This document shows positions 1 through 64,000 of a DNA stretch of 64,000 nt, piece after piece. The notes under the pieces are model-generated. The model was not told where the DNA came from, ran no database searches, and worked only from the letters and a program-made list of their open reading frames with translations. How positions within the stretch are numbered: position 1 is the stretch's first letter; every line of letters starts with the position of its first letter. The position numbers were made by a program, and so were the translations under genes. The DNA is taken from NCBI GenBank assembly GCA_022592445.1, contig JABYQR010000259.1, positions 1 to 64,000 of the forward strand, written 5' to 3'. The DNA is from Cytidiella melzeri. Its lineage: Eukaryota > Basidiomycota > Agaricomycetes > Polyporales > Irpicaceae.

Positions 1-1593
1 ACGAAGAAGAAGATATCACGAGTAGTATTAGCACCCGAGGTCTTCCGAGCTGCTGCCTCTCAACATGGGCAAGCTAGCGTACAGCCAGACAGAGACTTGT
101 TGAGACGCATCTGTGAATGTTCCCTTCGAGAAACCGAGGTGGCAGAAGCACTTGCCAAGGTCAAGAAACTCGGACCTCGCCTTCTTAGCCGGGGACTCGA
201 AGAGTGGAACGTAGAGAACGGACTGTTATTGTTCTGGGGAAAGATTTATGTTCCTAAAGATGACGAGATCTGAAAGGAACTAGTTTGAAGACACCATGAC
301 CTACCCGCTGCTAGACACCCGGGCAGGTACAAAACACTGGAGCTATTATCTTGGAACTACTGGTGGCACAGCATGACGCGCTTTGTCAATGATTATGTAG
401 ACACGTGCAACACCTGTCAAAGAACCAAGACGTACCCTGCTCTACCACGTGGTCCGCTCAATCCGCTAGATCTGCCTAATGCCCTATGGGAAAGTGTTAC
501 TACGGACTTCATTGTCAAACTACCGCTATGTAAAGGATACGACTCTATCACAGTTGTGGTTGATCGAACAACAGCACAGGTGCATTGCTATCCATCACGG
601 GAAAGCATGAAAACACCAGAACACGTGCAGGATTATATTGCAAACATGTTTCGACTCCACGGTGTACCTCGCCAGATGATCTCGGACCGCAGATTGGTGT
701 TTGCATCCAAGTTTCTCCGTGCTATCTACGATGCACTCGGAGTAAAGTCATCCATGTCCACTGCATATCATCCTCAGACAGATGGTAAAACTGAACGTAT
801 GAACCAAGAGATAGAGCAGTATCTCCAAGTGTTCTGCTCCTTCAGACAGGATGACTGGACAGATTGGTTACCAATTGCGGAGTTTGCGCTTAATAGTCGA
901 GTACACTTGTCCACCGGGAAGGCCCCCTTTCAACTGATCTATGGGTATCTACCTGAATTTCAGGTGCCTCTGAACCCAGTGTCAAATGTTCCTGCAGCAG
1001 ACGAACGTCTTTGAGCACTACGAGAAGCCCAAGAAGACGCTAAAGCTGCATTACAACTTACGGCAGAACGTATGAAACGGTTCTATGATCACGGAGTTAC
1101 AAAAGCTCCACAGTTTAAAGTCGGTGACAAAGTCTACGTGGAGCGCGAAAAACATCCAAAGGAACAGCCGGTGGCAAAGCTAGCACCAAAACGAGACAGT
1201 CCCTATGAGATCTTAGAAAAGATTGGGGATCTGAACTACCGGGTTAAACTCACCATTCGAGATAAGCGCCACCCAGTGTTCCATGTGGATAGGTTGCAAC
1301 CAGCCAAGACGGCAAGTTTGGTCCCTAACCGGGAATTTCCTGAACCTGAGCCAATTGTGGTAGATGAAGAAGAGGAGTACGAGGTAGAACAGATTCTTGA
1401 TTCAAGGATCTTCGGGCGAAAGAAGGAGTTTCAGTACCGTGTCAAGTGGAAAGGATACCCAGAATCAGAAAATTCCTGGGAACCAGCAACAAACGTCACT
1501 CATGCTGATGAAGCAGTTAAAGATTTCCACAGACAACACCCAGGAGCTCCACAGCCAATCGCTGCATCTCTATTCTTGGCGATGAACTTCTGA
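1..1593 (+). pseudogene. Ty3/gypsy pol fragment: integrase and chromodomain
   Basis: This is the 3' part of a chromodomain gypsy polyprotein, in one reading frame from the window edge to the stop at 1591-1593. In order it shows a linker, the integrase zinc-binding region (H..H, then CNTCQ near 409), the integrase core with TTDF near 507, SDRR near 685 where most relatives have SDRG, and the downstream Glu in the ERMNQE stretch near 795. A C-terminal SH3-like part (VGDKVY) and a chromodomain follow (YEVEQIL, VKWKGY, SWEP; about 1378-1545). The frame is broken by three TGA codons, at 271-273, 286-288 and 1012-1014, so it is inactive. The chromodomain would have targeted integration to modified chromatin. 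Reverse transcriptase and gag lie outside the window. Confidence 0.93.
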
Positions 1594-1700
1594 CCAATCA
1601 ACGAGAATTTTGAGAAACTACCTTCAGAAACTCTACGACGCGTATCCTTGTGGGAAGACGGAAAAGACTCAACTCCTGCCTTCTGGAGAAAAGGCCTTTA

Positions 1701-2188
1701 GGAGGGGGGTAATGTCACAAGCATGCACACTTTTTCCTTTCTTTTCCTTTTATTTTCCTTATCTTATCTTATCAAAGGCGCAGTACATGTGACAGACTGG
1801 GCACATGATCATAGAACGTGCTGGAACATTGTAGAACATTGTATAACATTGCACCATAGCACACCATACGTTCCCACAGCAGTGTTAGGAGTGCAGACCT
1901 GGTACCAGGGGTCCTTGTCTGAGATGTATATAAACCCACCCTGTAGCTCCCTAAAGACCTCAGATTCTACCTCCTAGTCTTTAGGTGATGTTCACCTTGT
2001 ACCTAGTCCACCAATGTACCAATATACCTAGTCTTTAGCTCATTGTCAGCTGCTCCCTTGTCGTCGTCTCTCCCCCTTTCATCATCATCATTTCCTCTGT
2101 CGTCATTGTCCACGCAAGTTCGCTCGTTGTTCCTCCCTCCCTTTCATCACTTCCTCGCTCTTCTTAGAGTTTGGTTGTGTTGTTGACA
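1701..2188 (+). repeat. Polypurine tract and 3' LTR of the first gypsy element
   Basis: A purine run (GGAGGGGGG, about 1701-1709) is followed by TAA and TGTCAC at 1713, the usual layout of a polypurine tract and LTR start. A TATA-like GTATATAAA lies near 1924. The LTR is pyrimidine-rich toward its end. The 3' border is not fixed by a second copy. TGTTGACA ending at 2188 would give a TG..CA LTR of about 476 bp and directly abuts the next LTR, so that end is inferred. Confidence 0.65.
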
Positions 2189-2806
2189 GTGATGAGCAAA
2201 GTACTGGTGGGTACTGAGTAGTCCTGGTTCAATAAAGTGGATAAGACTGAGGGGATATGCCCTCAGGAGTGCCTCTATATATACATGAAGGGAAGGACCC
2301 CAGGTACTACCCTAAGACCCCTGATACCTACATGTGTAAGCGAAGTAATCTACCTTACTAAGCATGCCCTATGCCCTAGTGGTGCCACTTCAATGATCAA
2401 CCAATAGCAAATGTCCCCATAACCTGACCCCATGACCCAGTCCCAAGGCTAGACTTTTCCAGAAGGTTCTAAGAACTATGACATCATCTAATGGAATGTT
2501 TTATACTATGACATCATAGTTCCAGCATGTTCCACAAGGTTCCAGAGAGTTCTATCATGTGATACACAGATAAGGAAAGGAGCGCATCAGCGCATCAGAG
2601 ACAGGAGGCGCATCAGCACATCAATTGATAGGCACTGAGAATAAGCGCCGGAATGAGCGCCTGATAAGCACCAGATAAGCGATGGATAAGCACCTAAATA
2701 GACGCCGGATAAACACTGGATAAGTGCCTGATGAGCGCTTAAATATTCCCAATAACACCGTTGCCTGGTAAGGCAAGTCTTGTAGAAACATTGAAAATCT
2801 GTGACA
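2189..2806 (-). repeat. Solo LTR of gypsy family A, inverted
   Basis: Reverse complement of the family A LTR seen at 42066-43564 and 50451-51152. It ends at 2806 with the complement of TGTCACAG, the LTR start. The TATA region, the TGATGCGC repeats and the GCGCTTATC-type repeats are all recognisable. The end nearest 2189 lacks roughly the last 70 bp of the LTR (the part ending CTGTTACA), so the copy is truncated where it meets the preceding LTR. Confidence 0.85.
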
Positions 2807-3097
2807 CACTCGTGCAGCAGAGCTTATGCAGGCAAAGGGGTCCTATACTAGGTATTTTACTACAAAAACCTTGACAAAGTTTTACATAGAATAGTCGAGA
2901 TGATGCACAATAGTAGTACTATTTGTACAGCACACGAGCGCTAAACGCAGCTTTGCGCGGATCGTGCACGATTTTTGGCACACAACGCAGACCATACCAA
3001 GAACATGATTTGCACATTGTATATAGTGTGTGAAAATTGAGAATTGATAAAAATGCGCAGAAATGAGCTCGCACAATGAGAAAATCATTGCGCGCTC
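2807..3097. other. Intergenic flank, no gene seen
   Basis: About 290 bp of ordinary sequence between the inverted LTR-A and the left end of the CACTA-like element. I see no coding potential. Its last three bases, CTC at 3095-3097, are the left target-site duplicate of the CACTA-like element. Confidence 0.6.
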
Positions 3098-3110
3098 CAC
3101 TGCACGTTAG
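3098..3110 (+). repeat. Left terminal inverted repeat of the CACTA-like element
   Basis: Thirteen bases, CACTGCACGTTAG, exactly matched in inverse at 16705-16717. Homology continues imperfectly inward to a shared TGGATATTGCGTG block (near 3130 on the left, inverse near 16673-16690). CTC duplicates sit immediately outside. Confidence 0.88.
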
Positions 3111-3449
3111 CCCTGAATTCCCATTGTGGATATTGCGTGTATATTAGTGATATCCATCCGATATCCACCCTATATCCATTCACACTTATTTCCATGCAAT
3201 AAAAATGTAATATCCATATAAGCGCCCATAACTATAATCCAGACCCGCAAGGAGCACCCGTCGGCAGTACTCGTAAGCACAATTATATCCTGCGGCGACT
3301 CATCAGCAATTGGCGCATCAGGAGCATCCAAATCGAGCAGGCGTTGGCCGCTTCTGATTACATAACACTTCGTTGATGGCAACTGAACTGGATGGCGCAG
3401 CTGAGAACAACGGCTGCATTGCTTTCAACATCGCACCAAGACACTCACA

Positions 3450-4240
3450 ATGTCAGAAGCACCACTGAAATCTTGGCTCGCTTGGAACAAGGTCGAGCCA
3501 GTCATTCAGGGCGATCCGGACTTGCACGCTGCCCTTAAGCAAGTGATTTTGATGGCGGAATCTTTTGTCGCGCTCAAAGACGGCTTCAATGGCGACGATA
3601 ACATGTCCGCCAACATTGTCGATTTTGCCTGCACGGTAGAGATGTGTATCACTCAGGCATGCATGATAACCAGTGCGCAAAATCTTTCCTTTGCATGCCG
3701 GAAGCTTGTGAAGTCTGTCGAGCTTCTTTGGCAGCGGCGCACCGAGCATATATGCATGCAATCGTAAGTACAAATGTATCTGCAGTTAACGCAATAACTG
3801 ATGTTTGTCTTGTTAATGTCAAGAACCTCCCTCGCTCTGCCGGAGACTGTCAATATCTGTGGTTTGCCTGCGCAGCGCTCTCTCGCTCGCTACAAGTGAG
3901 TATCATGAATTTGGTATGCGCTCTCATGTCTGAAGATCAATAGACAAACTACTCTCGATGACTACTTCACTGTGACACAGAAACTGGCCCATAATCAGCG
4001 CCGTGCCATTTATCCGCAGGCTCAACGGTCAGTGTCTCACCTCCAAAACTGCTCGGTATAAACAGCTCTCACACATTCATTCACAGACTCCCCTCGTTTC
4101 GCCAACTCCCAATTGACATTTCCTTTTGCATTGTCGCTCCAGTTTTGAGATCCAAGCATCCGGCCTTGGACGTGTTGTTGGCGCCGTCTGGATATCATAC
4201 GAGCACGCGAGCTGGAATGTATGATCTCAAATCACTGTAA
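3450..4240 (+). CDS. Small spliced transposon protein with a PIP-box-like motif
   Basis: First gene inside the left end of the CACTA-like element. Proposed exons are 3450-3763, 3824-3895, 3944-4027 and 4087-4240, joined by 48-60 bp introns and giving 207 residues. If the last intron (donor GTCAGT, weaker than the others) is not spliced, translation stops at 4061 (167 residues). ATG at 3450 is the first good start. The N-terminal part is helical-looking with scattered Cys; no family is recognised. Residues encoded at about 3946-3969 read QTTLDDYF, a textbook PCNA-interacting (PIP) pattern Q-x-x-L-x-x-Y/F-F. I infer, without proof, a link between the transposon and the host replication clamp. 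The gene converges on the next one. Confidence 0.55.
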
Positions 4241-4570
4241 TAGACATTATACGCACAACAAAGTATAGCATGATTTTGAGCGCACTCTGTTGCGGCGGAG
4301 GACTTGGAAATTGGCTCACCAGGCATCAAATAAGTTCCATTTTATGTATACACTCTGCGCGTGACTGGATAGAATGGGCACGTACCAATAGCGACAGTCA
4401 GGAAAGACCATATTGCCATGTCTGAACAGAGTGTGAAGCCCCACTGCACTCAGCGTACCAGCGCGCAATCCTGACATTCCAGTCTACTGATTAGCATACG
4501 TTTCCAAAATATATGACAGTCCCAGCGTAGAAAAGAGTCAACATGGGGGACATGACGATGAAGCGCGAAG
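4241..4570. other. Convergent intergenic region inside the transposon
   Basis: About 330 bp between the 3' end of the small plus-strand gene and the 3' end of the large minus-strand gene. No coding signal was found. It presumably holds both 3' untranslated regions. Confidence 0.5.
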
Positions 4571-7240
4571 TTACATTGCAGCGGGTAAAGCACGACCTGA
4601 GAGTTCACCAATGTTTGTCAGCACGTTCGTCTTTGCAGCCTTCCTATGAGGCAACGTCCGGCACCATTCTTGAGCAGTTTTGGGCTGGACTTTACCGTCC
4701 AGTATCGCCTTGCAATGGTTCACGAAGAACTGCTCATTCCTGGCACTCCAATAGTCGAGGTCCACCCCCAATTGCGACCATGTTGTTACAGTTGGCCACC
4801 ATGACCAATACGCAGTACCCGAAGGGCCATTCTCAGGGTGTTCTGAGATATAAGCAGCATTGTAATTTGTCCAAGAAACATGGTACTTACCCGGCATGAC
4901 CCTGTACACTCCGCAGATCACATCCTCTTGATGTGGCGATAATACATCGTCCACATAGTCCAAGCCGTCCAGTATACGATGGTTACACCGTGTTTGGAAC
5001 CCACTCGGACCGTTGTATACCGCTGAATCGTCTGCATAGGCGTCACGGGCCAGTCGCCACAGCAAGCCGCCCCGTAACAAGGCAGCGCGACCCTGAACAC
5101 TTTTGATGACCTCCTCTCAATATTTGAGGAAGTCCTCATAGTCCGCAATCGTGAACTTGTGACGATGCTCAATGAGTCTGAGCCCTAACGGTACCAGGTT
5201 GAAATAAGAGGACATCGGGGGAGTTGGCTGAAGCACCGTTGGGTCCGCAATTGACTGAAGTGTGTTGAAGGGCACTCCCCATCTGAGCAATGCGCCAGTC
5301 ACATCATCCAACGAGGGACCTACCCCGGATTGTAGGAGGTGGTTCACGGTGACAGGGTCGGCCAGGCAAGGAGAGCGAGAGTGACGTCGAGCAGAGCGAG
5401 AGCGACGTCAAGCAGAGCGAGAACAACATGGAGCAGAGCGAGAACGACGTGGAGCAGAGCGAGAACGACGTCGAGGAGAGCGAGGGCAACGAGGAGGAGA
5501 ATGAGAGCGACAAGGAGGAGAACAAGGGCGACGAGGAGGAGAACAAGGGCAACAAGGAGGAGAGCGAGAACGACAAGGAGGAGAGCGAGAACGACGAGGA
5601 GGAGAGGGAGAAGAAGGCGACTCAGGCAATGTATCAGCCTGAGGACTCGCAGCCATGGGCGGATTCTGTAATCGCAGTGCGTCGTCAAAGTAGCCCCAAC
5701 TATCCACCAATTCCTGATCCTCAGTCGTAGCAGATGGGTCCAGCTCCTCCCAAATGTCGAATTCGTTGAAGGTCGCATTGTACCTGCATTGCGACCGAGC
5801 AGTGCCGGCCCACAAGTCGCGCCAGCAAGGCTTTCCAACAAGAACTCTGTTCCAGGCGTCGCTACTGTCGTCTGACTCTTCTCATCTGAAGACTTGGCAG
5901 TTGTGGCTCTTGTTTGGGAGTTCGAGATTGACATGCAGCACCTCCCTTGCTTGCACACGAGCCTTCTGCACCGGATTCATTTGGGCAAGTTTCGCTGCAC
6001 TAACCTTCTCTCTCCTTGCAAAGAACTGCTGGGGTGTTTCACCCAGTGCCTGACCAGTGGTCAAACTTTGCCCTCGCGTGGCGACATAAAGAGGGCCAGG
6101 TGGGTGTGTCACGTTGCTCACTTGCGACGAGGTGGCAGGGGGCACATGGACAATGTTTGTGCCTTCAACTGAGGACGGCCAATGAGTGTCAAGTGAGCCC
6201 CAAGCAGAAGACAAGGATGGTGCTGAGGACGGCCAATGAGTGTCAAGTGAGCCCCAAGCAGAAGACGAGGATGGTGCTGAAGACGACGAGGGGCCGCCCA
6301 AGGACTCCACGCCTACAACATCACGAGCCTCTGCAACTTCTTTGTTCCATTTGTCCCTAGCGAAACGCGCTGCAGGCTGTCGAAGTGAGGCTTCCAACTC
6401 AACTGCTGAGGGCAGATACTCGGTGGACCAAGGGTGCTCAGAAACTGCTGGGCGCGGTCCGAGGTACAGCCAGACAGGCAATTGAAAGTGGTTTATGAGC
6501 TCCTGGAGGTTCTCAATCGTTGACCCCAATGCTGCGACGGTGACGTCGACAACAAGCCCCAATCTATCAGTGGTGGACTGGTCAGCCTTGTCGCCGACCA
6601 GGCAAATTGTAGACCTGCGCAACATGCGTGCCTCGTGTTCGGAAACCAGCTTCCAATGTTGCAATGAGTCCAACCAATGTTTAGGCAATAGATGTCCCGC
6701 GTATGTTACCTTCGGCACGTTGATCCTGAAGACTTCTCGCACAATGCCCAGGAACAATTTGGCTTGTTTTTTCGTTGGCCAGCTGTGATCGTAGTTATAA
6801 TCTTGTGGCCAGGGAAACGTGTTGCGATCTACCTGGACGAGCAGAGGCGTATACAATCCTAAGGGGAAAGTTCGCTTCATCCCGTCGAGGACTCTGCGCA
6901 GGAAAGCCTCCAAGTCACGCCACTCTTGTACATTCTCCAACCTCCACTGGTTGTCGTTGCCTTGGACTACCTTGATTCCCGCCAGCGGTTGCAGCAGACC
7001 GGTATACTGTGTCTCTCTCGGCGTGACTGCGGTCCAATAGTGTGATTGGTTGGCCAGTCTTGTGTAGAGCCATGGCCAGGGCAGCGGAAGGCGATTAATT
7101 TTTTTTGTGAGGTTTTCCGGCGCAAGCTTCGGGAGAGTGGACATGTTGGGAGAGACATAGAGGCCAGGGTAGCGGGGGATATCAGTCTCAGAAGCCCACA
7201 ATACCGAGGGCTTGGGCAGGGTTTGTGGGAGGGTCGACAT
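4571..7240 (-). pseudogene. 890-codon transposon cargo protein broken by three TGA codons
   Basis: From ATG at 7240 one intronless frame runs to the stop at 4571, interrupted only by TGA at 5882-5884, 5408-5410 and 5117-5119. The flanking segments keep the same frame and look like one protein. The N-terminal half has many Trp and Pro; then come a Ser-rich tandem duplication (SSSSAWGSLDTHWPSS twice), a basic helix with FFARRE, a low-complexity Arg/Ser/Pro repeat, and a C-terminal domain with LLRGGLLWRLARD and WWPTVTTW. I recall this architecture from a large, functionally unknown Agaricomycete family often found in transposon-rich DNA. One stop replaces CGA within a repeat whose sister unit keeps CGA; another sits where relatives seem to have Trp. 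So it looks recently inactivated by transitions. It is divergent from the transposase gene. Confidence 0.75.
5360..5620. repeat. Coding minisatellite inside the cargo gene
   Basis: About 260 bp of degenerate 15-24 bp repeats built on GAGCGAGAACGAC and GAGGAG on the plus strand. In the minus-strand gene frame they encode an Arg/Ser/Pro-rich (RSRSP-like) stretch. The plus strand also has an open acidic frame (5428-5730), which I regard as a by-product of the repeat. One unit has GTCAAG in place of GTCGAG, which creates the TGA at 5408-5410. Confidence 0.75.
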
Positions 7241-9137
7241 ATCAGCGCTGCAGGGATATTAGTTTGGAGGCACAACCTGATCAGGGTAGGACACTTACGA
7301 CTTGTGATGGGGTCGGTGAGTAGCGAGTGTCTACGGCACCAGATGTAGGGAGAACTTGGCGACTATCAGCAACGAGCGAAAGCGTAGCAAAAATTTGCAC
7401 TGACGAGCAGAACAGTTTAGGACCTTTTCAAACGTTGGCCTTCTCAAAGAGGCGGCGCGTCCTTGCAAAAGCTTGGCTGTCGTGAGCAGACAAGTCCAGG
7501 CAGAAACTAGGCTGCAGGCTCAGATGCTACGGAGGTGGAGGACTCCGGTGGCAGATTCTCCGCTACCGTGTCTGAGGACGTGTGTCGAAGGTCGTTGTCA
7601 ACGTGCTGGTTAGGTTGTCATCGAGATGTAGGTGCTGGGCGAGGACTCCGGTAGCAGATTCTCCGCTACCGTGAGTGTATGGAGGGGAGGAGGAGGTACA
7701 GCTGGCGGTGAAGGACTCTGGTAGCAGATGCTCCGCTACCAAAAGTTGGAATGTGGGTGGTGGTTGTGGTGGTGAAGGAGGACTCCGGTAGCAGATGCTC
7801 CGCTACCAAAGTTTGGAATGTGGGTGGTGGTTGTGGTGGTGAAGGAGGAAGACGTGTGGGTGGTGGTGATATTGGTGGTGGTGATATTGACGGTGGTGAG
7901 AGCAAATGAAAAGGAGGAGGAGGTGGTGGTGATGGTGGTGGTGGTGGTGGTGGGAGGGCGTTGCAGGAGGAGGAGGTGGTGTGGTCGTCGTGGTACGTGG
8001 TGGTGGCAGTGAGAGTGGTTTGGGCACAGATTGAACCTTGTTCTATGGGCGCTCGGCGTTATAGATTAGATTACCAACAACTTGCCAGCGCATTGTCGGG
8101 TTGCTTTTGCGCCCTCTACCTCCGACCACGACCACAACGACATCCACTACCACAACCACAACCACCGCCTCGTACACCATCGCAGCGGAGCATCTGCTGC
8201 GATGTGTCGTATGATCACCACCTTCTTTTCCTCACCACATACCTGCGACCACAACCACAACCACAACGTCCACTACCACAACCACAACCGCCGCCTCGTC
8301 CACCATCGCAGCGGAGCATCTGCTGTAATGGGTCGTATGATCACCACCTTCTTTTCCTCACCACATACCTGTGACCACAACCACAACCACGACGTCCACT
8401 ACCACCACCACAACCACCGCCTCGTACACTGTCCACCATCGCAGCGAAGCATCTGCTGCGATGGGTCGTATGATCACCACCTTCTTTTCCTCACCACATA
8501 CCTGCAACTACAACCACAACCACAACGTCCACTACCACAACCACAACCACCGCCTCGTACACTGTTGCAGCGGAGCATCTGCTGCGATGGGTCGTTGTCC
8601 TCTACCTGCGACCACAACCACAACCACCACAACAGCCACTACTACGACTACAACCACCGCCCTGTACACTGTCGCATGAACCGCTCTCTTCACAGATCCG
8701 CATGCCTTCGAGCACATTGCTACAAGACACTCCCCGAAGCTGCTTACTGGCACCCTTTGTTTCCTACCGTCAACAATGCCAGGGTCGATATCCTGTCGGC
8801 TTAACCGTTGACGGATATCGGACACTGCCCTGTCGGCTTGACCGTTGATGGATTTCGGCTGAGCACTCACGGGACGTCTGAAGGGGGCGAGCTGCAAAAC
8901 ACTCCTTCTCCCCTGTACACTCTCCACCCTCTCTCTCTCTCTCAAAACTCGCATTCATTTGCAGATTCTTGGATTTGTACTGGAGGGTGTTACTCCGATC
9001 ACGCTTTGTTGCGCGAGCGCTTCTATGTCACGTGTCTCCTGCCTTGTTAGGAAAGTCAGCCTAGATGTTGCGCAAGTCAAGACGTCTCATTGACTGTATG
9101 CTGCCACCACTCGCCGCCATTGATCACATTTTCTCTG
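7241..9137. promoter_or_regulatory. Divergent intergenic region between cargo gene and transposase
   Basis: This 1.9 kb gap separates the starts of the minus-strand cargo gene (7240) and the plus-strand transposase (9138), so it should hold both promoters. Its centre is filled by strand-asymmetric repeats (separate entry). The parts at 7241-7540 and 8700-9137 show no repeats and no convincing gene. Long frames such as 8082-8804 are His/Asn-rich translations of the repeats and are not supported as genes. Confidence 0.5.
7540..8690. repeat. Inverted minisatellite arms (GGTGGT-rich then CCACAA-rich)
   Basis: The left arm (about 7540-7850) repeats a ~68 bp unit containing GGTAGCAGATGCTCCGCTACC and GGTGGTGGTTGTGGTGGTG. 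The middle (7850-8030) is almost pure GGTGGT-type sequence. The right arm (about 8110-8690) repeats a ~120 bp unit four to five times, containing CGCAGCGGAGCATCTGCTGCG and runs of CCACAACCAC. The core AGCAGATGCTCC of the left arm is the inverse of GGAGCATCTGCT in the right arm, so the two halves can pair as a roughly 1.1 kb imperfect hairpin. Confidence 0.8.
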
Positions 9138-12100
9138 ATGCCAGCCAAGACTCTCTGCCCATGTCAGGAATGTCAGATTGCAGGTGGCCAATTTCACACC
9201 ACCGAGCAGATTCGACGACATCTCAAGCGTGAGCAGCTCTTGCAGCAAGAGTTTGAGCAATCTTTGGATGAGGAACCCAAGAGAAAAGCCAAGACAGCCC
9301 ATGCTGTTGTTTCCGAAGCGCATCCGCAACCTGCAGATCATATGACGCAGCAGAGAGAGGGGGAGGACATGGGCAATCCCGCAGGGGACTATGAACCACC
9401 GCCTGTGAGTTACCATCATTTGTTGTGCAGCAAACTCAATGTACTCAATGCAAGTAGACTTGTTCAGACTCAAGTGAAGCTGATGGTGAAGATCTGTACC
9501 TGGATGAATTGCACCTGGATCCATCTAGGGCTTCTGGTAATGTCAATCCCCGTGATCACTGTGCGCAATGTTTCTGATGCTTCCAATCTGGCAGATTCCA
9601 ATCGCGGGAATGACCATGAGCATTTCTCTCGGTCGCCTTCTCTTCCGGACTAGCAGTCCTCTCGAAGCCAGTCCCTTGAGACAGAACAAGATGATGAAGA
9701 CGACACCACCTCTGACAATGCTGGGCTCAACCTAGAGCAGGACCCTCTCTATGTCGACCTTGAGAATATTTTTGACAAGGTACACCAACCGCCGGATGAC
9801 ATCTTTGACCGGGGGATCGATCAGGATTTACCGTCAGCTTTCTACGAGGATCCCATCATTCGCAATATCTACCTTCGCGTCTTTCTGGAGGCAACATTCA
9901 ACCACGCCACCCACGAATCTGTTCAATCTCAGCTTGACGCTCACCACCAGACACTTAAAGCCTGTCAGGAACGCGGTTTGGTCATTGCGGGGCTCAACAC
10001 AATGGCGCAAACCATTTGCACTGTTGAACGACGACTAGGCGTTGACCCTGATTGTTATCTGGTATACTATTTTGTCTGCAATGTTTGCTGGGATTGTCAC
10101 CACCCTGATGAACTCAGCACACTAGCCTCACCAGCATGCCAACGAGATGACTGCGATGGCCGTCTCTATACCGTCAAGCATCTTGAGAAACAAGTGAAAC
10201 GCGTGCCCAATAAAGTCCTAGCCACTTGCCCCATTATTCCACAAATCCAACGCATGATGCTGCGTCCAGGAAAGTACGAAGAATTTCAACACTGGCATAC
10301 CGCAGACGATGAGCCAGGACCGTGTGCACCGGATTGCCGAGAGGGATTGGATGCTTTTCCCAATCCAGATGCACCTCTGCGAGACATTTACAATGGATGG
10401 GCTTGGTGTGCTGCGCAAGCAGGGCTATCACGTAGGCAAGGTGGTGAATGGGGCGTACAGGACGTGGACACCACACAAATCAACCAGCGGTTTGTCTCGT
10501 TGCCCAATGGGCTACTCATCATGATCAACATTGACTGGTATGCCACCTCTTGCTGCGCTCTATGGTGGTCAATTTTTATTGATGCCACAGGTTTACTCCC
10601 ATGAAGACCAACAATTTTGCGAGCAAGTACTCGTGCGGTGCCATGTACGCTACCATCTTAAACAATCCAAGGCAAAAGCGGTTTCATCGCGATGAAACCG
10701 TGCTCCTTTGCATCATACCAGGACCTGGCGAGCCCTCACTCGAGCAGCTCAATGCCGTCATTGAGCCATTCGTGGCTGACATGTTACAGCTTGGTGATGG
10801 TACGCTCTTCATCTCAGTCTCATTTGCAGCCATCTGATTGAATGGCAGGTGTTCCGCTGAGAGCCCACAGTGTAAACGAGCGCGTGCTTACTCACGCGTC
10901 TGTGTTCATAAATTCTTCAGATTTGCCTGCAAGTCGCAAGGTAACCGGGCTTCGATCGTGTACCAGCAAACACTTCATGTGTCCGTGGTGCTGTCAAACG
11001 GTGGCATTGCTCACACACGAACACTGTTTCACTCCACAAAGTGAGCCAATCTATAAATTGATTGACCTTTGTCAGATGTACATTTGCGGCCTATAGAGTT
11101 TCAACCGCGTAAGAACTGGCGATACCTGAAGTACACATTCTATGCTCGAAACAAGGACGCTGCAGAGCGCGAGGAGATTGCTCAAATGAAAGGTATACAA
11201 TGGTCAGCACTTGACGAGCTGCCCGGTTGGCTGCCAGCACGAAACTCTCCACTAGAGTTCATGCATGCCACGTTTCTTGGTAAGATGTTTGTATTTGTGG
11301 ATGCAGGCTTACCGTAATTACTCTTCGCTACAGGGGAGGTGCATCACGTCATGCAGGAAATTATAGTGGGTGGAGGAATGCTCAATGCACGCAATCGCCA
11401 CGATAAGCCAAAGGAGAAGTTCACTGCTTTTTCGGCGTCAATAGAGTGGCCTGGGTCCATTGGCCGGATACCTGCCAAGGTGAGTCACCGGGTTGTAATC
11501 ATATCAGCATTTAATCGACCCATTGTGTACTGAGGTCGATGAGGGAACTCTGAAAGCAGATCACTGGCGAAATTTTGCCAATGTTGTGCCTGTGGCTCTG
11601 TATTGTGCCTGGCAGATTGACGGCAAGATCCCAAACACTGATGCACCCAGGTCCAAAGCGTCAACAAAGGCAGGCCAAGCTGAAGCCCGAAAAGAATCTC
11701 TACTGGCAGGCCGCCGCCGCGAAGTGTGTGCATGTGATCAGAATGTAACAGTCGAAGACTTGCAAGACAGCGACGACGAGGGGGCCCTACGTAAGGATCA
11801 AATCAAGATGAGTCGTAGCTACCGTGACCATTACGAGAACATCCTCAACCACTGCACTGCTATACAGATCTACGTGTCTCGGTCTATTACACCGAGAGAA
11901 GTAATGCGTGCTGGCAAAAACCACAGCCGCGCGTGTGCCTCGTGGGCACGAATGGGGTGTCATTTGACACCCAACTTTCACCTTTCTGAACACAATCCTG
12001 ACTTTCTACTAGCATACGGCCCTCCATACGGATACTGGGGCTATCCAATGGAGCAGCACAACGGGTTTCTCAAGCAGTTTTGCTACAACGGACATTCTGG

Positions 12101-13712
12101 TGGAGAGCTCGAAGCAACCCTGATGCGTGGCTGGATCAAATATGGCCTCATCTCTGATCTGGTTACACACCCCTGCCTACGTGTATACATGTGTCTGATG
12201 ATTTATAGGTGAACCACCTTCAATTGCTAGAAGACCCGACAGACTGCGACCGCCAAATGATCCAAACACTGGAGAATTACCAGGGGGGGGGGGGGGCATA
12301 AAGGCACGCGACGCAACATGCTCATGAATACGATGGCTGCCAGAGTAAACACAGCTGAGGGTAAGATTGAATGCATTGGAGGGTATCTTGCTCAGTTGAT
12401 TGGATGTAGGTTCTATCGAATATCCGTCCCGCTCTCACGCCATCAACCTCAAAACTGATGTTGCCGTGGCGCCAGGCCACAATCTCTATGCCCTCATGCT
12501 AATCTATTTGCAGAACCTTTGGCATGCCGAGTTAGCCCTTGTGCCAGACACGGCACCTGCAAACATGGGCGAACCCTTTGTTTGTTCTTCCGTTAGGATG
12601 TACAGTCATGTCTCATTCAACGGCATAAAGTATGGCTCTGGTGCCAAGCACGGGGGTAAAGCATATCGCCACACGTACATTGACGGACGACAACCAGTTT
12701 GCATCGCAGCTGTACTGCATGTGAAGCATCTCCAAGCAGATGCCCGTTTAGCACCACTGGAACATACTTGCGCGGTAGTGCAGCGATTCATATCAGATTC
12801 TCATACGCCTGGCATGCCCTGGGATTTACAGTGAGTATGTCTTCCCTGTAATATACGGATCTCACTCGTCATTGCTAGTGCAATAGATCTAGGTCTGGCC
12901 ATTGTCACAGATTTTCAATGTTTCTACAAGACTTGCCTTACCAGGCAACGGTATTATGGGGAATATTTAAGCGCTTATCAGGCGCTTATCCAGCTCTTAT
13001 CTGGCGCTTATTAGGTGCTTATTCCGGCGCTTATTCTCAGTGCCTATCAATTGATGCGCTGATGCGCTGATGCGCTCCTTTCCTTATCTGTGTATCACAT
13101 GATAGAACTCTCTGGAACCTTGTGGAACATGCTGGAACTATGATGTCATAGTTCTTATAACCTTCTGGAAAAGTCTATTCTTGGAGCTGGGTCATGGGGT
13201 CAGGTCATGGGGACAATTGCTATTGGTTGATTTTTGAAGTGGCACCACTAGGGCATAGGGCATGCTTAGTAAGGTAGATTACTTTGCTTACTCATGTAGG
13301 TAACTAGGGGTCTTAGGGTAGTACCGGGGGTTCTCCCCTTCATGTATATATACTTCGTACTCCCCAGTACTCACTCTCACCAACACTATACTCTCTATCT
13401 CTCTATCTCCCCCTCAAGTTAAACACTTATCTGGTGAGTGCAACCTTAACTGTTACAGCCATATGGAAGGCCAACTGTTTAGCCCCCCCCCCCCCGGAGC
13501 TCGTGCCAATCACTCGAATGTGTGCACAATTTGCGTGTGGAACACTCACTTACAGGACACATCGTGAGTTTTGGGTCACAAAGTCTGTATGTCATGTAGG
13601 TCAATTCATGTTACATACTTTACAATTGGTTTCTACAAACATGCTATTACTACAGGACACACAAGAGCCGGATCTCGCTCTTAGAGGAGACGCAGAAGAC
13701 AATGTTGACTAA
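9138..13712 (+). pseudogene. Plavaka-like (CACTA superfamily) transposase, disrupted
   Basis: A multi-exon gene whose exons, in order, encode an N-terminal Cys motif (CPCQEC), a CxxC cluster (CNVCWDCHH), the LPNGLLIMINIDW block, IIPGPGEPS, DLPASRK with a following Cys pair, LPGWLPARNSPLEFMHATFLG, and FLLAYGPPYGYWGYP with NGHSGGELEATLMR. This order matches my memory of Plavaka transposases. Early exons are 9138-9404, 9458-9536, 9595-10537 and 10591-10799, continuing from 10849; most introns are clean GT-AG. Lesions: TAG at 9651-9653, a run of 14 G near 12283-12296 that shifts the frame (12 or 15 G would restore it), and a solo LTR-A inserted at 12903 in the penultimate exon, after which the frame resumes (AIDLGLAIWKANCL) to TAA at 13710-13712. 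It was probably the mobilising enzyme of the element. Confidence 0.85.
12903..13457 (+). repeat. Solo LTR of family A inside a transposase exon
   Basis: Starts TGTCACAG and ends CTGTTACA, flanked by GCCAT at 12898-12902 and 13458-13462. The exact 5 bp duplication defines both LTR ends. Removing the LTR and one GCCAT rejoins the transposase reading frame. At 555 bp it is shorter than the 736 bp of the 5' LTR of element A (after subtraction of its insert). It has a TATA-like TATATATA near 13345 and fewer GCGCTTATC-type repeats. Confidence 0.93.
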
Positions 13713-16137
13713 GCTGACGCGTACATGTCATTGTCTTGACTGCCATCCTGAGAGTATGTGTAGCGCAGACTACCTTTGTCGACGTCACGATCGGCGTGCA
13801 AGTTGTCACCTAGGCCTCTGTCCCACACTCCCGTATGCTGGCCACTTCTGAAGTGCGCTCTCCCATCAGCCCAATTACCTTCACTGTGCCTGTTGCCGAA
13901 CTCCTCTCTGTCTCTCGCTCTTTCGTCACCAAATTCTTCGTGCTCGTTACCCATGGCTCCACCAGACTGACTCTCCATGTGTTGACCTCGAAGGTCATCC
14001 ACGTGCGTACCATTTTGTTCTTCATTGTAAACAACAGGCTGGTTCGATGTATGCGTTGAGCCTCGCATCTCATTAGCTGCGACGCTTCCTAATTGTAGAC
14101 GGATGTAGGTATCGTTGTCTTGGTTGGAATTCTCACGTAGCGCTAGCCAAGCAGCATCAATGTAAGTACGATCAATGCTATCTGCTGTGTTTGCTCGACC
14201 TCGCTTTGGCAGCGGAATGTCGATTAGTTTGCCCAAGATGTGTGCATGTCTACTACCTGAGTGTGAGTGCAAATCCAGCTTGTTAAGGAGTGCATTGATC
14301 TGACAGAGAAGTTAGAGTCGGCTTGAATGCATAGTTGTGTGTTTGCTCACCTCTTGCGTACGGTATGTAGGCTGCCTTCTGACCCACGGTTAGGAAGAAG
14401 GCTTCTTCTTTGATCCAGTGTTCCGGATACAACCAGCAACTGCCTGCGATGCTTGAGGAGGATCATCACTATCAGGCGACAGCCGGTTGTTGTTGCCACG
14501 GGTAGGTGAATCATCTTCTGCTGCTGAGTACTCATCTGACTGGTATTTGGCTAGGAACATCCAGTTGTAATCCGGTCCCGCAATCTCTGGAACCTTGTCG
14601 CGGTTTTGAATCCTAGCTTTGACTTTCTACAGGTAGCTTGACTTGTCAAACACGGTGTATATGGAAAAGCTGAGTACACACCGTCACCCTGCGCTGTTTC
14701 ACGTGAGCCTCGCCAGCTAATTTCTCTTTCTCCTGTGCAGATTTGCAATCCTTGAGCCATTTGTGGTGCAGACTCGTCCAATAAGTCTGGGTTGCATTCT
14801 GCAATTCTACTACGGTGAGAGATGCAAAGAATTGCTCGGCGTCAACCCCGCGTGGTACCATGTACAGCTGCTTCCCTTGAGTCTTGGCTTTTTCGACAAC
14901 CTTGTCTCGCCAGGATATCTCATTTGGCAACCAGGCAGACCAGATTGGAAGCAGGCGGCGAGAGTGATCAAGAGGATCATCGCTGGTCCAGACTCTTCCA
15001 TCAGGAAGATGCGGCGTTGTTTCATTCAAGTTGATGACGGTTCCCATCAATGTCCTCATGACAGCGCAAATGAGTCCCTGCAGCAGACGTAAGACACGGT
15101 ACGTCTGCAGATGGCATTGGCGATTACATGGTACTCACATTTATCATTGGCTCTCTAGTTCTCACTACTCCTCCTGACACAGATGCCGCAGAACCAGACG
15201 CAGACATTGCACTACCGTCCCCACCGGCCGCAATGTAAGCACGTATCTCATTTATTTCACAGCGTAACGAGGTGAGCTCTTGCCGTGTCAACTCCTCCGT
15301 CTCTCTTGAGCCTTGATAGAAAGCATACAATTCATTTGTGGTACGCCGGAGCTCTGCCAAGTCCAACGAGGTCTCTCTACACTGCTTTGCAAGCTTGCCA
15401 ATATCTGTCGTGTTGAGATTTCCTGTTGTCTGTAAGTGTCTCAACGAATCCTCGAGGGACTTCATTCTATCACTAATAGCTTTCACGGTATTGGCCGTAT
15501 TGGCAGAGCTAGACAGTGGGCGAGGTTGCATATCTACGGCTCCGAAGGTCATGGCCATGGGCTGTCGGCTGCTGGCACGTTCGCGAGAAGACATAGGTGA
15601 GTTATTAGGCAATGCCATCGCAGAAACAATGAGACCAGACGGCTCAATCGAGGGAGCGCGCGAACGAGAAGGTGTTATTGACAAGGGACGGCGAGAATAT
15701 AAGGAGGGATGACCAGGCCCTAGGGAATATGGACTGCTGGACATGCCAGGTGGGTTATCAGTCGCGGTATGCGCTTGTTGCTGATTGGGTGGCAGGGTAG
15801 ACAAAGGTCGAGCAATGCGGGAAAATGGATCGTTGGATGGAGGGTATATTCGGTTGGGATGCGTGTCTGCCGAGGCATGCATATAATCTTGCGCATGAAG
15901 CTGAGCAGGAATAGACGAGGCGCGATGCGAATGGGAGAATGGAAATTGGAAACCGGAGAGTGGCTGCGACAAGGAGGTACGAGCTATGGGCTCTGATGAA
16001 ATACTTGCAGAGCCTGGACTTATAGGGCGTTGTAGGGCAGGATATCGATTAGAACGAACTTCAGCTCCGGAGGCTGACGAGGGTGGACAAGTCTTTCTTT
16101 TGCCAAGAGGGCTGGTAGCGGGATTCGTCTGAGACAT
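13709..16137 (-). pseudogene. Coiled-coil transposon cargo protein
   Basis: Exon 1 (15139-16137, starting MSQTNPAT) encodes a Ser/Pro-rich disordered region and then a heptad-rich coiled coil (about residues 235-305). Exon 2 begins at 15077 and encodes a domain with LLPIWSAWLPNEI and a run ending in charged helices. A third exon starts near 14632 (KVKARI) and ends near 14352 (TYRTQE). The last exon (about 14300-13709) is acidic and low-complexity. Exon joins keep frame across GT-AG introns, but TAA at 14390-14392 interrupts exon 3 just before a segment (RRQPTYRTQE) that looks conserved. It may therefore be broken, or an unseen splice removes the stop. Its stop (13709-13711) overlaps the transposase stop tail to tail. 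I recall similar proteins beside Agaricomycete transposases, with unknown function. Confidence 0.65.
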
Positions 16138-16704
16138 AGTGAAACGACGCGCGGGGAGCAAAGTTGTGGGACTGGACGGCACAGACCAAGCTGGGGGTGG
16201 GAGCAAGGTGAGCTCAACATTCGCAGCAGCTGTGTGCATTACTGATCAGGATAAATCCAAATTACTAGTTGTGTTCATGTCGCACGCGCGCGAATCACAT
16301 TCATCATGCGTCGTCGTACGCACGCGTACTGTACAGTTAAGTTTGATATTGATGTCGATGTCGCGCATGCAGCACAATCCTCACAATTGCGAGTATACGT
16401 ATACGTATACTAGCTATAGGTACATGTACATTAGTATTACAGGTCAATGTATCCTGTACATGCATGGTCAGCTCGCGCGTGGTGTGCAATGGCATAGTGG
16501 CCAAAAATCAATTAATTCTGAATATTAATATACTGCCCGATTATAATTATCGCTGATCAGGCGTCTACGTGGATATTGAATGGATACAGCATGGAAATTC
16601 CAACTATTCTAGGCTCTATCCACGCAGTATCCATTCTGAGAAGTGCATGGATATTGCGTGGAAATTTTCCATATCCACGCAATATCCATCGTTGATATTC
16701 ACGT
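16138..16704. other. Right subterminal region of the CACTA-like element
   Basis: Upstream region of the coiled-coil gene plus the subterminal repeats. About 16388-16410 holds a TATACG-type short palindromic run. From 16569 to 16700 there are at least seven TGGATAT/ATATCCA or TGGAAAT motifs in both orientations, matching the left subterminal region. No further gene is seen. Confidence 0.65.
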
Positions 16705-16717
16705 CTAACGTGCAGTG
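16705..16717 (-). repeat. Right terminal inverted repeat of the CACTA-like element
   Basis: CTAACGTGCAGTG, the exact reverse complement of the left terminus, followed by the CTC duplicate at 16718-16720. Confidence 0.88.
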
Positions 16718-17132
16718 CTCGTACACCTCAAGTTGGGCAAAACCTGCTCCGCGCGTGACAGTGGCAGCTGTGAGAAAGCGATGCGGGCAGGCGTTGGCAG
16801 CCTCAAGACGGGGTGCTGAACAGCTGCCGAAGAAAGGTGGTGCAATGGTGGTGTGGGGTGTGTGACAGCGGTGGACCGGAACCATTTGCCTGCGCTGCGA
16901 GCGTCACACAGGTTTCATCGCCTGCCTCACAGATGAGTTCTCTATGTTCAATGACTGATTTCGTAAGCTTATCGACGCTGTTTCATCATCACTCGAATTG
17001 ATGTGTTCAGGTGCCTGGAACATTGTCAGCTCTACAAGCTAAGAGGGCGAAACTGCCCTATATATATTCGAACAGTATTGTCTTCAAGCTGTATGTAGTA
17101 TGTGCGTGAACTGTACGGTAAAGATGATGTAC
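16718..17132. other. Flank between the CACTA-like element and the next gene
   Basis: About 415 bp with no gene I can support. It begins with the CTC duplicate of the CACTA-like element and contains a short palindrome (AGGGCGAAACTGCCCT, near 17044) and an AT-rich TATATATATTC near 17060. It is downstream of the minus-strand gene that ends at 17133. Confidence 0.5.
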
Positions 17133-20100
17133 CTAATTAAGACTGCGTGAGTGTGGTAGCCGTAGGATCACCTTACGAAGTTCCTCAGGACTTCCCACCC
17201 CCTCATCTGCTGCCAACATTTCCGCATCTTGTCCATCGCCCGCCTTCTCTTCCACACGTTTACGCTTCTGGCTCGCTGCGCGTGAATCTTTCACATTTTG
17301 TTTGGCTTGAAGTTTGGCTGCCAACTCATCGTGACAGGCCCTACGTGCTTGCGATGTCGGGAATAAGGGGATAGGTGCTGTAAGTGAACGAGGTATTGCA
17401 CGACGGATGAGATGTGCGTTGTGCAACGCGTGGAGGTTCACGACGTACTCGTCAAGCAAACAATGCTCGACATGAGACTCAGTTTGACCTGAGTCAATTC
17501 GCTCCTGAGTAATGACCCGTGAGCCCGTAGTTGAGCATTGCGCGCAAGGACAGTCGTGCTGTACATTAAAACTAAATTGGATATCCTGTCCATTGGTGAT
17601 TTATTGGATCCAACTCATGGCAAAATCACACGAGAGACTCACCGTGCAGGAAACTATGAGGCTTTGCTTCTCCCCAAATCGACGAATCAAGCGGGGCATC
17701 TCCCAGACAATATGTCGATCGGCTGCGAGGTCAAAGGCATCGACAACGGCGTATGCTTTCGAACAATCCTCGTGCGCAAGGATTTCAATGATACGACCGA
17801 GCAAGTTATCATCAGGATCCTGCGAGGCAATTTTGATTACAATGATTAGCACACGAGGAATGCCCATCCATATAGCTGTGACTTACCAATGGAGAGCGGG
17901 CAACAACCCATGTTCCTACTTCGCACTTGTCACCTGAAGTCGCTACCAATGACGTGCAACCAAACCAAGGTAATGAGTCGTGAGCAACGCTCGCCGCATT
18001 AAGGGTTTTTGCTGCATGAGTCAGCCGCCAAATCTGCGCTGCTCGTAAGATGCGAGACCCTGTCTTTGAATCCTTCGGGATAGGCTCGAGACGAACAGAA
18101 CCTTTCTCAATGCCATGAGTGAGTGATGATGAATGTCATGTTGGCTCAGACGTACCCGGATGCTCTGGTTGGCTATCATTCCAGCCGAGAATACATTGAA
18201 TGCTCGAATTACCTCGAATCAGGTCACGAACTCCCGCGCCAGCTCTCACCCATGTAATGTCTTTGTTGTCGTTGCCTTCCTGAGAGCCCTCCACATTATC
18301 TGCACTGCGGAGCGTCCAATTGAGTTTCTTTGAGACCGGCCACCACCCTCCCGTGACTCGATGTTTCATGCCTTCTTGATTAGCAAGCTGATGCGCAATA
18401 TCGTGACTTGGTGCGAGATGGTTTGAGAAAACTGAGCATTGTCGAAAGACCTGGTTGAAGCGCTCGTACGATTCAGTCGAAAGACCAACAAGCGGTCCAA
18501 AGCGTCGAATATCGTCCGGAGCGTGAAGCAGGAGATGCAGCTTTGACTTCCAGATGATCTTGCTTGGATCTAGAATGGAAAAGAGGTCCAGAACGTTGGC
18601 TACGGCAACTTCTACATCAGCCTGGACTCAGCTTAAGTGAGAACGTGAGACGAGATGATGGTGAAGGATATGTACCGTGTATTGATCCATGTCGTCAATC
18701 TCAGGCATCCAAAGCAGGGCCATCAGAAGCCCAACGGCTCTCCACACATGCAAAACCTTGAGTTCAACAAGATCATGTATGTGAAATACTGACACTTGAC
18801 CAATGGTTTTTAATTGGCGTCCGATGAGAGAATTTGCGTACTGGGTGATATAGTTTGCGCGAATGGGTGGAATATTGAGTCCGCAAGTATCCGTAGCCTG
18901 GAGACGTTGTGCGTATTGCTTCTTGTCTGCTGCAGACCAAGATGACCAAGATTTGTACCATACATACTTCACAATCCCGAGCAGGATAGTGTGAAGGATC
19001 TCGATGGGCGTGTCCTGCGTTGGGTCGAAACCTACATGTTGGAATTCAAAAATCCGTCAGAAAGAGCATTGACAGTCATACGTACCTCTGATACGAAGGT
19101 TAGGATTGAAGATCTTGTCCCACTTGTTGGTAACCCAGTCCATGAGCTCACTGTAGATGCTCTCTTGTGGGCGTGTTTGGTCTTGCGCCTTGAGCGTGCG
19201 TGCACGAGTGATAAGGTCGGCAATCCACGGCTCTGTATATCCATCCTTTACTCCGCTGGCTTTCTGACGGTCTTCGACACGTGCAGCTACACCTGTGCAA
19301 GCCTGACTAACCTGCAGAATCACCTCGCGCAACGACTCGGTGACATTTCGGGGCTTGCCAGCCTGCAGTGAGAGGATACCAAGTGTCAGTAGGGTTTATA
19401 CCGGGACAACAGACATGGAACAGAACTGGCGTATGTGGAAAAGGCTATCATAGCTGTCATTTGTCATCTTCTCTCTACGACTCCCACCCACTTTGCACTT
19501 TCGGCAAGAACAGTTAGAGCTACCACCGATATGACCGCTAGCCTCGCTCTGCATAGGATTGTCCATCGGCTCTGCATTGAGGAAAAGATGGAAGCGGATG
19601 TTTTCACCTGTAGTTGCATGTCGGGTGCGTACAGGATGTACATGTGTCAAGCTGCTCGAGGGTTGACCATACGTAAGATGCAGTGCTTCGAAGTCAGATA
19701 AAACATACTCTAATTGCGCCTTGAACCCTTCAATCTGCTCTGGGACACTCGCGTGCTGAGATGTTGAAAGGAAATGAATATGGAAATCTTGTTGAAGAAG
19801 TCGACAAGGGAGATTCCGATGCGAGACGTAAAGATTGTTGTGCTTGTTCCATGACTTTGACCTATTGCCAGAGACGTCGTCGCCAAACAGGTCCACAAAG
19901 CTTGAGTACAGAGGATCGCCTTGTGCTAGCTTACGGAGTGGATTTGGCATCTTCGCTAGTACCCCGCAATATTGCTCTGGGACGGATGTGAGCGTAGAAT
20001 GAAATAAAGGAGTAGCGGCCACTGAACCTTTGAATGCCGGTATTGCATGGCTGTGCTGCAAATCGAAGAAAATTTTTATCAAGGCAGACGCTTGAACAAG

Positions 20101-21564
20101 AATGATGTCCTCGTTGCAGTCACATATTTGTGCCAGCCCAGACTGAAGCAACTGCTATTAGCGCAATTTGTGAATGCATGCGAGATGATGTCTTGCCTGA
20201 GAATCCCAAGAAACAGGGAATGACTCTGCATGCAGCTCGCCCTGAAATACAATCCACCGTATCGGGAGAACAAGCTTGTTTGTTCTGAGTTGCGCAAACT
20301 CTCCAACGTAATAGTGCTGAATGCCATTCGGCGCAACATACATTGGAGTGAGCATATCGAGATCCATGTCCTTTCTGAACCAATACGATTGCCATATCTC
20401 GGAGACGGGGCCAATTGGAATCTCTGGATAATAGCGAATCTCCGGACAGACCAGCGGATTCATGTAGTCCTGTGGTAATGAATAAGTGAGCGTACCATGA
20501 TATCTGTGAACATTGACGCACCTGTGCAATAATGGTGCTAACGTCATTTTGGTAGTAGTTATTCCCATGTGCCGACTTATACTGATGGGTCACCACTCCG
20601 TTGCTGCGGCGTATTGTATCTTGAATCTTCATGAACTCGTAGAGCGATGGTGTCTCAGGTACGTTCATTTCCTTCAATACCCATAGAACCATGCTCATCT
20701 GCGTATTTGAGATACGGTTGCGTGGGCTGTTATAGAGAATATCCAGTAGTGATATCTGAGTTTTGAGATGCAAATGGACAACGAGAAGCATGACTTTGAA
20801 CACGACGCACAACTTTATTCCCATATGGATACCATTGGTCTATTGGGTCGGGTAGCTCATGGCTACTGCCAAATGCTATACGCTGGATGTCATCACCAGC
20901 AAGCTGATGATGTAGATCTAATGCGCTGTCAGGTATACTGCTACGGGTACTGCAGTCCAGACGTACCGAGGTTTTCCATTGCTGATGCTATACCTTCATC
21001 ATATTCATTGACATTTGCAGCACCGTAAGAATCCTGAAGCAACTCGCTGGTTTCGACGCCGGCAAGCTCGTGAGTAGCACGGTCTGCATTCCATAGTCCA
21101 TAGCTATCGAGACTTGCAGACAGTTTTTTCCTTTCTGCATTTTGCACCTCATTGGAGCGCATCTGGATAGCAAAGTTGTTAGGATCCCACTCATAACCGA
21201 AGAGCATTTCCTCAGCTTGGGAAGACAGAGCAGGAGGCGAAGGGACACCTCGGTCTTCTGATAACAGAGACAACGGCAATAAGCCAAGGTGAGAGAGGCG
21301 AAGCCTGTCGTGCAACTCAGCAGCGGCCTTGATCTCGGCAGCCGAGGAGGCAACTGTGGCAACTTGGAGTTGCGCAGCTGCTGTCTGGTCGGACTGAGTC
21401 TTGCGGCGGCGAAGGTGCACTTTGTTTTTGAATACATGCTTGTCCACATTCTTGCGCTCCAGCCAATGCAAATCGTCCATTGCAGTGTGGTCTTCCATTG
21501 GGTGACAGAGAAGACATCGCACAAGCAGCGGATTTGTTCGACACTCAATAATATCTGCGAGCAT
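17133..21564 (-). CDS. Large transposase-like protein, apparently intact
   Basis: A gene of about a dozen exons starting at ATG 21564 ([11 protein letters not shown]). Blocks in order: a CLLC motif near the start; WYPYGNK joined by a clean intron to [31 protein letters not shown]; a block with [14 protein letters not shown] and [13 protein letters not shown]; a Cys cluster ([10 protein letters not shown]); [56 protein letters not shown]; and a basic C terminus ending 17133. I found no stop or frameshift between blocks. The intron at 20152-20196 is GC-AG (CAG|GCAAGA). I recall this as an expanded Agaricomycete family; the FGDDVSGN and PIEILH blocks suggest a distant CACTA-type DDE transposase, which is inference. 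It is divergent from the gene at 22113. I found no terminal repeats around it. Confidence 0.72.
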
Positions 21565-22112
21565 ATTTGCAATGAGCACGCTTGATATTTATAAATTATG
21601 ACGCACCCTCTGGCAGATTTTGTTTTTCACACATCTTATGCTGCGATGGTGCAAATATTAAGGGCTTCAAGCACGAGGGAACTCGAAGATGAGATGAAGC
21701 TCATGCCGAACGCACAGGATTCATCCCATCTCCGAGTTGACCGTCTGTCACTGCGCTCACCTTCTCAAATGACCAAACATCCTGCGTCATGCCATAAAAT
21801 ATTGCGCAGATTACTCACTGTTGCGAAGCAAGATACGCCGATGACAAGAGGGCAAGTTGCAGTTCAAGAAAGACCAAGACTCAATTTGGTCCGGACAACC
21901 GCAGAACAATCATGTGATTTTTCCAAATCATCGCGTTGGGGCAAGTTCGCGCATAATCCATTTTCATGGTTTTCTTTCTGTCACCAAGATGTCGGTTTTT
22001 CTCCATTCTCGACAGCTTGAACGCACCGCAAAATTTGTTTCTGAGCCTCATTATAAAATCCTGTCTCCTCACCAACCTCTGCTTGCCCAATCACACCCTT
22101 TTGCCATCTAAC
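21565..22112. promoter_or_regulatory. Shared divergent promoter region
   Basis: 548 bp between two divergent start codons. TATAAAA at 22052-22058 lies about 60 bp before the plus-strand ATG. On the minus strand a TATAAATATC-like sequence (about 21586-21597) lies only about 25 bp before the ATG at 21564. The head-to-head layout suggests co-expression, which the sequence alone cannot show. Confidence 0.5.
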
Positions 22113-23456
22113 ATGGCCGCCTTTACTCATCTTTCATCCAGTATCCACGACATCATGAATCGCAGCGAGACACCTCCTCCTGACTCTTTGCTTGGAAAAC
22201 GCGCGACTCCTGATGACGACACAGATGAGTTAGACGTAACTGGAGATGACAACAGAACTACCTCTGGACATTCTGTGGACGAAAATATGCTACTCTTTGC
22301 ACGCAAGTATGCGGCCAGGAAGAAGCTCAAGCCTGAGGCAGCAAAAGACATTGAGAGGTTTATGATGGTGAGTGTTGTAATGCCTTTCTGCACGCCTTTC
22401 TCACTGGTTACTCAGGATCCACACGCCCTTAAATTGTTCAAGATCTACACTCTTGGCCTTGAACTCATGGCCGGGTTTTCAAGCATCCGAGCAGCTGCTC
22501 CTGAGTTCCGAGTCTCGGATGATCTTCAGGTGCGCTGTTAAATGCTAGCAAAGACTCCTTCACTCATCATCTACTCAGACCAACATCAAGACTTTTGTGT
22601 ACGTGGTCTTGCTCACACCTCGCCTCTCGTCGTATCGAGATGACGTTCCGGCCGATATTATCTGCGTACGTCGCGTCTTACATTATTCTTTTGCACTGTT
22701 TTACTTGGGACCACGTTAGACTTTGCTCAAAACCCTGCGCTTGGGACTCCCGGACAACATCGAGCGTAACCGGGCCGACTGGGCCAAGGTAGAGAAGGAA
22801 GTCTTCTACGAACTTACTCAGGCCCGTGGTGTCATCAAGAAAGAGGCATGATCTATTCCTATCCTTGCTAGTACCTACTGACCGCGCCATCCTCGACATT
22901 GACTCAGATCATAAAGAGCCTCAAGGGAGATGCTTCTAAGCATGTGGATATCTTCCGGCTCACCCAAACATTGGCATCGAAGGGATCTGTCACAATGACA
23001 ATCCCCTTATGCGCTCGAGTTGCTTTTATGGTGAGTTATTCTTCTTCGTCTCTGTGCCTCTTCGGTTGGATTGCTTACCACACTGCTACTGCTCTGCAGC
23101 GCCTCGTTTACACGGAAGATGCGTCCACGGGTTTCTGGGTCACATTGGATGAGCATCTTGCCAGTCTTTGTAATGAGACTGCAGGTGACAAGACCAAAAT
23201 AGCACGGTACGTTAGCTTCCACTTACTGCGCCGCGACATTGCTGACGCATCGAGTAGAGTCTTCAAGTCCATTCTTGACGACGACAGGAAAACACACGGC
23301 AACAACGCAGACGCTATCATCTTGGTTCCCGAGGACGAGGTTGTGGATGAACGCCAGCAGCAGGTCGATGAAGCCTTTTCCGTATCATCAGAGAGCGGAG
23401 GCACTGTATACCCAGGCAATCCAGCTCGTGCACCTTCAACTGCGGAGCCCGCGTAG
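22113..23456 (+). CDS. Conserved Agaricomycete protein, 336 residues, unknown function
   Basis: Seven exons keep one frame: 22113-22367, 22416-22529, 22579-22665, 22720-22845, 22908-23030, 23100-23206 and 23258-23456. The intron after 22845 has a GC donor (GAG|GCATG); the others are GT-AG. The start ATGGCC is in good context. The N terminus is acidic and disordered (SLLGKRATPDDD). The middle is helical with VVLLTPRLSSYRDDVP, ADWAKVEKEV and TMTIPLCARVAFM, and the C terminus is acidic. I recall a family with these blocks in many Agaricomycetes, present in multiple copies near transposons, but know no function. No broken codons were seen, so it may be expressed. It pairs divergently with the transposase-like gene. 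Confidence 0.72.
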
Positions 23457-24203
23457 TCTACTCAATGCATCTTGTTTTGTAAAAATGATTCGAGCCCATT
23501 TCAATCATGCACATACCGGTGTCGCGCACGAACCAGTCCAAAGAACACCTGTGTGCCTGCTCAATGTTCATGTGTCCCCACCTGAGCTTCTAACCCATAC
23601 GGACGCGACACTCGCTACACCGAATGAACACTGCCATCACACGCTCTCGATGACTGATGTGACAGCTGACAACCAGCCGCATGTGGCCACACAATGTGTG
23701 AATTTCGTTCTTCAGCTGGTCGATGCGTGTCGAATGGCATTTCTCAGAGGACGGCTTCACGCGTTTCGCACGCTCGGTTCAGGCAGGAGCCATGTGCCGC
23801 CCGACTCGAGGTGTAGTGTCGCAACACTTTTTGCCGCTACTGGACATAGCTGACTGCGCGAGGAGAGAGGGAGAGGGAGAGTGCAAGTCGGGCGTCTGAC
23901 GAGCTTTGCCCACTACTACCTGCACCAGACGGACCCCTACGCATACTCACAGAGAGATGCTGCAGACAAAATGCAATTAGTCTAGGATATCACCGTGGCA
24001 AGCATCTTGTACTCACACAGTCACGCGCACTGGGTGGCGTGCAGGCTGCAGCCACTATAAAACACGCAGTCCGCCGTATCTCACAGTCACCGTGCTGTCT
24101 CACGCAAACCTCAACGGTCCAAAGCGTCCAGCTATCGAGGTGAGTGCTACATCCAATCACTCGAGCCCAAACCAACTGAACCAGGACGGCACGACCAGAA
24201 GCC
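23457..24203. other. Intergenic region and promoter of the methyltransferase gene
   Basis: About 750 bp. Open frames crossing 23460-23850 lack start context and intron signals, and I do not support them. TATAAAA at 24056-24062 lies about 142 bp before the ATG at 24204. A possible 5' UTR intron runs from GTGAGT near 24141 to an AG near 24184. Confidence 0.5.
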
Positions 24204-25321
24204 ATGTCTAAAATCACTCGAGAGGTCACAGTCGACCCCACAGTCATCCCACCACTGGATGAATCTCTCTTGAGCCTCTCTGACACAGAAGCTGCATTTC
24301 TCCATCGCACTATCACTGCAGATGATTTTGAGCTCAGGAAGAGGATCATGGAAGTGCAGAAAGAGTGCGTGAGCAGGGATTATTCGCAGATCTAGTCCTG
24401 ACTTCTCCTAAACCCAGGGCATAGTGCGTGTTGCTCGCCAACGAACACAGCCTGATTTAACCTGACTGCTTGCTTGCAGTGCCGAACATCCCTACCCATG
24501 CATTCGCGGATTCCACTTCGTCAATCTCATGATGTCAGCAAATCCTATCTACCCTCAAGTACTGCAAGCAGGCAAGTCTGGGAATCATTCCGTCCTGCTC
24601 GATCTTGGCTGTTGCAGTAAGTCAGTTCAAAAGGGAACTACGTTGTTGTCACTCTTGCCTAAACGCATGCACAGTGGGAAGCGACGTTAGGAAAATCGTC
24701 TCAGATGGGTATCCTGCCAAGAACGTCCTTGGGGTCGACTTGCGCCAGCAGTTTCTAGACCTCGGATATCGCCTTTACGGCCAGTCATGGGACACCAACT
24801 TTTTTACGTCCGACATCTTCGAAGTGCCATATCCGTTCCCCAGAGATACGCCTATCGATACGACCCCGCTGGCCTCCGTTGGCGATCTTTCTCAACTTCG
24901 GGGACGTATCACACATTTTTACGCCGGCGCACTCTTCCATCTTTTCGACGAAGCTACGCAGTATGCTCTGGCTCTGCGCGTCGCAGAGCTTCTGGATCGA
25001 AAAACGGGTGCGGTGGTGTTTGGCAGACACCAGGGACTGATTGAGGCTGGGATGATTGACGATCATCTCGGAAGGTGAGCTCTTTCGCGCAGCGTAATGC
25101 GACTGTGTGCTAATCCCTTCTTTTCCCATAGAAATCGATATGGGCACTCTGCGGCCTCCTGGCCCCTGCTCTGGAAGAAGATTTTCTCCGAGGTCGAGTC
25201 TTCAGAGTTTGCAGAGAAGAAGGTGGTAGTAGAAGCTGAGCTTACCGAAGGTTTTGCGCAGCATGTTTTCCGAGCGCGAAGCCAGGCGAACATGCTAGTA
25301 TGGAGTGTCAGGATCGTTTAG
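24204..25321 (+). CDS. Class I SAM-dependent methyltransferase
   Basis: Four exons (24204-24364, 24480-24616, 24675-25074, 25132-25321) joined by GT-AG introns give 295 residues. Residues about 92-105 read LLDLGCCMGSDVRK, a form of motif I (the glycine-rich SAM loop) split by intron 2. NVLGVDLRQQFLDLG follows, with the acidic residue that normally binds the SAM ribose, then DIFEVP (motif II region). The PYPCIRGF block and this layout match basidiomycete methyltransferases often found near secondary-metabolite genes, as far as I recall. The substrate cannot be read from the sequence. No biosynthetic neighbours are present here. The gene looks intact, and with its TATA box is one of the few host-type genes in the window. 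Confidence 0.85.
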
Positions 25322-25499
25322 ATCGCTTAGTAGCCGCGTTGCGGTGATGAATCGGTCAAAAACTGGACATGATAACCATAAAGGTGTGTTACTACATGGC
25401 GACAAGAAATATTCAAAAAGTAGTAGCGTAAAAGCAAACGAACCATTTGCGCTCATCCTGCACATCTGCCCCGCAGAACCCAAAGACAGGCTTGTTAGC

Positions 25500-26439
25500 T
25501 CACTCCTCCGGAATAGTAGTACACTTCAACCCTCCAAAAGTCTCCCCAGAAAGCCCATGTACTCCGGACAAGTCTTGGTAATGTACGACGTAACGTCCGC
25601 TCGTCACCACAGAGGTCTTTGGCGGATCCACAAATCGAGACCGACGGGCGGTGTGTTTCTCCCACAAGAGCTCTTTCTCCGAGTCACAGCTCGAACGAGA
25701 CGAAGTCGGGCTATCCACTAGGACCTCCTCCTCCTCGTCATCGGACTCGATAGTCGGCGGGAAAACCAAATGCACGGGAACACCCTCTCCAAATTTCTTT
25801 GCCAGCCGCCGCATCTTTTGTCTACGCATGGCTGCCTCAGACGTGATGTTAAAGGTCGGGGTGGAAGGAGGCGAATCGCTTTCGCAAAACGACATGGGGG
25901 ACTGAGCCGAGTTGTCGTACGGCGGAGAACCAGGGATGTCGGTCTCTAGAGCGCAGCTGCTCGGAGGAACTTTTCCCACTCGGAGGATAGGAGGTCGTCT
26001 CGTCGGGAAACGGATTCGCCATGCTCGTTCAGATGGTCGAGGCCGTGGCGCTGGCGTCGATGAACATCGATGTGAGTCAATAGAGGACCTAGCGACGCTC
26101 GAGCTGGCGTACGACGACGATGCCAGTGAGTCGATGGAACCGCGACTGTCTTTAGAGTTTTCCTTTAATATAATGCCATGAGATATTGCTGATTCATTCA
26201 CAATGAATACGATCGTACCGTAGCATACGAGCGTGAAAAGGCTATCGACATGTCAGACATAATTTTTTTCCATATGCAACAGCTCAAAAAAAAAGGAACT
26301 CACTGTTGATTTCGTCTACGACGTGCGGAGTACTCCCGAGGACCTGCCCCAGCTTCGCATTGCTACGCAGAAGCTGCGTTCGCTGTGCCGTCGTAAAGTG
26401 GTTGTGGGTGGGAGGAGGTCGTGGGTAGACGATAGCCAT
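25500..26439 (-). CDS. Conserved basidiomycete disordered protein
   Basis: Exon 1 (26304-26439) encodes MAIVYPRPPPTHNHF and ends in a GTGAGT donor. Exon 2 (25500-26188) keeps the frame, giving about 274 residues, with an intron of 115 bp; the acceptor choice (TCAG at 26189-26190) is the least certain part. The protein is Ser/Pro-rich and mostly disordered. A basic helix (RRQKMRRLAKKFGEGVP) precedes an acidic stretch (ESDDEEEE), and the C terminus has GRYVVHYQDL. I recall small basidiomycete proteins with the motif RRKLAKLxRxLGExVP, of unknown function, and assign it there. The frame is open throughout and there is no sign of decay. Confidence 0.65.
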
Positions 26440-26918
26440 TATATGTGCTGGTATAGGGATTGCAACAAGCAGACTGAGGAAGGAACACGTACAACTCAAG
26501 AGGGAGTACACACTGGGGCCTCTGGGGCCGGTTTGAACAACGACAGCTGTATGTGAGGTGGAATACATACTCTGCAGAACAAAAAAACAGTTCTGGTGGT
26601 GACATCGGTTAAAGTGCTGCTTCGCCTGTTCCGATGTAGTCAAGCAAGACAAAAAGAATCAGACACACGCTCAAATGAGATGAAGAGCTCTAATTGTGCC
26701 AGCTTGAAAGTGCATGCACGGACCTACGGACATGGCTGTGAGCTGATGGCGAAAACAATAAGAGTGTTATTAGCCGCCCAAAACTCGTGGCTGGGATAGT
26801 TCAGTAGAATACATACAGACCCATAAGGACACCACGGAGCTATGAGATGCATTGTAAGTTGGCGAAACGAGGAATGCAACGACAAAAGTAATAAGAATAG
26901 TCCCTGAACGCCGTGGTT
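26440..26918. other. Intergenic region
   Basis: About 480 bp between the start of the disordered-protein gene and the 3' end of the UBA2 remnant. It should hold the promoter of the former and any 3' UTR of the latter. I see no additional gene or repeat. Confidence 0.5.
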
Positions 26919-28339
26919 TCAGTCAAATTCTATCACGTCAATGTCGACTTCGACCTTCTCGTCCGCCGTTTCGAGCAACAGTATGCCATCTTCCTCTGGT
27001 GTGCGCTTTTTGGTGGGGCTGCCCAGCAGGGCCAAGGAAGCCAACCCGCTCATTCGTGCCCGCTTAGCTGGAGGCTCTTCGACAATTTTGTCGTCGTGGG
27101 GTGCTGAACGCTTTTTTTGCGCGGTCGATTCCTCCTTCACTATTTTAGACGGCAGTGGCAACGGGTGAGATAGGGAAAGTGCGTCGTCCTCAGCAGAGTT
27201 GTTAGGACTACACCATCGTTAGCACAGCTGCTAGGCATTGTAGGGCATGCGTCGATAACAAACTTACGGCAACGCGCCAATGGCCACTTGTATCGTCGCA
27301 TATTCACTCTCTTCGTCTACAATCGTCAGGAACTTCCCCCTGGTGACGTTTAGACTCTCCAATGTCCGTGCGTTGTTATCGTCCCAGTCGGGATCACTTA
27401 GAACTCGCTGCTCCTCATACACACTAACCTCTCGAGGGCCCGTTACGCTGCCCTTGCCTTCACCGAACACACCTTCCCCAAGCGTCACAGCGCTGGATCG
27501 CAGAGAACTTGCGTGTGTACGTCTCTGCAGACTCCACACTTGGGGTTCGGCGAGCTGAGGTTGATGGTGCTGAGCGGTAGGTTGGGCCTAGATTGCACAT
27601 GCACGTTTCGCAGGGCACTGTATGATTTCCTGAGCGAATGCAACGCCTGAAGAACGATAAGTCCGGCGATGATTGCGTTCGTTGTTGCTATGGCGGGGAT
27701 AATGTTGCCAGCCATCTCTGGGGACAGCATCAGAACTGCATCGAGACTTTTTATACGTGCAGCCAACCTTTGACCTCCCAGCGACTTTTTCCAGGAATAC
27801 CATATGCCGCAGAACGAAGGTTAGCTGCCGCTGTTACAAAATCGAGCGTGTCATCATCGTCCTTGTCGAAGGAGATGGTCTCTTCGCCGTCACGGATTCG
27901 TGATGCTAGCCGATTAGCAGTAGGGTTTTGTAGATAGACGACTAATTGGGGGCGCACCTAGAGATGAAAAGCTCCAAATTGTCGCGTAACGTCAGCATCC
28001 GCTGGTCCTTCAGTCCGGCAGCTGAACTTGATGACGATCCGTTAAGAAGTTTCTCAGTAGCAGCACTCCCGCTGCCGCTTGCGGAAGAGCTAGCGACGTT
28101 CCCGTTCACAGGTGCATGTGGCGAAGCACCGTTTGGCTGTTGGAAGGCCTGGGACAGGGTGAACGTTCCATCCAGGATGCCGTCGAACTCTAGAGGAGTT
28201 GGCTTCGCTCTCGACCGCCACATGTCCTCCATGGAAAGGAGGTTACTGATATCCGAGTAAAAAACCTGGAACAGTACTCGTAAATCTTCGAGAATGATAT
28301 CACATGCAACAGCAATCCACACCTTCTGGAAGTAGTGCT
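26919..28339 (-). pseudogene. UBA2: UBA2 (SUMO-activating enzyme subunit 2) remnant, 5' truncated
   Basis: Blocks typical of the C-terminal half of UBA2 are present in order: LLSMEDMWRSR, PTPLEFDGILDGTF, LTLRDNLELF, NRLASRI, FDKDDDDTLDFVTAA, AYGIPGKSRWEVK, EMAGNIIPAIATTNA, the CGVC zinc pair and an acidic/basic tail ending IEFD. Visible exons: 28323-28339, 27958-28265, from about 27920 to 27768, 27268-27717, and 26919-27207. Missing: the N-terminal adenylation domain with its nucleotide-binding loop, the catalytic Cys and the first zinc pair; repeats begin directly upstream. Around 27490 one base is missing between CDPA and TLGEG, shifting the frame. No AG acceptor is visible where NRLAS resumes (about 27905-27925). 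UBA2 normally pairs with AOS1 to activate SUMO. An intact copy must be elsewhere. Confidence 0.85.
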
Positions 28340-28420
28340 CTGCAAAAACACCATCATAATGCAATATAATCTCAGAATATCATTAAATACCCATTAAATA
28401 CTCGCTTGTGGATTTTTCTT

Positions 28421-28499
28421 TAGAATACAACTACCATTGAATACAATACAATACAATACATTACAATACTATTCCTATATTCAATGGTATTCTAGAATA
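28421..28499. repeat. Short hairpin with TACAA repeats
   Basis: TAGAATAC..ACCATTGAAT (28421-28442) is matched in inverse by ATTCAATGGTATTCTA (28479-28494). The loop holds ATACA/ATACAATACA repeats. It lies just upstream of the broken start of the UBA2 remnant and could be a small foldback element or the end of the sequence that displaced the UBA2 5' half. Confidence 0.7.
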
Positions 28500-28502
28500 T
28501 TA

Positions 28503-29030
28503 TGCATGTGACAAGTTTTGAGCACATGCATGTATGTACAGCCTCTTTCCTACAATTTGCACTGTTCATGCACCCATACACAGTTTTTCAATGCTGCATA
28601 GCTACCTTAATCATTTGCACTGCCTTTGTTTTGCACTGCTCATGTACTCATACACATTTGTTGATGTTCCAGCTATGTTTTTTTATCTTTGTCTCTCCAC
28701 TTATACAGACTGTTCCCTATGTTTTTCACCGCTCATGCATCTATGTACAAGTTTTCATGTTGCGTAGCTACCTTGATCATTTGTACTGCCCCTGTTTTAC
28801 ACTGCTCATGGTCATACATGTTTCATAGTGTTGCAACTATGTGTTCCAGCTATGTTTGTGTGATCTTTGTCTCTCCACTTATACAGACTGTTCCCTATGT
28901 TTTGCGCTGCTCATGCATCTATGTACAAGTTTTCATGTTGTGTACTCTGGCAGAGATTGAGCGGGGCATTCTTGACATTCTCCAGAGAACTTTGACTCTG
29001 TACTAATTTTATCCTAGGCTGTCACATTCT
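28503..29030 (+). repeat. Tandem duplicated AT-rich repeat
   Basis: A block starting GTTCCAGCTATGTTT and containing CTCCACTTATACAGACTGTTCCC occurs at about 28665-28775 and again at 28843-28950, with a weaker earlier relative (28560-28660), a period of about 180 bp. Open frames across it translate the repeat and are not supported as genes. Confidence 0.75.
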
Positions 29031-29138
29031 GGGTTAACACACTGCCTGACGGGCTACGAGGCAAGAAAAGAGCAGCAGCTGTTCAGAAGCAAGCCAAGTT
29101 ATACATTGATCCCAAAGGGTGGCAATTTTTAGAGAATC

Positions 29139-29780
29139 TGACACGGAGACAGGGCTCGACGTGACAAACAGGAACACGAAGTGGAAAACGACGAGGAGGT
29201 GGTGGCAGGCATGGAGCACAATGCTTTCACCAGCTATCAGACTTTGTTCAAGTTGCTAGCCCAGTGAAGACAAAGTTAGTATTGTTACTACCCACTATGT
29301 AGTACAAGAGGGGTGTTGCTTACCTAGCACAGTAAAGACCAAGAGGTTGAGATGGGGGGCTAGGAGTGTACATGCAGCTGCTTATATAGACTTCAGGGAC
29401 CTGCGCACAGACCATGTTGAGGGCAGGCTTTGCAAGAAGCCGTGTGAACAAAGAACAAAAGAACTACCTAAAGCAGAACAATAGCTATTGTCTAGACCTT
29501 GCCAAGAACTCTACTTGTGAGAGAATCTATCTAAAAGGAGACCAACTATTGTATTCCATTCCCACACCTGTGAGAACATCCTTCCATAAAGAGAACAATA
29601 GGGAAAGAACAAAAGGAGTCCATGTGAACAGAATCTATGACATCAAACCCTAGCTATGGGCTGAGCCATGTGTTTGTAGCCATGTGGTCTTACTTAAGCT
29701 AAGTCACATACCAGTGTGACATAGTAGCAAGTATTGTGACCATGTAGAGCATCTAAGCCACGTGATACGGGCGCTTAATA
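29139..29780 (-). repeat. LTR of family B, inverted, truncated
   Basis: Reverse complement of the family B LTR (model: 51153-51908). It starts TGACACGGAGAC, the inverse of the LTR end, and runs to CGCTTAATA at 29780, lacking roughly the first 130 bp of the LTR. It then meets a forward LTR-B fragment directly, forming a head-to-head junction. Confidence 0.88.
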
Positions 29781-31723
29781 TGGACTCCTTTTGTTCTTTC
29801 CCTATTGTTCTCTTTATGGAAGGATGTTCTCACAGGTGTGGGAATGAAATACAATAGTTGGTCTCCTTTTAGATAGATTCTCTCACGAGTAGAGTTCTTG
29901 GCAAGGTCTAGACAATAGCTATTGTTCTCCTTTAGGTAGTTCTTTTGTTCTTTGTTCACACGGCTTCTTGCAAAGCCTGCCCTCAACATGGTCTGTGCGC
30001 AGGTCCCTGAAGTCTATATAAGATGCTGCATGTACACTCCTAGCCCCCCATCTCAACCTCTTGGTCTTTACTGTGCTAGGTAAGCAACACCCCTCTTGTA
30101 CTACATAGCGGGTAGTATCAATACTAACTTGGTCTTTACTGGGCTAGATTTCTGAATAAGTTTGATAGCTGGTGAACGCATCGCGCTTCACGTCTGCCAC
30201 CACCTCCTCGTCATCATCCACATCGTGTCCCTGTTTGTCACGTTGAGCCCCGTCTCCGTGTCATTAGGTCGAGATTGTTGTGTAAACCCTGGGTCCCCAC
30301 TCCCACCGTTTTTAAAAGTTTATTCCTGTTTGACAAGTACGTCTCCGGTCTCTCCATACCGTTGAGCTACACTTACGTTGTCCGTTTCTACCCCCCACAC
30401 ATTGTTTAGTGCCTAAAGATACACGCCCCCATTTTTCCAAGAACCTCTCTGCCACTGAGCCTCAGCTCAAGAGGTCTCTTCTACCATCTTTCCTTTACGC
30501 TCTCGCTGAAAAGCGCAAGAGCAGTCAACCTCATTGCTGGTCTGACAAAGACCTGGTCACCGTTGCAAAGTACGTGTCCAAGAAGCTGCCTGTCAAAGGC
30601 GTCACCCTCACCGTCCCCTCATACAAGGAAAATTGACAACTCCGCGCTTCCGCACGAGCATATGGAGAACAAGCAGCCGAGGAGCGTTGATATGCCCAGA
30701 AAATGGCTAGGCGCAGAGACACGGCAGCAGCCCGCAATTTGCGCGGCCCGCGTCTTCCTGAGCGGCAAATCCCTTCACTTTCCCAGCGTCGCGGGCACGA
30801 GGAGTTCACCGAGGTCACGAGGAGTTTGCCGAGGATACGAGGACTTGGCAAGGGGCAGCAACACGCGGGAAACATCCGAGGCCGGGAATTCACACCGAAC
30901 TCTAACTTTGCGTCGGAGCATGGGCCGGCCAGCCACCAAGTGTTTCGGACGCGGGTCGGACCAACGATAGAAGAAAATTCACTCGCAAACCCCGTTTCAG
31001 GAAGACTCCTATCACGCCACGCTGTGCGACTCTTGGACAATGCCTCATCACCTGCTTGCAACAGTTGGCGCCCCTTCAGCGCAAGGGCGCGCACCACTTC
31101 TCCGCGTCGACCAACGCTGTGTCCTGCCGGGCGCCGACTCGCTGGACATTTTGCCTCCGTGGACGGTGATACGCCCGGAAATCGGCTAGGCGCGGAGACC
31201 CGGCAGCAACCCGCCATTTGCACGGCCCGCATCATCCTGAGCGGCAAGTCCCTCCACTTTCCCAGCGTCACGGGCATGAGGAGTTCACCGAGGATCCGAG
31301 GACTTGACAAGGAGCAGCAACGCGCCGGAAACATCCGAGGCCGAGGAATCGCACCGAACTCTGACTCACAGACACGCCCCTTTTGCATCGGAGCATGGGC
31401 CGGCCAGCCACCAAGTGTTTCGGACGCGGGTCGGACCAACGGTAGAAGAAACTTGACTCGCGAACCCCGTTTCGGGAAGACTCCTATCACGCCACGCTGT
31501 GCAACTCCTGGACGGTGCCTCATCACCTGCTCGCGACGGTTGGCGCCTCTTCAGCGCAAGGGCGCGCGCCGCTACTCTGCGTCGACCAACGCTGTGTCCT
31601 GCCGGGCGTCGACTCGCTGGACATTTTGCCTCCGCAGACGGAAGTATTCTGCCACCATGTTTCCTCGCTCTCGCGTTTGGGTTTAGGACATAGAAGGAAA
31701 GGTTTAGGAGAGGGTCCTTAGGG

Positions 31724-31733
31724 TATATAAAAA
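31724..31733 (+). promoter_or_regulatory. TATA box of unit D, first copy
   Basis: TATATAAAAA, about 150 bp before the ATG at 31882 and followed by GGTGTTGCC. The same element recurs at 33083-33091 before the second ORF copy, so each block carries its own promoter-like site. Confidence 0.55.
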
Positions 31734-31881
31734 GGTGTTGCCTGTACTGCGTAGAAATCAATCAATCCCCACCCCAGTTCTCAGAGTTCACTTTACGCTT
31801 TGCGCTCGCGTCGAGGGAGTCTCTTCGCGCCAATAGCTGTAGCTTCTTCTGCGTTGCCTCACTGCGACTTCTTCCACGTTT

Positions 31882-32409
31882 ATGTCCGCTGCGCCTACCA
31901 ACGACAACCCGCCTCGCGTTTGCCGTTACTGTCCCACAGTTCCCCACCTACCAGACGGTCGCTGCCCTTACCGCCCGCGCCCGCGCGAGGTTCTACGCCG
32001 TTACCCCATCATCCCCGCGCCCACGCCGCCGCCAGAACCCTCAGCAGCGCCTACGGTCTCCCCTGAGAGATCAACTTCTGTATCACCCTCGCCAGCGTCG
32101 TCCGTTGCCTCCGTCGCGGACTCGCTTGATAACTGCTCCTATTGCGACACTCAGAGCGACCACCCAATTCCCCTACGTTCAGGACCTTTCGTCCCGCTCA
32201 ACTGCGATCGCCCGCGCGCGCCGCACCCAGATTGTTGGCTGTCCCCAGACTTTGAAGGCGAGGACCACGAGTGCGAACTAGTGCAGTTCAATCTCACGAG
32301 CTCCACCAACGTCGTCGTTGGCCATGCATTCGCTTGCAATATGCATCGCCGCTCGGGAAGTGTTGTTCTACACTACCGCCCCCGCGCGCAGTCTGTCGAG
32401 TCAAATTGA
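31882..32409 (+). CDS. Cys-rich ORF of unit D, copy 1 (175 residues)
   Basis: The ORF starts with ATGTCCGCT after a pyrimidine-rich leader. The protein begins MSAAPT, has CRYCPTVPHLPDGRCPYRP (a C-x2-C-x10-C cluster), a Pro/Ser-rich linker with two SPSPASS-like stretches, then CSYC, a PHPDCWLSPDFEG segment and HECELVQFNLTSSTN. No known family is recognised. The second copy at 33241 differs by substitutions and one codon deletion only, so the frame has been kept in both. It lies inside an LTR-like block, which is unusual. It could be a small zinc-binding protein of the element or a captured host sequence. Confidence 0.5.
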   Translation: MSAAPTNDNPPRVCRYCPTVPHLPDGRCPYRPRPREVLRRYPIIPAPTPPPEPSAAPTVSPERSTSVSPSPASSVASVADSLDNCSYCDTQSDHPIPLRSGPFVPLNCDRPRAPHPDCWLSPDFEGEDHECELVQFNLTSSTNVVVGHAFACNMHRRSGSVVLHYRPRAQSVESN

Positions 32410-33240
32410 CTGTGGTCTCACATAGCCTTACGCTGCGACTCGCGCTCCATTAGCTTGTCTTTCTCTTACGGTTCCTTTCGGCTTCGTTATACTGCGTTTG
32501 CTTTTAACTGCGTTATTTTACTGCGTTACTGCGTCTGCGTTTCACCTTCACTGCGTCGAGTTTACTGCGTTCACTTTCACTGCGCCCGCGTTTTACAGCG
32601 ACTTCTTTCATCTTCACCAGCGACCGCATTTTGTGTTCGAGATTCATACTGCGCCTGCGTTTACCATCCGCGTCTATCCGCGCGCCGTTTTACTACAAGT
32701 CGCGACGTCTCCCGCGCGTTCTCTTTGAGCCGCGCTAAACTCTTTTGCTTTCACCGCGCCGACTTGCCCCTTTACCCGTGATACGCGTGGTAGTTTACCC
32801 GTCTAGCTCCTTTCACATAAACCTATATCACAAACCTTGTCGCTCTTTACAGCACAGGTAAAACTAGGACTCTAAGACCACCTCGCACACTATAACACTT
32901 TCGCGCTTCCACACCTTTACACTTCTATTGCCACTTTGTGGTTGGTTGTGTTGTCTTTAAGGTTGTACTTAGTTTTGGGGCATGACTCAGTGTCTCAACG
33001 GAAGTACTTTGCCACCATGTTTCCTCGCTCTTGCGTTTGGGTTTAGGACAAAGAAGGAAAGGCTTAGGAGAGAGGTTTTAGGTATATAAAAGGTGTTGCC
33101 TGTACTGCGTAGAAAATTAATCAATCCCCACCCCAGTTCTCAGAGTTCATTTTACGCTTTGTGCTCGCGTCGAGGGAGTCTCTTCGCACCAATAGCTGTA
33201 GTCTCTCCTGCGTTGCCTCATTGTGTCTTTCTCCACGTTT

Positions 33241-33765
33241 ATGTCCGCTGCGCCTACCATCAACAACCTGCCTCATGTTTGCCGTTATTGTCCAACAGTT
33301 CCCCACTTACCAGATGGTTGCTGCCCATACCGCCCGCGTCGCAAGGTTCTTCGCCGCTACCCCATCATCCCCGCGCCCACGCCGCCGCCCAAGCCCTCAG
33401 TAGCGCCTACGGTCTCCCCTGAGAGATCCACTCCTAAATCACCCTCGCCAGCGTTGTCCATCGCCTCTGTTGCGGACTTGCTTGACAACTGCTCTTATTG
33501 CAACACTCAGAGCGACCACCCAATTCCCCTGCGCTTAGGACCTTTTGTTCCACTTGACTGCGATTGCCCGCGCGCACCGCACCCAGATTGTTGGCTTTCA
33601 CCGGACTTTGAAGGCAAGAACCACGAGTGCGAACTAGTACAGTTCAATCTCACGAGCTCCACCAACGTCGTCGTTGGCCATGCATTCGCTTGCAATACGC
33701 ATCGCCGTTTGGGAGGTGTTGTTCTGCAATATCGCCCCTGCGCGCAGTCTATCGAGTCAAATTGA
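33241..33765 (+). CDS. Cys-rich ORF of unit D, copy 2 (174 residues)
   Basis: Tandem paralogue of the ORF at 31882, starting at the equivalent ATG (MSAAPT). An upstream in-frame codon at 33223 is not needed. The clusters CRYC and CSYC and the PHPDCWLSPDFEG segment are retained. An extra Cys appears in DGCCPYRP and CDCPRAP. One codon is lost in the PRPRE/PRRK segment relative to copy 1. TATATAAAA lies at 33083-33091. Function is unknown. Confidence 0.5.
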   Translation: MSAAPTINNLPHVCRYCPTVPHLPDGCCPYRPRRKVLRRYPIIPAPTPPPKPSVAPTVSPERSTPKSPSPALSIASVADLLDNCSYCNTQSDHPIPLRLGPFVPLDCDCPRAPHPDCWLSPDFEGKNHECELVQFNLTSSTNVVVGHAFACNTHRRLGGVVLQYRPCAQSIESN

Positions 33766-34825
33766 CTGCAGTCTTATACAGCCTTATGCTGCGTCTCGTG
33801 CTCCAATAGTTTGTCTCCCGTTTGTGACTCTCCTGATTTCATTGCACTGCGTCTACTTCTTACCTGTGTTATTTTACTGCGTTATTGCGTCTGCATTTCA
33901 CCTTCACTCCGTCAAGTTTACTGCGTTCACTTTCACTGCGCCTGCGTTTTACAGCGACTACTTTCATCTTCATCAGCGACGGCGTTTTGTGTTTGAGATT
34001 TGTACCGCGCCTGCTTTTACCATCTGCCTCTTTCTGCGCGCCGCTTTTACTACAAGTCGCGACATCTCGCGTGCGTTCCCTTCGAGCCGCGCTAAAACTC
34101 TTTTGCTTTCACCGCGCCAACTATCCATTTTTCCCGCGATACGCGTGGTAGTTTGCCAGCTTAGCTCAATTCACACAAAACCTATATCACAAACCTTGTT
34201 GCTCTTTACAGCACAGGTAAACTAGGACTCTAAGACCACCTCGCACACTTACACACTTCCGCGCTCCCACGCGCTTACACTTCTATTGCCACTTCGTGGT
34301 TGGTTGTGTTGTCTTTAGGGTTTTAATTAGTTTTGGAGCGTAACTCAGTGTTTCAGCGTGACCGCACCTTAGCTGAGCAACACACCCACAAGCTCACTGT
34401 TGCAGAGCGACAAGCAAAGCTCACTGCACCAACTCCCGCCCCCGCTGCACCCAAACCGGTACTCATCGACTTGAAAACGTTGTCACCGGTAGATCTTGTC
34501 TGCATCTTTAGGCCAAAGCTGACCGCTGTCCGCACTTGTTTGCAAGCTTTCACTGAGCTTGCAGAGCTCCTAAACCGCGCAAAGCCCGACCATCGTTGCG
34601 CCCTGCTCCATCTAGTCAACAAGGTTAATTGTTTCCTCAACTGATTCGACAATCTCGCACCCGTCACAACAGACCGCGAGTGGCAGCTCCTAGACTGGGG
34701 TTGTAAAGCAATTGGGACAGTTTCTTTTAAGCAGCTTTGTAAAAACTACAACAAAGTCCTTGCACAATTAAACGTAGTCAATAGTGATAGCTACTTCGAG
34801 TGGATTTGAACGAATCCATAGTTTC

Positions 34826-34954
34826 TGTCACGGAGACGGAGCTCGACGTAGCAACTAGGGACACGGAGTGGAAGACGACGACGAGGTGGTGGCAGGCGTA
34901 TAGCACAATGCTCTCACCAACTATAAACCTTATGCAGGTATCTAGCCCAGTAAA
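34826..34954 (-). repeat. LTR-B end fragment, inverted
   Basis: 129 bp matching the inverse of the last part of LTR-B, beginning TGTCACGGAGACGGAGCTC and stopping after CTAGCCCAGTAAA. It sits between the truncated B copy 2 and a full forward LTR-B, a second inverted LTR-B junction in this region. Confidence 0.85.
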
Positions 34955-35707
34955 TGTTGTGGATGGCCCGACTAGCCCTTATTTTTTGCATTTTACCTCT
35001 AGTTTATAGCTTGAAACCTAGCTTGAAACCCAGTTTCAACCTAGCTTGCAACCCTCTCTGCACACGTCTATTACGCGCCCGTATCAGTGGCTTAGACGCT
35101 CCACACGGTCACATTGCTTGCTACTACGTCACACTGGCATGTGACTTAGCTTAAGTAAGACCACATGGCTACAACCACATGGCTCAGCCCATAGCTAGGG
35201 TTTGATGTCATAGATGACGTCCACATGGACTCCTTTTGTTCTTTCCTTATTGTTCTCTTTATGGAAGGATGTTATCACAGGTGTGGGAATGGAATACAAT
35301 AGTTGGTCTCCTTTTAGATAGATTCTCTCACAAGTAGAGTTCTTGGCAAGGTCTAGACAATAGCTATTGTTCTCCTTTAGGTAGTTCTTTTGTTCTTTGT
35401 TCACACGGCTTCTTTCAAAGCCTGCCCTCAACATGGTCTGTGCGCAGGTCCCTGAAGTCCATATAAGATGCTGCATGTACGCTCCTAGCCCCCCATCTCG
35501 ACCTCTTGGTCTTTACTGGGCTAGGTAAGCAACTCCCTCTTGTACTACATAGCTGGTGGTCACAATACTAACTTGGTCTTTACTGGGCTAGCTACCTGAA
35601 TAAGGTTTATAGTTGGTGAGAGCATTGTGCTACACGCCTGCCACCACCTCGTTGTCGTCGTCCACATTGTGTCCCTAGTTGCTGCGTTGAGCTCTGTCTC
35701 CGTGACA
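34955..35707 (+). repeat. 5' LTR of gypsy family B copy 3
   Basis: 753 bp, starting TGTTGTGGATGGCC and ending CTCCGTGACA, collinear with the LTR at 51153-51908. A TATA-like CATATAAG lies near 35460. The leader that follows begins TTAGGCCGAG. Confidence 0.88.
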
Positions 35708-35856
35708 TTAGGCCGAGATTGTTGTGTAACCCCTGAGTTTTATCTCCTCCCCCACCGTTTACAAAAGTTTATTCCTGTTTGACGAGTACGTCTCTGGTCT
35801 TTCCATACCGTTGAGCTACCACTTACGTCGTCCGTTTCTACCCCCTGCGTTGTCCA

Positions 35857-36588
35857 GTGCCTAAGGACACGCGCACCCGTTTGTCTAAGGACCTCACTAC
35901 CAACGAGCCTCAGCTCAAGAGGTGCCTCCCGCCTTCCTTCTTTGACACTCTTGCTGCCAAGTGAAAAAGCGGTCAACCTTATCGCTGGTCTGACAAAGAC
36001 CTGGTCGTCGTTGCCGACTACGTCTCCAAGAAACCGCCAGTGAAAGGCATCACTCTCACCGTCCCCTCATATGAGGAAAATCAACAACTTTGCGCTTCTG
36101 CCAGAGCATACGGAGAACGCGTCGCCGAAGAACGTGCTCACACCTTAGCAGAGCAACGTATCCACAAGCCCACCCTCTCTGAGCGGCTTTCCAAGCTCCC
36201 TGCACCCACTCCTGCTCCTGCTGCACCAAAGCCGGTGCTCCTTGACTTCAAAAAGTTGTCACCAGTCAACCTCGTAGGCATCTTCAAGCCTAAGCTCACC
36301 ACTGTCTGCACACGACTACAAGCTCTCACCGAGTTTCAAGAACTTCTCCATAGCGCAGACCCCGACCACCGTTGCGCTTTGCTTCACCTTGTCAATAAAG
36401 TCAACCGCTTCCTTAATCGACTTGACAAACTCGCGCCAGTCACAGCAGACCGCGAGTGGCAACTCCTAGACTGGGGTTGCAAAGCAATTGGGAAAATCTC
36501 GTTTAAGCAGCTTTGCAAGAACTATAGCAAAGTTCTTGCCCAGCTCAACGTAGTTAACAGAGATAGCTACTTCTACTGGATTAGATAG
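35857..36588 (+). pseudogene. Family B ORF0, copy 3
   Basis: A frame of 243 sense codons plus its stop, from the GTG at 35857 to TAG at 36586-36588, with one in-frame TGA at 35962-35964. It contains WSDKDLV, KGITLTVPSY, EQRIHKPTLSERL, PTPAPAAPKP, KLSPVNLVGIFKPKLT, LLHLVNKVNRFLNRLDKL and DREWQLLDWGCKAIGKISF, and ends YFYWIR. The protein is largely helical and rich in Lys and Leu. No known retrotransposon domain is recognised. It lies between the LTR and gag, as in the other B copies. The C-terminal pattern is shared with ORF0 of family A at 44144, which suggests a real conserved gene of these elements. Confidence 0.7.
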
Positions 36589-36598
36589 TCCAGAAGTT

Positions 36599-37069
36599 TT
36601 GCCCGCCACGTCTTCAGAAAGCCTGATTTGCAATAATTGTATCCATTTCTTTGATCCTATTGCGGTCACAGACGACCACTTCCAAGCCAACGAAGGATCA
36701 TTCTACGAGTGTGAAAATCAACCGTGCCCTAATCGATTAAATCAGTTAGACCCAACTGAAGCTATCGAACACGAGTATTACACCAAAACCTACCAATTGC
36801 CCTCCGTAGAAAATCGTCGACTCCTCACAAAAGAAGACATGGACCCTACTCAGCACACCGCCCCCGAGGACACTCCTGCTCCTAACCCCACGCCCAACCT
36901 GAGCGGTCAGGATATCCTAAATATGTTTGGAATTCTGACACAGAAAATGGCTGAACTGACCGACCAAGTGGCCGCCCTAACCACAGCACAATCAACGGCA
37001 GCCGCTGTGTCCACTCAAACCTCCTGGGAACGGAGTATTGTGGAAAAGCTGGTGTCCTTCAAAGGAAAA
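36599..37069 (+). pseudogene. Family B zinc-ribbon-like segment plus gag N terminus, truncated
   Basis: One open frame, shifted +1 relative to ORF0, runs from its end through a segment with CNNC and CENQPC (a possible four-Cys zinc ribbon) into the gag start at MDPTQ (36840). The gag part has LSGQDILNMFGIL and VSFKGKT, matching gag of the copy at 53036, and stops abruptly at about 37069 where repeat C begins. The zinc-ribbon-like segment is also present before gag in the copy at 51153 (about 52820-53000), but broken there. Confidence 0.65.
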
Positions 37070-37864
37070 ACTAGCGTTAGCAAGGCCGGCAAGCGGCAAG
37101 TACAATTCCTGAGGATTGAATGAAATATTACTTTTTGAGCAAGATTCGTAAGTAAACTTGGTGCTGGTAGAAGCCTGAACAAGTAATTTTGTTGGGAATA
37201 GCTTTTCCAATGAGTAATGTATAGTAAGTTGGTGGTTTGTCCTCACTGGAGCACACAATCATTCATGAAAAAAGAGGGACTATGCTGTATTGTTTGAAGT
37301 GCAACAATGGGTGTGAGTACAGATTTGAAACAAGTCTATGGAGTAGAGCATGGAGATGAAGATTGTTTGACTTGCATCTTCTTCTTAATGGTGTTGAACT
37401 ATGTTAAATAGTCTAGATACAATTTGGTAAACTGCAGGAGCAGAGCTACAAGTGATTTTGTTATTGATAGCAAATTGAATAAATCATATAGCATGAAATA
37501 GTTAATTGCACCTATGACTTTGTTATCACAAACAACCTTAGTAAACAATTCTGTGCCTGGTAAGGACCTTGCCAAGCCATCTGGTCATCAATATTGATTG
37601 TATTACAGGCATTTGCTATTGGTGACACCTTTGATAGGCAACTTGATCTGGGATAAAGTGACTGTACTACAATTGATAAATTTGGTTGCGGGAACAGGAG
37701 CCATACATTGATGAGGATAGTCACTAATGGTAGCAAGGAGCTCCATCCATCTTGCCATTAATCTTGTGCAGTGTTCACTGCTGATTCTAGAAAATTACTT
37801 GCTTCAAGAATGAAGGGCTTGAGGGTGTCTCATTGGATCAATTCCTGAAACATGTTACATGTGT

Positions 37865-38290
37865 CCTGTTGATGTCTGCACTGCCTCACCCCCATTGGAG
37901 CTGCCACAGGCTGGGTTCTGATTGTAACTCCTGCTTATAGAGCAACTAGTGGTCGTGAACCTGTGTGGAAGAATCAAAGGCAGTGCTCTATGGTGATGTA
38001 ACCACGTCTGGTTGGTGTCTGAACTGCATCAGCCCCACTAGAACTGCCACAGGTTGTGTTTAGATTGGAACTCCTCCTTAGAGAGCAACTAATGGTTGTG
38101 AACATTCGTGCAACAATCCAATGCAGTGCTTGCTGCTGATACAACCATGTCCTGTTGATGTCTGAACTGCCTCACCCCCATTGCAACTGCCACAGGCTGT
38201 GTTCTGATTGTAACTCCTGCTTAGAGAGCAAATAACAGTTGTGAAACTTTGTGGAACAATCAGATACAGTACTCACTACTAATGCAGCCC
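37865..38290 (+). repeat. ~143 bp tandem repeat in repeat C copy 1 (3 units)
   Basis: Units begin near 37865, 38005 and 38150, each with TGATGTCTGxACTGCCTCA, GCCACAGGCTGTGTT, GATTGTAACTCC and GTGGAACAATC-like blocks. The spacing between the equivalent TGTCT marks (37873, 38016, 38159) is 143 bp each time. The related copy at 58700 has five units. Confidence 0.85.
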
Positions 38291-41200
38291 AAAATTTACA
38301 TTTTCCAAGAATGCAGGGGTTGTGAATTTGTAGTTAGCTTCCAAAGTACTGGGAATTCTTGCTCAGAGGCAATACTATGTGTGGCATGTCTTCCAATTGT
38401 ATTCCTTGTTCAAAGAGCAAGCAATGTCTGTGGATTGCTGCACATGTACCTGATCAAAATTTGACATCATTTGCCAGCAGGAGTGGAGTTTGAATCTGAG
38501 TCTGGAAGACCATTTTCAGTAGACTGGCCATAATGTGCTCAATCCCACTTCAATTGACAGGATGTTTGTACCAGGATGTTGCCACAAGATAGGGCTATCC
38601 AATGGTGTATTATATGTATAGATTTGTACTCATATACAGTCTGTAAAAATCAAAAACTGCATTTTTATTGCAATAGTGATCTGATACAAAGTTATAAAGG
38701 GCTGATTACAAGGCCAGTGTGATGCCATCAGCTGGATTTATTGCTTTGTTATTGACACCGTTACTGTCTGTATTCTGCCATCAAATTCCCACACTTTTGG
38801 GGACAAAAAGGTCACATTTGAAAAGGCATCAATGTGTTGGAACACACTGGAACAATTCTTCTTCAATCTTCAGGAATTGTAATTGGTAAGGATTGGTAAT
38901 CATATGAGTAAGGATTGGTAATGCACAGTCCTGCATGCTAATACTACTGAATAGAGAATGTAAGTGATGACTGAGCATCCTACATAACTGAATGGTGCTG
39001 ACTGAGCCTTTAGTAAGCTCAATACATTTGGTATATGAAATATGAGTCATGGAGAAGCCTCATGGGACTTCTGCTATTCAGTCATGGAAACTACTGGAAC
39101 ACGATGCAATAAGGTGCAAGTATTGCATAGTGTGTGGCCATAATGATGGCGGAATCACATGCTATGTACTATATGATCTTATCTATCTATATATCTAATC
39201 TACATTGTTCATGCATCTGATCTCCAATAATGAGCGATACAATCTCGCTTTGACAACAGAAAATTTACACTCATCAGCAGACTCTGCAGACCTCCTAACC
39301 TTCTTGACCTCTCTCCGCTCGGTGCTCAGGTCATCCAAGATCATCTCTGCAGCGGTCACCCAGGAACTCTTCCCAGGAGCGAATGGTTGTCCACTCACAA
39401 AGTAGCTTCATACGCAGCACAGCTGACCTACATCAATGTCATGTGAGTAGAAGAAAGTCATAGAAATATATTGAGCTAATGGAATGTTATTTGTTAAGGA
39501 ACTACAATGTTTGTGGTCAATTTTTAGCTCCGGGCAAGTAGACCTTTCTAATTCTTATACAAACAACCATGAATCATGCTTATACCCGCACAACATATGG
39601 GTTATGACACTGCAACGACTTGATGACACCCAGACACAACAATTGCGCCAGTTTTCTTTAAATTATCATGTAGAGTATTGTGATTCATACTTTGAGCAAC
39701 CTATTCATAGCATAGAGTGAAAACTGATGATGTATATATTTCATCCCAATTGCAAGGATCAGTACGACGACTTTGCATGTCTTTTGAGGTTTCGTGGCCA
39801 GAGTAACTTTCTTGCTGGTCATGAACACAACTTGCATACTCTACAAGCAACACCCGCAAAGCATCTTTGAAACTCTCCAACACCATCCTCCCTCGCAAAA
39901 AAACTGGCTCTTGATAAATACACCAACAGTGCACACCCCATCCTTGTCAGCCTCGCAAAACTCCATCAGCTGTACCTTGTCTTGCACAAAAACACGCACC
40001 TTTTGCTCTGTAGTCTTCTTCCTCAACCCTTCAGCCACAGTACAATGGCCCTAGGCTCAGCTATATATCACCCTTTGCCATAGTAGAGCAAGTTGCAGGG
40101 GGGGGGGCACCAACCCTGACGTATTAACTCAAGCCTGCTAAGCAATCGCAGTGCCAGGCTCTTGAGCAACTTATGCTGTGCCTGCAGCGTTGCCCTCTTT
40201 GCCGTATTTGATGTAGAATTTTGGTCTCAGGAGGCAGAGGAATGGTTTCAGCAACAATTGCGGGACATTGTTGAAGGGTCAGCAACCCTGGTGTCCAACC
40301 GTGAATGGAAGTCACGGCTGTGACAAACTGAATTGGCTGCAAATGCTTTCCTCACTAATATAAGACCTTCTCGGCAGATGCTGTATTGAGAGATAATTAA
40401 CAGACTACACATAGATGCTGTTGTTCATAACTGTACACAGCAGATTACAAACTAGCATCCAAATACTATGCTTTAGACCAAACTAAGTAGAATTTACTAC
40501 AACTGCACATACATTGCTGGTCATAACATCTGTTTAGCTCCAAATGCGAGGACGTTCTAGGTCAGCCACAATGAGTACTCTAGACACTTTGACAATACTG
40601 CCACTGAGTAAATAACCACTGAGTCATGCATGCAACAAAGGAAGATTGCCTGTAAGCCGACCAAGTGTACTTGAAACTGCAGAGTGGATGACAAATGCAC
40701 ATTTCACAGGGTTGGGAAATTTGGAAATTCTGATTTCCCTAAATCAGGTTTATCTCTGGGGTGAAGTTGGCAGAGCGTCACCCACTGACCATTACGGGTT
40801 TTGCCATCAGTGAGAGGCAAATTGGCCCAATGCAGCAGCAGCCACTTGCAAACTATGTGATCGGTACAAACCGAATAGCCAACAAATCATGTGATGACCT
40901 GCAAGAAAAAAATCAGCGGGGCTCCAAACAGAGTCTGAGCAACTTTTATCAGTATAGTGAATGTATATCCCTAACATTGGGTTTACCCAAGAAGATTTTT
41001 ATGTCTGCATGTCGCTGAAGGGCAGGACTATCTGATGATGTAAAGTTTGTATGTATCCATGTGCATGTGTTCAATACAAAAACCAAACACAGATTTTTGA
41101 TGGGAGATTCAGCTCATCACATGCATTGCTACAGCAAATAACAAAGTAAATGAAACACAATCAAAGCATTACACCACACTGTTACAATTTTTATTACCGC

Positions 41201-41834
41201 CTGTATTACCCCATCAAATTCCCACAGTTTGGGGGACAAAAAGGTCACATCTGAAAAAGCATCAATGCGCTGGCACAAACTGGAACAATTCTCACTATGT
41301 CAAATACCGGATTTTCCAGCATCAAAAACAGTTGAAAAAGCGTGAACTATTGCACAACCAGATCTAAGATTGGATGAGTCAGAAAATGATGTAAAAATTC
41401 AGTTTGTGGGTTCTGGATTTCAACCATTGAGAAATCATGCAGTAAAGCGTTGTGAGGTGCCAAGTTTAGTGATGTAATGTTGTCCAGGATTTCTGAGGTA
41501 GCAAAATCGTGACCGTCAGCATGATTTTACTTACTTCAAAAATTTGTAATGATTTTGAACTTAGCAAAATGCTGCACTAATTCTGCAATAGCGGCAAGAT
41601 TTTGCAAGTTGAACAAATGTGGTTCAATGCTACTGCCAAGAGCTCAAAGTTGTACCTGGCTTTTTCTGCTTTCAAATTCAATGTACTATTCATATCTCAA
41701 ATCCTATGCAGGGTACAGAGTTTTGCAGCTGACAAATTTGTGACAAAACTAATCCAAACATTTTGAATCTAAAGGCATCATTTTGCGGTCAAGAAAACCG
41801 TTGATCAATGCATCCATGATTGGTATGGTTTTAT

Positions 41835-42059
41835 AGCATGTAAAATTCTGCTTTGAACTGTACATACAGACAAAGTAGTCCTAAGTCCCTAGTCCCTAGT
41901 TGTTAGTCCTTAGTCCTTAGTCCATAGTCCTTAGTCCCTAGTCCGCAGGCTGTTACGGTCAGTACAGACTATGGCCTAGGACTATGGACTACGGACTACA
42001 GACCAAGGGCAAAGGACTAGTTAGTCTGTATGTACATTTAGGAGCAGAATTTACATGCT
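41835..42059. repeat. Foldback element with AGTCC repeats
   Basis: Outer arms (AGCATGTAAAATTCTGC at 41835 and GCAGAATTTACATGCT ending 42059) and inner arms (GTACATACAGAC and GTCTGTATGTAC) pair as inverted repeats. Between them the left half repeats TTAGTCC/CTAGTCC about nine times and the right half carries GGACTA-type inverses. The predicted structure is a near-continuous hairpin of about 225 bp, a MITE-like foldback. LTR-A is inserted 6 bp after it. Confidence 0.85.
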
Positions 42060-42065
42060 CCAAAA

Positions 42066-43564
42066 TGTCACAGATTTTCAATGTTTCTACAAGACTTGCC
42101 TTACCAGGCAACGGTATTATTGGGAATATTTAAGCGCTTGTCAAGCGCTTATCCGGCGTCTATTTAGGCGCTTATCCAGCGCTTATCCAGCGCTTATCCA
42201 GCGCTTATCTGGCGCTTATCAGGCGCTTATTCCAGCGCTTATTCTCAGTGCCTATCAATTGATGCGCTGATGCGCCTCCTGTCTCTGATGCGCTGATGCG
42301 CTCCTTTCCTTATCTGTGTATCACATGATAGAACTCTCTGGAACCTTGTGGAACATGCTGGAACTATGATGTCATAGTATAGAACATTCCATTAGATGAT
42401 GTCATAGTTCTTAGAACCTTCTGGGAAAGTCTAGCCTTGTCTTAGAACAAGCTAGAACAAGTCTAGCCTTGGAACTGGGTCATGGGGTCAGGTCATGGGG
42501 ACAATTGCTATTGGTTGATTATTGAAGTGGCACCACTAGGGCATAGGGCATGCTTAGTAAGGTAGATTACTTCGCTTACTCATGTAGGTATTAGGGGTCT
42601 TAGGGTAGTACCTGTGGTCCTCCCCTTCATGTATATATAGAGGCACTCCTGAGGGCATATCCCCTCAGTCTTATCCACTCTGTTGATAAAGGACCACTCT
42701 GTACTCTCCAGTACTTCGCTCACCACACCTCCTACTCTCTATCTCTCTATCTCCCCTTCAAGTTTAACAACTATCTGGTGAGTGTCATGGATGGCCTGAC
42801 TAGCCCTCAATTTTCGCAATTTACCTCTTGTTTTTATCTGTAAAACTCCGGGCTGCAGCTCAGTTGCAACCTTCCCTGCATAAACTCCCTTTTCACGTCT
42901 AATAAGCGCCCGTATCACGTGGCTTAGACGCTCCACACGGTCACATTACTTGCTACTACGTCACACTGGCATGTGACTTAGCTTAAGTAAGACCACATGG
43001 CTACAAGCACATGGCTCAGCCCATAGCTAGGGTTTGACATCATAGATACCGTCCACATGGGCTCCTTATTGTTCTTTCCCTATTGTTCTCTTTATGGAAG
43101 GATGTTCTCACAGGTGTGGGAATGGAATACAATAGTTGGTCTCCTTTTAGATAGATTCTCTCACGAGTATAGTTCTTGGCAAGGTCTAGACAATAGCTAT
43201 TGTTCTCCTTTAGGTAGTTCTTTTGTTCTTCGTTCACACGGCTTCTTGCAAAGCCTGCCCTTAACATGGTCTGTGCGCAGGTCCCTGAAGTCTATATAAG
43301 CAGCTGCATGTATGCTCCTAGCCCCCATCTCGACCTCTTGGTCTTTACTGGGCTAGGTAAGCAAACCCCCTCTTGTACTACATAGCGGGTAGTATCAATT
43401 CTAACTTGGTCTTTACTGGGCTAGACATCTGCATAAGGTTTATAGCTGGTGAGAGTATTGAGCTTCACGCCTACCACCACCACTTCGTCGTCATCCACTT
43501 CGTGTCCCTGTTTGTCACGTCGAGCCTTGTCTCCGTGTCAGTGAGTGTAACCTTAACTGTTACA
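42066..43564 (+). repeat. 5' LTR of gypsy family A
   Basis: Begins TGTCACAG and ends CTGTTACA. Without the nested LTR-B and its duplicate it is 736 bp. It carries about ten GCGCTTATC-type repeats (42132-42250), a TGATGCGC repeat pair, and TATATATAGAGG (about 42632), a plausible TATA box followed by the expected R region. Confidence 0.9.
42783..43540 (+). repeat. Solo LTR of family B inside LTR-A
   Basis: 758 bp, starting TGTCATGGATGG and ending CTCCGTGTCA, flanked by GTGAG at 42778-42782 and 43541-43545. The duplication is exact and shows that B was active after this A copy inserted. Confidence 0.93.
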
Positions 43565-44143
43565 TTTGGATAAGACTGCCCCTACTCCCTCACGTCTCTG
43601 GACGTGCTGGAGGTTTCTTTCCCCTTTCTTCTAGGTCTTGTGCCTGTGCGTGGGCCCCTCTACAAACCCTCTAGAAATAGAGGTAGCCGGACCATAGGCT
43701 CTAAGTGGTAGTCATGTCTAGGCTTTGCCTTGATATGCACAACTTGAATCACCCTCTCGCCCAATGCTCCTAGAGCTGATCAGAGCAGGGGTTGACATTA
43801 TGCCAACATGATGAAAGTGTGCCTCCCCACAGGTGATAGTGGAGTCTGGTGTCAGACAGCTCGTTATAAGAGCTAGACGACAGGACTTGAAGCCCATGAG
43901 TGCTTAGGCACGAAGACGGGTAACTGGTTTTGGCCGGACTTAGGGTCAGTGCAATACTGATCTGCCAACCATTTGCCGCATGGGTGGAACCATGACGCAG
44001 ATCCTATACACCACCGGGCCTGGAGAGAGAGTCCAGGCCGACGCCGGCACTACCCCACGCACACACAGGACCTCTTCTTTATGGAGATTTGTTTTGCACG
44101 CCACTGAGCTGACAAGCTCATCACACTTTGTCACACAGTCACC
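43565..44143 (+). other. Leader of gypsy family A
   Basis: 579 bp between the 5' LTR and ORF0. It starts TTTGGATAAGACTGCC, where a primer-binding site would lie, but I cannot match it to a tRNA. Chromoviruses of the Tf1/sushi type may self-prime. Overlapping minus-strand frames are not supported. Confidence 0.5.
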
Positions 44144-44923
44144 ATGCCTCTTTCCCGCTTCATCGCTGCTAGGTCTGGTTGCAAGGCTCCCTACTCCATC
44201 CCTGTGCGCAACGAAGTCACAGGACTTCAGGAACGCCTTACAGTCTCCAAGGAGACTCTCGACAAGTTCAAGGATGCTGGCAAGCCTCGCTGGCTCAAGT
44301 ATCCCGACAACAAGCCCCTCATCAAGAGGATTGACCTCGAGAACCAGGCTCGTACCACCATCGAGCATGAAGAGAACCAGGCTCGCATGAGTCAGGTCTC
44401 TCAACTCATGTCTCAACTCAGTCTTCTCGATCGTATCGAGAAGCAAGAGAAGAAGGAAGCTGAAAAGCTTTCTCTTCTCCAACGTATCGAGGAGCGTAAC
44501 CAACGCGCTTACATCCCCACTCCCAATCCGCTCCCTGCTTCTCTCCACTTCCGTAAAACGAAGCTTATGCTTTGTCAACAGGAATTCGAACCAATGGTCA
44601 CAGCAGCTTGCCAACGGCTTGAGCCTGTGCTCAAGAAGTTGCATGCATCTTTCGCGAGTGGTGGGCAATCTTCTAGCCACCAGCTCAACACTCGTCGAGA
44701 AAAAGCACAGCTGCTGATCGGTCGTGTCTTCATGATCGAACAGTGGTTCAAGGAGAATCACACGGATAAGATGTCAAATAGGGAATGGAGAATGCTAAAA
44801 AAGGACTTAAAGAGTTTAGGCAGGATTAGCTTTGTAGACATACATCAAAGATGGGGTTATATCCTAGAGTTACTAGAAGGGCTGTTCGACATGAACGCCT
44901 TTGTATATGCGGAAATGGAATAG
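44144..44923 (+). CDS. Family A ORF0 (259 residues), upstream of gag
   Basis: An intact frame from ATG 44144 (CACCATGCC context) to TAG at 44921-44923. The protein is helical and charged. A long coiled-coil-like stretch (about residues 70-125, with SQLMSQLSLLDRIEKQ) is followed by a C-terminal domain with FEPMVTAACQRLEPVLKKLH and REWRMLKKDLKSLGRISF. The latter aligns with DREWQLLDWGCKAIGKISF of family B ORF0, and FEPMVTA with FKPKLTAV. It lies before gag in both families. No known domain is recognised; it is not gag-like, since a separate gag with a zinc knuckle follows. It may act in RNA packaging or assembly, which is speculation. Confidence 0.7.
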   Translation: MPLSRFIAARSGCKAPYSIPVRNEVTGLQERLTVSKETLDKFKDAGKPRWLKYPDNKPLIKRIDLENQARTTIEHEENQARMSQVSQLMSQLSLLDRIEKQEKKEAEKLSLLQRIEERNQRAYIPTPNPLPASLHFRKTKLMLCQQEFEPMVTAACQRLEPVLKKLHASFASGGQSSSHQLNTRREKAQLLIGRVFMIEQWFKENHTDKMSNREWRMLKKDLKSLGRISFVDIHQRWGYILELLEGLFDMNAFVYAEME

Positions 44924-45093
44924 AATGTATGGGCTGACAAGCCTCATTTTACTCGGTGACAATTTCCTGAAAAGGATTTAAAGTGTGAAAACAACTCTGA
45001 CAAGAGTTCAATGTGTGAAAAGTGGTGTTTCTCTTCTTCTTATACTAGAAATAGTATTACGCTTATCCTTTGCTAACTAAGAAATTAGAAGCA

Positions 45094-48000
45094 ATGGCCA
45101 CTCAGTCCAATGCCAGATCCAGCGCTGCCCCCGCTGCTAACCTCACCCATTCTGTTCCTTTTGGCAAGATTACGCCAATTGTTTATAACCCTTCGGTCGA
45201 GAACTTCGAGCAGCACATATTCCATAACCTCAACATAGCCCAAAGGGCCTTCACTCGCACAGTTGAGGGAGAAGCAACTACGACCATCGTTCACAATATG
45301 ATGAATCAGATGGTTCTCATATGGAACAATCAGCTGTCGTTGTTGGAGGATAACCTCCAGGAATACGTCGATAAGGTCGCTCAAGAGCTTTACTCACAAT
45401 GTGCTGCAGACACACAAGTTCAGCGAATGGACACTGACCTCGACATGGTCAAGACAACAATCAAAAATGTGGTCAATCAGATCAATCAGTTTCCCTTGTC
45501 TCAAGGACAAGGAGGATCCTCGCGCCAGCCCAAAATTGGCAAACCCCCGGAGTTCAACGGCACCGATGGCAAGGTCAAGTTTAACGAGTGGTTGAACAAG
45601 ATCTCTCTGTGGCTGGTCCACGAGAACGTTGCTACTGACAGGCAACGTATTGCCGTTGCAATGAACCGGCTCTCAGGCGCGGCGGCTCAATACATGGAGC
45701 CGTGGATCAAGAAGTTGACAAAGGGTCAGACAATTGGAACGTGGGAAGCGTTCGAGAATGAGCTCAAGGTACAGTACGGACAAAGGGACGACAAGGAGGG
45801 TGCTCGAAAGGAGCTCAATGCCTTGTTCAACAACACGGATCTGGCTCACAAGAACTTTGTCAAGTAAGCAGAACGTTTCCGTACACTTGGCAGACTCTCA
45901 GGATACGAAGACGACTTGCTTATTCATAAGCTCAAGCACGTCATCGAGAAGGACATGCGGCTGGCTATGATTGGAAAAGATGAGAATCAAATTCCGACTA
46001 CTTGGCCCCAGTTCCTCAACCTCTTGTTGGATATCCACAAGAAGGTTTATCCTGAGAAAGCACAGGGCCAGATCTTTGCGAAAGAGAAGGATACATCCAC
46101 TCCTATGGAGGTGGACGCTGCGGATAAGAAGAAAAAGAAGAATGAGAAGCGGAACAAGGGCAAGGGCAAGGAGGTGAACTCGACTGAAAAGTCGGAGAAG
46201 TTCTGCCACATCCATAAGTCAAAAGGACATAACATGGATGAGTGCAACCTCAACGGCCTAAAGAAGAAGCCCAATGAGAAGAAGAAGGAAGGGAAGAAGG
46301 ATGGCAAGTCTTTGGCACCAAAGAAGATTCGGGCAGCAGATGCCGAGGACTCAGGGACGGACAGCGAGGCAGATACCCCTAAAGCCTCGTCGTCTAAGAC
46401 GAAAAACATTAATACCGCGCGCCTAGAGTTGGCGGCTCACATAGAGGAGGTTCCAACTGAAGATGATGAACCTTCGACTCCTCACCCGTCCCCTGACAAG
46501 GGTAAAGGGAAAAAGCCGACCAAGGGCAAGGATTTTTTTTCGAAGCGTCATGTGACTCCCTGCGAACATGAACGCTTAGGCCTTGATACCCTCAATCTTT
46601 GTACCGTGGATACTGTCAAAAATGTAGCACGTTCAAAGAATTCATTTTTTCTACCGGTTACTATTTGGGTATATGGAAAGAAAGTGCAGGTCGAAGCTCT
46701 GGTAGATTCAGGAGCCACAACCACGTTCATCAGTAAGTCAGTGGTTGAAAGTAACAATCTGGTCACAAATCAACTGGCATCACCGTTTAACGTCATCAAC
46801 GTCGACAGTACTCCCAATAAAGATGGTCAAATCACTCATTCAGTACGTGCATACCTAGAAATAGGTTCGCACAGGGCAAGACAACACATGCTTGTTACTG
46901 ATCTCGGTAGTAAACAAATGATTATCGGGATGACCTTCTTACGCCGCCACAATCCGGAGATAGATTGGGCCAATGGCGAGTGGAGATTTACCAGATGTCC
47001 TGAACTCTGTGCCCCAAGAGCTCGTAAAAACATCACTGTAACTCAAGAAGAGATTGATGAACTTGAGTTACCTAAGGGACGTTCAGTGTCAGACAACCTG
47101 GACGGAATAGGAAGTGTCGACCCGGACAACCCTCACATCCACTGGATCGACTTAGACGATCCAGAAGACCAAGAAATAGCAGAAATAATCGCTGAACTTT
47201 CTGGAATGGAAGATGAGGGCTTTGAAGACGGCTTTGACGAACAAGAATCCGTCAATTGGAAGCCATTAGTACCAAAATATCTTGGGAATTTGGTGATGTC
47301 TTTTCAAAGAAAAAATCAGAGCGCATGCCGTTACGCAAACCGTACGATCACGTGATTGAATTTGAGGAAGGTGCCTCCCTTCCCAAAGCAGCTAAACTAT
47401 ACCCGCTGTCTTCAATGGAAAAGAATTCTCTAGATCAATGGATCGAAGAGGAACTCCGAAAAGGTTACATCCGCAAATCGAAAAGTCCGATTGCAGCACC
47501 TGTGTTCTTCGTCAAGAAGAAGATGGCTCGTTGCGCCTTGTGCAAGACTACCGAAAACTGAACGACATCACGGTGAAAAACCGGTACCCCATACCTTACA
47601 TCAACATTTAATCAATTCGTTAAGCAAGGCTAAGGTCTTCTCCAAGATTGATCTTGGATGGGGATACAATAACGTCGCATCCGAAAGGGTGACGAATGGA
47701 AGACGGCGTTCATCACACACCGTGGCCTCTTCGAAGCCAAGGTGATGTATTTCGGTTTCAGCAACACACCTGCAACGTTCCAAGCCATGATGAATGAAAT
47801 TCTGAGTATTTGGATCTTAGAAGGACATGTCATGGTGTATCTCGACGACATCCTCATCTTCACGGAAGACAAGAAGGAAACCGTTGCATCACACAGGAAG
47901 TGCTCAAGCGTCTACGCGAGAACGATCTATTTGCCAAACCGGAAAAATGCTTTTTTGAAAAAGATTGCATTGAGTACCTAGGCATGATCATTTCTCACGG

Positions 48001-50216
48001 ACATATCGAGATGGATCCAGCCAAACTCACCGGAGTTACTGAGTGGCCGCGACCTGAAAAGGTTAAGCAAGTCCAAGCCTTCTTAGGCTTCGCCAACTTC
48101 TATCGGCGTTTCATTAAGGACTTTGCTAAACACGCAAAACTGCTCACTATTCTGACAAAGAAGGACCAACCCTGGATCTGGAAAGATGCTCAGGAACAGG
48201 CCTTCCAAAGTCTGAAACAGGCTTTTACGTCAGCACCTATTCTGAGGATACCAGATGACAAAAACCCTTTCCGTCTGGAAACAGACGCTAGCGACTTTGC
48301 TACAGGAGCGGTACTATCACAACTGGATCCAGGTGACAAGCTGTGGCATCCAGTAGCCTTCTACTCTAAACATGAACGTAACTATGAGATATACAATAAA
48401 GAGTTGTTGGCTATTATCCGCGCCCTGGAAGAGTATTGTCAACATCTGGAGGGACATCCGATTACCGTAGAAATATGGTCGGATCACCAAAACCTGACAT
48501 ATTTCAGGAATGCCCAGAAGCTGACTCAGAGACAAGCGCGATGGGCGTTATACCTCACGCGATTCAATTTCGTGCTCCGGCACAAACCCGGAAAGACCAT
48601 GCTTACCGCAGATCCTCTGTCCAGGAGTCCAGATCATGAAGAGGGGGTAAATTCCGATAATGAGGACAAAATTCTCCTTAAACCCGAGTTTTTTGCCATC
48701 TCTGCTATTGAAAACTCTCATGACTCGCCTATCAACGACGATGAAATCCTAAGACGGGTCAAGGAAGCACTCATGAACGACGAAGTTACCAAGGACTATC
48801 AGCAGTTACTTAACTCTGGTCCTAGGGAGTTCAAGAAATCACTAGAGGAATGGAATTTTGAGAACGGATTACTCCTATACCGTGGAAAAGTCTACATCCC
48901 CAAAGATCAGAAATTAGATCTGAGACACCAAATCATCCAGATGCATCACAATCTACCTTCTGCCGGACATCCTGGCAGATGGAAAACGTACGAACTGATC
49001 TCGAGAAACTACTGGTGGCCAGGTTTAACCACCGATGTCAAGAAATACGTGACAGGCTGTGACACATGTCAGCGGATGAAGACTCGTCCGCAACAGCCTT
49101 ATGGACCACTCATCCCTAATCCGGTTCCGGCAGAACCATGGAATATCATGACTGTTGACTTGATTACTCAGTTACCGGAGTCTGATGACTTCAATGCTAT
49201 TTGCGTAGTCGTAGACCGCCTCACTAAAAGGGCGCACTTCTTCCCTATCGTAAACGGGTTCTCGGCGAAAGATCTTGCAGCTCTACTCTACGAGAGAGTC
49301 TGGACCCTTCACGGGTTACCTTTGCAAATAATTTCTGACCGAGGTCCACAATTCGCAGCAGATTTATGCCAGGAATGGTGTAAAATGCTAGGGATAGAAT
49401 GTACGATGACTACTGCATATCATCCGCAAACTGATGGTCAAACTGAACGGGTTAATCAAACACTTGAACAGTACCTGCGTTGTTATGTCGATCAACTACA
49501 TGACGACTGGGCTAGATTGCTCAGCTCGGCTGAGTTCGCATACAACAATGCAGCGCACAAGGGAACTAAGCACTCGCCTTTTTACCTCGAATACGGCAGA
49601 CACCCTAGAGCTGGTCCAACGCTCACTAAGGACCTGAAAAGGTCTGACATGAATGACATCATGTGGAACCGCTTGCAAGCTCAAGAGCATGCTAAGGCGG
49701 CGTTACAACTTGCGGCTGAACGCATGAAGTGGTACTATGACAAGCACGTCCAGAAGGTCCCCTTCAACGAAGGCGATCAGGTCATGCTAGATCTGAGAGA
49801 CTACCAAAATCTGACATAAGCTGTCAGCCAAGTACTATGGCCCATTCAAGATTGCTGAAAAGCTTTCGCCGGTCACATTCAGACTGGAATGGCCCGAACG
49901 TTCACCAAGATACACCCTGTATTCCATGCAAGCAAGTTGGTACCGTACAACGAACCTGAATTTGAAGGCCAAAAGCTGGAGATGCCTCCGCCAGATATCA
50001 TCGACGGAGAAGAAGAATACGAAGTCGAGAAGATTCTCAAGTCAAGACTACAGGTCGTGCCAAAAAGCTTCAGTATTACATACGCTGGAAAGGCTACGGA
50101 CCAACGACGACACGTGGGAACCTGTAGAAAACATCACGCACGCTCAAGAAGCGATCAAGAAATTCTACGACCATCATCCCCGAGCTATCCGCTCAGCTAC
50201 AATCTACTGTGTATAA
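45094..50216 (+). pseudogene. Family A gag-pol polyprotein with chromodomain
   Basis: Gag starts at ATG 45094. TAA at 45865-45867 interrupts it (FVK*AERFR, where Tyr would fit). A zinc knuckle of C-x2-H-x4-H-x4-C form (FCHIHKSKGHNMDEC) lies near 46200. The protease has ALVDSGATTTFIS (about 46697). The reverse transcriptase is split by frameshifts near 47286, 47525, 47560-47740 and 47870; its VYLDDIL active-site motif lies near 47839. From 47880 to 49819 one frame holds the RT thumb, RNase H (LETDASDFATG), integrase zinc finger (CDTCQ) and core (TVDLITQLP, SDRGPQF, ERVNQ). A stop at 49817-49819 and a further shift near 50055 break the C-terminal domain and chromodomain (EEYEVEKIL, then DDTWEPVENIT). 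Gag and pol are in one frame. Confidence 0.92.
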
Positions 50217-50450
50217 GTTACGAACAACACACCAAGGATCATCCACAATCCAATGACGCAACCGAGGAGGGTACGGACTAGACTACCATCAGCCAATGAG
50301 GTGTAACCCCGTCAGGGCGTCGGTAGAAGCCGCTAGAGTCACTCGGAACTGCTTAGGCACCCTCTTGACAATGGTGAAAAAGTGGACTCAATGACCAAGG
50401 TGTTCGTTCAAAACTCTTTGCACGGAGTTCAAAGCAAGAAGGGGGGGTAA

Positions 50451-51152
50451 TGTCACAGATTTTCAATGTTTCTACAAGACTTGCCTTACCAGGCAACGGT
50501 ATTATTGGGAATATTTAAGCGCTTGTCAAGCGCTTATCCGGCGTCTATTTAGGTGCTTATCCAGCGCTTATCTGGCGCTTATCAGGCGCTTATTCCGGCG
50601 CTATTCTCAGTGCCTATCAATTGATGCGCTGATGCGCCTCCTGTCTCTGATGCGCTGATGCGCTCCTTTCCTTATCTGTGTATCACATGATAGAACTCTC
50701 TGGAACCTTGTGGAACATGCTGGAACTATGATGTCATAGTATAGAACATTCCATTAGATGATGTCATAGTTCTTAGAACCTTCTGGAAAGTCTAGCCTTG
50801 TCTTAGAACAAGCTAGAACAAGTCTAGCCTTGGACTGGGTCATGGGGTCAGGTCATGGGGACAATTGCTATTGGTTGATTATTGAAGTGGCACCACTAGG
50901 GCATAGGGCATGCTTAGTAAGGTAGATTACTTCGCTTACTCATGTAGGTATTAGGGGTCTTAGGGTAGTACCTGGGGTCCTCCCCTTCATGTATATATAG
51001 AGGCACTCCTGAGGGATATCCCCTCAGTCTTATCCACTCTGTTGAATCAGGACTACTCAGTACCCACCAGTACTTGCTCACCACCACTCTAACTCTCTAT
51101 CTCACCACATCCCCCTCAAGTTAACCAACTTATCTGGTGAGTGTAGCATTAC
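50451..51152 (+). repeat. 3' LTR of gypsy family A, cut by element B
   Basis: Starts TGTCACAG after the GGGGGGG-TAA polypurine tract and is collinear with the 5' LTR. It ends at GTGTAGCATTAC where the 5' LTR of element B begins. ATTAC (51148-51152) is the left target duplicate of B. It has fewer GCGCTTATC-type repeats than the 5' LTR. Region 50217-50438 before the tract has no gene. Confidence 0.9.
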
Positions 51153-52054
51153 TGTCGTGGATGGCCCGACTAGCCCTTAATTTTCGCAATTTACCTCTTG
51201 TCTTTATCTGTAAAACTCTGGGCTGCAGCTCAGTTGCAACCTTCTCTGCACAAACTTCTTTGCACGTCTATTAAGCGCCTGTATCACGTGGCTTAGATGC
51301 TCCACACGGTGACGTTACTTGCTACTACGTCACACTGGCATGTGACTTAGCTTAAGTAAGACCACATGGCTACAAACACATGGCTCAGCCCATAGCTAGG
51401 GTTTGACGTCATAGATACCGTTCACATGGACTCCTTTTGTTCTTTCCCTATTGTTCTCTTTATGGAAGGATGTTCTCACAGGTGTGGGAATGGAATACAA
51501 TAGTTGGTCTCCTTTTAGATAGATTCTCTCACAAGTAGAGTTCTTGGCAAGGTCTAGACAATAGCTATTGTTCTCCTTTAGGTAGTTCTTTTGTTCTTCG
51601 TTCACACAGCTTCTTGCAAAGCCTGCCCTTAACATGGTCTGTGCGCAGGTCCCTAAAGTCTATATAAGCAGCTACATGTACGCTCCTAGCCCCCATCTTG
51701 ACCTCTTGGTCTTTACTGGGCTAGGTAAGCCACTCCCTCCTGTACTACATAGCTAGTAGTATTCAATGCTAAATTGGTCTTTACTGGACTACATACCTGC
51801 ATAAGGTTTATAGTTGGTGAGAGAATTGTGCTACACGCCTGCTACCACCTCGTCATCGTCTTCCACTTCGTGTCCCTAGTTGCTGCGTCGAGCTCCGTCT
51901 CCGTGACATTAGGTCGAGATCGTTGTGAATCCCTGGGTTCCCCCATTCCCACTGTTTAAAAAAAGTTTATTCTCGTTTGACGAGTACGTCTCCGGTCTCT
52001 CCATACCGTTGAGCTACTACTTACGTCGCCCGTTTCTACCCCCTGCGTTGTTCA

Positions 52055-52786
52055 GTGCCTAAGGACACGCTCACCCATTTATCCAAGGACCTCACTACCA
52101 ATGAGCCTCAGCTCAAGAGGTGCCTTCCGCCTTCATTCCTTGACGCTCTCGCTGCCAAGCAAAAAAGCGGTCAACCCCATCGCTGGTCTGACAAAGACCT
52201 GGTCGCCATCGCCGACTACGTCTCCAAGAAACCGCCAGTAAAAGGCATCACTCTCACCGTCCCCTTGTACGAGGACAATCAACAACTTCGCGCTTCTGCC
52301 AGAGCATACGGAGAACACATTGCCAAAGAACGTGCTCGCACTCTAGCTGAGCAACGTGTTTACAAGCCCACACTCGCTGAGCGGCTTGCCAAGCTCCCTG
52401 CACCTACTCCCGCTCCCGCAGCACCAAAGCCGGTGCTCCTCGACTTTAAAAAGTTGTCACCGGTTGACCTTGTAGGCATCTTCAAGCCTAAGCTCACCGC
52501 TGTCCGCACCTGACTACAAGCTCTGACAGAGCTTCAAGAACTTCTCCATTGCACAGACCCTGACCACTGTCACACTTTGCTTCACCTCGTCAATAAAGTC
52601 AACCGCTTCCTTAACCGACTTGACAAACTCGCACCAGTCACAGCAGACCGCGAGTGGCAACTCCTAGACTGGGGTTGCAAAGCAATTGGGAAAATCTCAT
52701 TTAAGCAGCTTCGCAAGAACTATAGCACAGTTCTTGCCCAGCTTAACGTAGTTAATAGAGATAGCTACTTCGACTGGATTAGATAG
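52055..52786 (+). pseudogene. Family B ORF0, copy 1
   Basis: The homology begins at a GTG codon at 52055 and runs in one frame to TAG at 52784-52786, with a single in-frame TGA at 52511-52513 (AVRT*LQAL, where the copy at 35857 has CGA for Arg). Conserved blocks are WSDKDLV, KGITLTVP, PTPAPAAPKP, FKPKLTAV, LLHLVNKVNRFL and DREWQLLDWGCKAIGKISF. Three B copies keep the same frame and domain order, so the ORF was under selection when the family was active. No function is known. Confidence 0.72.
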
Positions 52787-53035
52787 TCCAGAAGTTTTGC
52801 CCGCCACGTCTTCAGAATGTTTGATTTGCAATAATTGTATCCATTTCTTCAATCCTATAGCGGTCACAGACGACCACTTTCGAGCCAACAAAGGATCATT
52901 CTACGAGTGTGAAAACCAACCGTGCCCTAATTGATTAAATCAGTGAGACCCCACTGAAGCCATCGAACACGAGTATTACACCGAGACCTACCAAGCACCT
53001 TCCGAAGAAAACGTCGTCTTATCACCAAAGAAGAC

Positions 53036-54301
53036 ATGGATCAGAACCAGCAGAACCAGCAGAACGCTGCTTCCGAGGCCGTCCCAGCTGTCGCCCCAGC
53101 TGCCAATCTGAGCGCCCAGGATATCTTTAACATGTTCGGCATCCTGATGCAAAGAATGGTGGATCTCACCAATCAGGTGGCTGCCTTGGCAGCTGTTCAG
53201 GCACCAGCCGTTGTCGCTGCCACGCACACTTCTCGGGAGAGAAGCATCGTTGAGAAACCGGTCTCCTTCAAGGGAAAAACATTGTCGGAAGCTAGGCTCT
53301 TCCACCACGCGTTCATAGTCTGGGCGCAAAATCAAGGAAAAGCATTCTTCCAGCAAGACGCACAAGGCCAGGTCCGGTTGGACAACAATGGCGCGAGGAT
53401 CTTCGATCCTCACAAGCTCATCACCAGTGCTCTGTCGTTCATGCAAGACGACGCTGCCGACTGGGCTCGCCCTCATATTGAGGAGCTAGCAAACAGCAAA
53501 CCAGCTTTTGGCAACAGCTGGGACACCTTCATTGAGGTGTTCAAAGCCAAATTTGAACCCATTGACGCTGTTATGGAGACAAAGACAAAGATTGCCAATA
53601 TGAAGCAGGGTAATAAGACCTTCGCCACTCATATCTCCAAGTTTGAGACCTGGGCCCCTCGCGCTGGCTGGAGCCAGCAGGACCTCTTCGATCGCCTCAA
53701 GTCAAGCTTGAGCACCGAGTACTTGCAGCGTGTCTCGTACTTCCAAACTCACGCAGCCACCTACGACACACTCAAAGATCAGTGCAAGGCAGCCGATGCC
53801 CAGCTTGCCAACCTCCGCAATAGCACGGGAAAGGTTATGGTGGACAGCTCGTCGGGACACGGCAAGTCCCACCAACAAGCGTTCCGCAATCCCAACGCTA
53901 TGGAGATCGACGCCTCTCGCTTCTCCGCCTCGTTCGAAGCCCTCTTTGCTGGACTAGGAAAGCAGGAGATCTTCCAGAAATGGAAGAAAGAGATGAGCAA
54001 GCGCTGCTCGGTTTGTGGTTTGGAGAATCACAAGAAGAGGGATTCGAAGCACCCTGATGATCCGGTGTGCAATTACTGCGGTGGTACCGGTCATTGGGGG
54101 GCGGTTTGCCTGAAGCGACTTCAAGGCGTCCCTAAGGGACAAAAAGTTGCTGCAACCTCATTGACCTCGTCGACCACTACCCCGGCGAAGCAAGACGCAT
54201 CCAATGACAAAGATGCTAAGATTGCTGCGCTCAAGGACATGCTGGACATCCAGAAGAAGCAAATGGATGAGATGGCAGCAAAAATTAATGCAGTTTTTTG
54301 A
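53036..54301 (+). CDS. Family B gag (421 residues)
   Basis: Intact frame from ATG 53036. A Gln/Ala-rich start is followed by LSAQDIFNMFGIL and the retrotransposon gag (capsid-like) domain with WDTFIEVFKAKFEP and FATHISKFETW. A CCHC zinc knuckle (CNYCGGTGHWGAVC, spacing C-x2-C-x4-H-x4-C) lies near residue 345, and a Lys-rich coiled C terminus ends the protein. Gag assembles the virus-like particle and packages RNA. The stop (54299-54301) is preceded by six T (54293 is the G of GTTTTTTGA), and pol starts in the -1 frame at that point. It is the only full-length gag frame in the window without a stop, though its element is otherwise inactive. Confidence 0.9.
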   Translation: MDQNQQNQQNAASEAVPAVAPAANLSAQDIFNMFGILMQRMVDLTNQVAALAAVQAPAVVAATHTSRERSIVEKPVSFKGKTLSEARLFHHAFIVWAQNQGKAFFQQDAQGQVRLDNNGARIFDPHKLITSALSFMQDDAADWARPHIEELANSKPAFGNSWDTFIEVFKAKFEPIDAVMETKTKIANMKQGNKTFATHISKFETWAPRAGWSQQDLFDRLKSSLSTEYLQRVSYFQTHAATYDTLKDQCKAADAQLANLRNSTGKVMVDSSSGHGKSHQQAFRNPNAMEIDASRFSASFEALFAGLGKQEIFQKWKKEMSKRCSVCGLENHKKRDSKHPDDPVCNYCGGTGHWGAVCLKRLQGVPKGQKVAATSLTSSTTTPAKQDASNDKDAKIAALKDMLDIQKKQMDEMAAKINAVF

Positions 54302-57300
54302 AACGGACTCGTGACACAGCTGCAGCTGCGAGTCCCCCCCATACCCTGTCCTTGTCTCCTTTGTCGTCTACCTCGTCTTCTGCCTCGTGTACTATAGCAA
54401 CTCAGTGCCCGTCATTTGTTATCTCTTCATGTACTATCTCCTCGCTAGATCGGTTATCTTCTCATTTCCGTGTACATGTACTAGTCAAAGGTCTCAATAG
54501 AAGCATCCGTGTTCCTGCTATGATTGACTCAGGAGCCATGGCGTTATTCATCAGCCACCAGTTTGTCAAGAAGCATAAGATTATTCAGCACCCGCTCGAA
54601 AGGGTTATCTCATTGCAAAACATTGACGGAACTAAAAATAAAGCTGGCGGATTAACGCACTTCGTTTGCCTTACACTCACAGTCGGAGATCACACGGAAA
54701 AGGCAGAGTTTCTCGTCACGGACTTAGGTCCAGAAGACGTCATTCTTGGGCTACCATGGCTCAAACGCGTAAACCCTACTGTCAACTGGAAAAAAGGAGA
54801 AATGACAATTCTGAGGAGCTCGGAAGAATCTCCTGACAAAACTTTCCAGAAGGTTGACGGTAATTGCAAAGAACGTAGGCAGTGGGTCAAGGCCGGTATT
54901 ATCCAAGACACCACTGACAAAGTCTGGTGTATGGCCGGCTTCACCTACTCTACTAAGCTTGCTGCCAAAGCAAACAAAGCTAAAGCTCAGCGCTCCTTCA
55001 AAGACATCGTTCCATCAGAGTACCACAGACGCGCTAAAGTCTTCTCTGAGGAAGAGTCTAATTGGATACCCCAGAATCAGCCCTGGGACCATTCGATTGA
55101 TCTCAAACCAGACGCTCCTGAAACGATCAAATCGAAAGTTTATTCTATGCCCCTGAACAAACAAGCCGAGCTTGACAAATTCATTCAGGAGAACCTGTCA
55201 AAAGGTTACATCACGCCTTCTAAGTCTCCGCTGGCTTCTCCAGTCTTCTTCATCAAAAAGAAGGACAACAAACTCTGACTTATTCAGGACTACCGCAAAC
55301 TCAACGACATCACTGTAAAGAATTGTTACCCACTACCGCTTGCTACCAACATTATCAACAAGCTCAAGGGTGCAAAGATCTTCACCAAATTCGATGTTTG
55401 TTGGGGATATCACAATGTCCGAATCAAAGAAGGAGACGAGTACAAAGTGGCGTTTGTTACCAACCGAGGACTCTTTGAACCTAAAGTCATGTTCTTTGGT
55501 CTCACGAACTCACCCGCTACCTTCCAAGCTCTGATGGACAACATCTTCGCAAACCTCGTTGCCAAGGGCAAGGTGGCTGTCTATCTAGATGACATCTTGA
55601 TCTGGAGCAACAACCTGACAGAGCATCGCAAGGTTGTACATGAAGTCCTCGAGCGACTTCAGCAACACGATCTGTATCTTCGGCCGGAAAAGTGCGAGTT
55701 TGAGAAATCTGAGATTGACTACCTCGGGTTGATCATTCGCGCCGGCAAAGTCGCTATGGACCCTGTCAAAGTCCAAGCAGTTTCAACGTGGCCCACACCC
55801 AAGAACCTCAAAGAAGTAAGAGGGTTCATAGGGTTTGCCAACTTCTACCAACGCTTCATTCAAGACTTCTCAAAGCACGCACGGCCTTTACACAACCTGA
55901 CTAAAAAGGACGTACCGTTTGTCTGGGGACCAGCACAGCAGACTGCCTTCACGTTGCTAAAGAAGGCCTTTACTACTCAGCCTATCTTGGCAGTCTGGGA
56001 CCCTGAACTCCCTACACGTCTAGAAGTCAATGCTTCAGGCTATGCGACCGGTGGAATCATCTCCCAGAAATTGAAGGAAGATGGATTCTACCACCCTATC
56101 GCCTACCGGTCTGCATCTATGACTGAAGCCGAGCGTAACTACGAAATCTTTGATCAGGAGATGTTAGCCATCACCGAGGCTCTCAAAGATTGGCGCCACT
56201 ACCTTGAGGGGCTCAAGGAACCGTTTGAGATCTGGACAGATCACGCAAACCTGCAGTACTGGAAGACTGCGCAACACCTCACTCGACGTCAAGCACGTTA
56301 GTCATTACCTTTGGCTGACTTCAACTTCGTGTTGGTACACAAGCCCAGTAGTACCATGATACATGCTGATCCTCACTCTCGTCTTCACTGACACGCTGTC
56401 ACGGACAAAGAAGACAACAAGGACCAGGTGGTACTGAAACTGGAACATTTCCGCATCCTCGCTACTAGTGCGCTTGCTACTGATTCTCCGCTCGAATCAA
56501 AGATCTGAGAATGCACGGAACAAGAAGCAGAAGTCGCACAAGCTCTTGCTACCCTTCAAAAGAAGGGTCCTCGCAGGCTTGTCGGCGGTTTACTCAAATG
56601 GGAAGAGAGTGACGGACTCATCTATTACAAGGGAAAACTCTATATCCCTAATAACAAAGAGCTCCGTTACGAAATAGTCAAATCTTGCCATGACACACCC
56701 GCTGCTGGTCATCCGGGCAAACACGGCACCATAGAGCTAGTCTCACGACACTATTGGTGGCTGAAGATGAATGCCTTCGTAGAGACTTACATACTAGGTT
56801 GTGATCGCTGTCAACGCTACAAGTCAGCTCCGCACCCTAAAGCAGTACTACAGCCTCAGGAAACTCCGGCCGGACCTTGGGAACACGTCGGTGTAGATCT
56901 CATCACTCAGCTGCCACCATCTAAGGGATTTGATTCGATCGCGGCCTACGTTGACCACTACTCCAATCAAACGCACATAATCCCTACTACTACTAAGGTT
57001 AACGCTGAGGGGATTGCTGATCTACACTACAAGGAAGTATTCCGGCTTCACGGCATTCCCAAGAAGGTGTTCTCTGACCGAGGACCCCAGTTTGCAGCGC
57101 GCTTCATGCGTGCGCTCTATCACTGCCTAGACATAGAGACTGGTTTTATCATCTGCAAGGAAACGGCAAAGTGGAACACAAAAACCAGGATATCGAACAG
57201 TACCTGCGTCTATTCTGTCAGCAACGACAAGACAACTGGGTCAATCATCTACCGGCGGCTGAGTTTGCACTCAACTCGCGAGTACATGCGAGTAACTCAC

Positions 57301-57399
57301 AAACACCGTTTGAGGTCATCTTGCCCCGACTTCACCATACCAGTCGGCAAGCGAAGCAATATCCCATCGCTCAATGAGCGCCTTGACAATATGGCTTGA
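54298..57399 (+). pseudogene. Family B pol (protease, RT, RNase H, integrase)
   Basis: One frame, -1 relative to gag, with stops TGA 55276-55278, TAG 56299-56301, TGA 56389-56391 and TGA 56506-56508. Protease: AMIDSGAMALFIS (about 54520). RT: QDYRKLND, GLTNSPATFQ and VYLDDIL (about 55578). RNase H starts LEVNASGYATG, where the usual catalytic Asp is Asn (a G-to-A change). Integrase zinc region: CDRCQ near 56803; core: VGVDLITQLP and SDRGPQF. Near 57155 a small deletion shifts the frame; the integrase continues in another frame (EHKNQDIEQYL, LPAAEFALNSR) to 57377. The 3' end of pol, including any chromodomain, is lost at about 57445. Confidence 0.9.
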
Positions 57400-57445
57400 G
57401 TACGCAAAGAGACTGAAGCAGCTCTTTGTCTAAGCAAAGAAAAGT

Positions 57446-58220
57446 GTAACAGTAATTGTCACGGAGACGGAGCTTGACGCAGCAACTAGGGACACGAAGT
57501 GGAAGACGACGACGAGGTGGTGGCAGGCGTGTAGCACAATGCTCTCACCAACTATAAACCTTATGCAGGTATCTAGCCCAGTAAAGACCAAGTTAGCATT
57601 GAATACTACTAGCTATGTAGTACAGGAGGGAGTGGCTCACCTAGCCCAGTAAAGACCAAGAGGTCGAGATGGGGGCTAGGAGCGTACATGTAGCTGCTTA
57701 TATAGACTTCAGGGACCTGCGCACAGACCATGTTCAGGGCAGGCTTTGCAATTAGCCATGTGAACAAAGAACAATAGAACTACCTAAAGGAGAATAATAG
57801 CTATTGTCTGGACTTTGCCAAGACCTCTAACCGTGAGAGAATCTAGCTAAAAGGAGACCAACTATTGTATTCCATTCCCACACCTGTGAGAACATTCTTC
57901 CATAAAGGGAACAATAGGGAAAGAACAAAAGGAGTCCATGTGATTGCTATCTATGACATCAAACCCTAGCTATGGGCTAAGCCATGTGGTTGTTGCCATG
58001 TGGTTTTACATAAGCTGAGTCACGTGCCTGTGTGACGAAGCAGCTAGTAACTTGACCATGTGGAGCATCCAAGCCACGTGATACGGGCGCTTAATAGACG
58101 TGCAAGGTGCTTGTGCAGAGAGGGTTGCAAGCTAGGTTGCAACTGGTTTTCAAGTAGGTTTCAAGCTATAAACTAGAGGTAAAATGCGAAAAATAAGGGC
58201 TAGTCGGGCCATCCACAACA
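57446..58220 (-). repeat. Inverted 3' LTR of element B with A-LTR tail attached
   Basis: 57457-58220 is a complete LTR-B in inverse (TGTCACGG..CCACAACA, 764 bp). Directly before it, 57446-57456 reads TGTAACAGTAAT, the inverse of ATTAC-TGTTACA, that is, the ATTAC target duplicate of element B plus the last bases of LTR-A. So this block is the 3' LTR of element B with its right flank, flipped in place. It has no direct duplicate of its own (GTAAT before, AGCGT after). Confidence 0.85.
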
Positions 58221-58226
58221 AGCGTC

Positions 58227-58690
58227 TTCTTTTTAATGGTGTGGAACTATGTTGAATAATCCAGATACAATTTGGTAAACTGCAGGAGCGGGGTTACAAG
58301 TGATTATGTTATCCATAGCATATTGAATGAATTATATGGCATGACATAGTTGATTGCACCTGTGACTTTGTTACCAACAAGAACCTCAGTAATCAACTCT
58401 GTTCCTAGTAAGGACCTTGCCAAGCCATCTGCTCATCAGTATTGACTGTATTACAGGAATTTTCTATTGGTGACACCTTTGATAGGCAACTTGATCTAGG
58501 ATAAAGTGACTGTACTACAATGGATAAATTTGGTTACGGGAAAAGGAGCCATACATTGATGAAGGTAGTCACCAATGGTAGCAAGGGGCTTCATCTATCT
58601 TGTCATCAATCTTGTGCAGTGTTCACTGCTGATTCTAAAAAATTACTTGCTTCAAGAATGAAGGCCTCGAGGGTGTCTCATTGCTAGAAC
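58227..58690 (+). repeat. Left arm of a long inverted repeat
   Basis: About 464 bp matched in inverse by 61225-61690, with the landmarks TTTGGTAAACTGCAGGA, AAGGACCTTGCCAAGCC and TTACTTGCTTCAAGAATGAAGG. The same sequence is present in direct orientation at 37371-37850. Confidence 0.82.
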
Positions 58691-58699
58691 ATGTTACAT

Positions 58700-59400
58700 G
58701 TGTCTTATTGATGTCTGCACTGCCTCACCCCCATTGAAGCTGTCACAGGCTGTGTTTTGATTGTAACTTCTGCTTATAGAGCAACTAGTGGTTGTGAAAC
58801 TGTGTGGAAGAATCAAAGGCAGTGCTCTACGGTGATGCAACCACGTCCTGTTGATATCTGAACTGCCACAGCCCCACTAGACACAGGCTGTGTTCTGATT
58901 GTAACTCCTCCTTAGAGAACCACTAATGGTTGTGAAACTTTGTGGAACAATCTGATGCAGTGCTTGCTGCCAATGCAACAATGTCCTGTTGATGTCTGAC
59001 TGCATCACCCCTATTGAAACTGTCACAGACTGTGTTCTGATTGTAACCCAGAGGGTAGTGGTTGTGAAACCTTGTGAACCAACTGAATGCAGTGCTTTCT
59101 GCCAATGAAACCACGTCCTGTTTATGTCTGAGCTGCCTCAGCCCCATTGTTACTGCCACAGGCTATGTTCTGATTTTAACTCCACTTCAGAGAGCAACTA
59201 ATGGTTGTGAAACTTTGTGCAACAATCCAATGCAGTGCTTGCTGCTGATGCAATCATGTCCTGTTGATGTCTGAACTGCCTCACCCCCATTGGAACTGCC
59301 ACAGGCTGTGTGTTGATTGTAACTCCCGCTTACAGAGCAACAAACAGTTGTGAAACTTTGTGGAACAATCAGATACAGTACTCACTACTAATGCAGCCAC
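58700..59400 (+). repeat. ~143 bp tandem repeat in repeat C copy 2 (5 units)
   Basis: Equivalent TGTCT/TATCT marks lie at 58712, 58855, 58993, 59125 and 59269, spacings of 143, 138, 132 and 144 bp. Each unit has ACTGCC..CACAGGCTGTGTT and GTTGTGAAAC..GTG blocks. Two more units than in copy 1. Confidence 0.85.
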
Positions 59401-60219
59401 AACTTTACATTGTCCAAGAATGTAGGGATTGAGAATTTGTAGTTAACTTCCAAAGTACTGGTAATTCTTGCTCAGAGCCGATACTATGTGTAGCATGTCT
59501 TCTAATTGTGTTCAGAGAGCAAGCAATGTCTGTGTATTGCTGTGCATGTACCTGACCAGAATTTGACATCATTTGCCAGCAGGAGTGGAGTTTGAATCCT
59601 GGATGACTTTTTTCAGTAGACTGGCCATAGCTTGCTCAATTCCACTTCATTTGACAGGATTTTTGTACTAGGATGTTGCCATATGATAGGGCTATCCAAT
59701 GGTGTATTATATGTACAGATTTGTACCCATAGGCAGTCTGCCAGACTCAAAAACTGCATTTTGATTGCAAAAGTGATTGGATACAAAGTTATGAAGGGCT
59801 GATAACAAGGCCAGTGTGATGCCATCAGCTGGACTCATTGCTCCACAGCAATAGCTTAGCTTTTTTGTCTTGACCAATTGTGACAGTGATGAGACAGCTT
59901 GGATGTTGTCACCTGAGACAATACAAAGACTTACTGTTTTAGGTTAGCACTGCACATAAGCTACAAGATAAATAGAGTCCCGTGCCACCATTCACATGTC
60001 ACATCAAGCCTCCATTACTCCAAAACAATTCTTTTCTTCAGCACTGGTTGGTAAGAACATTCTTCATTGTGCTGTACTTACCCTAAGTCACCATGCTTAC
60101 ATTGCTCTGACAGCTGTCTTTTCAGAGCTCAAGCCCTTTTTGAACTCTTCCAACACAAAATCCCCCACCAAATCCTTTCCAAAGCTGTTCCAAACCATCC
60201 TTCATCATTCCACACCATC

Positions 60220-60765
60220 ATGCACCTCTCAACCTCTCTTGTTTTGATGGCCATTATTATCACTGGTGCATTCCATACAGTAACAGTGTCTGCCGCCCCG
60301 TATAACAGTGGAGAACTCTGCAAGACCACCTCCTCTGCCCACTCTGGCAATTTTTCTGGTCTGCCACATATCTCTCACCGCCAGATTCATTTTACCAAAC
60401 GGGTAACACAAGCAGAGGAGATGCACTTAGCACCGCTGTCCAGCGAACAATGGATTACCCTACTCAAAGAAGTGTGGCTTATGAAAGAGGAGCCTATTGG
60501 CCCTAGCCAAGATCTGCAACAACAGAAAGCCATGTGGCAAAAGGCACAAGAAATTCAAACTGATTTTCTCACAGAACCAGCATTGAAGCGGTTTGTTTAT
60601 CATCCAAACAACATGCCGGAGGATTTGTTGTTGAAGTTGTACCAGTATTGGCAGACAATAAAGCAAGATAAGAAAGAGTCACCAGATCATCCAAAAGACA
60701 TTCCGGAGGAACTCTGGTTGTGGAAAAATTTTTACCAGCATTGGCGGACAACAAAGGAAGATTAG
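60220..60765 (+). CDS. Predicted small secreted protein (181 residues)
   Basis: The ATG at 60220 is chosen because it starts a clear signal peptide (MHLSTSLVLMAIIITGAFH, then VSAAP as a likely cleavage site near residue 26). An in-frame codon at 60067 would bury the signal. The mature part is about 155 residues, rich in Trp, Gln and charged residues, with a single Cys soon after the cleavage site (GELCKTT) and two related segments (MPEDLLLKLYQYWQTIKQD and IPEELWLWKNFYQHWRTTKED), an internal repeat of about 30 residues. No enzyme motif is seen. ATAAATA lies near 59968. Secretion through the ER is predicted; the role is unknown. It lies between inverted repeat arms, so it may be transposon cargo. 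Confidence 0.65.
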   Translation: MHLSTSLVLMAIIITGAFHTVTVSAAPYNSGELCKTTSSAHSGNFSGLPHISHRQIHFTKRVTQAEEMHLAPLSSEQWITLLKEVWLMKEEPIGPSQDLQQQKAMWQKAQEIQTDFLTEPALKRFVYHPNNMPEDLLLKLYQYWQTIKQDKKESPDHPKDIPEELWLWKNFYQHWRTTKED

Positions 60766-61224
60766 AAAGAGTCACCAGAGCAAGATAAGAAAAGACCCTC
60801 AATCTTTTGATGAGCACTGCACTATATTGTCATGGTAGTAGTACTGGATTGGATTGCATTCAAAAAACCACTTATATCAGTGTCTCAATACTGTAGCATT
60901 CAGTACTCATGTAGCTTGTCAATTGCACTCTTGCAAAGTCCACCTCAAGTCAGGTAGATACTGTTCTACACATGACAATGGCTGTTACAAGTCCTGAGTA
61001 ATGAAGGGAATTGTTCCAGTGTGCTCCAGCACATTAATGCTTTTCCTGAATGTGACCCTCTTGTCTCCCAAACTGTGGGAATTTGATGAGAGAACACACA
61101 CAGTAACAGGTTTGATATGAAGGCAATGAATACAGTTTATGGCATCACTCTGACTTGGTTGCCACCCCTTTGTGACCTTGTATCAGATCACTTTTGGACG
61201 CATGTAACATTGGTAGTTGATCTA

Positions 61225-61690
61225 ATGAGACACCCTCAAGCCCTCCATTCTTGAAGCAAGTAATTTTCCGGCATCAACCATGAACACTGCACAAGATTGA
61301 TGATAAGATATATGAATTCCCTTACTACCACTGGTCACTAAGTATTTTAAGTATGACTCCATTCCCCATAGCCAAACTCATCAGTTGTACACAATCACTT
61401 TATCCCAGATCAAATTCCTTAACAAAAGTGTCACCAATAGCAAATGCCCTTACTACAATCCATATTCATGACGAGATAACTTGGCAAGGTCCTTACCAGG
61501 ACCAGAGTTGTTTACTGAGGTTGATTTTGGTAACATAGTCCCTGGTTCAAGTAACTATTTCAGGCTATTTGACTAATTCAATCTGCTAACAGTAACATAA
61601 TCACTTGTAACCCTGGTCCCTGCAGTTTCCTCAAATGTATCTAGATTATTTAGCATTGTTCAACACCATTACAAGGAAGACACAGATCAA
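61225..61690 (-). repeat. Right arm of a long inverted repeat
   Basis: Inverse of 58227-58690; begins near GAGACACCCTCAAGCCCTCC and ends near CACCATTACAAGGAAGAC. Together with the left arm it encloses 2.5 kb including the secreted-protein gene. This could be a DNA transposon with long terminal inverted repeats or two opposed copies of the same repeat. Confidence 0.8.
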
Positions 61691-62407
61691 ACAGCCTTTG
61701 TCTCTATTCTCTACTCTAAGAACTTGATGCTATAGCATTAGCAAGGCCAGTGAGCAGCAAGTACAATTTTTAAAGGTTGAAAGATACACAGCTTGATCTG
61801 GATAAGGTGACTGTGCTACAATTGATATGTTTGCTCGTGGGAAAAGCAAACATACATTCATTAGAGCAGTCACTGAGGGTAACAAGGGGATTCCTCTGTC
61901 TTATCATTAATCTTGTGCAGTGTTTACTGCTGATGCCAAAAAATTACTTGCTTTAAAAATAAGAGGATTGGGGTTGTCTCATTAGATCAGCTCCCAGAAC
62001 ATGTTACATGTGATCTGTTATGATTCCTGAAGAATGAAGAAGACACTACGTCAAATACCGGATTTTCCAGCATCAAAAACAGTTGAAAAAAGCATGAACT
62101 ATCGCACGACCAGATCTAAGATTGGATGGGTCAGAAAATAATGCAACAATTTAGTATGTGGGTTCTGAATTTGAACCGTTGAAAAATCATGCAGTAAAGC
62201 CTTGTAAGGTGCGAGATTTAGTAGCTGAAAAATTGTTGCTGGTGTATACAATTTATGAGGTATGAAAACCGTGACTTTCAGCTGGGTTTAATATACACAT
62301 AAATCTTTGTACAACACGTGACTGAGGTCAGAATTGTGATTTCTCTTTTCAAGTTAGCAAAATTCTGGCGACAAGATTTTGCAAGCTAAACAAACATGAT
62401 TCAACGC

Positions 62408-63166
62408 TGTCATGGATGGCCTGACTAGCCCTTAATTTTCGCAATTTACCTCTTGTTTTTATCTGTAAAACTCCGGGCTGCAGCTCAGTTGCAACCTTCT
62501 CTGCATAAATTCCCTTTTCACGTCTATTAAGCGCCCGTATCACGTGGCTTAGACGCTCCACACGGTCACATTACTTGCTACTACGTCACACTGGCATGTG
62601 ACTTAGCTTAAGTAAGACCACATGGCTACAAGCACATGGCTCAGCCCATAGCTAGGGTTTGACGTCATAGATACCGTCCACATGGGCTCCTTATTGTTCT
62701 TTCCCTATTGTTCTCTTTATGGAAGGATGTTCTCACAGGTGTGGGAATGGAATACAATAGTTGGTCTCCTTTTAGATAGATTCTCTCACGAGTATAGTTC
62801 TTGGCAAGGTCTAGACAATAGCTATTGTTCTCCTTTAGGTAGTTCTTTTGTTCTTCGTTCACACGGCTTCTTGCAAAGCCTGCCCTCAACATGGTCTGTG
62901 CGCAGGTCCCTGAAGTCTATATAAGATGCTGCATGTACGCTCCTAGCCCCCCATCTCGACCTCTTGGTCTTTACTGGGCTAGGTAAGCAACCCCCTCTTG
63001 TACTACATAGCTGGTAGTAACAATACTAACTTGGTCTTTACTGGGCTAGCAACTTGCATAAAGTTTGATAGCTGGTGAGAGCATTGTGCTTCAAGCCTGC
63101 CACCACCTCTTCGTCGTCTTCCACATCGTGTCCCTTTTAGTTGCATCGAGCTTCGTCTCCGTGACA
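62408..63166 (+). repeat. Solo LTR of family B in repeat C copy 2
   Basis: 759 bp, TGTCATGGATGG..CTCCGTGACA, flanked by AACGC at 62403-62407 and 63167-63171. The repeat C sequence resumes after it (CTAGTGCTGAGAGCTC), matching about 41630 of copy 1 and confirming an insertion followed by LTR recombination. Confidence 0.93.
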
Positions 63167-63376
63167 AACGCTAGTGCTGAGAGCTCACAATTTGCAGTAG
63201 GCTTCTTCTGCTTGCAAATCCAATGTACTATTGATGCCTTAAATCCTATGCAGAGCGCAGAGTTTTGGGGCTGACAAATCTTTGATAGAATTATTTCCAA
63301 AATTCTGAATACACAGTCAGCATTTTGCGGTTGACAAAACCGTTGGTGAAATGCATGCATCATTATTAAGATTTTG

Positions 63377-64000
63377 TGTAACAGTTAAGGTTACACTCAC
63401 CAGATAGTTGTTAAACTTGAAGGGGAGATAGAGAGATAGAGAGTAGGAGGTGTGGTGAGCGAAGTACTGGAGAGTACAGAGTGGTCCTTTATCAACAGAG
63501 TGGATAAGACTGAGGGGATATGCCCTCAGGAGTGCCTCTATATATACATGAAGGGAAGGACCCCAGGTACTACCCTAAGACCCCTAATACCTACATGAGT
63601 AAGTGAAGTAATCTACCTTACTAAGCATGCCCTATGCCCTAGTGGTGCCACTTCAATAATCAACCAATAGCAATTGTCCCCATGACCTGACCCCATGACC
63701 CAGTTCCAAGGCTAGACTTGTTCTAGCTTGTTCTAAGACAAGGCTAGACTTTCCCAGAAGGTTCTAAGAACTATGACATCATCTAATGGAATGTTCTATA
63801 CTATGACATCATAGTTCCAGCATGTTCCACAAGGTTCCAGAGAGTTCTATCATGTGATACACAGATAAGGAAAGGAGCGCATCAGCGCATCAGAGACAGG
63901 AGGCGCATCAGCGCATCAATTGATAGGCACTGAGAATAGGCGCCGGAATAAGCGCTTGATAAGCGCCAGATAAGCGCTGGATAAGCACCTAAATAGACGC
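63377..64000 (-). repeat. LTR of family A, inverted, cut by window end
   Basis: Starts TGTAACAGTTAAGG, the inverse of the LTR-A end, and continues through the TATA region (TATATATACATG, near 63537) and into the AGCGC repeats up to the window edge. The first part of the LTR lies beyond 64000, so I cannot tell a solo LTR from the end of a full element. Confidence 0.88.

Follow-up and report, generated by a model that had tools for sequence, protein, structure and literature searches.

In a 64,000-nucleotide stretch of the genome of the polypore fungus Cytidiella melzeri (hereafter the window), we identified what we judge, with a probability of roughly 85 %, to be a decayed four-gene cut-and-paste transposon of the EnSpm/CACTA superfamily that operates as follows. 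The transposase would cut at the 13 bp ends and make 3 bp staggered cuts in the target, whilst the fast-evolving gene 4 protein would probably help to read family-specific subterminal DNA, in a TnpA-like role. Deleted copies would be moved in trans by the same transposase. Genes 1 and 2 would form a family-neutral accessory cassette, passed between lineages or homogenized by ectopic gene conversion, and captured gene pieces would enter short copies largely through internal break repair that copies other sites in the genome. A broader reading is offered tentatively, at somewhat under even odds: genes 1 and 2 may be a transposase-independent helper cassette, perhaps one that counters silencing by the host; in mushroom fungi, EnSpm/CACTA lineages would exchange this cassette, and Plavaka transposons would take part in the exchange of gene 2, with conversion keeping the copies uniform; the transposase, gene 4 and the ends would co-evolve as a specificity module; and the same elements would build mosaics of cellular fragments by repeated internal repair.

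Termini, copies and gene content

The 13,620 bp unit (Table 1) carries CACTGCACGTTAG at both ends as an exact 13 bp inverted match and is flanked by a CTC target-site duplication, exactly as the initial annotation had read them. The terminus was present in 35 exact copies in the C. melzeri genome, compared with none for a reversed-pattern control, and 22 of the 35 formed 11 inverted pairs genome-wide, here termed family A. The target-site duplication was an exact 3 bp in ten pairs, whilst the eleventh (C21) displayed 4 bp, TGTT; terminus copies in C535 and C700 were left out of the reading. A chance match of the ends was ruled out by the exact pairing, the excess over the reversed control and the duplications. 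Pairing elsewhere in the genome, which had been proposed as a check, was thus found, and included two further pairs of 13.6–14.0 kb. Three copies were full length (window, C96 and C501, spanning 13,620, 13,969 and 13,619 bp, respectively) and eight were short (565–7,765 bp). Large blocks of the window copy were mostly 94–97 % identical to C96 and C501, with repeat-rich blocks at 80–85 %. Recent movement was evident from C38 and C715 (99.96 % identical) and C11 and C21 (99.93 %), each found at different sites, and it is from common ends together with such near-identical copies that we infer mobilization of the short elements by the related autonomous element. None of 11 joined flanks matched an empty site among the loci examined in this genome.

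Subterminal repeats were a further feature of family A. TATCCA occurred 12 times within 500 bp of the ends, a count reached by 0 of 200 shuffles, and in C96 the two terminal 335 bp stretches held 11 ATATCC/GGATAT motifs versus 8 in the 13.3 kb interior. In a related family, B, the two elements read to both ends (of three B pairs, the third being C33) had 3 bp duplications, TCA and CGT, and no subterminal 6-mer rose above shuffles, 59 of 200 equalling the top count.

Table 1. Features of the family A copy in the window
Feature	Position	Strand	Basis
Whole EnSpm/CACTA element, family A, decayed	3098..16717	.	Exact terminal inverted repeats and target-site duplication; full-length relatives C96, C501
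Target-site duplication CTC, left	3095..3097	.	Read in sequence
Target-site duplication CTC, right	16718..16720	.	Read in sequence
Left terminal inverted repeat, CACTGCACGTTAG	3098..3110	+	Exact match; 35 genome copies
Right terminal inverted repeat	16705..16717	-	Exact match
Left subterminal region, ATATCC/GGATAT repeats, family B similarity absent	3111..3427	+	Motif counts on C96
Cassette (gene 1, gene 2, gene 2–transposase interval), high identity with family B	3428..9128	.	Homology limits
Gene 1 first exon, small spliced protein	3450..3764	+	Open in C96 and family B copy C4
Gene 2, 890 codons, three internal stops	4571..7240	-	Frame open over 1,038 codons in C501
Transposase gene, tnp2 type, ~9 exons, approximate 3' limit	9138..13700	+	PF02992 on C96 exons; splice signals
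Transposase exon 1, with stop codon	9138..10537	+	Splice signals
Nested solo LTR, 555 bp, target-site duplication GCCAT, foreign to the element	12903..13457	.	Splits last transposase exon
Gene 4, spliced coiled-coil protein; exon 1 16137–15139, others to ~13709	13709..16137	-	Splice pattern
Right subterminal region, ATATCC/GGATAT repeats in outer part	16300..16704	-	Motif reading

The +,-,+,- order of the four genes agreed with the initial annotation, as did the 890-codon length of gene 2, whereas its frame in the window copy is not intact. Transposase exons 1–6 had additional support from the family B alignment, and the gene 4 splice pattern was close to that of a deposited protein, P0011, from C501.

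Short elements with pieces of cellular genes

Six of the eight short paired elements (C11, C21, C38, C715, C80 and C401) contained pieces of cellular genes, with four distinct contents; TAF2 and CSN3 were among the seven loci that had served as donors. These are non-autonomous elements with common ends, target-site duplications and internal pieces of cellular genes, which is the definition of Pack-TYPE elements. Donor matches to MUG190 (C721) and Fungal_trans (C28) were below curated Pfam cut-offs; the C401 fragment came from donor C312, presumably a GH79 gene as read by eye, and Pfam returned no match for two pieces of that donor. C39 and C247 matched C11 on either side of a FunK1 insert and were without the insert; on this alignment they look like an earlier stage of capture.

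It is possible, though unlikely, that the fragments were captured as proposed for plant Pack-CACTA elements, with two adjacent insertions excised jointly with the DNA between them. Inside C715, positions 2024–2036 resemble the 13 bp terminus with a single mismatch, so that for this copy a joining of neighbouring elements is favoured above gap repair; in addition, 10 bp separate C501 from a terminus of the family B type (86 % over 95 bp), indicating that neighbouring insertions do occur. Joint excision is, however, at odds with the abutting of donor segments from different contigs, with 1–5 bases common at the joins by alignment, with the position of the FunK1 piece inside an existing capture, where it is accompanied by a 3 bp TCC duplication, and with the C135 piece that takes the place of part of a C721 piece. 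Internal repair, which several of the joins favour, would account for most captures.

Capture of host gene pieces by transposons has to date been described mainly in plants. The elements described here resemble plant Pack-CACTA/Pack-TYPE elements in being short, non-autonomous and CACTA-ended with pieces of several cellular genes, but differ in their basidiomycete host, in the joins that favour internal repair and in having kept an apparent earlier capture stage, and may therefore provide a basidiomycete case for how host gene pieces are captured and joined. Among fungi, a transduplicating hAT element with a histone H3-like gene in Pyrenophora tritici-repentis (PMC3538342) is likewise a DNA transposon with a cell-like gene, but it belongs to an ascomycete and carries a histone H3-like ORF instead of a mosaic assembled from multiple loci. 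One further candidate, C190, was rejected as a gene-carrying element, its 746 aa ORF being a DDE_3 transposase that we read as a nested transposon.

A gene 1 and gene 2 cassette common to several transposase lineages

Comparison of copies indicated that the four-gene unit is modular, with the gene 1 and gene 2 cassette common to different transposase lineages. The first 1.2 kb of cassette DNA was 96–98 % identical across three transposase lineages, whose transposase proteins were 57–81 % identical. Between A and B1, dS was 0.018 for gene 2 and 0.045 for gene 1 versus 1.7 for transposase exon 1, and protein identity was 30 % for gene 4 and 59 % for the transposase. B2 and B1 were 80–81 % identical in the transposase and 69–71 % in gene 4; over its first 1.2 kb, the B2 cassette was 96.7–98.1 % identical to B1 and C96, and the B2 gene 2 protein 91–94 % identical to that of C501. 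Over ~4.5 kb of cassette, identity of the A copies C96 and C501 to a B copy, C207, was higher (98.4–98.5 %) than their identity to two other A copies, C178 (93.8–94.2 %) and C397 (96.9 %). Over 1.2 kb, C96 was nearer to C397 (98.5 %) than to C207 (97.7 %), and a tree of this stretch contained supported B1 and B2 clades (0.99 and 0.95) with weak deeper nodes (0.18 and 0.23). The stretch of homology between A and B runs from 22 bp upstream of the gene 1 ATG to 9 bp upstream of that of the transposase.

We consider it very unlikely that these A/B hybrids are assembly artefacts produced by repeat collapse. The assembly comprises 731 contigs with near-identical pairs (C328/C725 and C293/C634), and the right junction, where the cassette adjoins the B transposase, was read in C207 only, but six contigs (C207, C4, C328, C725, C690 and C31) had an identical left junction of B end and cassette, and B-specific sequence meets the cassette without a shared repeat at the join. 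Harder still to credit is a single, vertically inherited, co-evolving four-gene unit in which the cassette is similar merely through strong constraint: gene order was identical in all eight loci holding all three large genes, as such a unit would predict, but the similarity extends to synonymous sites and non-coding DNA, ends sharply right before two start codons and places B1 copies inside A diversity over 4.5 kb. Strong constraint as the source of cassette identity was rejected on the dS values and the 4.5 kb comparison.

Co-occurrence and relatives of genes 1, 2 and 4

In this genome, ten loci had transposase exon 1, and eight of them also carried genes 2 and 4, unchanged in order and orientation; the co-occurrence that had been proposed as a check was found. 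Gene 2, with 38 loci, outnumbered the transposase. Of 16 diverged gene 2 loci, flanks were read at four. A gene 2 relative adjoined a Plavaka transposase divergently in C216, and in C549 another adjoined the N-terminal part of the same Plavaka protein. The suggestion that these families are parts of one mobile system therefore held as far as the bounded unit and co-occurrence in this genome are concerned; their belonging exclusively to one system did not, given the 38 gene 2 loci, the cassette in several transposase lineages and the Plavaka neighbour. Diverged gene 2 copies might also have been partnered by a pogo/Tc5-type transposase, a possibility raised by the ORF next to gene 2 in C406 (HTH_Tnp_Tc5), which was found at 13 places; it was rejected because none of the 13 lay beside another gene 2 locus except C153, where a 36 % match to the C406 ORF lies ~5 kb from gene 2.

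In a public protein collection, gene 2 had only distant relatives outside this genome and gene 4 had none, and a profile search for further gene 2 relatives returned four, all already in the set. Genes 1 and 2 had no Pfam match and gene 4 only sub-threshold coiled-coil matches; NCBIfam, searched with a gene 2 relative, gene 4 and the Plavaka ORF, returned a single sub-threshold SMC match, to gene 4. A predicted fold for P0001, a relative of gene 2, had a pLDDT of 49. With Pfam blank or sub-threshold and the fold prediction weak, the functions suggested for genes 1, 2 and 4 derive from pattern and not from homology.

An accessory gene in different transposon lineages recalls the TET/JBP genes, which Kojima (2025, PMC12730594) describes as carried by several fungal transposon superfamilies and thought to be passively moved; our case differs in that the genes are a large one without a recognized domain and a small one, and in that the shared stretch is near-identical and sharply delimited. 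If the present patterns hold beyond this genome, some mushroom 'hypothetical proteins' would be identifiable parts of transposons, to be masked or investigated accordingly. Genes that are near-identical across diverged transposases may also help to separate end-linked transposon parts from general ones, and offer material on which anti-silencing or helper functions could be tested.

Transposase identity and superfamily

The family A transposase (C96 exons) matched PF02992 (Transposase_21/tnp2) in Pfam with an E value of 1.3e-9 and 38.1 bits (cut-off 28.6), whilst the family B transposase, 59 % identical to it, had no tnp2 match in that search with E values allowed up to 0.1. Residues D466, D561, C581, C584, H866, H870 and E890 were invariant between the two, comprising identical DDE, C(2)C and H(3)H residues, with the acidic residues assigned by eye. 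Neither transposase matched Plavaka PF18759 in Pfam, a model that did match L072, another locus of the same genome, at 6.5e-10. A solved-structure search with the transposase gave 0 matches. The CACTGCACGTTAG inverted termini display the 5'-CAC..GTG-3' ends of EnSpm/CACTA, and the 3 bp duplication, tnp2 match (family A), DDE/C(2)C/H(3-4)H residues and subterminal repeats (family A) also correspond to that superfamily. Plavaka ends, as given in the excerpted text of PMC12730594, are TGT..ACA with a 2 bp duplication or CATCA..TGATG with a 2–3 bp duplication; the ends here are CACTGCAC.. and do not fit. By domain and ends, the window element is classified as an EnSpm/CACTA element with a tnp2 transposase, not Plavaka, such that the CACTA assignment of the initial annotation stands and its Plavaka-like transposase does not. 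That the transposase is Plavaka-like is highly improbable, for although C(2)C and H(3-4)H motifs are common to the transposases of Plavaka and EnSpm (PMC12730594, excerpted text), family A exceeds the tnp2 cut-off with no Plavaka match under a model that works at another locus, and termini and duplication length fit EnSpm as characterized in that text. Compared with EnSpm/CACTA elements in general, this family is distinct in its four genes of alternating orientation and in its shared cassette. Its link to Plavaka, a fungal CMCT lineage, lies in the gene 2 relatives in C216 and C549; its transposase and ends are of another type.

Decay and constraint

The family A copy in the window has kept both of its ends but is decayed, as evidenced by stops in the transposase and gene 2, the solo LTR and CpG-biased mutation. 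At least one gene was broken in each of the three full-length copies with both ends (window, C96 and C501), the remaining copies having been read in part. In 18 family A dN/dS comparisons, all with few changes, 12 values fell at 0.5–1.43, three at <=0.14 and three were undefined, one C397 gene 4 row being a poor alignment; little constraint thus appears visible among the copies compared. An ORF nested in the family B copy C207 was labelled Copia by eye.

Structure and repeated insertion of family A elements

The window element belongs to the EnSpm/CACTA type that we designated family A. Its exact 13 bp inverted termini (CACTGCACGTTAG) and the adjoining CTC on both sides, as reported in the initial annotation, were both present. 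Across the 49.7 Mb genome (731 contigs), the 13-mer matched exactly at 35 places (19 forward, 16 reverse) and the reversed control pattern at none. The termini are paired elsewhere, as a mobile unit would imply: 22 of the 35 copies form 11 inverted pairs, ten with an exact 3-bp duplication and one (C21) with a 4-bp duplication, TGTT. Three pairs are full length, on the window contig C178 (13,620 bp), C96 (13,969 bp) and C501 (13,619 bp). Large aligned blocks of these copies display mostly 94–97 % identity, falling to 80–85 % in repeat-rich blocks, and their flanks differ from one another; the element has inserted repeatedly. A fourth, near-complete copy in C397 retains an exact left end, and a search for its right end found none. 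Of the 13 unpaired 13-mers, 11 (all but C535 and C700) were read at least partly.

The window copy carries gene 1 (small spliced protein, +), gene 2 (large protein without recognised domain, −), the transposase (+) and gene 4 (−), which is spliced and encodes a coiled-coil product. The gene 4 splice model is mostly backed by the deposited protein of the C501 copy (P0011), differing at the first-intron acceptor. The 890-codon length annotated for gene 2 stood but an intact frame did not, as three internal stops occur in the window; the C501 copy is open over 1,038 codons. Splice signals in C96 indicate approximately nine transposase exons, with exons 1–6 receiving second support from the family B alignment. 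Initially annotated as Plavaka-like, the family A product instead matches Pfam Transposase_21/tnp2 (E 1.3e-9, above cut-off), with no Plavaka match in Pfam. Passages of PMC12730594 (Kojima 2025) assign CAC..GTG ends and 3-bp duplications to EnSpm, and TGT..ACA or CATCA..TGATG ends to Plavaka.

The window transposase has decayed, with a TAG in exon 1 and a last exon interrupted by a solo LTR of 555 bp, which is bounded by GCCAT duplicates; a late-gene poly-G run varies in length among four copies. CpG sites hold 143 of the 231 C-to-T or G-to-A differences of the window copy versus C96 and C501, their direction being assumed from agreement of the latter two. Such a concentration is what the decay of methylated DNA would produce.

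Co-occurrence of the four gene families

Ten loci matched transposase exon 1 at an E-value of 1e-5 or lower: C178, C96, C501, C397 and C166 (family A), C207 (B1), C690 and C31 (B2), C98 and C197. Genes 2 and 4 flank it at the expected sides and strands at eight of these; C98 has gene 4 with no gene 2 match, and at C197 neither was matched. The shared unit proposed in the initial annotation is therefore real in this genome, the one genome, C. melzeri, in which we demonstrate it.

Gene 2 is commoner than the transposase, with 67 matched pieces merged by reading into at least 38 loci (at least 22 at 81 % identity or more, at least 16 at 60 % or less), these counts being lower bounds with 44 of 114 candidates scored. 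Beyond this genome, searching the public protein collection with gene 2 gave one relative, 35 % identical across 90 % of the gene 2 length, and another five at 26–34 % across 15–37 %, including one from Mycena venus. The single gene 4 homologue there was P0011 of Cytidiella melzeri (Polyporales, Irpicaceae), and no protein was found outside C. melzeri.

At three of the 16 diverged loci (C216, C549 and C124), the sequence read covered the transposase position next to gene 2. In C216, whose gene 2 is 60 % identical to the window family, a Plavaka transposase (PF18759, 6.5e-10, above cut-off) lies divergently next to it. C549 (gene 2 also 60 %) matches the C216 Plavaka protein at 98 % identity over 144 residues of the part preceding the Plavaka domain, at a similar spacing from gene 2 (2.40 kb, versus 2.46 kb in C216). 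The two look like one family, and thus represent one gene 2/Plavaka association, not two. Gene 2 may be mobile jointly with this Plavaka unit. Nothing recognisable was found in 1.7 kb at the transposase position of C124; in C406 the side of gene 2 read was the opposite one.

A cassette shared between transposase lineages

Family B comprises other transposase lineages (B1, B2) with other ends. The C207 terminus, CACTGCACATCAG, has 18 copies in the genome (reversed control, 1). Read end to end, the C207 element spans 18.5 kb including a nested ORF (TSD TCA) and the C4 element 10.0 kb (TSD CGT); both hold four genes in family A order, C4 without part of the transposase. The family B transposase protein had no Pfam match up to E 0.1.

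Families A and B share a cassette of gene 1, gene 2 and the region up to the transposase, homology setting in 22 bp ahead of the gene 1 ATG and stopping short of the transposase ATG by 9 bp in A and 4 bp in B. Identity is approximately 96–99 % in large alignable blocks and lower in the repeat-rich spacer. Outside the cassette, ends and subterminal DNA are without similarity except for terminal bases, and proteins of A and B1 are 59 % (transposase) and 30 % (gene 4) identical. In the A–B1 comparison, dS was 1.7 in transposase exon 1, compared with 0.018 in gene 2 and 0.045 in gene 1. Over ~4.5 kb of cassette, C96 and C501 are closer to C207 (98.4–98.5 %) than to fellow family A copies C178 (93.8–94.2 %) and C397 (96.9 %). 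The B2 elements (C690, C31) are 80–81 % (transposase) and 69–71 % (gene 4) identical to C207, their first 1.2 kb of cassette is 96.7–98.1 % identical to B1 copies and C96, and their gene 2 proteins are 91–94 % identical to C501. A 1.2-kb cassette tree with more copies supported B1 and B2 clades (0.99, 0.95), deeper nodes being weak.

The data fit two histories: a single entry of the cassette into the B lineage with later conversion keeping copies uniform, or more than one passage between lineages. Conversion is favoured by the left B-end/cassette junction, which is identical across copies, B1 and B2 alike (left junction covered in six contigs, right in C207 alone).

B copies in C328 and C725 have common left flanks and may be allelic or duplicated contigs; C293 and C634, with identical gene 2 matches, may be a second such pair. 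In C501, a family B-type terminus lies head to head with the family A element, 10 bp away (95 bp at 86 %).

Capture of cellular gene fragments

Eight of the 11 inverted pairs are short elements, six of which have captured cellular gene fragments, in four distinct contents (Table). Aligned pieces are approximately 93–99 % identical to their donors; for some parts of short elements no donor was found. Joins display 1–5 bases common by alignment, or short filler. The TAF2 piece includes an apparent intron and was therefore copied from DNA. The FunK1 fragment (PF17667, 7.7e-8 on the captured piece) has its best donor in C168 (94 %), one among several related loci; the C11 insert has duplicated TCC on its two sides. 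C39 and C247, the latter ending at a contig end, match C11 on either side of this fragment but lack it, with other indels present, and we read them as a stage preceding the second capture. C38/C715 (99.96 %) and C11/C21 (99.93 %) are near-identical at different sites with different duplications, indicating that whole mosaics moved recently. A left segment is common to five of the eight short elements (C11, C21, C80, C401, C190) plus C39 and C247; a comparison with six elements of families A and B did not recover it there.

Passages of PMC3538342 (Manning 2013) present a histone H3-like gene carried by a hAT element as the first fungal transduplication by DNA transposons, and those of Pack-TYPE papers (PMC8903248, PMC13317346) describe plant elements. 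In the literature searched, titles and abstracts yielded no report of Pack-CACTA-like elements in a basidiomycete, though full texts or other papers may mention them.

Table. Positions of features and contents of short elements
Sequence	Position	Feature
Window	289-1593	Gypsy-type remains
Window	2276-2806, 42066-42784, 50451-51155, 63377-63990	Solo-LTR relatives
Window	3098-3110 (+)	Left 13-mer, exact
Window	16705-16717 (−)	Right 13-mer, exact
Window	17133-20154 (−)	ORF chain
C501	region from 74036	Family A copy with a family B-type terminus 10 bp away
C207 element	13352-18097	Nested open ORF, Copia type by eye, 1,582 codons
C11	170-669	Left segment of short elements
C715	2024-2036	Internal end-like 13-mer, one mismatch; possible relic of fused neighbour
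C38, C715		Two C721 pieces (MUG190-like, below cut-off) around one C135 piece (ChaC, PF04752 just above cut-off)
C11, C21		CSN3 from C157 (PF22788, E 3.6e-22) with FunK1 kinase fragment inside
C80		TAF2 from C729 (PF25316, E 2.8e-19)
C401		C28 piece (Fungal_trans-like, below cut-off) and C312 piece (presumably GH79-like, by eye only)
C190		ORF of DDE_3 transposon
C232		Internal deletion; 13 bp of right end

Proposed mechanism and surroundings of the window element

The transposase would cut at the 13-bp ends. Gene 4 is its putative partner in recognising them, a role suggested by the divergence of gene 4 and subterminal DNA, which outpaces that of the transposase although both stay with it. 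No homology of genes 1 and 2 points to a biochemical activity, and structure prediction of a gene 2 relative gave no usable fold. Together they would form a general helper that may counter silencing, an idea drawn from the analogy of the TET/JBP genes that passages of PMC12730594 place in several fungal transposon lineages.

Directly right of the window element, the minus-strand ORF chain appears transposase-like by eye, four of its pieces being without Pfam match at E 0.01. To the left, a Gypsy-type retrotransposon with a chromodomain has left remnants (Integrase_H2C2 and Chromo, with rve just below cut-off), and the solo-LTR relatives elsewhere in the window display 80–94 % identity in pieces.
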